From the NCBI GenBank assembly GCA_010093705.1, contig MU006122.1:5331-69330 (forward strand): DNA of 64,000 nucleotides, given 5' to 3'. Source of the stretch: Patellaria atrata CBS 101060. Its lineage: Eukaryota > Ascomycota > Dothideomycetes > Patellariales > Patellariaceae. Below the pieces are notes generated by a model that saw nothing but the letters and a program-made list of their open reading frames with translations, was not told where the DNA came from and ran no database searches. The translations under genes and the position numbers were made by a program. Below are positions 1 through 64,000 of this stretch, one piece after another. Positions within the stretch are counted from its first letter, which is position 1, and each line of letters starts with the position of its first letter.

Positions 1-3000
1 TAATAAATATAATATAAAAAAAATAACTATTTATATTATAAATAATAAAAAATTATAATAAAGTTTAAAAATTAAAATTATATATATAAATATTTACTAA
101 TAAATAAATATTAGATAAAAGAATATAAAAACTATAAAAATAAAATAAAAATATTTAAAAAAAATCGAGAATTTAAATTATTAATAAATAATTATAGAAA
201 ATATAATAGTTTTAATTATATAAATAAATTTAAATATAAATAATATTATTAAATATTAATTTATATAGAATATATAATAATAATATAAAAAGACTATAAA
301 TATAATATAAATTATTAGTATTATAAAGATTTAAAAGAAAAGTTTTATATAAAAAAAATATTTTTATAGAAAATAGAAATACTTTAAAATAATAAAAAAA
401 ATATTTAAATATATTATTAAATATAATATATAAGACTTTAAATAATATATAATAAAAGATATATAATATAATTATTATATAATATAAAAGATAAAAAGTA
501 AAAATTAAAAGTAATTTAAATTATAATATAATTATTAAAAGAAAATATTAAAAGTTTAAATATAAAAAATATTATAAAGACTTATATTATAAAAGATATA
601 ATAAGTTATATTAAATTAAATATATAGAATTTAATTATTTAATATATAATTATATAAAAAACTATTAAATTATTTAAAGTAAAAATAATTAAAAAATATA
701 ATTTTTAAGTTCTTTAAAACTTTATAAAATAATAATAAAATATTTTAAGTAAATATTATTATATATAGTAAAAGAATAATAATATTAATTAATAATAATA
801 TTATTAATTTATTTATTTTATTTTAATAAGTAAAAAAGAAAAATATATTTTTTATAAAATTTAAGAATTTAATTCTATTATAATTAAAAAATAATAAAGA
901 AATAAGATATAAATAAAATTTAATTAATTTTAAAACTATATTAATAAAAGTTAATATATAAAAGAAAATAATTATTTAATATATCTTTATAATTAATTTA
1001 AAAGATATAAATATAATTTTAAAGATAAATTAATTATAAATAATAAATTTAAATATAAATTAGAAAATAAAAAGTATTTAAATTAATTAAAATATTTTAA
1101 AAAAAGATAAAATTAAATAAATAAAATATATTAAATAGATAAATATTAATATATTTATAAGATATATTTTATATTATAAAATAATAAAAATCTATAAAAA
1201 TAAACTTAAAAGTATAAAAGTAATATAGTTTAAAAAAGTAAATATTAAGAAAATTTCTAAAAAACTTAAAATATTTAAAAAATATAATAAGTTTAAAGAT
1301 TTATTTAAAAAAGATATAATAATTATATTTTTAAATTATTAAATATAGAATTATAAAATTATAATTTAATTCTATTTATCTATTATTAAGAAAATAATAT
1401 AAAGTATTTAAAAAATATATTTATATTAATTTAAAAAAGAAATATATATAATTTAATAAAAGTTTAATAGCTTTATTAATTCTATTTATATTAAAGAAAA
1501 ATAATAAATTAAAATTATATATTAATTATAAATAAATAAATAATATTATAATTAAAAATAGATATTTATTATCTTTAATCTTAGAAATTTAAGATAAACT
1601 ATAAAAAATAAAATAGTTTATAAAATTTAATATTTAAAATAATTATTATTAAATTAAAATAAAAGAAAATAAAAAATAGAAGATAATTATAAAAATAAAA
1701 TTTAAATTATATAAATATATAATAATATCTTTTAATTTAATTAATATTTTAATAATATTCTAAATAATAATTAATTATATATTAAAAGAATATTTAAATA
1801 TATTTATAATAGTTTATTTAAATAATATACTAGTATATATAAATAGAATATTTAAAAAATATAAAAAGTATATAAAGAAAATATTAAAGAAATTATAAAA
1901 GAAAAGACTTTTAATATATTTAAATAAATATAAATTTTATATTAAAGAAATAGAATTTTTAGACCTTATTATTATTATTAAAAGTATATAAATAGACTTA
2001 AAGAAAATAGCTATAATTAAAAATTAACTAATATTAAAAAATATAAAGAATATATAATTATTCTTAAATTTTATAAACTATTATTAAAAGTTTATTTAAA
2101 GATATTTAAAAATAATAATATTATTATTAAAATAAATAAAAAAGAAAAATATCTTTATTTAAATAAAGAAAGTATAAAAAGTATTTAATAAATTTAAAAA
2201 GAAATTTATTATAATATTTATCTTAATTATATTTAACTCGAAAAAATCGATAATACTAAAAATTAATATATTTAACTATATATTAAATATATATATAAGT
2301 TAGTTAAATAAAAAAGAATAACTATATTTAATAATTTTTTATTTATAGAAATTTATAACTATAAAACTAAACTATAATATATATAATAAAAAGTTATTAA
2401 TAATTATTAATATATTTAAATAATAGAGATTATATTTTAAAATACTTAAATATATAATAAAAGTTTAATTAAACTATTAAAATCTAATAAACTTTCTTAT
2501 AATAAAGAAGTTAAATCGAAAATAAATAAGATAAATAAAAATATTTATATCTTTTAATTTTAAGATATTTTATAGATTAGAAGTTAAAAATAAATTAATT
2601 AATATTATAAATAGAAAATTCGATTATTTAAAAAGAATAAAATTAATATATAACGTAATATTAAAAAGAGAAAATAATATAATTATCTATAATTAATTAA
2701 GATTAACTATAATATTAATAATTAAATTTATAAAAGAATAATAAATTTATAATATTTATTAGAAAAATAATATAATAAAGGAATTTTAAAAGAATAATAA
2801 CTTTAAAATAATAAAAATAGTTTAAAAAATATAGTTATATAATAAATTTATATATATTTTAATAATATTATAAAAGATTTTTACTAAAGAGATTTATAAA
2901 GTATTAATATATAATTATTAAAGTATTAATAAAATCTTAAAATAAATTTTAAGAAATTACTATTTCCTAAAAATAAAAAATATAGTAAAGTAAATTATCT

Positions 3001-5433
3001 TAGAATATAATAATAATATATAGAATAAAAATATAAAGTATATACTTTATAAATAAATATAATATATTAAATTATTAAAATAAACGTGAAACTTAATAAT
3101 AATAAACTTTATTATAAATTTATTAGAATCTAAAAATTTAATAATAAAAGTAAAATATAATATAATATTAATTATTATAGAATAATTAATAAAGTTTATC
3201 TACTTTATATTAATAAAGACGATAATAATACTATAAATAATAATATTAATATTAAAAATAATATTAACGAATTATTAAATATTAAAAGAAATTATTTTAA
3301 ATAAAGATAAATTATTTAAATTAATATTTTATTAAACTTTAATATAAAGTTTAAAGATAAACTATAAATTATTTATAAACTTTTATCTATAAATAGATAG
3401 TTAAATTAAAAGAATAAATTATTCTCTAAAATAATACTTATATAATTATATAAATTATTAATAGAATAATTAGATAAAACTATTATTAATAGTATAATTT
3501 ATATATAATAATATAAAATTCGATATTATAAAGATTTTACTCTTTTATATAAACTATAGTTTTAAATTAAAAGTATATTATAAGTTAAAAATAATTTAAA
3601 GTATTTTATAAGAAATCGCGTTAAAAGTTAAATAAATTAAGAAATTATATATATAATTATCGCGAGATATAACTTTCTAAACGATAAAGGCTATAAAATA
3701 TAATAATTAATATAAATCGTTAGAATTAATCTTTAAAAGAGAGAATAAAATTTATTTATTATAGAAAAATTTTAAAATAAAATAATTTAATAAGAAATTA
3801 AATTATAAGAAAATTAATCCTTTTAAAATTAAATAAATTAAAGGAAAAATTAATTATAAGCTAAAGCTATTATAAAAAATAAAAATATATTTAATTTTCT
3901 ATATATTACTTTTAAAATTAGTATATATTTATATTAAACTTTAAATATAATTTATAAAACTTAAGGAAAAAATATTTATAAAATAGAATAAATTTTAAAT
4001 CTATAATAAATAGATAATTAATATAAATATTTAGTAAAATAGAAAGATTATAAATATATTAATAATATATAAAAATTACTTAATTATTTAATAAATTATA
4101 ATTAAAAATTTAAATAATTTTATCGTTAAAATTAAAGAATTTTAAACTTTTAAAGATAGAGAAATTTAAACTAAATTAATTAAAAAGAGATATAATAATA
4201 AAGAAAGAAGAAATAATAAAAGAAAATTATTATCTTTTAATTATTTACTTTAAAATCTTAAATTTTTTAATAAAATTAAATTTATAATAAAATATTTTAA
4301 ATTTCTTTTCTTTAAAAGAATAAAGTTATTTATAAAGATAATAGATATAAATATAAATAACTTTTATATAAATATTTATTTAAACGTAAATTTACTTTTT
4401 ATAATTAAAAATAAACTTTTTATTATTTTTAATAATAATTAATTTAAAGAGAGTTTAAATCTTTAAAATATTAAGTTTATTATAGTTTTTATATATTATT
4501 ATAAAATTATATTTCGAGCTATAGATAATTATAATATTTAAAATAAAAACTAAAAGAAATATTAATAATATAAGAATAAGAAGAATAATAATAAATAAAA
4601 TAAAAAATTAATATAAAATAACTATATAAAGTAATATAAATAATATAATATTAATAATAAATTAAATAAAGTTTAGCTTTTAATATTTTAAAAAAAAAAG
4701 AAAAAAAGATATATATAATTTAATAAATAAATAATATATCTATTATATATTTAAGTAAAAGAAATAAACTTTTAAAATAAAAGTTAAAAAGAAGAAAGAT
4801 AGTATTATAACTATAAATTATAAAAATATATAAATAATAAATAAAGAAAAAAAAGATATACTATTTAAAAAGATTATAAATAAAATAAATAATAATAAAT
4901 TATATAATTTAAATATTTAGATATTTAAATATTTTAATTATAGGAAATAATTAAATAACTAAATAATTAAAATAATTAAAAGAGATTATATAATTTAGAT
5001 ATTTAGATATTTAAATATTTTAATTATAAAGAATAATTAAACGATTAAATAATTAAAATAACTAAAGTATAGATAATTAAATTAATTATAAAAAATAGAA
5101 ATATTTAAGAATAATCTTTCTTTTATATATTTAGATTTTTCGTAATTATTTTTACTATTAATTTTATCTATAAATTTAAATATTATAGTTTTAAACTTAA
5201 TTTTATTTATTATATTATTTCTATATAATATATTTTATCTTATTATAAGTATTATCTAAAGTTAAAAAGTTAATAAATTATATCGATAATTTAAAATATT
5301 TTTATTATATATATTTTATCACTTTATTAAATTTATCTTAATAATTAACTATATTAAATAAAAAGTTAAATATATTTCTAAATTTATTTTATTTTATTTT
5401 AATAAATATAGACTCTTATTATAATATTATAAC
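1..5433 (+). mobile_element. Fossil Ty3/Gypsy LTR retrotransposon (copy A), left end outside window
   Basis: Read on the plus strand, about 1,800-2,000 still resembles the Gypsy reverse-transcriptase core around the Y-L-D-D-I-L-V-Y block, followed by the E-F-L-G-F segment. Much of the same sequence recurs in reverse complement at about 11,260-14,600 (copy B). The right LTR lies at about 4,803-5,433. The left LTR and gag part would lie before base 1. The copy is broken throughout and very A/T-rich, so it is an old fossil and more decayed than copy B. Confidence 0.8.
4803..5433 (+). repeat. 3' LTR of Gypsy copy A
   Basis: About 630 bases, homologous to 9,518-10,050, to 22,212-22,695 and to 23,828-24,090 in the same orientation, and to 10,620-11,255 and 21,615-22,203 in the opposite one. 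The left edge is a decayed form of the TGTTATAGC start seen in copy B. The right edge is the stretch ending TATAATATTATAACT. Inside, a segment of about 80 bases is duplicated in tandem (about 4,906-5,060). Edges were set by comparing copies and are good to perhaps ten bases. Confidence 0.7.
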
Positions 5434-5449
5434 TATTAAAAATAAATAA

Positions 5450-8270
5450 TTAATATATTTTTATTATATATATTAAAATATATATATTAAAATATATATA
5501 TTAAAATATTTTATTTATTTAATTATTTTTAAAAATTAAAATCTTTTAATTATATAATATATTTATCTTTTTATATTATATAAAAATATAAATATAATTT
5601 TTATAAATAATAAAAAGTAAAATTCTATATTTTATAATATAAATATTTTAAATAATTATAATTATAATTTATTTAATTAATTAAATAAATTTAAATTTTA
5701 TATATTTTTTTATATTTATAATAATTTTTATCAATTTAATTATATTTATTTAAAAGATAATTTTCTTAAAATTATAAATATTATTATAATAAATATTATA
5801 TTTAATTTTTATCTTTTTAATAAATTTAAATTATATATTTATTATTTTAAAATATTTTTTAATAATTTTTTATTTAATTAAAAATTATTTTTAATTTATT
5901 TAAATATATTATAAATTTTTTAAATTAATTTTTATTTATTTATTTTTTATTTTATATATTTAATAATTTTTTTATTATATTTATTATTTTATATAATTAA
6001 AATAAATTAAAATAAAAAATATATTAAATAATTATTTATTTTTTAATTATAATAAATTTTTAATAATTAAATTAAAAATTAATTTAAATAAAAATTTAAC
6101 TATATATTTATTAAAACTTTTATAAATATATATTATATATAATAATAATATATTATAAACTTTAAAATTAATTTTTCTTATAAATTTTTCTTATAAATTT
6201 TATTTAATCTTTTTATTAAATTTTATTATTTTATTATTATTAAGATATTTTATAATATAATAAATTTAATAATTATTAAAAAATATTATAATATTTAATA
6301 ATAATTTATATTTAATAATAATTTATATTATATTTAAATTATAAAATAATTTTAATTAATAATATAATATTAAAAAAATAAAAAATTAATAAATATTTAT
6401 ATTTATAATTAAATTTATAATTTTATTATTATAATTTAAAGATAATATAATATTATATTAATATTTAATAAATTAATTTAAATATTTTAAAATATTTTTA
6501 TATTAAAATAAAAATTTTTTAATTTAATAAATAAATAATTATTTTTAAAATTTTTATTATTAAATATTAATATATTTATTAAAATATTTAATTTATTATT
6601 AATATAATTATTAAAAATTATTATAATAATTTTAGAAAAAAATTATATTTTATATATAAAAATATAAAATAATAAATTTTTTATTTTAATAAAATTATAT
6701 TAATTAATTTATATAATAATTATATTAATATAATTAATATTAATTTTAAAATTTATTTTATTAATATTATAAAAATATTAACTTTAAAAATTATATTTTA
6801 TATATATATATATATTAATTATAAATAAAAATTAATTTAAAAGTAAATAAATATTTTTATAAAAAGTTTATTAAAAATTATATATATAAAAAAAATATAT
6901 TTTAAATTTTAAATAATATTTTATAAATAATATAAAGATTTTTTATTAATATATTATATATAAAATAATCTAAAAATTTTTTTTATTATATTTTTAAAAT
7001 TATTAATTTAAAGATAAAATTTTTATAAATTTAAATTAAATATATATTTTATATTTATTTCTTTTCTATTAAAAATTAATTAAATTAAATATTATATTCT
7101 TTAAATTTTATAATATATTTATTAATTTAATTTATAAAAATTATTTAAAAAAATATTATATATTTATTATAATTATAAATTATAAAAATGGATAATTATT
7201 AAATAAAAAGAAAAAAAAAGATTATTTAAAAAAATTATAAATAATTTTTATAAATAAAATTATATAATATAAATATTTAATTATTTAATTATAAAAAATA
7301 ATTATATAATTAAATAATTAAAAAATTAAATATTTAATAAATATAAAATATTATTAAAAATTATATATTATTATATATTATAGAATTTTTAATATTTATT
7401 ATATTTATTATAATATAAAATATTTTAATAATAATAAAATAATAAAATTTAATAAAAAAATTAAATAAAATTTATATTTTAAATTTATAAAAAAAATTAA
7501 TTTTAAAGTTTATAATATATTATTATTATATATAATAAATATTTATAAAAGCTTTAATAAAAATATTAATAAACTTTTATTTAAATTAATTATTAAATTA
7601 ATTATTAAAAGTTTATTATAATAAAAAAATAAATAATTATTTAATATATTTTTAATTTTAATTTATAAGAATTTATATCTTAATTATATAAAATAGTAAA
7701 TAGAATAAATAAATTATTAAATATATAAAATAAAAAGTAAATAAATAAAAATTAATTTAAAAAGTTTATAATATATTTAAATAAATTAAAAATAATCTAT
7801 AAATAAATAATAAATTATTAAAAAATATTTTAAAAAGATTTTAAAAAGATTTTAAAATAATTAATATATAATTAAAATTTATTAAAAAGATAAAAATTAA
7901 ATATAATATTTTTAATTTTAATAAAATTAACTTTTAAATAAATATAATTAAATTAATAAAAATTATTATAAATTTAAAAAAATATATAAAATTTAATTTT
8001 ATTTAATTAAATAATTAAAAGTAAATTATAATTATTTAAAATATTTATATTATAAAGTATATAATTTTACTCTTTATTATTTATAAAAATTATATCTATA
8101 TTTTTATATAATATAAGAAGATAAATATATTATATAATTAAAAAATTTTAGTTTTTAAAAATAATTAAATAAATAATATATTTAATCTTAAATAATTAAA
8201 GTATTTTAATATATATATAAAAATATATATAATAAAAATATATTAATTATTTATTTTTAATAATTATAAA
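5450..8270. repeat. Large inverted repeat of an older A/T element
   Basis: The stretch at about 5,450-6,290 reappears in reverse complement at about 7,400-8,270, separated by about 1.1 kb. The plus-orientation arm appears a third time at about 23,080-23,810. The arms differ by many small changes. No protein signature survives, so the family cannot be named. It could be two copies of one element inserted head-to-head or a palindromic DNA transposon. Confidence 0.55.
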
Positions 8271-8939
8271 AACTATTTTAATTAAAATTTTAAGAATTAT
8301 TATTTAAAAAATAAAATTTTATATATTTTATATATTTTTTTATTTATTATATATATTTTAATTATTTAATATAGTTTATTTTTTATTATTAAAATATAAA
8401 TACTTTTAATATATTTAAGATTTAATATATTAATATATTTTTTATATTAATAAAAAAAGCTTTTTATTAATTTTTAAAAATATATTTTTTAATATATTTA
8501 TAAAAAAGAATTATTATAAAATTTTTAAAATATTAAATTTTATTTTTATTAATATATAAATAATATTAAATTATTTTAAAATATATTTATATTTTTTATT
8601 AATATCTTTATTATTATAAATATTATAATAATTAAAAACTTTAAATAATATATTTAAATTTAAATTATAAATAAAATTTTATTTTTAAATTATCTATTAT
8701 ATTTTAATTTTAATTTATATAATTTATAAAAAAAGCTAAAATAATAATATATAAAAATATATTTATTAATATTTATATTATTAAATTTTAAAAGTAATTA
8801 ATAATAATAATTAAAAGAAAAATATATAAATAAAAATAGATTTAATAAAATAATATAATAAAATAAAATAAAATAAAATATTAATAAAATTATTTATTAA
8901 AATATTTATAATATTTTAATAATTAAAGAAAATTTAAAA

Positions 8940-9035
8940 TAATAATAATTATAAAATAATTTAATTAATTATATAATATTATAAAAATTATAAAATAATT
9001 TAATTAATTATATAATATTATAAAAATTATAAAAA
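8940..9035. repeat. Short tandem duplication, about 39-bp unit
   Basis: A unit containing TTAATTAATTATATAATATT, followed by a run of A and T, occurs twice in a row. A reverse-complement relative of the same region is seen near 24,530-24,600, so this lies inside another dispersed A/T repeat. Confidence 0.5.
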
Positions 9036-9310
9036 GATTAAATATAATATTTAAATATATAAAAAAAATTAAAAGAAATTTCTAAATTTAAGATAAATAT
9101 AAATTATATAAATTCTTTATTTAATAATAAATAATTTAATATTCTTTATAATAAATTATTTATAATAAGAAATTTTATAATATTTAATATTATATAATAT
9201 TTAATAATATTTTCTATTATAATTAATTACTTTTTAAATTTATAAATATAAATATTTATAAATTTATTTTTATATATTATTAATTTAGTTTTTTTTATAA
9301 ATTATATAAA

Positions 9311-9385
9311 TTTAAAATAAATTTTAATTATAATTTAAATTTTAATTATAATTTAAATTTTAATTATAATTTAAATTTTAATATA
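9311..9385. repeat. 18-bp tandem repeat
   Basis: The unit TTTTAATTATAATTTAAA is repeated about three and a half times in a row. A related but non-tandem segment is visible near 24,810-24,850. It is low-complexity A/T sequence in the decayed block. Confidence 0.6.
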
Positions 9386-9517
9386 TTATTTAAAGTCTTT
9401 AATTATTATAATATTTATAATAATAAAGATTTTAATAAAATATATAAAGATATTTTAAAGCGATTTAATATTACTTATATATTAATAAAGATAAAATTGA
9501 ATACTTTAAAAATTTTA

Positions 9518-10620
9518 TATTATAGCTATAAATTATAGAAATATATAAATAATAAATAAAGAGAAGAAAGAAATACTATTTAAAGAAATTATAAATAAAA
9601 TAAATAATAAAGAATTATATAATTTAAATAGTAATTATTAATTATATTAATTATTATAAACGATTAATAACTAAAATAATTAAAATATAAATAACTAAAT
9701 TAATTATAAAAAATAAAAATATTTAAAAATAGTTTTTCTCTTATATATATAATTTTTTCGTAATTATTTTTACTATTAATTTTATTTATATATTTAGATA
9801 TTATAATTTTAAATTTAACTTTATTTATTATATTATTTCTATATAATATATCTTATTTTATTATAAATATTACTTGAAATTAAGAAATTAATAAATTATT
9901 TTATTAATTTATAATATCTTTATTATATATATTTTATTATTTTATTAAATTTATCTTAATAATTAATTATATAAATAAAAAGTTAAGTATATTTCTAGAT
10001 TTATTTTATTTTATCTCGATAAATATAAACTCTTATTATAATATTATAATTATTATATAATAGAAAAGTATATAATAGATTTAGATACAATATTATTAAC
10101 TATAATTAATATAAAGATAAATAAAAAATATATCTAAATATTATATAAATATATTAATAAATTTAAAAATAAAGAAATAGTTTAAAAGTTTAAAAATTAG
10201 CTTAAATAGCTTATTATATAATTATTATTACTATAAAAGTAAACTATAAAAGTTAAAGAATCTATATTTTATAATAATAAATAAAATAAGTTAAGAGAAT
10301 TTTTAACTTAAATAAAAATCTATTATAAAAGAATATAATTAATAAATTATAGTAAATATATATTTAATATATTAATATATTTTAAAGAAATAATTTTAAA
10401 ATAATTTTAATCTATTATATAAAACTATTTTAAGAATAATACAGAATATTAAAAAAATAAAATAGTTAAAATTTTTAAATTATTTTTAAAGTTTAAAGAA
10501 ATATTTAAAAACGTTTTTAAAGAAGTTAATAAATAATAAATAGTTAAAAAGAAATTTTAAGAATTTAGATAAAAAGAATTAACTTTAAAATATATAATTA
10601 TATTTTAATAAATAATTATT
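9518..10620 (+). mobile_element. Fossil Ty3/Gypsy fragment (copy C): 5' LTR and gag side
   Basis: An LTR in plus orientation (about 9,518-10,050) is followed by leader and gag-side sequence (about 10,060-10,620). The same sequence is present in reverse complement at about 21,100-21,610 in copy B. The fragment stops where copy B's own LTR begins near 10,620, so copy B most likely inserted into or beside it. It is broken and incomplete. Confidence 0.65.
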
Positions 10621-11255
10621 ATAATAGAAATTTATATTTATTAAAATAAAGTTAGATAAATTTAAAAATACGCTTAACTTCTTATTTAAAATAGTTAACT
10701 ATTAAAATAGATTTAGTAAAGTGATATAATATATATAATAAAGATATTTTAAGTTAATAGTATAATTTACTAATTTCTTAACTTTAGATAATACTTATAA
10801 TAAGATAAAATATATTATATAGAAATAATATAATAAGTAAAGTTAAGTTTAAAACTATAATATTTAAATTTATAGATAAAATTAATAGTAAGAATAATTA
10901 TAAAGAATCTAAATATATAAAAGAAAGATTATCTTTAAATATTTCTATCCTTTATAATTAATTTAGTTATTTATACTTTAGTCGTTCTAATTATTAGTTA
11001 TTTATAGTGATTAACGCGATTAATAATTATTATTTAATTATTTTAATCGTTAATCGTTTATAGCGACTAGCGTAACTAATAATCACTATTTAATTATTTT
11101 AATTATTAGTCGTTTATAGCGACTAGCGCGACTAGCGACTATTATCTAGATTATATAATTCTTTATTACTCGTTTTATATATAATTTTCTTAAGTGATAT
11201 TCCTTTCTTCTCTTTACTTATTATTTATATATTCTTATAATTTATAGCTATAACA
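10620..11255 (-). repeat. 3' LTR of Gypsy copy B
   Basis: On the minus strand it begins TGTTATAGC (from 11,255) and runs to about 10,620. It contains a tandem array of about 65-base subunits around 10,990-11,150, each holding a segment like CGTTTATAGCGACTAGCG. This is one of the few G+C-bearing stretches in the block. It is homologous to the other LTR copies listed. Confidence 0.7.
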
Positions 11256-14200
11256 CTATTTTCTCTCTTTTTAACTTTTATTTTAAGAGTTTATTTCTTT
11301 TACTTAAGTATATAATAGACGTATCGCCTATTTATTAAATTATATATATCTCTTTTTCCTTTCTTCTAAAATACTAAAAGCTAAACCCCGTCTAATTTAT
11401 CGCTAATATTATATTATTTATATTACTTTATATAATCGTTTTATATTAACTCTTTATTTCGTTTATTATCGTTCTTCTTATTTTTATATTATCGATATTC
11501 CTTTTAATTTCTATTCTAAATATTTTACTTAGAGTATAAAATATAATCTTATAATAATATAAAAGGATTAGAATAAGTTTAATACTTTAAGAGTTAAACT
11601 TTATTATAAATTTATTAAAGCTTATTTTACTCGTAATAAAGCGTTTACTTAAGAGAAGTATTTAATACGATAATTTCGTTTTTTTAATTAAAAGAAGTTT
11701 AAAATATCTCGTTATAAACTTAGTTTTATTAAGAAATTTAAGGCTTTAAAGTAAATAGTTAAAGAATAATAAACTCTCTTAATAGCTTTCTCTTCTTTTA
11801 CTATTATATTTTCTTTTAATTAGTCTAGTTTAGGTTTCTCTACTTTTAAGGGTCTAGAATTCCCTAATTTTAACGATAAAATTATTTAAATTTTTAATCG
11901 TAGTTTATTAAATACTTAAATAGTTTCTATATATTATTTATATATTTATAGCCTTTCTATTTTACTAAATATTTATATTAATTATCTATTTATTGTAGAT
12001 TTAAGATTTATTTTACTTCGTAAATATTTTCTTTCTTAAGTTTTATAGATTATACTTAAAGTTTAATATTAGTATATACTAGTTTTAGAAGTAATATATA
12101 GAAAACTAGATATATTTTTATTCTTTATAGTAATTTTAACTTATAATTAATTTTTTCTTTAATCTATTTAATTTTAAAAAGGTCGATTTTCTTATAATCT
12201 AATTTCTTATTAAGTCGTTTTATTTTAAAGTTTTTCTATAATAAGTAAACTTTATTCTCTCTTTTAAAGATTAGTTTTAGCGACTTATATTAATTACTAT
12301 ATTTTATAGCTTTTATTATCTAGAAAACTATATCTTATAATATATATCTTATAATATATATCTTTTATATTCTTTAGTATCGGTTAATCTTTAATTACAG
12401 CTATCTTTTTTAGGTCTACTCGTATATCTTTAATAGTAATAATAAAGCCTAGAAATTCCGTTTCTTTAATATAGAATTCGTATTTATTTAAATATACTAG
12501 AAGTCTCTTCTCTCGTAATTTCGTTAATATTTTCTTTATATATTCTTTATACTTTTCGAGCGTTCTATTTATATATACTAGTATATTATCTAAGTAAATA
12601 ATTATAAATATATCTAAATATTCTTTTAATATATAATTAATTATTACTTAAAACGTTATTAGAGAATTAAACTAAATAATATTATTATATATTTATATAA
12701 TCTAAATTTTATTCTTATAACTATCTTTTATTCTTCGCCTTCTTTTATTTTAATTCGATAGTAACTATCTTAGATATTAAATTTCGTAAACTATTTTACT
12801 TTTTATAACCTATCTTAGATTTCTAAAATTAAGAATAATAAGTATTTATTCTTAATTATAATATTATTTAACTATCTATAATTAATATATAATCTTAATT
12901 TACTATTCTTTTTTAGTATAAATAGAATCGATAAAATTATTAGATTTTTATTAAGTCGTATATATCCTTTTTTTTAAGTTAATATAAATATATTTTTTAA
13001 GTGCTTTATATTATTCTCTTATTAATAGATAAATTAGATTAAGTTATAATTTTATACTCTTCTTTAATATTATTTTATAATCTTATATTTAATAATCTAG
13101 AAATATAGTCGTTATATCTTTCTTAAATAAATCTTTAAACTTATTATACTCTTTAAGTATCTTAGATTTTTTAGAAATCTTTTTAACGTTTACTTTTTTA
13201 AGTTATATTACTTCTATACTTTTAAATTTATTTCTATAAATCTTTATTATCTTATAGTACGAAATATATTCTATAAATATACTAATATCTATTTATTTAG
13301 TATATCTTATTCGCTTAACTCTATTCTTTTATAAGATATTTTAATTAATTTAAATACTTTTTATCTTCTAGTTAATATTTAAATTTATTATTTATAATTA
13401 ATCTATTCTTAAAATTATATTTATATCTTCTAAATTAGTTATAAAAATATATTAAATAATTATCTTCTCTTATATATTAACTTCTATTAGTATAGTTTTA
13501 AAGTTAATTAGACCTTATCTATATTCTATTTCTTCGTTATTTTCTAATCGTAGCGGGACTAAATTCTTAAATTTTATATAAAATATACTTTTCCTTTCTA
13601 TCTATTAGAGTAAGATAAACGAATCGATAGTGTTATTATTAACTAACGCTATTATTCTCTTACTATATATAATAACGTTTATTTAAAGTGTTCTATTATT
13701 ATTTTATAAGATTTTAAGGAACTTAGAAGTTATATTTCTCGATTATTTCTATTTTAAGTAGCTTAGTAGTTTTTTATATAGTTATACGTTAAATAGTTAG
13801 GTTTTATATATTTAATCTAATATAGTTTATTATATCTATCGTAATATAGGCCTTTATAATATTTTTTATATTCGAGCTTTTAATACTCTTTCTTAATAAC
13901 TATATTATAGTTAAAGTTACTCTTAATTTCTACTCTTTATCTCTATACTATATAATAGTTATACTATATATCTTTTATTATATATTATTTAAAGTCTTAT
14001 ATATTATATTTAATAATATATTTAGATATTTCTTTATTATTTTAAAGTATTTTTATCTTTTATAGAAATACTTTTTCTTTATAAAACTTTTCTTTTAAAC
14101 CTTTATAATATTAGTAATCTATACTATATTTATAGTCTTTCTATATTACTACTATATATTCTATATAAATTAATATCTAATAATATCGCCTATATTTAAG

Positions 14201-14604
14201 CCTATCTATATAATCGAAACTATTATACTTTTTATAATCGTTTATTAGTGGTTTAAGTTCTTAATTTTTTTTAGATTCTCTCGTTTTATCTTTATAGATT
14301 TTATATCCTTTTACCTAGTATTCGCTCTTAGGTAAATATATATAAGTAAAGTCTTAATCTTTAAACTTTATTATAGCCTTCTATTATTTATAATATAAGT
14401 AGTTACTCTCTTTATATTATATTTATCGAAAGATTAGATAGTCTTCTACTTTTAATATAAGATTTAATTATTATTCTTTAATAATTATATTAGTATTAAA
14501 TTTAGGTTTAATTAGTTTCTAATTTTAGAACTTTTATTCGAGTTATTATTATTATTCTATAATCTAGTATATAAGGCTTAGTCTATTAAATATTTATTAT
14601 AAGG

Positions 14605-17600
14605 TGGTAATAATATATAAAATAAAGAAAAATATAAATTAAAGTGTTTAATCTAAAGGAGACTAAAGAAGGATAGTATATATATTTAATTAAGTGTTTA
14701 GTTAGATATAATACACTTCTCTTAGTTTTAAGGAATTTTAAAGCTAATTATTATATATAAGATAAGATAGCTAATTACTCCTTAAACTATTATTTATCCT
14801 AATATTATATATAATCTATTATATACTTAGTCTTATTAAAATCTTAAAAACCCTATAAGAGAAAAATAGAATAAAAGAGTACTAGTATAAATCTAGAACT
14901 ATATTTCTAAAATAGAGTATAATAGTATAAATTAGCTATAAAATAGAAATATTTTAGTTAAGTTTACTATTCTCCTTTTTAAGAGTATAGAGTATTAAGT
15001 ATAAGGTATAAATAAGTATAAGATATAAAGTATAAAATATCTTTTAATTATATAATATATAGGTCTAAATACTCTTTTATTATATATTAAGAAATAGTTA
15101 TAACTCTAAGGTTTAGGTAGCTAATCTAAGTGATTTAAATCTATATAAAGATTTTATTACTCTTTAAAAATCGAGTCTTTTTAAAGATCGAGAAATCTTT
15201 TTAGAACTTAAATATATCGTTTATAAGTATCTCTACCGGTTATTTATTATTAGTTTATTCTAGACTCCTAAAATATATATTTATTAATAAGAAGAGAACT
15301 TAATAGAAATTATAATTTATAAAAGGGACTTATAATCTTATATCTTTTACACGTGATTTTATAAAAAGAACTTAATAGCTTTATATCTTTTAAATTTAAT
15401 ACTTATATCTTATTAGGACTTATAGCTTTTAAGATATTATTTATAAATTTTAAATAGGAAACTCTTTAAGATTAAAAAGGTTAATTTAAGTAATAAAGTA
15501 TTATTTAAATAATATTTTAATTAGATTATTAATAGATTAAATCTTTATAATAATATATATTATATTAATATTCTCTTCTTATACTTTTTAACGTAGTTAG
15601 TAATAGTGTATATTTATATAACGAAGAGTTATTTTAAGCTTAAGTACTTTAGTAATAAATAGTCTAATTATCTATTAATTATTATAGAATAAGAGCTATT
15701 TATTATCTAAATAAAAGTTTAGAGATTTAAAGATTCTCTACTACTAGATAAATTCTATATCTATAATAGATATAGCTATAAATTTAACCTTAATAGTTAA
15801 TTTTATAATATAGCGTTAGAGTATTACCTTTTAGTTAATTAGACCTTTAAAAAGAAAGAAAATATAACTTTATAAGCTCTTTTAAATCGCTTAATAATCT
15901 ATATAAAAGATATTAATTATATTAAAGAAATCGGGTTCTTTATAGTCCTAAATAAAGGTTATATCTACTATAATTAAGGTATTATAAACGAGTGATTTTA
16001 ATTTTATATAATAGAGGTAGGCTAAAGTTTAATATATAGCGTTAATATAAGTTATTATAGAATTAATTAAGAACTTAGTAAGTTTAAAGTATACTTTTAA
16101 GATATTTAATCTTATTACTCTAGCTATATAGCTAATTAATTCGACTAATTAAGCGTAATATAGATAGTTACTTTCGTTTTTAATTTTATTAGACGGAAGG
16201 AGCTCCTCTACCTATAATAGTATTTAAGATAATTTTATAAATACTTTTAAAGATAGATATTTATAATAAATCTTATCGATATAATCTTTTTAATTTAACT
16301 AGATAGAGCTATTATCTTTATCTTTATATATAGTTATATTATAAAAAGTCTTAAGATCTTCTAATAAGTAAATCTTATAATATTAAAAAAGCTTCCTCTT
16401 AAATAAATTAAAATAAATAAAATAGCCTAATTTTACTAAAACTATAATATTATCTATATAAAAGAAGATAATAAGCTTATTATTTATCTAAAAGTAAGAA
16501 GTATTAAGGATTAATTTAAGACTAAATTTATTTAGGGTCTATATAAGATTTTTATATTAAAGGATTAATAAAGTCTTAAGACTATAAAGTGTATAATATA
16601 GTTTCTAAAGATATTACTTATTATTAAATTCTTTAGGTGGATAGTAATAGATAATTATATTAAGATTTATATTTATAAACGTATTAACTATATTATACTA
16701 CTTAATATCGAGATTAAAGTAGGCGGTAATAGCTATAAAAGAGCGGAATATCTTAATCGCTAAAGTAATAGTATAAATATCTTTAATAGTAATTTAAAGA
16801 TCTTCTCGTATATAAATTCGAGCTTTATACTTAAGAAGATAACCTTTATTATTAAATTTATACTTAAATATCTATAGTAATAGTAAAATCTTATATTTAA
16901 TAAAATTAAAATCTTTCTATAAAATTTCTTTATAAGTATCTTTTCTTTTAATAGTTTAAAGTTCCTAAAAAGTAGCTATAATAAATCCTTACTTATATAA
17001 TTCTATTATTACTTAAATATTTAACTAGTATTAAGGTTTAGATAGAAGTTAAGAACGGTGAAAATAATACTTATTATTATTAATTAAAGATACTATAAAG
17101 ATAAACTAATAATAGCTAATTATATAAGATTATTTTTAAGATTTAGTTCTAATTCTCTTTAATCCTTTAGGAAGAATATTTAATATACGAAATTAAGTAT
17201 TAATAGTATCTCTATTTATAGTAGTATTAGAGCGTTTTCTTTTACTAGATAATTAAGAAGATCGAATAAGTTATTTTAATAAAATATCTTCTATAATTAT
17301 TTAAGAACTAGTTATATTACTTATATCTAAAATACTAGATAATAACGGTTAAGATAAATTATCTAATCTAAAAATAAGATAATTATTATAATAAATAAAA
17401 GTTATTATAAAATCTTTATTTTATATTATTTAATAAAACTTTTACTATTCCTTATATTTTAGAGATAAAGTAAAATTAGTAATATCTTTATTTTTAAAAG
17501 AGCTTTTAACTTTAAGTTCTAGTATCTTAATATTATAAATTATCTTCTTAAATAACTAATTTTAAAGTAAATTATTAGGCTAATCTCTATAAAAAGAATC

Positions 17601-20358
17601 TTCTTTAAAGAATATATTATAAAAGCGAATTATCTTCCTTTAATAACTTTTACTTAAGACTTTAGGAATCTAAATATAGAAAATATTTATTAAATTATAT
17701 TTAACTAGATAGTTAATATAAGCTTAAAATAAAAGCTTAATAAATCTTAATATTATATTCCTTAAAGGAAATACTTTATATTTAAATATATAAAGATATA
17801 CTAGTAAGGGTTTCTTATTATATACTTTCTTAAATAAAGTATCCTATTATAGTGATTTATTTAAAGTTTAATTAAGTAGATAATTAGCTATAATATAAAC
17901 CTTTAAAATGAGATAAATAGATAATTTTATAGTAACTATTATTAATTTTAAGCGTTTAATAAAAGTTTTATTAGATCTTTTTATAAGACTATTCTATTTT
18001 AATATATATAGCGCGTAGACTTAAATCTAAATCCTTTCTTTATAGTAGTAAACGATTATTAAGTCCTTTATTATAAAGCTATATCCTCTCTCTTTATCTA
18101 TAAGGAGAAAAGTGTATATAATATTAAATTCTCGCTTAAGTCTATAATTTAGGACTTTAAGTACCTTTAAAAGAGTTTTCTTCTCTCGATTAGAAATTAA
18201 AAAGATAAAGTTAAACTTAATAATAAAATAGTAACTATAAAAGATATATTTATATCTATTATATTCTATTATATCTAACTTAATAATATTAATAACAATT
18301 AATTTAAATAGTCTTATAACACTATATTCTCTTCTAAGTCGTCTTAAAATAATATAATAAACTTTATTAACTAAGTATTATTTATAATAGAACTTTATTA
18401 ATATTTCTCTAATAATTTTAGCGATACTAATAACTTTAAAATTAAGATAATTAATTACTTCTTTACTAGAATACTTTATAAGAAGATAAGCTTTAATAGT
18501 AGTAAATTAACGTAATTTATAGAAGTTTATAGAGAAACGATATTAATTAAAGGAAGTAAATATTTAGAATAGTTTATAAGATTTCGTAGAAAATGAAAGT
18601 GTTTTAGTTCTATATAAAATAAGCTAATAACCTCTAATCTAAGTTAATAAAGTAATAATTTCTTTAATTAAGCCTTTTTTATAGAGAGTATTATTTCTAG
18701 AGTCGAAATAGATCCTAATAAAGTTAAGTTAATATAATAAGATTAATAAGATAAAGAATAATAGTACTAAAGCGATATATTTAAGAGTAGTCTTTTTAAT
18801 TCTATTAAAAGTTAAGAATAGAATAATTATCTCTTTTTATACTTATATCTATATTTCTTATCCTCTAACTAATATTACGTTATTATTAGCTACTAGTGCT
18901 TTCTAGTGGAATTCTATAGGATTATTATAGATATAGACGTTTAAAATAGGGTTAAAAGTTTAAGAATAAAGTAATAGATATTATTAAGTAAAGTTTTAGT
19001 TAAAATTCGACGAATAGATAGTAAAGAATCTATTATATAAAAAAGGATAAAAGTTTAAATTAACTTTTAATAAGTCTAAATTATATATTTTATATTAGAT
19101 AGTTCTAGATTTCTTATTATATTCTTTATTTTTAGCTTATATTTTATTAAGGATTCCTTTCTTATCTTTAGCTTTAAACTTAATAACTTTCTTAACTTTT
19201 TTAGAGTTTTTAATAAATTCTCTTTCTTTAACACTCGGGTTAATATAAGGATATTTACTTTAGATATTATTATAACTATCTTTATCTCTAACTAAATAAG
19301 GCTTAGTTAATTTCTTTTCCCTAAACTTTCTTTTTCTATTATATAGAGAATCCTCTCTATTAAAAGTTATAAAGATATCTCTATAAATATTAACTTTCTT
19401 TATATATATAGCTCGATAGTATTAGAGAAACTTATTAATAAGATAATTAATTATATATTTAAGATTAATCTAAGTAGTAATATTCTAATAATAAATCTTA
19501 ATAAAGATTTCTTAAGCTTTAAAGATTCTAATTCTTATAAGAGTAATCTAAATAGATTTAAGATATTTAAAAGCTTTTATAAAATCTTTTTAAATATAGT
19601 ATCTAGAGATATTTAGTAAGTCTAAGCTTTTTATCTTAATATATATATTTATAAAGTGATAGTATTAATCTTTAATATTATAATAATATAAATTAAAGAG
19701 TTTCTCTTTATTATACTATTATATAATAAGGTTCTTTTAATTTACTTAAATAAGAGTAAATCGGTTATAAAAGTATTTAAGAAGTTTATAAACTAATATA
19801 ATAATTTTAAGGATAGATAGAAAGGCCCTATTCACTATTTTAATAATATATACTTTAATAAGACTAAGTTTCTTTTATTTATATTTAAATTATTTAAGAA
19901 AATATTTATATTAATTAAATATATCTAAGAATAATTCTTCTTTAATAATAAATATTCTATTCTTAGTATATTTAATAGATATAATTAATTCTTATAATAG
20001 TTTATAAGTCTTTTTTAGGTTAATAAGATTCTAAAAGCTATAAGACTTAATTATACTTTTAATTATAAAGATTTAGGGAAGCTAGTTATTTATATTATAA
20101 AAAGTAACTTCTTCTAAAATTATCTTAAAATAAGTAGGTATAGTGGAAATAGAAGATAGTAAGTAAGTTAAAGATAATTAATAAATAATTAAATAAGAAA
20201 TAATTTTAGTAAAATATAAATTATATTAAGCTTATAACTATAAGATAGTAATAATATATAAAATAAAGAAAAATATAGATTAAAGTATCTAATCTAGAGA
20301 AGATTAAAGAAGAATAATATATATATCTAATTAAGTGCTTAATTAAATATAATATTTA
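14605..20358 (-). mobile_element. Fossil Ty1/Copia retrotransposon nested in Gypsy copy B
   Basis: Direct repeats of about 125-130 bases bound the element (about 14,605-14,732 and 20,230-20,358). Both carry the GTAATAATATATAAAATAAA start and the TTAATTAAGTG segment near the end. On the minus strand, about 16,400-16,900 translates to a recognisable Copia reverse transcriptase, with Y-S-L-K in the usual Y-G-L-K-Q place and I-D-N-I-I-V-L for V-D-D-I-I-V-L. At about 5.75 kb it has a normal length for the family. It is heavily decayed. Since it interrupts copy B, it inserted later than copy B. Confidence 0.8.
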
Positions 20359-21614
20359 TACTCTAATCCTTTAACTCTAATTCTATACTAGATATTCTAA
20401 TACTATATATATATATATATATATACGTTTCTATACGCCTAATATTATTAGTTATTTAAACGTTATTAAAGTGTCTTCTTCTTTAGCTAGTTTCTTATTA
20501 TTAAGAATAACGTTAATAGCCTACTTACTCTTATTTAATAGAGTAGCGGCGTTTTTTTAATCTCTTCCTCTTCTAACGATAAGACTAGTGATAATAGTAT
20601 TAAATATATAACTTTAAGTTATATATATTAGTTATATCGCGAGGGTAGTTATATCTTCTATAGATAATCTTTCTTAAAATATCTTACTTCTTTATATTAT
20701 AGATATATTTTATTCGTAAAGCGTTTCTTTTCTTTTTAAGTGAATTATTATTATTTCTTTAACTTCTCTTATTTTATCTATTATAGTTAATCGAGGTTTA
20801 TTAAATCTTCTTAATCTTATTTATTTATAGCCTTTATTACTTTCTTTTTATATTTAACTATAATATTCTTCTATTCTCTCTTTTTCTATTTACGTTTATA
20901 TAATCTATTATCTATTTTAACTACTAAAGTTATTATATCCTATATAATTATTAGTCTTTTATAATAAATCCACTCGTCTTTCACTTCTTTCTTTAAGCCT
21001 TAATAAAAAGCGATTATTAGTAGTTTATTAGGCTAACTTAATATTAATATTATTTATTAGAATATAATTATATATTTTAAAGTTAACTCTTTTTATTAAA
21101 GTTCTTAAAGCTTTCTTTTAACTATTTATTATTCGTTAACTTCTCTAAAAATATTCTTAAATATTTCTTTAAACTTTAGAAATAATTTAAAAATCTTAAT
21201 TATTTTATCTTTTTAATATTCTTCACTATTCTTAAGATAGTCTTATATAATAGATTTAAATTATTCTAAAACGTCTTCCTTAAAGTATATTAATATATCG
21301 AGTATATATTTACTATCGTCTATTAATCTTATTCTTTTATAATAGATTCTTATTTAAGTTAAGAATTCTTTTAACTCGTCTCGTTTTCTATTATATAATA
21401 TAGGTTCTTTAACTTTCACGGTCTATTTTTATAGTAATAATAACTATATAGTAAGTTATTTAAGCTAGTTTTTAAGTTCTTAAATTATCTCTTTATTTTC
21501 GAGTTTATTAATATATTTATATAACGCTTAAATAAATTTTTTATTCGTCTTTATATTAACTATAGCTAATAATATCGTATCTAGATCTATTATACACTTT
21601 CCTATTATATAATA

Positions 21615-22203
21615 GTTATAATATTATAACGGGAGTCTATACTTATTAAGATAGAATTAAATAAGTCTAGAAACACGTTTAGCTTTTTACTTAATATAGT
21701 TAATTATAAGAGTAGGTTTAATAAAGTGATAGGATATATATAATAAAGATATTTTAAATTAATAATATAATTTACTAACTTCTTAACTTCGAGTAAGGCT
21801 TATAATAAGATAAGATATATTATATAAAAATAATATAATAAATGAAATTAAGTTTAAAATTATAATATTTAAATTTATAGATAAGATTAATAGTAAGAAT
21901 AATTATAAAAAATCTAAATATATAAAGAAAAGACTATTCTTAAATATTTTTATTCTTTATAGTTAATTTAATTATTTATACTTTAATCGTTTTAATTATT
22001 AATTGTTTATAGCGATTAACGCGACCGGCGATTATTATCTAATTATTTTAATTATTAGTCGTTTATAACGATTAACGTAACCGATAACTATTATCTAATT
22101 ATATAATTCTTTATTACTCGTTTTATCTATAGTTTTCTCGAGTAATATTTCTTTCTTTCTCTTACTTATTATCTATATATTCTTATAATTTATAGCTATA
22201 ATA
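21615..22203 (-). repeat. 5' LTR of Gypsy copy B
   Basis: About 590 bases matching the 3' LTR at 10,620-11,255 in the same orientation. It carries two of the G+C-bearing subunits (about 21,990-22,100) where the 3' LTR carries more. It abuts a plus-orientation LTR piece at 22,212, so copy B probably inserted into an older LTR. Confidence 0.7.
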
Positions 22204-22211
22204 AAAATATT

Positions 22212-22695
22212 ACTTAAAGAAACTATAAGTAAAATAAGTAATAGAGAATTATATAATCTAAATAATAATTATTAATTATATTAATTATTATAAATAACTA
22301 ATAATTAGAACGATTAAAATATAAATAACTAAATTAATTATAAAGAATAAAAATATTTAAAAATAATCTTTTTCTTATATATTTAAATTCTTTATAATTA
22401 TTTTTACTATTAATCTTATCTATAAATTTAAATATTATAGTTTTAAACTTAACTTTATTTATTATATTATTTCTATATAATATATCTTATTTTATTATAA
22501 ATATTATTTAAAGTTAAAAAATTTATAAATTATTTTATTAATTTAAAATATCTTTATTATATATATTTTATTATTTTATTAAATCTATTTTAATAATTAA
22601 TTATATTAAATAAAAAATTAAATTTATTTTTAAATTTATTTTATTTTATTTTATTTGAATAAATATAAACTTTTATTATAATATTTTATAATAAT
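22212..22695 (+). repeat. Partial Gypsy LTR
   Basis: Matches the LTR of copies A and C in plus orientation but lacks the first few dozen bases. It lies directly against the 5' LTR of copy B. Confidence 0.6.
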
Positions 22696-23079
22696 TTTTC
22701 TTTATAAATATATTAAAAGAAAATATTATTAAAAATTAATAAAAAACTCTTTTTATTAATATAAAAGATATATTAATATATTTATATTTTAATTATTTTA
22801 ATTATTAATTATTTTCTATAATTAATATAATTAATAATTAATATTTAATTATTTTAATTATTAATTATTTTCTATAATTAATATAATTAATATTTAATAT
22901 TTAATTATTTTAATTATTAATTATTCTTTATAATTAATATAATTAATAATTAATATTTTAATTAATATTTTAATTATATAATTTTTTATTATTTATTTTA
23001 TTTATAATTTTTTTTTAAATAATATTTCTTTTTTTCTTTTATTTATTATTTATATATTTTTATAATTTATAATTATAAT

Positions 23080-23810
23080 ATTTTTATAAATAATAAAAAA
23101 TTAAATTATATATTTTATAATATAAATATTTTTAATAATTATAATTTATTTTTATTTATTTAATTAAATAAAATTAAATTTTATATATCTTTTTATATTT
23201 ATAATAATTTTTATTAATTTAATTATATTTATTTAAAAGTTAATTTTATTAAAATTATAAATATTATTATAAATATTATATTTAATTTTTATCTTTTTAA
23301 TAAATTTAAATTATATATTAATTATTTTAAAATTTTTTATTTTATTAAAAGTTATTTTTAATTTATTTAAATATATTATAAATTTTTTAAATTTTTTTTT
23401 ATTTATTTATTTTTTATTTTATATATTTAATAGTTTATTTATTATATTTATTATTTTATATAATTAATATATAAATTCTTATAAATTAAGATTAAAAATA
23501 TATTAAATAATTATTTATTTTTTAATTATAATAAATTTTTAATAATTAATTTAATAATTAATTTAAATAAAAATTTAATTATATTTTTATTAAAACTTTT
23601 ATAAATATATATTATATATAATAATAATATATTATAAACTTTAAAATTTATCTTTTTTATAAATTTAAAATATAAACTTTATTTAATTTTTTTATTAAAC
23701 TTTATTATTTTATTATTAATAAAATATTTTATATTATAATAAAAATAATAATTATTAAAAAATTCTATAAAATTTAATAATATATAATACTCGATAATAT
23801 TTTCTATTAT
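23080..23810 (+). repeat. Third copy of the older A/T repeat
   Basis: Closely resembles 5,575-6,290 in the same orientation and the reverse complement of 7,400-8,130. Family unknown; almost no C or G remains. Confidence 0.5.
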
Positions 23811-23827
23811 ATAATTAAATAATTATT

Positions 23828-24090
23828 AAATTAAATTATAAAAAATAAAAATATTTAAAAATAATTTTTTTTATATATTTAAATTATTTATAATTATTTT
23901 TATTATTAATTTTATTTATTAATTTAAATATTATAAATTTAATTTTAATTTAAATATTATATTATTTTTATTTAATATATTTTATTTTATTATAAATATT
24001 ATTTAAAATTAAAAAATTAAGAAATTATATTATTAATTTAAAATATTTTTATTATATATATTTTATTTTTTTTATTTTTTTATTTTATTT
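23828..24090 (+). repeat. Strongly decayed Gypsy LTR fragment
   Basis: Still alignable by eye to 22,330-22,600 and 5,090-5,320, but with nearly all C and G lost. It is the oldest-looking LTR copy in the window. Confidence 0.45.
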
Positions 24091-25190
24091 TATTTTTATT
24101 TTTATAAATTATTTTTATAATAATATTTTTATAATAATTTAAATAAATATATTTTTTTATTTTTTAAATAATTTTAATAATAAAAATAAAAATAATTTTT
24201 TAAATTTATAAAAATAATATTTTTATTATAATATAATTAAAAAATAATTATTTAATATTTATATTTATAATAAATAATAAAGATTAAAAGAAATTTAAAA
24301 AGATATAATATTAAAAAAAATAAAAATTTAAAATTTAAAATTTATTTTATTTAAAAAATTTTAAATTAATTTAATAAAAAATATAAATTTAATATATAAA
24401 TATTATAAACTTTTTAAATATATTTAATTAATTTATTATAATTTAATATATTTTTATTAAATTATAAATAATTAATTAATATTTAAAAGTTTTTTTTTAA
24501 ATTTTTTTTATATATTTAAATATTATATTTAATCTTTTCAAAATTTTTATAATATTATATAATTAATTAAATTATTTTATAATTATTATTATTTTAAATC
24601 TTTTTTAATTATTTAAATATTATATTTTATTATATTATTATATTAAATTTATTTTTATTTATATATTTTTTTTTAATTATTATTATTAATTATTTTTTTA
24701 ATTTAATAATATAAATATTTATAAATATATTTTTATATATTATTAATTTAAATTTTTTTATAAATTATATAAATTTAAATTAAATTATTATAAATAATTT
24801 AATAATAAAATTTTATATAAATTTTAATTATAATTTAAATTTAAATATATTTTAAAATAATTTAATATTATTTATATATTAATTAAAAAGAATATAATTT
24901 TTCTATTATAAAATATATTATAAAGTTATTAATAGTTAAATATATAGATTTTATATATTATTAAAAGTAATTAATATTTTAGTAATATCTCGCTAAATCT
25001 AGCTTAACGCTAATATTTAATCGGTCGATCTATATTAAAAGGGATCGGTTACTTTAATCGTCGGTCTATCTTGGTTGGTTGAGTGCGTTGAGACGTCCTT
25101 ATCACATCGATGTGTAATCGTAATAGTATTATGAAATATAACCTAGCTAGATTACTTCGAGGTCATAAAGAGCAAATGCGAGCCCACTGA

Positions 25191-26218
25191 TCAATCCCAA
25201 TCGCTGTCATCACTTGCTTGATCGATCTTGCTGTTCAATCCCTGGGAGGATTGCTCGACGTTTGAACAGGTCCTGAGAAGCTCATCACTACGTTGATCGC
25301 CATGTTGGTGTAGGCGAGGATCATTTGGCCCTAGAGCACCAACCTCTAAAAACAATTTCTCGATGTCTGGGGTGTTCATTTCGTCAGTATCGTTTGGAGC
25401 AGTGACATGGCATCCTCCACGTCAAGAGTATTATATTCATTGTCCAGGAATATATAATCAAGGAAATGAATGAAAAAGAGGTATATTACCTTGGTGATTA
25501 GTATGGACTCCACGAAGTTCGCGCAATGTTACCACTTGCTTTTTGATGTTCCCGTCTTTGTATACTAGGATAGTGGGCGTGTTTCGCTCAGGATAACCTT
25601 CTATGCACATATCGGCCTGCATTTGACAGAACTTGATGTCACCGAAGCGTCTGGCCAACACACTCCATGCTTCGACCAAAAGTGCGGTTTCGGGGTCTAT
25701 GCCGTGCGAGGAAGTGAGGAGTACCAGGACAAACGATTTTCGTGATGCCTCGGTTACATCTTTGGAGTAGTCTGGCTTTTGTAGATGGAAGACCTGGTTG
25801 TAGATAGCAGTCTGCGCTATATTCGACAATTCTTTAACTCGTCGTCTCCTGGATATACCTTCAGACATACCGTTCGAGGGTAGAATATAGAATCAAATGC
25901 TTACCTATACTGCTCAAGAAATGCTTCGTCTTCATCTTCTTCAAGTTCCGCAAGCTCATCAATATCTTTCCCTTCAAGTCTGTTCTCGTGCGCCAAGTTC
26001 CTTGCCTCCTCAAGTGCCTCTTGGATCATCGACGTGGGAGAAGGTGGCTTCTCAGGTATCACCCCATGCTTCCTCAAAATATCATTCCTGTAGCAGCGAA
26101 GCCCTCATCAGCTGCTGTTCCATATACCAAAATGACTTTAGATCTCACACACTTACCACTCCGTGTCAGCGTTTGGGTCATCCAAAGGAACGTTGACAGG
26201 GATATTAGCGGTATTCAT
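25191..26218 (-). CDS. PLP2: Phosducin-like protein of the PhLP2/Plp2 type
   Basis: A cofactor of the cytosolic CCT/TRiC chaperonin that helps fold actin, tubulin and other substrates; essential in yeast (family knowledge). I read four exons: 26218-26157, 26087-25905, 25848-25490 and 25414-25191, which join in frame to about 275 residues. The start gives the family's N-terminal block PNADTEWNDILRKHG. An acidic helical stretch follows (ELEEDEDEAFLEQYR), then a thioredoxin-like fold with ERNTPTILVYKDG and a C-terminal helix VGALGPNDPRL. The end is acidic (DDSDWD), as in relatives. The last intron (25489-25415) is the least certain. It is the first gene beside the A+T block, its stop lying only about 100-200 bases from the composition change. 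Confidence 0.88.
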
Positions 26219-26276
26219 AACTATTATCGGGGCGTAAGGTACACGGTTGATAATACGCCATATGCAGTTTCATATG

Positions 26277-26540
26277 CTATTTGAACACTCTTGGATAGAA
26301 TGGCACCCAACAGTGAAGTATCTTGTACTGTCTGTATACAAATAGGTTTACCGCCTTCTGCTTGGAGCGGCATAAAGTCGGCAGTAAACTTAGTAGACCA
26401 CAAGTAAATTCAGGCGGTGAGAGACCTGACACCACGACCAGCCAGATTGCCCAACCGCAAACCGCGTAGTTCATTTCTAGAATTTCTAAGTGTTGGGCAC
26501 AAATATCCTCGTCTTTTTCGTCCGCCAATGCTGCCGCCAT
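26277..26540 (-). CDS. Small ORF between PLP2 and SEC21, doubtful
   Basis: An 87-codon frame from ATG at 26540, with an acidic N-terminus (ADEKDEDICAQHLEILEMN) and a hydrophobic stretch (GWAIWLVVVSG) that could span a membrane. I recognise no family. It lies in the roughly 460-bp divergent promoter space between PLP2 (start 26218) and SEC21 (start 26680), so it may be a chance frame. Its end is only 58 bases upstream of the PLP2 start, leaving little room for two promoters. Confidence 0.2.
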   Translation of the reverse strand: MAAALADEKDEDICAQHLEILEMNYAVCGWAIWLVVVSGLSPPEFTCGLLSLLPTLCRSKQKAVNLFVYRQYKILHCWVPFYPRVFK

Positions 26541-26679
26541 AGTTCTAATTGTTGTTCCTGTCTAAGATAAACCCAATTTACATGTTGAATCAACGAACTT
26601 GGCTTAACTCCCATTAGTATCCCGGAATCACCAATTTGCACTATTCAACGGCAATCAAGGACGTTGTGTCCTTCTCACC

Positions 26680-29600
26680 ATGAGTGCCTACAAGAAAGAC
26701 GAGGACGCGGATGGGTCGATAGTGAAGGTAGACAGGACATCGGTGTTCCAAGAAGGTACCTTGAACATACGCCTCAAGGAATTCTATATCTACTGATACT
26801 TCCTTCTATCAGCTAGAGTCTTTAACTCCTCTCCCATATCTCCTAGAAAATGCCGTATTCTCCTCACAAAGCTCTCCCTACTGTTATTCACGGGCGAGAA
26901 ATTCCCCACGAATGAAGCTACATCCCTTTTCTTTGGAATCTCAAAGTTGTTTCAGAATAAGGACCCCAGTCTGCGACAGATGGTGTACCTGGTAATTAAA
27001 GAGCTTGCCTATACAGCAGAGGATGTGATCATGGTCACCAGTAGTATCATGAAGGACACTGCAGTCGGAAGCGATGTGTTATATCGTGCAAATGCTATAC
27101 GCGCACTATGTCGCGTGATAGATGTACGTATACACCAAGATGTGTTTTCACAGTCGCTGACCGATGTAGGCATCCACAGTTCAAGCGATTGAGAGATTGA
27201 TTAAGACTGCCATTGTTGACAAAACGCCCTCGGTATCATCAGCCGCGCTCGTCTCATCATACCATTTACTCCCAGTAGCCCGTGATGTAGTCAGACGATG
27301 GCAAAGTGAAACCCAAGAAGCTGCTTCCGCATCCAAGTCCTCAGGAGGGTTCTCGTTGGGCTTCGGTGCCTCTAGCAATCAAGCGTCATTAGCAGCGTCG
27401 AACACAAATTTCATGACGCAGTACCACGCAATCGGTCTTTTATACCAGATGCGGTCTCATGACCGAATGGCACTCGTCAAAATGGTCCAACAATATAGCG
27501 CTGCGGGTGTAGTAAAGAGTGCAGCTGCCACCATGCTTCTTGTTCGTTTAGCCGCAAAGCTTGCGGAGGATGATCCAAACTTGAGAAAACCAATGATGCA
27601 ACTTCTCGATGGATGGCTGCGGCATAAAAGTGAGATGGTCAACTTTGAAGCTGCTAAAGCAATATGTGACATGAGAAATGTCACGGATGCGGAAGTAGTT
27701 CAATCTATCCACGTTCTCCAACTATTTTTGACATCACCGCGCGCTGTTACCAAGTTTGCAGCTATTCGTCTCCTTCATAGTTTTGCTTCATTCAAGCCCG
27801 ACGCTGTGAGGTCGTGTAACCCGGATATTGAAGCTCTCATCACGAATAGTAATCGATCCATAGCTACGTTTGCTATTACTACGCTTCTCAAAACCGGCAA
27901 TGAATCGAGCGTTGATCGTCTCATGAAACAAATATCAGGCTTCATGGCCGAGATTACGGATGAGTTCAAGGTCACCATCGTTGAAGCTATTCGTACGCTG
28001 TGTCTCAAATTCCCCAGCAAGCAAGCCGGCATGCTTGCCTTTCTCAGCGGTATTCTACGGGATGAAGGGGGTTATGAGTTCAAACGTGCAGTTGTTGAAA
28101 GCATGTTTGATCTTATAAAATTTGTGCCGGAGAGTAAAGAAGACGGTAGGTGCACCAAAAGCATGATTCTGTCATACTAATTTCTCACAGCGCTCGCCCA
28201 CCTTTGTGAATTCATTGAGGATTGTGAATTCACTAAATTAGCTGTCAGAATTCTTCATTTACTTGGGATGGAGGGGCCAAAGACAGCTCATCCCACAAAA
28301 TATATTCGGTACATCTATAACCGTGTCGTCCTCGAAAACGCGATTGTTCGTGCCGCCGCAGTCACTGCGCTTGCAAAGTTTGGCGTAGGTCAAAAAGACC
28401 CAGAAGTCAAACGGAGTGTACATGTCCTGCTCACGAGATGTTTGGATGATACGGATGACGAAGTTCGCGACCGTGCAGCGCTCAATCTTCGATTGATGGA
28501 AGAGAATGATGATCTAGCATTCAAATTTGTCCGTAACGGCAAGTACTTGATAACTGACGCAACTTCTGGATCCTTTCACTGACAATAAAAAAGATTCAAT
28601 GTTTTCACTTCCGGTTTTAGAGCACCAGCTCGTCATGTATGTCACCTCGAATGGCCGAGATACCTTCACTCAGCCATTTGATCTCTCCACGGTTCCTGTA
28701 GTTACACGAGAACAAGCAGACGCAGAAGATCGTACCAAAAAGCTTACTACGGCAACGCTTACTCTGAAAGCCCCGAGCACTGGGCCCCAAACAGAATCAA
28801 GAAGTAGCGCAGAAGCAGCGGCTTCAGCATCTGCTGCTGCTCGAAAATATGCGGAGCAACTGCAGTCCATTCCCGAGCTGGCAGCATACGGTGCAGTTCT
28901 CAAATCCTCGTCTATCGTCGACCTAACGGAATCCGAAACCGAATATGTTGTCAGTGCAGTAAAACATATCTTCAAAGATCATATCGTTCTTCAATTTGAG
29001 ATCAAGAACACCCTACCAGATACGGTTTTAACGGATGTTTCCGTGATCTCGACCCCATCAGATGAGGGCGAGCCAACTTTAGAAGAGGACTTTATCATAC
29101 CAGCCTCCGAACTTGCCACAGATATACCTGGAACCGTTTATGTTGCTTTCAAAAAACTCGCTGAGAATACCCCATATTTAGTGTGCAGCTTTACCAACAT
29201 TCTTAAATTCACAAGTAAAGAAATTGACCCGACGACGAAAGAACCAGAGGACAATGGGTACGAAGATGAATACCAGGTTGAAGATCTTGAATTATCTGGC
29301 AGTGACTATGTCATGCCGGCATTCGCTACAAGCTTTGATGATGTATGGGAAGTTGTAAAATCCGGCGAAGAAGCAAGCGAGACGCTACAGCTTGGCAACA
29401 TCAGAAGTATTGCTGGTACGTATTATAAATTCTATGAGAGTCAATGTCTCTGAATACCGTTGACTAATGATATTTTCGATGACAGACGCTACTGAACAAA
29501 TTGCCAAAATCCTCTCACTACAACCTTTGGATGGGACAGACCTCGCCCTGAGCCACTCAACGCACACGCTCAAGCTCTATGGTAATACAATACAAGGTGG

Positions 29601-29718
29601 TAAAGTCGCAGCGATGGTTCGAATGGCGTATTCGGCAAAGACTGGAGTGACAATGAAAATTGAAGCACGCTCAGAAGAAGATGGGGTCGCTAGCTTAGTA
29701 GTAGCGAGTGTTGCGTAG
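26680..29718 (+). CDS. SEC21: Coatomer subunit gamma (COPI coat)
   Basis: Gamma subunit of the COPI coat that drives Golgi-to-ER and intra-Golgi vesicle traffic. Exons 26680-26755, 26813-27123, 27170-28145, 28191-28538, 28594-29415 and 29486-29718 join in frame to about 921 residues, close to yeast Sec21 (935). The N-terminal adaptin-like HEAT region shows FPTNEATSLFFGISKLFQ and KTAIVDKTPSVSSAALVSSY. A Ser/Ala-rich linker follows (about residues 615-650), then the C-terminal appendage with ATEQIAKILSLQPLDGTD. The fourth intron (28539-28593) uses a GC donor (G|GCAAGT) with a clear CTGAC branch site. Reading through it meets a stop, while splicing restores the conserved N-D-S-M-F-S-L-P-V-L-E-H-Q junction. 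Confidence 0.95.
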
Positions 29719-30304
29719 TTCAAAATGGGCCCAGCATTCTATTGAAATACCTGTTGGTGTGTGTGTTGGGGGGGGGGGGGGGGGGGGGAAGTACATGCTT
29801 TGTTGCGCTTTCAGCCTACACCATAGGTGGGTTATGGTGTTGAGAGTGATCCCAATAGGATAAATTGTGTCCGTTAGAATACGCTCACATCTATCGTCAT
29901 GATAGACGGTAAAATTGTGTTATGATAAATTTACTGTTGTGTATGGTATATCCCAAAATCAATACACCGAACGCAACACCGGGTACATATTTACATTGAA
30001 GGTGGTTTAGAATATCTAGCGTGGCTGTGCAAGGATCATGAAAGTATCAGCACTTCAAAACTGTATAGATGGGCCAGAGTACTGATGACGGAGAGTCCTT
30101 AAGGTATTTCTCAGCATAAATATGAAAGCGATGACGTACAGTATATGTGTAATGCATGACTCGGCGCCAAGTGGTGATGTTGAACCATGTCGAACTCCCC
30201 TCAGGGTGGAATAATAATAATAAGTCAGACTAAATAGAACACCATTGTATTTACAGGGTACTTTACAGTAACCGAGGATTGCTAAAATGAGAGTCTCATC
30301 ACAT
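29719..30304. other. Intergenic space with a 21-base G run
   Basis: Lies between the convergent 3' ends of SEC21 and the GH5 gene. A pure run of 21 G lies at 29768-29788, preceded by GTGTGTGTTG. I see no gene in the rest. Confidence 0.7.
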
Positions 30305-32275
30305 CTATACTACAGTCAGGGTATAATTTGCCTCATTACCAGGCACTCTAGGAAATCCTTCTACCGTAATGGTCACATTTTGCCCGCTATTTACCACACT
30401 CTCTAATAATGAACGTCTAAGGATTAAATGAGCTGAGTCCCAGTTGTAATGGCTATCAAATGTCTAGTTTGATTGCGTCAGTTACAGTCATTGTAGGAAA
30501 AACAATATGTTGCACTCACCAGTCGTCCCCTCTGCAGTGGTCCCAGCCATTGAGTCCAGTCATCAACGAGTATACCACCGTCACTTTTCATAGCACGTAC
30601 AGCTGCTGGTTTGGACAATCCCTTCCAGCTGATGGGAATGTATAGGTCTTCGCTAGCATCAACCATGCTAGTTGTTTCTAAGAGGGTTGGAGTGTCCCAT
30701 TGCACTATTCGCAAACAGATGTCGGCTCCTTGTGAGAAGGACAGAACAATTCCGCCAGCTATCCCAATAGAAGACGTAAAGTTGTTCCAACTAGGCCTAA
30801 CAAAGTTCGAGACAAAATTGGATTTGAAGGTAATGGAATCGGACGCCACGAAGTAATCCCAATCTTTCTCCAGCACAATACTTCCAGCTGTGACTTTATC
30901 GAGTGTGTTGCCGTTAAACACAAATGGAAGCTTCTGATCGGTGGGCATTGTGCCCGCATGGTGAAATAAGAATGCAGAGCTGAACTGGCTTTCCGCTGCG
31001 GCATCTTTAGTACTATCTGGAAGACTGTTCACTTCGCCTTTTTGGGCGCTCATCAAAACATCGATAGCAACAGGATCCCGCCAGATATGTACGGTACGAT
31101 CAAGCTGGTCTGCTCCATTGTCCCATAGCATAGTCGAGGTATTATACTTTTTTGCCAAACGAATAAAATGGTCGTAGAATTTCCATCTGGCCGCGGTTTC
31201 TGTGTGAATGGGGGATGCAGACCATTCGCCGATAATCAAAGGAACTTGGGTAAAATTATTGCGCACATTGGCGATGTCACTTTCGAGTGCAGTAATATCG
31301 GCCTCGGAGCCCCAAATGGTCTTACCCCAGGCACCAAAGATGAAGTCATCTAGATGGCAGGTTGATAAGTACGTGTCTTTCATGATCCATGGGTGGTAAC
31401 CAAAAGGAGCATAGGGTTCAACTCACATGGAGAATAGTAGTGATACTGCAATGCCCATGGATTTGAAATATTCATGGGTGGTTTGAACCACTGAGAAGTT
31501 TTTATAGTGTCTTCGCCGAGGCCAACAAGCGTTACCACACGCTGAGCGTTGAAACCGCCAGCATCCTGGATGGCTTTGAGGAATATCTCGTTCATTCTAT
31601 TCTGTTGAGCGGCGTGTTCCGACGTGCTACCGGGGGGCTCATTTATTGGTTCGAACGCAACTTTGGAAGACTTGCATGCTAATTTAACACCGATCTGATA
31701 CCACAACCGATAGAACTTTTCTTCGATCATTTGCACATCAGCATCCGGTTTAGAAAAATCATACCAATTCCAGGAATCGTGATGCACATTGGTGATGACA
31801 TAGAATCCGTACGAGAGGGCCATGTCAATAACATCCGACACCCTTTGAAGCCAATCGGGGTCAACGGTCCAAGTTGGACCATCGGTGATAAAATGGTATG
31901 CCCAGGTTACTTAATCGCGTCAATTCCTTCACTGATGATAAGGTACAATCAATAGTACTTACCTGGTATCCGCACGCTACTGAAACCAGCAGCTCTCGCA
32001 TCTTCGAAGGTTACTGACTCCACCTTGGGATTGTTCCAGTCCCCTTCCGTTTGGATTGCGTCGAGCGTGTTTCCCAAGTTCCACCCTGGATCTGAGGCGG
32101 CTACATAATCTTCCGCTGAGACATGCTCAAACGTGCCTGGGCACTCCGTGCTATTCACTATCTGACGTTGTAAAACCCCTGTGGTCCCTCGCGCACGTGG
32201 GTAAACTTCGTGTGGTTGAGAAGATGAGAAACCTATAAAAAAAGGCGCAAGGACGAAAAGGGATATGCCTCGCAT
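30305..32275 (-). CDS. Secreted glycoside hydrolase family 5 (cellulase-like)
   Basis: Predicted extracellular beta-glycanase. Exons 32275-31963, 31909-31427, 31349-30520 and 30463-30305 join in frame to 594 residues. The first ATG gives a hydrophobic signal peptide (about residues 1-19). The GH5 landmarks follow in order: GWNLGNTLDA (64-73), VHHDSWNWYD (146-155), the acid/base Glu in FEPINEPPG (E195) and the nucleophile Glu in IIGEWS (E307). The C-terminal half (about 370-594) resembles the two beta-sandwich modules attached to some GH5 enzymes (CBM_X2- and CBM46-like); this is inferred from pattern only. The terminal exon (SHYNWDSAHLILRR onward) is needed to complete the last module. The exact substrate (beta-1,4-, 1,3- or mixed glucan) cannot be read from the sequence. 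Confidence 0.88.
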
Positions 32276-34036
32276 TCTGATCAAGTACTTAGCGTATGAA
32301 TTCCTTTCTGTCCAAGAAAGCTAAACACTCCTTTGTGATGATGTGCTGAAGCATTGAGGGAAGCCCCCGATTATATGCGAATTATCATATGGTTCTAGAC
32401 GTGCCGACTTAATTTTGGAATACATTGCACGTTTCGAACTAGGGAGAGATTGCCAGATCATCGTATTCCCGGAGTCCAACTACACGAGTTTGAGAGTCAC
32501 CTTCAGCAAAGCAAAAACGGGTGGAGATTGTGGGTGTGATCTCGCTAAGGGAAATTTATATTGATGAATATAAACGATCCCTGTCAAATACGATGTCTAG
32601 CTTGTAGATCAAGACCTAGTGAGGATACATAAGCTTCTAGATTCTATCAAATAAATGCAATGATTGGCCCGGGAGAAGGTTAAGCATTTGATCTTGCGCT
32701 GGGTGCACTCGTAATAGCAGTGGCAAGGAGTCGAAGGTTCACCATTGAACCCAGCCAGTTGGTACCGTACGTAAAAGCTGTGTACAGTACAAGGCATGTG
32801 GAACGCCAGCATTTATAAAAACGTACTATGACTAAATAGAGATCAAAAACAATAGATTTTCTGAGTAAGAAAGGGAGAGTATACGGACACTTCAAAACGT
32901 ACTTTTAGACCCGAGCTAACTGTAGGACTACTGTATGCCCAGAGGAGCTATTCAGCAGGAATCTCCATGCGGACAATACATCATTCTATACCAAAATACT
33001 ATGTTTATTCACTCAATGGGATATTATATTTCGTCATAGAACACTTAAGGTATTATCCGTATAGGGATTCCTGCCATAAATCGCTCCTCTAGGCCATACA
33101 GTAGTCCTACAGTTAGTTCGGGTCTAAAAGTACGTTTTGAAGTGTCCGTATACTTTCCCGAAAAGGAAATGGAGAAATGATTGAAACAAAAGGATAAGAG
33201 AGGAAAGGGGAACAAGTCGAAGAATTAGAGAGTCAGAACCTCTGAATACGCTAGATTAAGGATTCACGCGGTATAGTACCACGTATAGCGCGTTCACAAT
33301 GATACATTCAACTTTACGATATTCCCTGCCATTGTTTGCCTCATAAATGGGAACAGCCTACTATTCAATGTAATTTCTTCGAGACTGTATGAACCCTGAA
33401 AAACGAGGTCAATGAATCTCGTTGTAGCGGCGTGGCGGGCGTACGGTTAGCTAGGCATTATATAATAAGGGAAGGGTAGATATAAAATTAGGAGCTTAGG
33501 ATCAAATAAATCACTCATGCAGGTAAGACAGACGTCGATTGCAGTACTCACTGGCGATACACATAGTAGATATATGGAACTGAGGAAGTACCAGCAGAAA
33601 GAATACAAAAGGTAGAATGAGACACTAAAGTAATGAGATGGATATATAATAGTATACGTTCTATGTCCTCGTACTCCTATTTTACTGTACGTCTACGCTT
33701 CAAGAGCCCAGGAGCTTTTCGACAAAAGTACAGACCGCCGGAGAAGGCGCACGGGGTTTGGATTCTCTGAAAATCAATATGTGTACAGTGAACGTACAAT
33801 AGTAAGAATAGTCCCATAAACAGCAGGAAGGCAAATATGATTGTGGTTCATTTCAGGCTCCGTCAGCTATCGATTCTCCAAAATCCGTGACATAAAGTTA
33901 GCAAAAGTAAGTTAGTATCTGCGAATGCACAAAATATTTGAAGAAAGTATTGATTGCCTTTGTAGCTCTATTTGGTAGTCTAACGGCAAGTGCAATACGG
34001 TCAATTTCTCACATGTCCTTATAATCTTCTTCACTG
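32276..34036. other. Gene-poor stretch between GH5 and COX13
   Basis: About 1.76 kb. It holds the GH5 promoter on the left (minus-strand gene) and a MITE-like inverted repeat at 32880-33152. For the rest I see only short frames without conservation and no RNA gene. The distance suggests a GH5 promoter plus inserted repeat sequence rather than a missed gene. Confidence 0.5.
32880..33152. mobile_element. MITE-like element with long terminal inverted repeats
   Basis: The left arm starts GTATACGGACACTTCAAAAC and the right arm ends with its exact reverse complement. The arms match for about 110 bases with few differences and enclose only about 50 bases, so the whole 273 bp could fold into one hairpin. 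The TA at both outer edges fits a TA target-site duplication as made by Tc1/mariner or pogo-type transposons. No transposase is encoded, so it would be a non-autonomous element moved in trans. The family is inferred from structure only. Confidence 0.7.
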
Positions 34037-34680
34037 TCACTCCTTCTTATGGTAATTGACCTTGTCGTTCCAGAAAAGGGTCTGCATAAGCTCATGTTAT
34101 TATGATCCATTTCAATTAGGGGCGCAAACATTGAAATTGGAGCTTGTGACTCGGACTTCCGAATGATTGGCCATATAAGAAAGAGAACCCAAGCTTACCT
34201 TGTCCCCATCTCCCCAGAAGTAGTTCTTAGACCTTATGTTTTGGTACGAATATTCGGTTTTCTCCTCTAACGGCGGTCCGTGTGCGAAATGTTCCCAATG
34301 CTCATTCCACAGAACCCACGCATTAGCGCCCGCGATTATGATGGCAGGAATGACAGCGCTCCAGAGATCGTTAGCCTTATCGCAGGTGAAACGAACAAGG
34401 CTTCTCGCTCAAACAAAATGTCGGGGACCGACTTACTAGATGGAAAGTTTACGCCAGGTGTCTGTTAATTCGTAATGTTAGCAATGGAAGCTACCGTCAA
34501 GCACCTCAGCTTACCGCTTGTCTGCTCTGCATGGTGTTTCACGGCTGCTCTCTCTCGATTGAAGGCATTATCTTGCACACCCGTAAGCTCGCTGGCGTAA
34601 GTGCGACGGATCACAGTACGTAGGGGGGGAATGCGGATGGCTCGCAAAGGAGGCCGCCCGAAAAGATTTCGAGAAATCAT
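34037..34680 (-). CDS. COX13: Cytochrome c oxidase subunit VIa (mitochondrial)
   Basis: A small, nuclear-encoded subunit of respiratory complex IV in the inner mitochondrial membrane. Exons 34680-34515, 34461-34437, 34358-34199 and 34081-34037 join in frame to 131 residues, the usual size. An Arg-rich presequence (MISRNLFGRPPLRAIRIPP) is followed by the transmembrane helix (AVIPAIIIAGANAW) and the signature WNEHWEHFAHGPPLEE. The C-terminus FFWGDGDK-type block is here NYFWGDGDK|TLFWNDKVNYHKKE. The second exon is only 25 nt and is supported by the reading frame and by conserved TWRKLSIY. It is divergent from APN2 with 306 bases between the two start codons, the arrangement commonly found at ascomycete MAT loci. 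Confidence 0.93.
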
Positions 34681-34986
34681 GATTGAAACTGATTGTAGGG
34701 GTCTAAGATTTAATGAAGATTTCAGTATGTTGATGTTCTTCGTCAATTGTTGATGCGTCCTTCGGATGTCAAGAAATGGGGTGAGGTCAGTGAACTGACC
34801 GGCCAAGAATGGACTTGGCAAAATTGGTGCAGTACAATAAGAACCTGCTGACTAAGAACTTAAGAACCAACCACCGAGCCGCCTAAACTAAAAAACCTAA
34901 TCACCCACTCAGGTGGGACAAATACCCTCAAATGGTCAAATTCCGACGGATAGTTGAGTCCTCGTTTTCTATACAAGCCCATCAAA

Positions 34987-37028
34987 ATGCCTCTTCGCAT
35001 TACGACGTGGAACGTAAATGGCATCCGTAATCCTTTCGGCTATCAACCATGGAGCTCGAACCGAACCTTTGGTGCTATGTTCGATATCCTGGACGCTGAC
35101 ATTATCGTTATGCAAGAGCTGAAGATTCAACGGAAAGATTTACAAGATGATATGGTTATTGTTCCGGGATGGGATTGCTTCTTTAGCCTTCCGAAGCACA
35201 AGAAGGGTAAGGGAACATTATTGCAATATAATGCTTGAGTACCGAGCTAACGCAGTAGTTTAGGGTATTCAGGTGTGGCTATATATACCAAGGAGTCTGT
35301 TTGCGCTCCCATCCGTGCAGAGGAAGGCATCCTCGGCGTCCTGTGCCCCCCTGGTTCAAGCACAGCATACAGAGACTCTCCTTCCGAGGCCACAATAGGC
35401 GGGTATCCCTCGCTAGAACAGACCGAAAACTTTAAAACAGATTCCTTGAGTCTCGACTCTGAGGGACGTTGCGTGGTTCTTGAATTCCCCGCGTTTGTAT
35501 TGTTTGGCGTTTACTCTCCGGCTAACAGCAATGGACTTCGTGATGACTTTCGGTATGCTTTTCTCAGCGCGCTTGACATCCGAGTCCGTAATCTGGAACG
35601 CAGTGGGAAGAGAGTCATCATAGCAGGAGACTTGAATGTATTAAGAGCGGAAATTGACTCAGCTCATGCAGAAGAGACTTTGCGCAAGGGAGTATTAAAT
35701 CATGAGGAGTTCATCTCAACCCCTAATAGAAGAATCTTCAACCAATTGCTTGAGGACGGTGAGGTTATCGGTGAGAGGGATAAGGATAGAGAAGAACCAG
35801 TTCTATGGGATATTTGTCGAGGATTCCATCCGACACGGAAGGGGATGTACACACAGTGGGAGCAAAAAATCAATGCCAGGCCAGGCAATTTCGGTAGCAG
35901 GATAGACTTCATTCTTTGCAGCCGCGATATGAAAAGCTGGTTTTTATCAGCGGATATCCAGGAGGGACTTATGGTATGCTTGTCAAGGAATTTCTATGGC
36001 ATTCTTATTGATTATATTAGGGCTCAGACCACTGTCCCGTTTACGCAGATTTGCATGATAAGATCATGCTTGGCGATAATGTTATAGACTGTCAAGACAT
36101 CATGAATCCTGTTGGTACTTTCTTATATGGGACGCGGGTAATATCTCCCAGCACAAGAGAACCTCTCCTTTTATCGGGAAAGCGGCTACCTGAGTTTGAC
36201 ACAACAAAACGTAGGAGCATAAAGGACATGTTCCAGAAGAACTCCAAGTTCTCCCCACTATCTAGTGATGAAAATACGACTACAGGGATAGAAATGTCAG
36301 ACTCGAACTGGAACGCGTCTTTGAAGAATGTAGCGAAGCACTACAAGCGGAAAAGATCTGTAAAGCTAATGGTCGAGGGGAATTCAAAGTCTCGATTATC
36401 CTATACTGCTTCTCGCCCAGGAGACCAGAAATCACTTGAAGACTTTTTTTCGAGACGAGTTAATAAGACCGCTCGTAAACCGCTCGTGCAGCCAGTCCTC
36501 ACAAATAAATTTACTACTCTTTGTGACTCCGTTATTGCCTCAGAGCTCTGTTCTAAGGATTTTCATTACACTAATCCCGACGAATACGGCATTCCCTCTA
36601 CTACCAAACCTGAGATGAGTAACCCGTTTAATCTGAGCATAGATCACGCAATCAGTAATACACGTTCAACTGCACATGGCTCGACCGAAAAACCGAGCTC
36701 GTCCTTTTTAGAGCAGGATGTTAGCCTCGCCGGTCATGCTCAATCGAGTTTTTCATGGAGCAACCTTCTCCGCAAACCTGCACCCCCTCGATGTCAAGGT
36801 CATCATGAACCATGTATCATGCTCGCAACCAAGAAAAGCGGAGTGAATTGTGGCAGGCGCTTTTGGATATGTGCCAGGTATGGATCCATCCCTTTTTTTT
36901 TTTGAATTGAACATATGCGCATTGCTGACTCCATCTATGTTTATAGACCTGTTGGACCCTCCGGCATCAGAGAGTCTGGTTCAGAATGGCGCTGCTCAGC
37001 ATTCCTGTGGGCAAGCGATTGGAAGTAG
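34987..37028 (+). CDS. APN2: AP endonuclease 2 (class II, exonuclease III family)
   Basis: Cleaves DNA at abasic sites and trims blocked 3' ends in base-excision repair. Exons 34987-35206, 35264-35973, 36021-36877 and 36947-37028 join in frame to 622 residues, usual for filamentous fungi. Catalytic landmarks are visible: TTWNVNGIR (N11), MQELKIQ (E44), AGDLNV (D196, N198), RIDFILCSRD, and GSDHCPVYADL (D313/H314). A PCNA-binding PIP box, QKSLEDFF, lies at about 446-453. The C-terminal GRF zinc finger has CGRRFWICARP and a final EWRCSAFLWASDW. This start gives the conserved MPLRITTWNVNGIR; an upstream in-frame Met gives a poorer fit. APN2 normally borders the mating-type idiomorph. Confidence 0.95.
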
Positions 37029-37170
37029 GAGATCATCCTTTTAATGGACATCAAATTCATAAAACCTATATCAAGTCGCCATATCCTCACAAGAACAACA
37101 CATCTTATTGATGATTGATGTGAAAAGCAGTAAAGTACAAATTTGGCCATAGTAGACTTGATAAAGAATG

Positions 37171-39139
37171 CTAACCCATGATCGTTTGCCAGTGGTTATC
37201 AAACATAACATTGATCCAAAATACATCCTCTTCGCCGTTGTCGAGACGGCGCCAGACCTCTTTGATTAATACTAGCATCTGGCGGAGGGGTTCCGCCGGT
37301 AGTTTTCGACAAAACTCTCTTAGCCGTCCTTCCACAAATCGCCGTGCATACGAGACCTTAGAATCGTTTGCATGGAAATCATAATAGTCCAATGAGGCCA
37401 CATATCTCAATTCAGAAGATGCAGTTACTAGAAGAATTGGTTGAAGGCAGCATGTCCCGGAGGATAGGGGCAAGCTTTCGAGGGTTTTCAGTATATATAT
37501 CGCGAAGGAGTTGACCCAAATTTGCATATCGAGGGGACTATCATTACAGTCAGGGGCAAACTGTGGTAGTCCATACGTGCAACGCCTTTCATCAATTTCA
37601 CTCCCCGAACCAAGGCGTTGCCTGAGAATTTGTGGGAAAATACGATAGATCTCCAAAAGCCCCGCGCACCGGTAAGCTTCCCCAATAGTAATAAAGTGTT
37701 TCTTCGCTGTGTTCTCATCCCCTGGGTCAATCAGATCATCTAGCGTAGGTAATTCAAGTTCCAGAAGCTGTTGTTCCAGCGCGGTAGCCCAAACGAGTTC
37801 CACGTCATCATTCAGTGATATATAATCGCATGCACGATTCCTATTCAATCGCTGCTGACGCACAAGGCGTCCAACTTCAGCGAACAGCATCTGAGTTCTT
37901 GGACACACGCCTGTCCAGGGGTGTGGAAGGATTTTATCCTTCGGTTCGTTGGAGTCCTTGCATCTACTCAGGTTACCAACACCCAACCAGGGATCCCAAA
38001 CATATGTGCAAGATTCCTGAGAAACGAACCCCAACAACATTTCCCAATAAATTAGACTCTCTTTAAAGAATTGGTTATGTCGTTGGGTTGTTTTTTTCGT
38101 CTGAGGGCCTATTCGAGTAAGTTTAGGGTAAATGAGATTTCTCGCCGCATGAAGATGTGCTAGTCCAAGATCTCTGCAATCGTGCCAGGCCGCAGAAAGC
38201 CCCAGCAGCAATATAGCCAATAGTATTCTGTCATTAGGTTGTTTTTCCGTTTCAACTCGTCGTAGTTCCTCATACAAACATGAATATGCACTTTGTTGGA
38301 GCTTGAGCCCGCGAAGTTTCATATGAGGGAATATGTTGGCCAGTTGTGCGGCGGCCATGCTCTGTATAGCATAGTAGATCGAGGGCGTTTCCTGCCATAT
38401 CTGACCAACAGATACTCGAAAAGGGTTTAGAGTTCCGTCATAGGAGGAGAAAACAATGCATACTTCTTTGAAATAATGTTCCACCAGATTTGTTCCAGGT
38501 CCATGTAAAGGTCGGCGGGGATCAAAACGTATTCCAGAAGCCGGGATATGCCAATCAGATGCGTCCGTACGAGCTCTCATATCAGCCTTAAGCTGATCCA
38601 CATATCCCTTGCTACCGTTTGAGTTGCTACTGTCATTGTCGGCATGAATCTCCTTTGGGGGAATATAGCGATTGTTATGTGCCGGGAGACACCGCGTTCC
38701 AGTGTTAGGACCTATATTCGAGTTTGCTGCAAAATTTCCGGTCATGCTTCCCTCAGCTATCCTGAATGCTTCAGCCACTGATGGGTGAGGAAAGCTTGAT
38801 CCCGCAACCTCCCTCTCATCTCTAATACCCCTGAATGGAGATCTCTGTGACTCGGGGTAGGATGTTAACAGTTCATATTTTGTTGACCATTTCAGCGACT
38901 TCTTGTATCCTGGGCAAGTTATGTCGCGGGTTAAACAATTTGTACAGGAGGGCTTAGTTTCATCGCATTTGAGCTATTCACTCATCAGTGTTCATAAATA
39001 CCTTCAAAACGATATCAGGCGCTCTCACCCGCTTATCCTTACAATGCAGACAGCCGTTGCGGGACTTTGCCAGTCTCCGGGCATTATGTGATGTGTAGCT
39101 AGTGTCTTTGTCCGCTACCGCAGAATACACACGTACCAT
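37171..39139 (-). CDS. Zn2Cys6 fungal transcription factor (Fungal_trans_2 type)
   Basis: Nuclear DNA-binding regulator of unknown target. Exon 39139-39029 and exon 38973-37171 join in frame (intron of 55 bases) to 637 residues. The zinc cluster spans the splice site and is canonical: C30-x2-C33-x6-C40-x6-C47-x2-C50-x6-C57, read as GCLHCKDKRLKCDETKPSCT and onward. The long C-terminal region (about 190-600) has the helical pattern of the fungal-specific regulatory domain, with LLAILLLGLSAAWHDCRDLG and DVFWINVMFDN. The ATG at 39139 could itself be followed by a splice donor (ATG|GTACGT), so the start is less sure than the body. It sits convergent with APN2 (142 bases) and occupies the APN2-SLA2 interval where MAT genes usually lie. 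It is not an alpha-box or HMG protein. Confidence 0.85.
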
Positions 39140-40548
39140 TTTGGCCGATTAGAGTGTGACCTGATGAGAAGACAATTGCCTTATATATCGCAGTCTCCAA
39201 GTCTGGAGACGATACCTCAGATACTCGAACTACAGATCAGGCGTCGACGCGGGTTTGATATTTTTCCTAAATAAAGTGATCTTGCCGTGATCAATATTAA
39301 ATAGTCGCACCGGATCAGCATTTATTATTTTGCGGGAATTGGTCGATAAAAGTTTCACGAGATACTCCAGTATCATGCTGTAGTTCAACCAGACTAGATC
39401 TAGAACTAAAACGGGGTAGTTCTATAGAACTGAGATCCGGTTAGAAATCTCTGCTACGTTGTCGAACCCCTCGTTACTTCAGGACCAACTGGATGATCCT
39501 CATTACATAAAGGAAATCAAACAATGATACTATTCGTGCGACTTTACCTATGATCTTACAAAAACTGCCTATACCTCCTCGCGACGTTGAATTTGTTCCG
39601 AATTCGGCGAGAGCGTACAGCAAATACATAGCAGGTACTGTACAGTACAACATAGTTCTTTGCTCTTCATGTCATTTTATAGATTGTGCTCCTTTCGTGG
39701 TACTCCCGATCTTAGAGAAAACGATGGAGTTGTGATCAACTCCTTACAGACCGTAAATCGATAATGTACACTTCTTGCTACTCATACAGCACACGTTACT
39801 CGTCCAACTCCCTCGGAAGCGACCAGGCACTCTGTTACCATCAGTATGCCTCAACCTGTATACTAGGCTAAAAATTGGTGTCAGAGCTGTCAGGTCCGAT
39901 GTGTAATAGATATGCATAGTCAATTTAACTAAATTAGTTGTCCGGTTCAGGTAATTCCTAAGGCCTCGGCTCTCTGCTGCAATAAAGATTAGGACGATTA
40001 GAAAATGAGGGTAAGGGATGGATATCTTGTTGGAACACTAGACGGTAAAGCTCTTTGTTTATCTCTCAACAACCAAAAGGGTCAACCTTAGCAGCGTACG
40101 ACTCATGGTTACTATAGTCCTCTGGGCCCTCTGGGGAGTCCGTTACTACTAAACATAAGGTACATCGTGAGACATATTATGAAGTATTTGACAACCCGAA
40201 AAAGCGTCACATATTGAGTAATATGCGGGTATGCAAACGTCAAGACCAGCTGTAGTGTGGTGTAGAGTCGACACATACCGCTATTCCTCTAATTCAGAAA
40301 TGACGTTCTCTATTAACCTATGCTTAGCTTGGTTCACGACGTTAAGAACACCCATAGTTCGATATGCAAGAAATATAACGGTCATAGCCACGTTCTTGAC
40401 CATAAGTTCCATTATTTACATGTTCGCGATAAGAATCAACAGTAAGCGGCTCCTATAAACGTAAAATGTGGTGTTGGAGTATATTTAAGGAAAGAGATTT
40501 CGTGAAAGACAAGTGTAGACTTTCACCTGCACGTCTGCAAGTAGCGCC
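39140..40548. other. Non-coding part of the APN2-SLA2 interval
   Basis: About 1.4 kb between the Zn2Cys6 start and the SLA2 stop. It carries a perfect 14-base palindrome GTACTGTACAGTAC at 39635-39648. Only two short frames exist (39550-39735 and 40231-40458), neither with a known motif. I searched for HMG-box and alpha-box signatures of MAT proteins on both strands and saw none. It is probably the regulator's promoter plus unassigned sequence. Confidence 0.55.
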
Positions 40549-43500
40549 TTATTCTTCTTGATAGGAGATTTTGCGCATCTCACCGAGCCTTTGTCGTGCT
40601 TGAGCAAGACTATTCTCCAACTGTAAAATCTCGACCTAAAGGAAAATTGTTTTAGTAGGAATACAAGTTGCGCAGGAACGAGTGCGGAATAGCGTAGCGG
40701 GAGATATACCTGTTGCTCCATCTGTCTAACCTTAAACTCATGGTCACTGAGTTTACTGTAGTCCACAACCTCGTTCTCGTCTCTATTTCTCTGTGCAATG
40801 ATATCTTGCACCTGGCGTACGAGTGCGCGACAAGCGAATGTAACAGCTTTGCTGGCGCCCTCCAGTCGATCTTGGGTCTTGCTCATGAAAGAAGCTTTAA
40901 CACGACTGGCGGCAACTAACTGCGCGGTGCTGGCAGCAACGTCATTGCTGGCTACTATCAACTGCTCTGGAGAATTGCGGCCGCTTATCACACCATCGGC
41001 CGTTTCAATCAAGGTGTTGGTGGAACTAGCAACAGCTTTGGCTGCACTGATCAATCCCTCCGTCCAGCGATTATGTTTTTTGTAGAATGCGGTCTTGGAC
41101 GATGTGCCACGCCCCTCACGGACGATTTCTTGCTGTGATGCTGTAGCGGCTTTGATCAGTTGCGCAATTGCGTTTGTGACGGCAATAGCAGCTTCCAATA
41201 TAGAACTAAGACATGCAATTAGATAACGGCGGCTTAGGTGATGGATGGCTGACTTACTCATGTATTCGAAGTTCGTACGTCGAGTATGAATCCCTTGGCT
41301 TGTTCATCAACTTCGTCAGTTTCTCCGTTGCTGCTTCAATAGCCTTTGCAGCGTTGGTCATTTCCCGGTCAACGAGATCGCCCAAGTCCCCCTGGGCTGA
41401 GGTGATCTTGCTCTTAGGCGCGAACGCATCCGCAAGCTTGGAAAGCTTCTGAAGATTGACTTGCACCTCATTGTTGTTATTGATTACGACATCCGTTTTC
41501 TGTATATCCTCTAAGCCGTCCAATCGAAATGATTGCAGAGCACGGAAGAAGTTCACAGTAGACTGTGCCGAATGTCTCGCTGCATTTATCAGTTGATCGG
41601 CTTTCTTCTCATCAGAGGCAAAGCGCGTAAGGCCTTTAGTATTGCTAAGAACGTCTGCAACAGAACCAGAAAAGGTATTGACGGTCCTGATGATTTCCGC
41701 GTGAGTGCTATTCGGGCCATCGGCGATGAAGTTATTGAAAGCAGTAGAGAATTCCATAGCAGTAGTCGATGCTTTTTCTATCTGGGATAATACATACGGT
41801 CCCGAAGCATTCTGATTACCAGCTTGCATCGAAGAGTCGAGTTCGTATAATGCATCGTCTACGCGCTGCACACCACTTTGCAGCACTGAATCAACAATAT
41901 CGTTTATTTTACGAAGATTATCTGTAACCATAGTATCAATATGGCCATCCAATGCATTATCAGTCTCCTGATGAGTTTGTTTCAGTTCATTAAGTTCAAT
42001 CAGCGTTTGGTCCATGCCGGCTTTGAATATTTCTAGTTCTTCTTCCTTCTCACGTAATTGGCGTTCGAGGTCAGAATCACCTTCTCGGTATTTCATCGAT
42101 ATGTCATCCAATGCCCGTGTTTTACTTCGTAAAGATTCTTCTAGATCGGCAATTTCTCTGTTATGCCTTGATAACATGGCAGATAGCTCAGAGCCTTTGG
42201 CCCGTTCCGCGTTCTCTGCTTTGTCGAGTGCAAAACGTAATTCTCGCTTCAGCTTCTCTAATTCCTCACGGTGGCCACCTGTCGTCCGGTCTCTATCGTG
42301 TAACGCTCTATCCCGTTCTCTGATCATATCGGCGAGCTCTAGATTCTTCGTCTTGAGTTCCCGCTCAAGTTTCTCTCGTCGGTCGATCGCTTCTTGTGCT
42401 GATGCGGCTTTCAACTGGATTGACTTGAACTTCTGTAGTAGTTCGAGATGCTCGTGCCTTAACTGCGAATATAACTTAGCGAGCGCCTCATACTTTGTCC
42501 TCCAAGTGTTCAGTTGCTCCTGTAGAGCTCTAATTTGATCATCTTTTGACTGTGACTGCTGCGCAAAATTACTATTCAACTGCTGTAGCTCCGTTTCCAA
42601 AGCTTTCATTCGTTGATCGTATTGCTGCAACATTAATTGATCAGTCTGATATTGCGCCTTAGCAGCAAGATTTTCGCGCTCCAGCTCAGCTAATCGTCCT
42701 TGAGTCTGCTGTTGGTATTGTTCACGCAGTAACTGCTCTTGTGCTAGTCGTTGCTGTTCCGCTTGCAATCTTTGTTGCTCTTCGAACTCACTCTGTGCTT
42801 TGAGAGCAGCTTGTTGTTGCTGTAACTGTGCAGCCGCCCATTGTTCCTGTAGTCTTCTCTGTTCTTCCGCGTATTCATCTTGTTGCCTTTTCTGCTCATT
42901 TTTCCAGAACTCATTGATTGGTTCCGGGTCGACTGACGCAGTCCGCGGAGGCGTCGGTACGGTGACCGATTGTTCAAGTTCTTTCGCAGGTCGAGCTGGC
43001 AATGCCGGTCGGTCTTCATCATCGGAGAGAAGGTTCGGAGGTTCTTGCGGTAGTTTGGGCACAGTAATTAGACTCGTAAGGTATCTCAGGTTTGAACATT
43101 CATAATAGAACTTGACTAATCTGTAATGTTGAGCATCGTACCGTCCTCGAAGCGGTGATAGAGCTTCGTCATCACCAAGCGCTATGTTCTGTTAGCGATG
43201 ATTTGGGTAGCAAGAAGGCGGTAATTACTTGTATGCATAGCTCTCAGCATGCTCGTGATAAACTTGTAGATACCATAACTTTCTTGAACTAGCGGTACCA
43301 GTGCCGAAATCCTGCATTCATTGTTCGCACCAGATCTAAAGTGAGAGAATATCAACTTTTGGAAGTTTTCAATCTGATCCTGAAGCGTCATTAAATCTGA
43401 TATTGTTTCATACCTAAAACGGTGTCAGTATTCTATGACTCGTCTTGACGAACCGAGATACACACCCTTCGTTAGGATCGTTGATCGACTTGAGACTGAT

Positions 43501-44271
43501 GTATTCTTCATACTCGAAAGTGCCTTTTCTGGTATAAGCAGATGAGAAGCACGATCTCCCGGGATGTCTTACCGTTGAATTCAGGATGCTGTTTGTGGAA
43601 CGAGAGCTTGGCTAGCAAGAAGAAGATGTACTCTTGTATAAGAGGTCCATAGCCTATAATTTCGAGTCAGGGGGTCCTATTCGCACCAATATGATAGGAA
43701 GTTATGCGCACCGCGAAGCCCATCACCTCCTGCAACACCACGAGTTAGGCTTTCCAACCAGCTGGTATTTGCCTGCGCTTCCCTCAATGCGATCGGGTGA
43801 CCCTCTTGTAGGACTTTATGTACGGTGATTAAGGCCTTAAATGTTTGAACCTCGTCGGCGAGGATTGGTTGGCTACGTGTACCTATGTTAGCGCTGGAGG
43901 TTGATCACAGCAAATCACTGATACTGACACTTTCATGCCCGCCCAGAACGACTGAGAGGATTTATGATCCCATGTATATACAATAGCAGCCCTAACATGT
44001 TTCCCTATCCCAAATAAGCTTTGTCCGCTGAGTTCAGTGAGAGAGAAGGAAGGTGATGGTACGTTTAGGTGCTGTTTCTTCTACAATGAATTTAGTGACG
44101 TGTTGAACTAAGGGAAATGGAAGGTCAAGTACCTATACTGGTGGCCTTCTTAATATTTATAGCAAGTTCCGATTCCTGCCTGAGTGTGTTCAGTATGTCA
44201 TAATCCAGCCGTAGTACTTAAGATGCGTACTTTCCCATATCCACGTTACGCGTGGAACCATACATAGCCAT
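40549..44271 (-). CDS. SLA2: Sla2/End4, HIP1R-like endocytic adaptor
   Basis: Links clathrin-coated endocytic sites to the actin cytoskeleton at the plasma membrane. Eleven exons join in frame to 1,057 residues: 44271-44231, 44179-44133, 44080-44063, 44004-43929, 43872-43712, 43653-43573, 43523-43466, 43413-43229, 43181-41258, 41205-40710 and 40635-40549. The N-terminal ANTH domain shows KATSIEETAPKRKHVRAAIV, AIVYTWDHKSSQSFWAGMK and KFYYECSNLRYLTSLITVPK. A Gln/Glu-rich coiled coil covers about 320-650. The C-terminal talin-like I/LWEQ actin-binding domain runs from about 780 to the end, with TAFYKKHNRWTEGLISAAKA. Exon 3 is only 18 nt. The intron after AGMK uses a weak GTCAGT donor but restores the conserved AGMKVQPILADE. 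SLA2 is the other classic border gene of the MAT locus. Confidence 0.94.
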
Positions 44272-46185
44272 GACGAATGCGGAAAGACGAGTTACCGCGC
44301 TGAGATGGTAAGCTCTCTAAGGAAAAAATACAAATCCTGGTAATAAACCCAGAGATACGAGAAAATGTAAAAGTGTGCAAGCTCCTGAAACTTGATGATT
44401 CTTCTGCCTTTGAGCTTGTGAAAGTGTGACGCTTACGGTACATGTTGTCTTGGCATTGAGCTATATGGTGCACATTACTACCAAAGGTATATTGTTTCTT
44501 CTCCTCTATTCTGGCCTATAATCTTTATAGTTCTACTACTTATTGCTATCTACTATACAGTAAGGCTATAAAAGTATTACTCTCCGCTGGTACTTAACCT
44601 TCCTAATACTCAAGACATAGGTACGACTATTATAACAGCCTAAAATACATATCTCACGGTCAAATCCAGTAGAGAGTAGAAAGAAAACAATACTGGGCTC
44701 TCCTTTAATATATATACTTGATAATTTTGCTCTTATTCTTTTCTCCCCTTTCTTTCTCCCCTTTCTTCTTTGCAGCTCGAGAAGCATCTAGATACCGCTG
44801 TGAAGACGCTCTCCCCCGAAGGCATGTAGACTCTGTTAAGAATAAACAGCGTATGATCTGCAAGCTTTAATTCTAAATCTTCCATTTGTCTTCCACATAT
44901 CGGTTTGGAGAGAGGGTGAAATCAATTACTCCCTAGGGGTATATATTATTTAAGATTGGCCACTGAAGCAAAAGACCGACCTCAATGCCGAGTAGTACGA
45001 CTTATATCTAACAATCGGGAACTTGAAATAGAAACTTGTGGACACAATGCTTACCTTAGCTTGCGATAGGCGGTCCATTGTTCCTGGCATATATCTTCAG
45101 CTGTAATGTATGAATGAACCAGGTATGCCTTTAGCTAAAATGCATGTAGAAAAGGTATATACCTCCAGGTATTCTATATATCGTGGTGGAATACGGGAAG
45201 CTATATGTATTATTCGTAGAATACGTGCTAGCAGTAACATTATAAAACCACACCTCAGTTATAGCGCTATAAACCCTAGAAAACACGTATTGGATGGTAA
45301 CCATGCAGCTGCCATTCCAAAGACCCCCTCCCCCTCCTCGCTAAGGTATACATCCAGCCATGGTTATTGTAACGTTGGATATACCTTACCGTGTTACGTA
45401 TGTATACACTAAAGAGCCCTGGATAATGCCTTGTAAACAAACCCTGTGGACCCCATTTGTTCTTCGTGGGGTTGGCACGCTAGAAGCACCGACCGATGCG
45501 ACCACACGAACCGCTGTGGAGGTACCTTAGCCAAAGCTATCCACAAGCTCAGTATCGAGCTATGAAAAGAAGAAAACAAGAAGAGGAGAGAAGGAGAAGA
45601 GGAATATAAACCCCTGAAGAGTAGGTAGTCCTATTCCGGGCCGACTTCGGCTATTTCCCAGCCAATATAGGCCAGAAGCATGAGGAAAAATGCCGTAGTT
45701 CTCCCAGACTTATGCGTAGTAACCAAAATTGCCGGTGCTGACATGTCCTGGTGTGTCTCTTAGTCTTGCTTACTATCCCAGCCAACTCAGGCGTACTCTG
45801 TAATCATAATATGCAAGATGGCAAGCTTGATGGGAGTGTGCATTAACCCCGTTGACAGCAAAACTTTCTAGGACTTATCTCCCGTCTTCATGCCTAAAGG
45901 ATTCTTTCCTCCTTACCAGCACTTCCAACACAGTTCACTTTGCGTTCATCTCGAGCTAAGGGTTCGTCTTTCAACCCCCAACTAAGGTTTGCATAGCTTT
46001 GAGAGAGGAGATTCTACAAGACGTAAAAGGAAAGAGAAGGGGAAAACTAGAAAGCATGAAATAACTGAGGCTACCGGAAGCAGACTTACACTTTCTACCT
46101 GCCAAACCATGTGGATCTCAATATCCAAAGTCCCATACTTGCACTGCTAATATCAGAAAGCGCCTTGAAACCGACCAGTCACCGT
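44272..46185. other. Long intergenic space upstream of SLA2
   Basis: About 1.9 kb with the SLA2 promoter on its left. It includes a pyrimidine-rich tract at about 44,727-44,773 ending in TTTGCAG, which looks like a splice acceptor, but no convincing exon pair goes with it. TAAGGTATA, TACCTTACC and TACCTTAGCC motifs occur between 45,340 and 45,540. No conserved protein or RNA gene was recognised. Confidence 0.45.
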
Positions 46186-46590
46186 ATGCAGACAGCTTCT
46201 CTCGCCGTTGATACCCCTGTATTCCAACTCCGCTTGCGAGCTTTCCCCAAGCATATCGAGTCTACCAAAAGATGGGACATCTATCATCTGCAGAATCGCT
46301 TACTTGGACCAAAGAAGTTACCCTCATGCGGGTTTTGGGGCAACATCCATGAAGACAGACTCACCGTAAGTCCTCCATATGCCTACCTCTGAAATTTCCT
46401 GACGGCTACATCACTACAGGAAGTATTGCTTCTCAAGACCCCAGATGATATGGAACAAATAAGCTGGAGCCACACCAGACTCGTCTACGCGTACAGCGGT
46501 AAACTTGCCTCATTAGCAATATCTTCTATCAAGGTTGACCAGATCCGAGTGACAAGCTTCTTGAACATGCATACAGTATGTCACGGATGA
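46186..46590 (+). CDS. Possible two-exon orphan gene, about 116 aa
   Basis: I do not recognise this gene. ATG at 46186 opens a 60-codon exon ending at a good donor (ACC|GTAAGT at 46366). After a 54-base intron with a usable acceptor (CTACAG at 46419), the frame continues from 46420 to a stop at 46590. The product would start MQTASLAVDTPVFQLRLRAF and contain CGFWGNIHEDRLT and EQISWSHTRLVYAYSG. The in-frame junction and ordinary composition favour a real gene; the absence of a known domain argues for caution. A further donor (AGCG|GTAAAC) within exon 2 leaves the 3' end open. Confidence 0.35.
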
Positions 46591-47357
46591 CTTGCCAAGG
46601 GAAAGCTGATTGCCTTGTTCTCGTACATGTACATAACAGGGCGTACGTCGCCATCCTGTATGTCTCTTCCCACAAGATCACTTCACCATCCTAGCAAACT
46701 CTTCCTGCCATCGCGATGTCTGAGCTCGAAACTTGGCACACAGGCCACATCCAACCTTCTATACATTCCTAATCATTTTTCTAACTTTCAAACCTGGGTT
46801 TTGATATTGACGGTGTAGTCCACGGAGACTATTGTAGCATCCAATTCCTCTCCCAGCCCATCATCGGAGTATTCCTGGCTACTGTATAGTTTCCCTGTAA
46901 GTATTTTCGAAGGACTGTCACTTCTTTGGTCATGACGCCAGTTTAGTCGGGGCGAAGGAGAAATGATGAAGAAGGTAAGAGCTTAACTTTGTAAAATAAG
47001 GAATAGGGGTGTTTGTGTTGCTGGTGGAATAGTTAGATATACCTGGGATTCTGCATGACAGTGTGGATGATTGATGTAATGAAGATTTCCACATCTTCAT
47101 TGAATCGGTTCTTCAGTGAATACAAAGTAGTTGATGAAATTTGTACCATATGCTTCCATTTCCCTATCCACATGGGACCAACAAAAGAACTCGAAAATAA
47201 CAATCGCCTAAACGCGCAGATAGTTTTCGTTTCACAAACAATCGGGGGTATATACAACCGCCTCATCCTCATCATCCCCGTCCTCATCATCCCCATCCTC
47301 CTCTTTATCATACCCTAATTACAAAACTCACCATTTTTTTTTAATCATCATCCCTTA
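46591..47357. other. Intergenic space, no clear gene
   Basis: Holds the 3' side of the bZIP gene and a short low-complexity stretch of CATC/CCTCATC repeats at about 47,262-47,310. Frames present on both strands are produced by that repeat. No gene supported. Confidence 0.45.
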
Positions 47358-48321
47358 TCATATCAACTCATCTCCTCCAGCCCTCCTACTCTCTTCGACC
47401 GCCCTCCACACCTCACCCTCGTCGAACACGGGACCTTGCCCATTACACCTCGCCACCCGTTTTAGCCGCTCCGTCACATCCCCGATATCCACAAGGCCCT
47501 GCTTGACCAGCGGATGGGCCTGAATCAGATCCCACGTCGCGCCGGCGGGTAGCATACTCCCGGCAACGTCCCATCCATTCCCATTCCGCATGCTCGAACT
47601 ACCCGACCTTGTCAATCCCGCGGTCGTTGCCGTGTAAGCCTCGGGCGGCGTGGTGGGGGATGGGGGGAGAGATAAAGTGGAGGAAGTCGCGCGTAAGATC
47701 TCGTTCTCGGTGGTTGCGCGTTGGAGGGCGAGTTTGAGGCGCTCGTTGTCGGATTGGAGAGAGGAGGCGCTAGATTCGAGAGCGGAGAGCTTGGCCTCGA
47801 GGTCTTTTACGTGGCGTTCTTTGCGTTCGCGAAATGCTCGTTGTCTATTTCACCCTTATCCTCAGCATTGAAGTTAAATTATACGAGATTCACAGGAGGA
47901 GAAGAGGGAGGGAGGGGCTTACGCGGCTCTATTCTGGGCCTTTCGTCGGCTCTGGGCGGGTGTGAGGGTTTCCTTCTCTTCGCTGCTTGCTCGTTGCTCT
48001 CTGTCCGCTTCTACGGGAGTGGGGTTTATGGAAGCGGTGGGGAGAGGGGTGTGAGAGCTCGAGGGCGGGGAGGCGGGTATTAGGGGCGCGGTTGTGGTGG
48101 GTGTGAAGTGGAATTGGTCGTAGGCGGTGGGGATGAATGATGTGTCAATGTGATCCTATCATGGGAATAAGGTTTAGTATGATCTATCTGATCGAAGTAC
48201 AGTACAACGATGTAATATGAGATGGGAAACTTACCTTTGGTTCTTCAGCATAGGAAGGTCCTTGTGGGAGACCCACGAACTGGAATGGTTGAGGAGAGGC
48301 GTAATAAGAGGTGAAGTCCAT
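47358..48321 (-). CDS. kapC: AP-1-like bZIP transcription factor (KapC type)
   Basis: Nuclear bZIP regulator. Exons 48321-48235, 48155-47923 and 47844-47358 join in frame to 268 residues. The basic region spans the second splice junction (QSRRKAQNRAA|QRAFRERKERHVKDLEAKL) and carries the fungal AP-1-like signature N-x2-A-A-Q-x2-F-R. It is followed by a leucine zipper with heptads through ALESSASSLQSDNERLKLAL. The N-terminus (MDFTSYYASPQPFQFVGLPQ) and the C-terminal block (GATWDLIQAHPLVKQGLVDI) match what I recall of the KapC/Fcr3 group. I see no cysteine-rich C-terminal domain of the Yap1 oxidative-stress type, so it is probably not the Yap1 ortholog. The promoter side is unusually rich in TACCTTA/TAAGGTA motifs. 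Confidence 0.88.
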
Positions 48322-50670
48322 GACCGACAGATATACGGGACTGCTATCAGGTTCGAGAGGTTGTAATACAGAATGGGTGAGGTGTAACAGTATGAAGCTG
48401 GAGGAAGGTCTCTCTCGTGGGATGCGGCGGTAGGGGTAACAAATATATAGATGTAGAGTACCTTACCCGATCAGCTCGACCCTCTACCCTACCTGTACTA
48501 CTAATACTGTACATAGGTATCTTATTTAGTTATCTATTCTGATTTAGTGGCTTACTGCATCTCGCGCATACTAAGGTAGCCCCCAGACAAAGTCGCTAGT
48601 ACTGAGCGAGGAGTAAGGTATGCAGCTAAGCATACATGTATCAACTATCAATCAACTGTACCTTCAAGTTCACCTAAGGTATCAACGTGCTGGTCTGGAA
48701 TCAGGATGAGGTGTCCCGTCGGGTAGGGCAAGATGTGAGGTATCAACCCATGCATCGGTACACCCGATATACTGCCCCGTATTAGAAAATTATACCTTGA
48801 TGATAACTTTGGTTTTGTATGATGGACGTTGTATTTAATAAGAACCAACGGCTTCCATGTCGAGCTGGTAAGGTTGGTAAAAAGCGCCCAGTTACCGTTA
48901 GCATCCAATGAAAGTTCGAAATCTGCCATATCTCAGCCGGTCTCAGCAAACGGCCCGGAATCTCGGATGATGATCGAAGGTCAGCCTTGAGCTTAGACTT
49001 TTACAATCACGACAATTTGGAGAAATTGTGAAATACTCAGAGGAGATTTATTACCATTTTATTGGGGGCTGATTCTCTCCGAAACTTGATCATTGGTCCG
49101 ACTTTCTAATTAATCTCCCCGAATATATACCGTCAACTTTCTTGAATCGTAACTACTTTTGTACAAGCGTGCTTGGTACTTTGTTCTAAAATACAAGAGG
49201 AAAGGCGTCATCACGATGTCGGGTACAGTACAATACATCTATACGGTACCTTACAACCCACTCGGGTATAGTGGGTATAGTAAGTTCAGTAAATGGAATG
49301 GATGTCACCTTACGTTACATTACCTTACTATCCGATTAGAGCTCTCTTACATTTGCTTTCGGTACATTAAGGTAGTTCTACTGTATTTTTAAGGTATCAA
49401 CCTCCCGAAGATCATTCTAGGGCTACACTACCTTAGAAACTTTGATTTACTGGTCTTGAGTACTTTACCTCAGTACTATCACTACTCATAATATCTACCT
49501 TGCCGAGGTTGAGGTGCCCTGTCTCTTACCCTAAATCGTTGGCTTTACCGTTAGAACTAGGCCTCGTGTCCCTTTTCTCCCGAGGACTCCATCTCTCGGG
49601 TAGGGTGTAGCTTGACAACGGCCTGAGGGGCCAAGGGGCCTTAACAGGTTGGAGAATTTGGAATAGAACCACTTCCAAGTTGTTGGTGGCTTTCCACCAT
49701 CCGAATCCTGAAAAGTACAGTACTTATGTTAATAACTTGTTGAAGGATAAGTTACCATTTTTGGATGCTTTTCCCCAACATGCTTCTCACCCGTTACTGA
49801 CTCAATAATAATCAATCACATCTCGCCATTCCTACTATACGAATAGTGCTGGATACTGAACGGACGTCCAAGTGACCGCATATCATTTTATTAGTTCTGA
49901 AGTGTCGAGGTTAAAAGCTTTCGTCAGCACTAACCTTCAGCCTCAAATGCTCCACCATCAATGCATCAACCATAAACTTCACCAGATCTCACACCCTCCT
50001 CGGGAAGTGGCACGGCCAGGGAACCAACAATTATTTTAACCGCCATCTCTGGATTCCTTTCACCTATCATCCCCCTTGGACTACACACAATACTTACTTG
50101 AGTCATCTCTGTAGGTATAATAACGAATATTTTCCCCGGTCCTAAAATTTACTCCTATTCTCTAGGTAGGAAAAGGGGTTCGATCGAGTCTGATTGCTAG
50201 CCCTCCTGATATTCATCATCCAATACATCGAGCGCCCATGTAGTGGGAAAGGACCTTCGATATCATTATTATGATACGTTACCACATTGTGTCAATATTC
50301 CTTACAGAGTCAACAAATGACAAATGACTATAGACCTGGCCGAGTATTATTGTACACAAAACTCTATTCAAGGGGTAATACTCCATTTGAATTACCCCCA
50401 TCCTATTCAAAAAATTGTACAGATAGATACTTCCTCCTAAGGCTTTGTTGAATGTTTCCTTGGATGGTCAGGTCGTGCTCATCGTCCTTCGTAAAAGCAA
50501 CTCAAAGCTGCCTACATCAAAAATTTTGAACTCCGAACAATTCCCAGCTTCCGAAATAGATGTATGCCCAAACGCCAGTATCTCTAAAGCGAGCATCCAG
50601 CCAAAGTTTTGAAATTCAGGGATATTCCTTCCCGTAATTATTGCATTTCTATTCCCTGTTACTATCGCTC
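48322..50670. promoter_or_regulatory. Promoter and intergenic region upstream of the bZIP gene, heptamer-rich
   Basis: About 2.35 kb between the bZIP start and the LIP5 stop. Between 48,469 and 49,435 it contains nine exact copies of TACCTTA or its complement TAAGGTA, at 48469, 48572, 48614, 48675, 49247, 49321, 49368, 49390 and 49429. GTACAGTAC occurs at 49223 and 49715. A doubtful small ORF lies within it (48648-48929). Otherwise no gene is visible. A regulatory role is inferred from motif density only. Confidence 0.4.
48648..48929 (-). CDS. Small ORF, 93 aa, hypothetical
   Basis: Frame from ATG at 48929 to a stop at 48648, product beginning MADFELSLDANGNWALFTNL and containing PYPTGHLILIPDQHV. 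No family recognised. It sits in the bZIP promoter region, where TAAGGTA motifs occur inside the frame, so it may be a chance ORF; splicing to an unseen exon is also possible. Confidence 0.25.
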   Translation of the reverse strand: MADFELSLDANGNWALFTNLTSSTWKPLVLIKYNVHHTKPKLSSRYNFLIRGSISGVPMHGLIPHILPYPTGHLILIPDQHVDTLGELEGTVD

Positions 50671-52108
50671 TCAAGTTGTAACTTCTTTGACCGAATTCGA
50701 TTCGGAAGATAGAGCAGTCGTGCTTTGCAGCTGTATCCCTTCCCCTCTCTGCCCCGTCACCGCGCGTTTCTTCAAAACGTTTTCAATAAATGCTTCTCCT
50801 GCTTTATAGCTCGAACGAACGAGTGGTCCGCTAGCACAGTATAGAAAGCCCATATCTAGAGCGCGCTGTTGCCACATCTCGAACGTCGCAGGTTTGACAT
50901 ATTCGTACACTTTCATATGGCGCTTGGTGGGCCGCATGTATTGACCAAAGGTAATGACATCAACGTTTATCGTGCGGAGATCTGCATCGACGACGACCGT
51001 TAGTGGATGTCTAATTCGAGCTTTCAATCACTTAGCTATACCTTTCAGTGCTTCCCAGATCTGGTCTTCAGCCTCCCCCAAGCCTAGCATCATGCTCGTC
51101 TTGGTGATAAGACTCGGTTTGGCAGCTTTTGCTGCTTCGAGAACCGCAATACTCTGCTTGAAGGTAGCTCTACGATCCCGCACTTCGGGTGTCAAAGCCT
51201 CGACGGTCTCGACGTTGTGAGCGTACACGTCTAAGCCGCTATTTGCCACCAACGCGACCGACTCCAGGTCGCCCGCATAGTCTCCTGTAAGGGCCTCTAC
51301 TAGCATTGTTGGTGCCTTCCTTTTGATAAGTCTGATCGTTTCCGCGAAATGACTCGCCCCCCCATCGACGATATCGTCCCTGTCAACCGAAGTGAGGACG
51401 ACATAACCAAGGCCCCAGCGCGAAAGGGCTTCCGCAGTATTCTCGGGTTCGTTTGGATCGAGTGGAGGAGGTTTGCGTGATGTTTTGACGCTGCAAAACC
51501 GACACCCACGGGTGCATGTATCTCCCATGAGCATGATAGTCGCCGTAGCTGCTGACTTCGACGAGCCGCCCCAACAATCTGATATATTCGGGCAGCGAGC
51601 TTCTTCGCATACTGTGTGGCGAAACTTCGAGTTAGCAGTCTGCTACAGTAAATCTGCTTGCTTCCAATGCGATAGATCTATCGAGCTCACAGTGGATGGA
51701 CTTACCAGTATGCAAATTCAGGCCTCTTAGGTCGCTCTTGATCTTCTTGAAATTCTCTCCAACTGGTATAGGCGTTTTGAGCCATTCCGGCAACCTCGCT
51801 ATCTGCTTCTGTCGCCCTAGCGGTCCTACCATAGCGGTTCGCAATTGAAATGCTTCGTCCATGCCTAACGCCACCTTCTTCTCACCCACAAAATCAGAGA
51901 AGGACGGACCAGCATCAAGTGATTGTGAAAATGCGCTTGACCGTTGTTTCTGCGGCTTGTTGTCTTCAACATTCTGCTGTCCCGAAATTGTGGCAAGGGT
52001 TCTACGCTGCTTGGAGGGTTGCAGGCGCAGGGTTCGAAGGGGGAGCCTAATAGGACTGGATCGACAGAGTAAACAGCGTGTCTCCAAATATAAAGAGGTC
52101 ATTGTCAT
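50671..52108 (-). CDS. LIP5: Lipoyl synthase (mitochondrial radical-SAM enzyme)
   Basis: Inserts two sulfur atoms into protein-bound octanoyl groups to make lipoate for pyruvate and 2-oxoglutarate dehydrogenases and glycine cleavage. Exons 52108-51706, 51611-51042 and 50981-50671 join in frame to 427 residues. The Arg-rich N-terminus fits a mitochondrial presequence. Both iron-sulfur motifs are complete: C136-x4-C141-x5-C147 ([12 protein letters not shown]) for the auxiliary cluster and C167-x3-C171-x2-C174 (CTRGCRFC) for the radical-SAM cluster. Further hallmarks are [58 protein letters not shown] and the C-terminal [12 protein letters not shown] with the cluster-binding serine. The last intron (51041-50982) removes an in-frame stop. 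Confidence 0.95.
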
Positions 52109-52573
52109 TATTCTTGAAAAATATGTGCCTCAATATAATAAGAACAACGGCGTTGAGTTGAGAACTGAACGACTTATACGAGTTACGAGAGGTCCAAGGT
52201 CCAAGGGTCCTCCTTCCGTATGCCGCATAATGCCGGCCGCTAGCATCGGATGCTAAGGGTGACCGGAATTCTCCGTATTAGTATCTGTGTTCACTGATTG
52301 GACCATACCTTACGGAGTACTGTTCTACAAGGCAAATGCTCTGTCCTGTACATGAAGGTAAGGTAATTTTCACGCCATTTATGGATGTATTCAAGGTTGG
52401 TACAACACCTTGGCTGTGTTGATGAATGTGTGATATACGTGCAAATTCCCAGTAAAAGTCTCTGGAACATGAATTCAACATTGCTCGCTTGAACGCTACA
52501 GGATATGATCACACTAGAATTGCGAATAGACATTTCGTCCAGAGACATTTGACGAAAATTTGAAGTTGATTTA

Positions 52574-55500
52574 TCAACCTTTCCTAGCGCCGAAGAGTAA
52601 CAAACTTAGTGCAGTATCGTTGCTACCTGCATTCGATGTGGGGTCTGGTAGTATCTCCCATCGGCGAAGTGGGACGGGAATAGTACGCATCTCTGAGCGG
52701 AGCATCTGCTGAGTAGGAGTTGATCGTTGCGCCGGAGAGCTAACACGTGCAGGTATAGGAGACTGTTGTACCTTAACAGCACCATGCTGCTGCCCGCCAA
52801 CCGCTCTCGGAACGTTGGGAAGATTGAAAGGAACGCTTTGCACTGTCGAGGGGTGAATAAGACCTAACCAGTCATCACGGTTCGCGGAACACCCAAATAA
52901 AAAGAATAACCGTCGATCCCCATTGAGCCTTAGAGTATCAGATTTTGAAAATAAGGTTCGAAGTTCATCTGGCAAACCTGTTGGAATTAGTTCCCAGTTG
53001 AGTCTCACAATCTTCAACATAGCTAAGAACTCACCATCCGAAAGGTAAGACAACACGTCAAATACAAATTCAACCGTAGTGTGATGGTTTTGAAGCTTTT
53101 CGTTGACAAGCAAGCCGCTCAGAAGAGGTAATATAGCAACACTATCAGAAAAGCCCGTTTTTAAATTTTGAAATGATTCATAATGTATGACTGTAAGTCG
53201 CAAAAGAGCGTGAATACTGCAGGACAGATTAGCCTCGGGAGCCACTTTATAATTTAGAGATACTCACCAAGCACATATTTGAATGTAAGCCCTTTTCAGC
53301 TGCTCGGTTTCGCCATTCAGCACAGTTCCAATGCCTTGCAAGCTTTCTGCTATAGCCTTGAAACCGTCCAAGATCCTTGAAGCGATAGTGTTACTAGCTC
53401 GTGGTGTCGGTAGAGAAGCAGTACCATCTAGCATAGACAGATAGCCACGAAACGTTGAGATTTCAGTATCTGAATCTGTAGGATTGCTTGAATCGAAGAC
53501 GGAGGGTAACCTTTGGGTTGCAATTGCGTTAAGAATCTGCTCCTCAACATAGGATCGTATCTAAAAACTTTTAGCTGGTCGTAGCAGGATAAGTGCCAAA
53601 AGCATAGCCTACCTGCTCTGCTACCTCTACTTCTAATCCGACAACGAAATCAATACAGTCAGTTGAATTCCTTCCCAATCGCTCATTGGTCGTCTCTAAA
53701 AAGATAGCAATCAAATTATTACGATCTTCGGTTGATCTTCCAGCAATTCTGAATATGTGGTTGATTTGGAGAAGGCAGAATGGTAAGGCAAGGTCGTCTG
53801 CACACTGGAGTACTATCTTCATTTGTGCCCCGAGGTCCAATTTTGGTAAACCTGTCCTTGTAAGCACATTATATAATGAGAAAGGAAGTGTGCTAGTCAC
53901 CAAGAGAACCCAATGGATCAAAGATCTTATCAAGTGTAGTCTTCAGGTAACGCATGGTAACTGGGCTGAGGCGAATTGTAGGGCTTTCTAACAGTCCCAA
54001 GAATACCTTTGGCTGTTGCAGAATGAGTAAAGTCAAGAAAGAACGAAACCTCATATCATCCCCCAAGATCCTCATAGACGTGGAAACGTCAGTGCCAGAA
54101 CTTGCAGCGAATGACTCGACCGAAAGCCGAAAGATGTCTATGATAAGACCTCCCTGCGTAGATATGAAAACCCGCTGCCGATTCCGATAACGGTATGTAT
54201 CCTATAACTGTGTTAATCAGAGCACCACCGTAGCCTAATGTAAACTCACATCCGCAAAGTTGATCATCCTGTCATCGGCTGGTAATAGCGCATCGAGGAC
54301 ATTGGTTGCTATCCGCACTGTCAGGTCAGAGTTCGAGCTTTGTATGAGACCAAGGGCTTTCTTCGCGGAGCATGCGAAAGTTTTCAAGGTTAGACAATCT
54401 GCCATGACCAAGGAAGGTAGAAGCGATATAGTAATCTGCCAATTGCCTTTGAGCAACATAGCAAATATCCAATCGTGTATCAATTGATCAAACTTGTTAC
54501 CGTCGAACTGCCTTAGTCGATAAAGCCATGTTCCCAGCTTTCCGTAGTTCCGATCCTCTTTGACATCTTGAACCTGAATCCAATCTGCGATCTTAGTGAA
54601 AACACGGCCAATCATATGTTCATCCATGCTGTTGCCACTTGATAAGATGGACTCTATTTCTTCATCTACACTGATACTCGATGAGTGTAGAACCTCAGTC
54701 ATGTTGTCAGAAGCTGGCGAACAGACGGCAATCGTCGCTTTCTGATCCCCCCTAGACAAGTCATACCTTAACTGGGCAGTGATATTGAGATCACTGTCAA
54801 CCACCCTGGCCAGCATAAGCAGGGAGCTGAGGAATGGTTTATCGAGAAGTCTATGAGAACGAAGGTGAATATAACGCAGAAAGAGAGAAGAACTAAGCTC
54901 CTGTAAAGCTCCAACTGCAGCATAAGTGAGATGGTGGTTACTGAGTGCATCGCTTATGGCCGTGAGGATCGCTTCATCCTGGGAAAGAATAGCGAGCTTC
55001 ATAATGTCGGCGAGGATAGGAAAATCACCAATTATCTCAAGAATGTCTCGTAGACGACAAAAGTCGGTCGAAGTGAAAGATACTGTTGACTGGTCCTCTT
55101 GTGAACTGGATAGGAAGTTAATAAATATATGGATGTACTTCAAAGGCGACACTAACCCTTTAGAGCCTCCCATAACGTCAAAAATACGCATACGGAGCCA
55201 TTGGCTAATTCCAAATCGGCTATTAACACCAAGGCTCTGCAATCCTGAGAAAAACGACCGAGAAGCCTCCGTAGAATGTTTGGAAGGTACGTGGAAAACA
55301 GTGGGGAGATGTTGAGGGATCTCTTCCTGGAACCGCGCAATGGTTCCCCTTTCCGCACTGATATCGAAATTTACACCACGCAGGAGTGTTTCTCGAAGTC
55401 TTCGCGTGCGTGGCGACAATACATGATCTGGGATTTCCGCTAGGAGCCTCAGATGACATTTACTCGACTGGAAGATAATTAGCGCCGTTTCCGATAACGA

Positions 55501-57700
55501 TGAACATATCTTACCTTGCTGAGATCACCTACGTCTACCAAAGCACCGGTGGCAATCAGCCATTGTAGATATCTTCCCACGGAGAAATGACCTGAACGGG
55601 TGATTTCCGCAAACATCCTGTAGACGGAATTTGAATCGATATCGTATTCACCTGTGGCGTCAACAACAAAGGTGAGCACAGCTTGATCAGTATCCATTTC
55701 AAGTGTTCTCCATTTACGGATTAACCGCGCAGCCACGTAAATACGATGATCTCCAACACGATGGGTAGAGCATGCCCACTTCAGAAGTTGGACTACTAAT
55801 TGGTCAAAGTCCGGGAATAGTGCTAGACACACCTTCGACAAAGCCCGTATGTCAGAGGTATGTGTAAAGGAGTCCAGAAACTTGATGAGTTGTTTACTAG
55901 GAGAGTAGGCTATGATACATGATTCAGCGCTACTAGTAAGAATTAGTTGGTTGTTTCTGCGAGTTATCCTTGAAATAATCAGCGGCAAGATGTCCGACTT
56001 GACAAAGCTGGTTAGATCCATGACTGTGCTCTCGTACTTCTTCCAAGTCTTCGGAAGGATAAAGCAACCTTCATGTGACAGTAGAAGCGTCACACAGAGG
56101 TGCTGCAATTTCTTGAGCATATCTTGATGAGTCTCGAAGAGGGGATCGGAGCGTGTCTTCACAAGGTTAGCAACACCCCGCAATGGATAAAGGAATCTTT
56201 ACCAGTCCAATATGAGCAAGCAAACATTCTGCCAATCTCCGCCCACGTTTACGGGCGGATACTAAGTCTTTCCAGAATATTTGGGAGATCAATAACCAAA
56301 CGGGTAAACGCTCGGGTTGGGTTTGTTCAAAAGATGAGAGAAGCCAATCGAGGAAGTGGTCTCTATCTATGATGTTTTCCGCATAGATATGAGAGGCTAA
56401 GCGAATGCTGTGAAGAGTAATTGTAAGAATATGCCTTGATGTGAAGGGGCAGAACTTACACATATTCCATCTTCGATTGCCAGTTAGCCTGACCACAACT
56501 CGAGATGGCGCCTTCTACTACTTGCTCAACGTTACTCGTCCACTCTCTGATCCATTTGAGCTCTCCGCCAGCTCCGGTAGTACCGGAAGCTCCTTTCCGC
56601 TTAAACGCGCGCATTTCATTTGCGCCCACACATTTAGCGAGCCACACCGCCCTTGCAGAGGGTATACACTTATTGATACATTGTTCTAGTAAACCCTTCC
56701 CCGTGATTCCGTACGGTATAGTCCTGCTCAATCTACGTAGAGCTACGTTCGGATTAGCAAGTTCGCGAAGCCAACCCTCTCTTTTGGTATCTGTCAAGGT
56801 TACTCTGGGTGGAGGTTTGAAGGTAGAGGGCGAGGATAAACGTCCCAATGACTGTCTTTTCTCTAGAACGGTAACGAAGAGAGATGAGAGACTTTGCATG
56901 CCAGATTTATTTTTTAGATGGTTCCAAAGGGAGGGTCGAGCAGTGTTTGTTTCATTAGAAATTTGCGCCTTGGTCTGGAATCCGTGTTTTACAATATGCT
57001 CGGATAGGACATCTTCGGGATGATTCCCTATCCAAGGCGAAAAGTCCACAGAACCTGTATATTTGTTAGTATAAAGTCTCACGGAAACTAATACGTATCG
57101 CTGACCTTCATGCGGGAGCCTCAGGGAAATCGGTGGCGTATCAAGACCTTGAGTTTTCGAAATATTTTCTCTTAGATCTCTCCGTAACTGAGAATCTTGA
57201 ATATTAACAACGGGTTTCGGTCGGAGCTGGGTAGCATATTGAGGCTGAAAGAGTGGTCGGGAAGGATGGGCCAATTGTACATTGGATGAATGTAAGAAAA
57301 CGTGTGGTTTCACAGGATACGAAGTTTGAGTTGCATCCTCCCATGACTGACATGTGCTTGCTTCGAAGTACTCTGCGAACTGTAACTTAGGTTTCCCTCG
57401 TGAAGCTTGGGAGTATGTATGACCCTTCACGATTGGTACGCCATCCCTTGAATCTAAATTACTATCAACGGTTGGAAGAGACGGGGTAGAGTGTGCTGAT
57501 TGGAATTCCGCGGGAGAGTCGAGTAAAGGTCCTGGGTAGTCATCACCATCGAGTGTAAGGTCAATGTAATGCTCTTGTGATCGGGCGCTCGTTCCGTTTG
57601 ATATGGTTGTACTTGGACGAACTCGGGAGGACTGTCGACCTCCCGCGCTCGGTGTGCGCTGAGGAACATATGGGAGCCCTGGGGCAGGGCGTGAAGTCAT
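52574..57700 (-). CDS. SRB8: Mediator complex subunit 12 (Cdk8 kinase module)
   Basis: Srb8/Med12 belongs to the Cdk8-cyclin C-Med13 module that controls Mediator in RNA polymerase II transcription. Nine exons join in frame to 1,576 residues: 57700-57106, 57054-56460, 56407-56203, 56156-55515, 55467-54250, 54201-53901, 53851-53613, 53560-53268 and 53216-52574. A disordered Ser/Pro-rich N-terminus includes YIDLTLDGDDYPGP. The Med12 domain follows at about 278-340: PPRVTLTDTKREGWLRELAN, ALRRLSRTIPYGITGKGLLE and RAVWLAKCVGANEMRAFKRK. The remainder is long and helical, with IRLASHIYAENIIDRDHFLD and LPVWLLISQIFWKDL. The first intron (51 bases, GTCAGC donor) leaves the frame open if retained, so it is the least certain. 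The length is normal for fungi. Confidence 0.92.
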
Positions 57701-58930
57701 CGCACTGGAGGCGTAGACATGTTCGAGAGGGCAAATTGCGCCTTATCGGGTGAAGCACTGGATCCAGCGCGAAGGACGACGTGATTCTGTAGGGCGGGCA
57801 CACATCTGGGTGTGAGATGGAAGTGAGTTGTAGGTTGAAAACACTGCTATAAGGATAGATTAGCTGATCAGGAGAGTATTGAAAGGAATCTGTATATGAG
57901 AGTAAGAGTAGAGGCGGGTTGGGGGTTCAAATGGTCAGTTGGTGTGCAAGCGCAAGCAAGAACTGGCCATGGCTGTATGGAGCCGGTAAGTTACGGCAGC
58001 ATGGTAGGGCAACAAGGGACGAGAACCGGAGCGTGGGGAGACTGCCACCAGTTAACCAGTAGCGCCTACCGTATGTGAACAAGACACTCAAGGAAGGAGT
58101 TGCGGCACTGTGCAGATCAGCCGTGACAGCCTAATCCCCTTCAAGAATTTTTATATCAGGGTCTGATATGTTATACCTTAATAGAAATCCAGTACCTTCA
58201 CAGTACTTCCGTCGGAAGGTACTGAAACGGGGTACGATGGGAACTGTACAGTAATGTAGAACTATGGAGCAGAATCGTTCAACAGAACTCAACAGCGCTC
58301 TTTCTTTTAACACCGAGACTACCCAAGCTACCTTGTTAATAACCTAGTGAGTCTAAACGGTAAAGCTCTACTGTACACAAGTGCGGCGCGGCCTTCCCGT
58401 GGACTACCAATCATCGTGGCTTGATATAGGGTATCATTTTGTTACTGTTGTTGCTTTTGGATGTATAATACAGGACAGAACCTTACCGTACTCTCCGGGT
58501 CCCTTGCGGAAGCCCTTATTTGACTCCGGAAAGCCAATTCGTTCTTTCACCGTCAAAATAGCAATGACTAATACGGTGGAACCTTTGAAAACGCTTACTG
58601 ATTATCGTATCAATGACATTTCTATCCCGAGCAGTCCCAAGATGGAGAATGTACTGTACATTGCCTCCTTTAATCAATAAAAGCAACACTCGGCAGTGGA
58701 GTGCCCGGAGTTCCATTTTGAGCGCGCTTGACTTGCGGTTGCATCGGCTTCGGCGTCAACATCCACTAGTTCTGGTCCTAATCGCGGTGGGAAGTCTCCT
58801 TGGCTGCTTATTCAACTGGACCTTGGACCTACAACATCCCTCAAAGCCCAATAAGGTACCTTTGAACAGAGAGCGAATCCACAGAACCCATTATTTCGTA
58901 CTAGTGAGAGAACTGGTCGTCAAAGTGACA
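57701..58930. other. Divergent intergenic space between SRB8 and the Asterix gene
   Basis: About 1.2 kb serving as promoter space for both genes. It has scattered GTACAGTA/TACTGTAC motifs (58,244; 58,650) and short frames without conservation. No gene supported. Confidence 0.5.
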
Positions 58931-59705
58931 ATGGCTTCGAAGAAAGATATGCGTCGGGATGATCTCAGTATGCTTCTCGAGATTCCTCAGAAGGTGATAC
59001 CCAGTACATGGAGCTTTTACTAACAAAATGGCTTTTGAAGTTGTTCCATATCTGGAACCGGAAAAGGATAAAAGTGAGGGTGATATGATGGGTCAGTGAT
59101 GTTCTAACCCATGTCTCCAAGAGAACATTGCTAATCTTATGTAGGGACAATGTCCAGTACCTTGCCAATGGCCGCTGTAAGTTAAATGAACTGTAGCCCT
59201 GTGCTCGACAACGATTGATATATATGACTATAGATCTTCACGAGGAATAAGTATGAAAACCGCTGCAAACACTCCCGTTTTATATAACGTGTCTACTAAT
59301 TACGACTCACTTCAACACAGGATGGTTGGTTGGTAGGTTGCACAACCCTCGTATTGTTCCCTATACTGCTGAAATTGATTAACTTACGACCAAAGGACTG
59401 CTGTACTTTTTGCTCTTCAAACATGGCTGGCTGAGACTCCTGAGACAAGACGAACGTCGAACACCCCTGGTTACTTTTCCGTTGGAATGGCTGGTAAGTT
59501 CCTCGAACCCGTTTTGTATCACTAGTTGACTAACCGCAATGTAGTCATGTCTCTATTTGTCGTGAGTCCGATAAGTACCTCTCACCGTATGTAATATTGC
59601 TGACATGTTTAGACATACCTGCCCCTTTTCCTACCGCCAGGGCCGGTCAATCGTGCTGCAGGCGGATCCGGAACAGAGGCACCTGCAGCCGTTCCCCCAG
59701 CTTGA
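58931..59705 (+). CDS. Asterix/WDR83OS-like ER membrane protein (UPF0139, PAT complex)
   Basis: Small ER protein; its animal homologue works with CCDC47 in the PAT complex as an intramembrane chaperone for multipass proteins. Eight exons join in frame to 114 residues: 58931-58967, 59041-59079, 59145-59176, 59234-59250, 59321-59332, 59396-59493, 59545-59561 and 59613-59705. The start gives MASKKDMRRDDLIVPYLEPE, typical for fungi. MSSTLPMAAIFTRNKMVGW leads into membrane helices TAVLFALQTWLAET, then SNTPGYFSVGMAVMSLFVTY and LPLFLPP, ending in an Ala/Pro-rich tail. Three exons are tiny (17, 12 and 17 nt), yet all junctions keep the family sequence. Confidence 0.85.
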
Positions 59706-60058
59706 TGCTGCACATTTTATCAGTTGCTTATTAAACTTATAAAGATCTTATTTGCCTCTTCAATTGTTAGGACTATCTGTTTCATGATAGTTGTATATGT
59801 GTATGGGACATGTTATTCAACAGGGGTAATTTCAATACTGTGCCCTAATGTATTTAGAAGTATGAATAATTTCCAAACAGATAATCTTAAGAAAGCATTC
59901 CAGTTCTAGGTAACAGTTAACCATGTGCAACTATGTTAAGGTATAGAGGTTCCTAGAACAGAAGCAAAAGTAATTAAGTTTACAGTACTTTGTACATTTA
60001 TTTCTAAAACATACGACCTGTTCATATGTCCACATCAACTAGCGTCGTTGCTCACTTG
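59706..60058. other. Convergent 3' region
   Basis: Lies between the stops of the Asterix-like gene and the mL45-like gene. A/T-rich 3'-UTR-like sequence; nothing else seen. Confidence 0.5.
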
Positions 60059-61061
60059 CTATCTATGTTGCGTCAATCTCTCCGCAAAGGCCTCTTTGTC
60101 CCTTAACCAATCACTCCATCTTGTTTCTTTAGCCATACCCCAGATCGACCATGGCTCTTCCACTCCCATCCACATTTTCCTCTGCAAGACGAGATATTCA
60201 GTGACCTCTTTCACCTTGTCCTTGGATTCTGCTAGATCATGATCATGACCCGGCTGAGGGGATTCTTTCGGATTCCGTAATATCAAGCGCTGCTTACTCA
60301 CGATTCGTACTACCACCTGACGCATACCGCATGCTCTCGATGGATCTTTCGAATCGTTCCCTACGGGTAAAGGGGAGGCTTTATTACTGACTACTCTAGT
60401 CTTGAGCCGACTGACGCTTTCCAACCTCCACTCGTATTGTGAACTTGGACTTCTCTGAGAAATTCGAGACCGGAATGAGTTGTAGAGACCATCTGCGCAC
60501 ATCTCTCGTAAACGAGCCACATCACCTGCCGCGAAGGCCAGGTACATCTGTGATTGTAGGTCGAGCGTTATACGACGGAGGGACCAGTTTTGTAACGAGG
60601 GACGCGGCTTGGACCTTCGGAGGACGAATTTATAGTAGAACTGACTGTACTTGGAATTAGCGGTCCTCAAAAATGCTGAGTCGAAAAGCCGATGACCTGA
60701 ATTTGTCCACGAATCTGGTCTTCACCCTCTGCAGTTCTAAATGATACCTCTCAGTAGGGTTCTGAAAGATTGAAGGCTTGTTTTTCCCTGTGGGCATTAT
60801 GAATGTCTCTATTATATTTATTAATTCTCTATACCCTCTGAACGTGGAGGAGATCGGAATGATCTTACCAGGAAACAAGCCAATGTCGTTTGGGAATTCT
60901 TTCTTCTGTCTTTCGGCCGCGGCTACTCTCAAGCTCTGCGGCGGTTTACTGATCCGCTCTTTCGCAAGCGCCCGCTGACTCTTGTTCTGCGCATTAAAAG
61001 AAATATTGCGAGTGTATTTCAGGATTCGAAGGACAGGTCTTGTCCCAAGGTTTAAAGCCAT
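60059..61061 (-). CDS. Mitochondrial ribosomal protein mL45 / MBA1-like (Tim44-like fold)
   Basis: Probable inner-membrane-associated mitochondrial ribosome factor that ties translation to membrane insertion, by analogy with yeast Mba1 and animal mL45. Exons 61061-60697 and 60644-60059 join in frame to 316 residues. The first exon has an Arg/Asn-rich presequence (MALNLGTRPVLRILKYTRNI). The second holds the Tim44-like core: LQSQMYLAFAAGDVARLREM then CADGLYNSFRSRI, and YLVLQRKMWMGVEEPWSIWG near the end. The 52-base intron (60696-60645) has a CTAAT branch site. An upstream in-frame ATG at 61136 would add 25 residues; I prefer 61061 because the presequence then starts directly. Confidence 0.72.
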
Positions 61062-61484
61062 TGGAACGGGTAAGGTAAGGTATCGATGGTTTTGGTCTCC
61101 GCTTATTTTATTCGTAGAGACCAGAGTACATACCATAATTCTAACCTAACCATAATTAGCCAAAGGGGTGGGATGCGTCAGCACGTGATCCCCACCGTCT
61201 CACAACCTTCCTGTGACAACGCTGAACCCCACGAACTCACATTGTCATGTCCCCGATTATCTACTCTTCGTGCATAAAACATTTACAGTCCTCGCTCACT
61301 AGAAGGCAGTTATATTAGGAGCGTAAGCTCGCAGCTTGCGTTTTTCTGATGGAACTCGGCGGGTTCTGTTTCACGCAGGCCTTCGCGAGGGTGTTCTAGT
61401 ACCTTGGCTCATTTCTTCTTCTATCGAATATCATGTCCTTATGCATGAAGAGTATTCTGCTTTCAAACTCTTGAAAAATTTTAG
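61062..61484. other. Divergent promoter space of the mL45-like gene and EOS1
   Basis: Contains GGTAAGGTAAGGTATCG near 61,069-61,085 and the unresolved 5' end of EOS1. No separate gene seen. Confidence 0.4.
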
Positions 61485-62421
61485 CACGTTGTTATTGCTC
61501 CTCGGCAGCATATGCCGTTAGATCTTCGTTGAAACTGGCGACAGCTCAGCCAGCAAGGCCAGTTATACCACCGCCTCCGTATCTCTCTAAGGTAGTTCTA
61601 CAAGCTCGTCTTCTACCGAAAGCAGTCTGAATAATTCAAGTCAGCTTACTGTCGCGAACGCAGCATCAGCTCTCCGTCCTAGAGTCGCCGTTCTCTTGGG
61701 AATTGATAAGAAGTGGCACTTACCCTTACTCTTATGCCGTGGTCTATCAACTATTCCTCCAATATGGTGGGGCTTTCAATGCACCGGATTTCTTGTCCGG
61801 TACCGCACTCGAGGCGCCATAATTGAATCATCTACTGGAAGGTTTACTCTAAAAGAAAGGCTGGTACTTACAGAGATTCTGCTGGCAATCCTTTGGGTAA
61901 GTGTACCGTTCGAGGTCCTGGATGGCGTACTGATGTATGATATAGTGTACTGCGTCAGCATACTTATCATTTTTCTTCGCTGATTGTCTAATGTCCCGCT
62001 GGTAAGGATTAGACTGAGTCTGTTAAGGTGTAAATATGCTTAAATTTGGTCTCTTTCGATCACAGGTTGCTTCATTACACACCATCGGCCACCCTTGTAC
62101 GGCTCTTCACCATTAATGCGGTATACATGTACCTCACGTCATGGACTTTGCACCTCTCAGGGGCAGCAGTAAAGCCACAACTTCTCCTCCCTGCGTGGAT
62201 TAGCATTGCACTTGTTAGTGAACCGCTGGTGTCAGTACTTAAAATAGAAATTTTCTCGCATTCTAACATGTACATAGACTCTGACGGTCTTGTACCATCT
62301 TACGCAACGCAAGAGCAATATAAGACGGGAAACATCGGCTGCAATCCGTGTTTTTTGGCTTGCGAGCTTCATAAGCATGTGCCTTTTGTTGATACAAATC
62401 CATTTACGCACCGAGGACTAG
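61485..62421 (+). CDS. EOS1: N-glycosylation / oxidant-tolerance ER membrane protein Eos1 (5' end unresolved)
   Basis: Eos1 is a multi-span ER protein linked in yeast to N-glycosylation and oxidative-stress tolerance. The well-supported exons are 61645-61896, 61946-62001, 62066-62213 and 62278-62421 (200 residues). They give RPRVAVLLGIDKKWHLPLLL, GRFTLKERLVLTEILLAILW, CTASAYLSFFFADCLMSRW, LLHYTPSATLVRLFTINAVY, LLLPAWISIAL and TLTVLYHLTQRKSNIRRETS, in family order with several membrane helices. Upstream, an exon ending at 61591 (IPPPPYLSK|) with a 53-base intron joins in frame. The sequence has no in-frame ATG in that exon, so a further 5' exon is needed and the start given here is only the left edge of that exon. 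Confidence 0.82.
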
Positions 62422-62971
62422 GTCGAAGCTTTCTATCAACCAGCCCTGTTCCCTCCATCCTATCCCCTCCCTGTTTCCGCCGTTGTACCGCTGTACAATC
62501 ATATTTTGAGATTTCCCAACTTTCAATGTATAAGTCGATACTGTACGAACAATTGGGATCCTGGACTGAGACGTACTCGCCAGTACACCAGTATATGCAC
62601 AACAAGTGCACAAGAGATGCATAAAAATCTAGTAGATTTTGTCTGAAAATGGCGACGATACGTGTATCTATACTTCTGGGTGTTTCGAATTATACTTCCT
62701 TTATATTTATAAGGCACATCGTATTTCGGTCAGGTCTTGATGGGAAATGGGCAAATTTGAATCGCGGAGAGATTATAGCCTAGTCGAACAATTGATTCAT
62801 GAAATATCACTGCAGTCATAAGCTTAAATCATTTAAAAGCCCATGCAGGTCACCGAGGTACCAAAATCAGAGCTCGATCGCCCACTCGAGCAGATAAAAC
62901 AGCGCAAACGCTTGACCCGAAGAGAGATAACGCAGCAAAAGATTACATTGAAAAGCCAGGCTAGTGCGTGA
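62422..62971. other. Convergent 3' region between EOS1 and SNX3
   Basis: Short frames on both strands here are shadows; no conserved protein or RNA gene seen. Confidence 0.5.
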
Positions 62972-63454
62972 TCAGAAGGCGTTTCTGTCCCAGTTTGGAT
63001 CTTGATTTCTGTTAGTGAAATATTCAAGCAGATAGTGGCTCTTGTTTAGACTACCTTGAACGAAGGCACCAAGCACCTTTGAACCCGTCTGGAGTAAAGG
63101 ATGCCCTACTACTATCTGTAGAAACCGCTGGAGGCCTTCTCTGCGATGCTCGATCACGTCGTCACTGAAGCGGTTTGTAAACACCTTTCCAGGCAGCGGC
63201 GGGATCGTAACTCTCGCGGACTCTCGCTCAAGGATATCTCGAAATGCCTCAAAGTCCGAATACCGCCGGCGAACAGAAGAGGACTTGAGTTTGAAGGCAG
63301 GGATGTTGGTTCGCATGACAATCTCGTAAGTGGTGACCTGATGCCTACCCACACCCGAAGTAATTGGATTTTTCACTTCGATTTCTAGGAAATTTTCAGG
63401 TGGCCCGTACAACTCTTCGTAGGACTGTGTCCGTGACTCTGGGAGAGATTGCAT
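62972..63454 (-). CDS. SNX3: Sorting nexin 3 (PX-domain retromer cargo adaptor)
   Basis: Binds phosphatidylinositol 3-phosphate on endosomes and recruits cargo to retromer for recycling to the Golgi (yeast Snx3/Grd19). Exons 63454-63055 and 63000-62972 join in frame to 142 residues, the usual compact size. Start [20 protein letters not shown] is followed by the PX domain filling nearly the whole protein: [27 protein letters not shown] (the lipid-binding R-R-Y-S-D-F), [20 protein letters not shown] and [19 protein letters not shown]. The short last exon encodes the conserved tail DPNWDRNAF. Reading through the 54-base intron would give an unrelated tail. Confidence 0.93.
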
Positions 63455-64000
63455 CGTGTAAACGTAGTACTGTGGAAATGAGACGAAGGTGCGGTAAGGT
63501 TTACAGCTCAGTTTCCAGTTGATATCAATCTCCCCGCAGTCTAAAATACTTTTGTTGTTCACCTCGTCCTGGTAGGTGCACCCGAGCTTTATAGCGATAT
63601 CTTTTTCTGGGAAACTGTCAACGTGACTCTTTGATGAAGACTTGGAGATCGAAGTAGAACTAACTTAGGTCGATATTATTTGATATGAAGAAATCAGCAA
63701 CTTGTATCAGTTTCCGCTAGTTTTCTAGAACTATCCAGCGAACCGACATTTCAGGTTATCTAAAAATACCAAGTTATGTATTTTATCATGCCGCGGGGTC
63801 TGCTTAATACCTTATCTAATCACATGCAGGTGTAATGGTGTGATGTGAGGGAAAGCTGAACAACCACGAGGTACTGTACATAATCATTCCCGTCAAGGAT
63901 ACTACATTCTGCAAATTGAGCGGGATAAGGTTGTTACTACATCCCAATTCCCTGCTTAGAATCTCGTCAGCTTATTTGTCTTTATAACGGTATCAAAGTC
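63455..64000. other. SNX3 upstream region
   Basis: Promoter and possible 5' UTR of SNX3. It includes GTACTGTAC at about 63,871. No further gene is visible before the window ends. Confidence 0.45.

Follow-up and report, generated by a model that had tools for sequence, protein, structure and literature searches.

An intact COX13-APN2-SLA2 frame holding a Zn2Cys6 regulator gene and no recognisable mating-type gene

What has become of the mating-type (MAT) genes when the genes that normally frame them still lie side by side? The classical Pezizomycotina MAT locus runs COX13-APN2-MAT-SLA2. The window analysed here, a stretch of 64,000 nucleotides, resembles that locus in having the same flank genes, close together. 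It differs in what lies between them, which is a Zn2Cys6 gene and no recognised alpha-box or HMG-box gene in place of MAT. We consider it probable on balance that this is an ancestral Pezizomycotina MAT neighbourhood from which the cassette has gone, the MAT genes having moved elsewhere in the same genome, where they are still used for sex.

The frame, its occupant and its neighbours

Both flanks expected of a Pezizomycotina MAT locus are present, APN2 with COX13 on one side and SLA2 on the other. We found the three genes in the classical order COX13, APN2, SLA2, and all of them read as intact (Table 1). Of the two COX13 exons with PF02046, one matches at 2.9e-25 and the other, below the curated cut-off, at 7.8e-05; the start codon and last exon of this gene were read by eye, as were the last exon and stop of APN2. 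In APN2, PF03372 matches one exon at 3.5e-11 and another at 0.0039, and the GRF zinc ribbon matches a third at 0.0016, these last two values being below the curated cut-offs. SLA2 carries I/LWEQ (PF01608, 9.7e-52) and, on two exons, ANTH (PF07651, 2.6e-11 and 2.4e-16), with ANTH matches on further exons in the six-frame scan. The introns of APN2 and SLA2 are modelled in part only. Between the two genes lies a slot of 3.5 kb, which contains one Zn2Cys6 gene and 1.4 kb without a recognised gene.

The gene in the slot is an intact regulator of the Zn2Cys6/Fungal_trans_2 class. Its single intron (38,974-39,028; 55 nt) has GT-AG borders, and the 637 residues encoded after splicing match Fungal_trans_2 (PF11951) at 9.7e-37 and Zn_clus (PF00172) at 7.2e-08, with the canonical six-cysteine cluster C-x2-C-x6-C-x6-C-x2-C-x6-C. 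The regulator probably plays no part in mating. Carriage of the gene by a transposon was also considered and rejected, the inverted repeats being short only (up to 25 nt). An earlier note on this DNA had described a COX13-APN2 ... SLA2 MAT-locus frame and had recognised only a Zn2Cys6 regulator in the interval 37,029-40,548. Domain matches and gene ends confirm the frame, the gene model and Pfam agree with the identity of the occupant, and the APN2 and SLA2 stop codons lead to the same figures for the interval.

Table 1. Position of the features discussed, numbered from the first letter of the window
Feature	Position	Strand	Remarks
AT-rich block, RIP-saturated on its composition	1-24,950	none	10.8% GC; 20 CA and 39 TG dinucleotides
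COX13 (cytochrome c oxidase subunit VIa)	34,037-34,680	minus	three exons as read; PF02046 on two
APN2 (DNA lyase / AP endonuclease 2)	34,987-37,028	plus	PF03372; C-terminal GRF-like zinc ribbon
Slot where MAT genes normally lie	37,029-40,548	none	between APN2 stop (37,028) and SLA2 stop (40,549)
Zn2Cys6 transcription regulator, 637 aa, intact	37,171-39,139	minus	gene model; PF11951 and PF00172
Gap	39,140-40,548	none	regulator start to SLA2 stop, 1.4 kb; no domain match
SLA2 (cytoskeleton assembly control protein)	40,549-44,271	minus	ANTH and I/LWEQ; both end codons located
MBA1/Tim44-like reading frame	60,062-60,721	minus	Tim44 7.4e-08 (above cut-off); MBA1 0.0012 (below cut-off)
EOS1-like reading frame	62,034-62,621	plus	PF12326 0.00034 (below cut-off)

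The wider neighbourhood is plausibly an ancestral MAT-linked block and not a chance pairing of flank genes, because SLA2 has MBA1-like and EOS1-like genes on its side of the frame, as in Morchella importuna; the matches on which this linkage is based are weak but concordant, with only Tim44 above its cut-off. The MAT flank of M. importuna is annotated Mab1-EOS1-SLA2 in PMC6164635. Mab1 corresponds to MBA1 in PMC10745113, which also describes the SLA2-MBA1 block of Verpa as flipped, so that SLA2 adjoins MAT. Morels carry MAT in this region and share with the window SLA2, MBA1 and (in Morchella) EOS1 near the MAT site (PMC6164635, PMC10745113), whereas the window has no MAT match in the slot by SLA2 or around the MBA1-like gene.

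The other genes right of SLA2 encode a bZIP protein, lipoyl synthase, MED12 and a PX-domain protein. APC5 is often a neighbour of COX13. The six-frame scans gave no match to it, either in 31.9-35.0 kb, to the left of COX13, or in any other stretch that they covered, and its place beside COX13 is taken by genes for coatomer gamma and a GH5 glycoside hydrolase (25,000-34,030). Some parts of the window are without a recognised gene. About 3 kb upstream of SLA2 (44,272-47,300) has neither a Pfam match nor a clearly coding frame, and no gene is recognised in the ~2.3 kb from MED12 to the MBA1-like gene (57,750-60,050), where the codon score reaches a fairly high 15.2 in one window of 40 codons at 58,689 (minus strand). 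A frame at 60,660-61,145, upstream of the MBA1-like frame, has no Pfam match. No RNA families or tRNAs were found in the window.

Search for a MAT gene

No MAT gene is recognised between the flanks. All six frames of the slot, with stops written as X, were compared with Pfam at E values up to 5, in a search whose HMMER filters discard most matches above ~0.1. Neither an HMG-box (PF00505) nor an alpha-box (PF04769) match was found there, and beyond the regulator's own domains the slot gave DUF7758 alone, at 0.12 and below cut-off. Six more stretches (25.0-29.9, 31.9-35.0, 43.3-47.5, 47.8-50.7, 57.6-62.4 and 62.3-64.0 kb) were treated alike, with an E limit of 1, and again showed no HMG or alpha family. 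We regard as chance-level the DUF7758 match, one to Gemini_coat on the minus strand of 57.6-62.4 kb and one to SSFA2_C in 62.3-64.0 kb, each of them below cut-off.

A tblastn search over 24.9-64 kb gave the same result. Five HMG and alpha domain queries were run with their reversed sequences as decoys; the queries scored 23.3 bits at best, within SLA2, and 19.0 bits at best in the slot, against 27.5 bits for the best decoy of the region. By six-frame Pfam and tblastn, then, neither a MAT1-1-1 alpha-box gene (PF04769) nor a MAT1-2-1 HMG-box gene (PF00505) appears between the flanks. The intervals between the Pfam-scanned stretches (29.9-31.9, 35.0-36.9, 40.6-43.3, 47.5-47.8 and 50.7-57.6 kb) consist mostly of the coding sequence of other genes, and for them the search was by tblastn alone. 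In the first 25 kb, to the left of both searches, a working MAT gene is unlikely, since RIP has saturated that block and no stop-free stretch in it exceeds 116 codons.

The six-frame method recovered COX13 and SLA2 exons of 33-54 residues and is therefore able to detect spliced genes here, although these two proteins are better conserved than MAT proteins. According to the earlier note, neither an HMG nor an alpha box was visible in the slot, left of COX13 or right of SLA2. This absence holds in the slot, where a profile match to a MAT protein was sought by six-frame Pfam and none obtained, and on both sides of it in the Pfam-scanned stretches and in the tblastn search of 24.9-64 kb.

Saturated RIP and the probable fate of the MAT cassette

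The left block of the window is, judged by its composition, a RIP footprint at saturation and in two layers. Windows of 200 bases fall as low as 0-2% GC, and the block ends within ~200 bases around 25,000. It combines the depletion of CA and TG with the excess of TA that characterise RIP: overall, (CA+TG)/(AC+GT) is 0.06 and TA/AT is 1.17. Right of 25 kb, TA/AT is below 1 in 29 of 39 1-kb windows. Nested in DNA of 1-10% GC is an 11-kb piece of 16-20% GC (~10.9-22.2 kb), which resembles a younger insertion that has itself been almost cleared of CA and TG. The gap beside SLA2 has a TA/AT of 1.09 and a (CA+TG)/(AC+GT) of 0.88, the latter at the lower end of the range given by four other intergenic stretches (0.90-1.12) and well removed from the value of the left block. 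Indices so near those of other intergenic stretches rule out heavy RIP of the gap and are compatible with light RIP.

RIP acts in the sexual cycle in known fungi. Two-layer, saturated RIP thus points to repeated passage of this lineage through the sexual cycle, and repeated sexual cycles would need MAT genes somewhere. This is the basis on which we favour relocation over long asexuality: saturated RIP lies near the slot and implies sex. A MAT cassette would once have sat in the slot; the COX13-APN2 and SLA2 flanks would have stayed when it left, and an ordinary Zn2Cys6 regulator would now occupy its place. The MAT gene or genes would now lie at a different site of the same genome, from which the strain would still use them for sex. 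The evidence for a vacated slot consists of the intact frame, the intact regulator, the lack of any MAT domain that could be recognised in the slot or the searched surroundings, and the adjacent saturated RIP. It suggests that MAT was once present in the slot, and that it moved and did not vanish. Three outcomes had been proposed for this locus in the earlier note, namely relocation of MAT, its loss in an asexual lineage or a new arrangement. The saturated RIP next door leans towards the first of these and makes loss less likely. However, the RIP block is undated and could be a relic that predates a loss of sex.

Loss would mean the deletion of MAT, though not of its flanks, in an asexual lineage. 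A slot without a MAT domain or a recognisable remnant of one is what this would leave, but strong two-layer RIP nearby means that sexual cycles took place at some time, if only in the past, and according to PMC6414310 several lichens that are supposedly asexual have a MAT locus as well; we therefore regard loss as rather unlikely. No direct repeat longer than 21 nt was found in 36.9-40.6 kb that would suggest a repeat-mediated deletion of MAT, although a finished deletion would leave none. The same 21-nt maximum, together with a gap composition close to what other intergenic stretches show, gives the slot a settled look, as would be expected if a whole clade had moved MAT long ago (cf. Tuber), in which case relatives would normally have an empty slot too and it would not be peculiar to this species. 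Such a move has a printed precedent in Pezizomycetes (PMC3778014), and we hold it to be improbable here, a little more so than loss. Searches for relatives were made where a fungus is hardly expected: coatomer gamma had no match in viral contigs, and an SLA2 pattern had 186 matches in prokaryotic genome contigs, none of them a relative. Solved structures of coatomer gamma and lipoyl synthase did not help to place the fungus either.

The remaining explanations keep MAT, or its function, in or near the slot. MAT1-1-1 proteins diverge fast, and profiles could miss them. A highly diverged MAT gene in the 1.4-kb gap or elsewhere in the window would fit this behaviour, and 28 of 107 true 40-codon windows, no more, score above the gap's best window in a codon-composition test that a short exon could escape. 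Yet the longest stop-free stretch in the gap, of 97 codons, has a negative codon score, the slot has no MAT family by Pfam even at E up to 5, and tblastn stayed below its decoys, so that a hidden gene seems very unlikely. It is still less likely that the assembly collapsed or dropped a MAT cassette. A mixed sample is possible, but the slot is non-repetitive and of ordinary composition, with a complete gene inside and both flanks intact, and the cassette would have to have been removed cleanly. Least credible of all is a sexual fungus that has dispensed with alpha-box and HMG-box genes and in which the regulator replaces MAT, acting as, or being allelic to, the mating-type determinant. Position alone speaks for this, and the domain content is that of an ordinary Fungal_trans_2 regulator. 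If it were true that a lineage with saturated RIP has no MAT gene anywhere, this would amount to a strong and unexpected claim of sex without MAT genes.

Displaced MAT genes in other fungi

Relocation of MAT, the reading that we prefer, bears on how mating-type genes are located. APN2 and SLA2 serve as bait for these genes in new fungal genomes (e.g., PMC10569646), and an intact but empty frame marks where this shortcut fails. It also offers a clean case for studying how a MAT cassette comes to leave its locus, and whether sex persists afterwards. In the literature searched, with most subscription papers outside its scope, we found no account of APN2 and SLA2 as neighbours that enclose no MAT gene.

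If the window came from a lecanoromycete, a displaced MAT locus would be out of the ordinary. In PMC6414310, each of the 39 lecanoromycete genomes has a single MAT core gene flanked by SLA2 and APN2, among scaffolds that, according to its methods, were kept for further analysis only if they had both anchors.

Displaced MAT genes as such are already in print for several Pezizomycotina (PMC3778014, PMC10569646). In Aureobasidium, SLA2 is reported 70-500 kb from MAT (PMC4227064). According to PMC3778014, the MAT locus of Tuber melanosporum is flanked by neither APN2 nor SLA2, and in Pyronema confluens MAT1-1 lies apart, APN2 is 10 kb from MAT1-2, and SLA2 is on a scaffold other than those of the MAT genes. 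Both species resemble the window in that MAT is not where APN2 and SLA2 predict. Unlike in Pyronema, however, APN2 and SLA2 are still neighbours in the window, with no MAT gene seen.

Two further species, Hymenoscyphus fructigenus and Phialocephala scopiformis, share with the window a position of MAT away from APN2/SLA2 (PMC10569646). In H. fructigenus this applies to the MAT1-1 genes; the species differs from the window in that MAT1-2-1 remains with SLA2 and APN2. In P. scopiformis, the MAT genes away from APN2/SLA2 have a SAM-Mtase neighbour, and this fungus might also have an APN2-SLA2 pair without MAT between.
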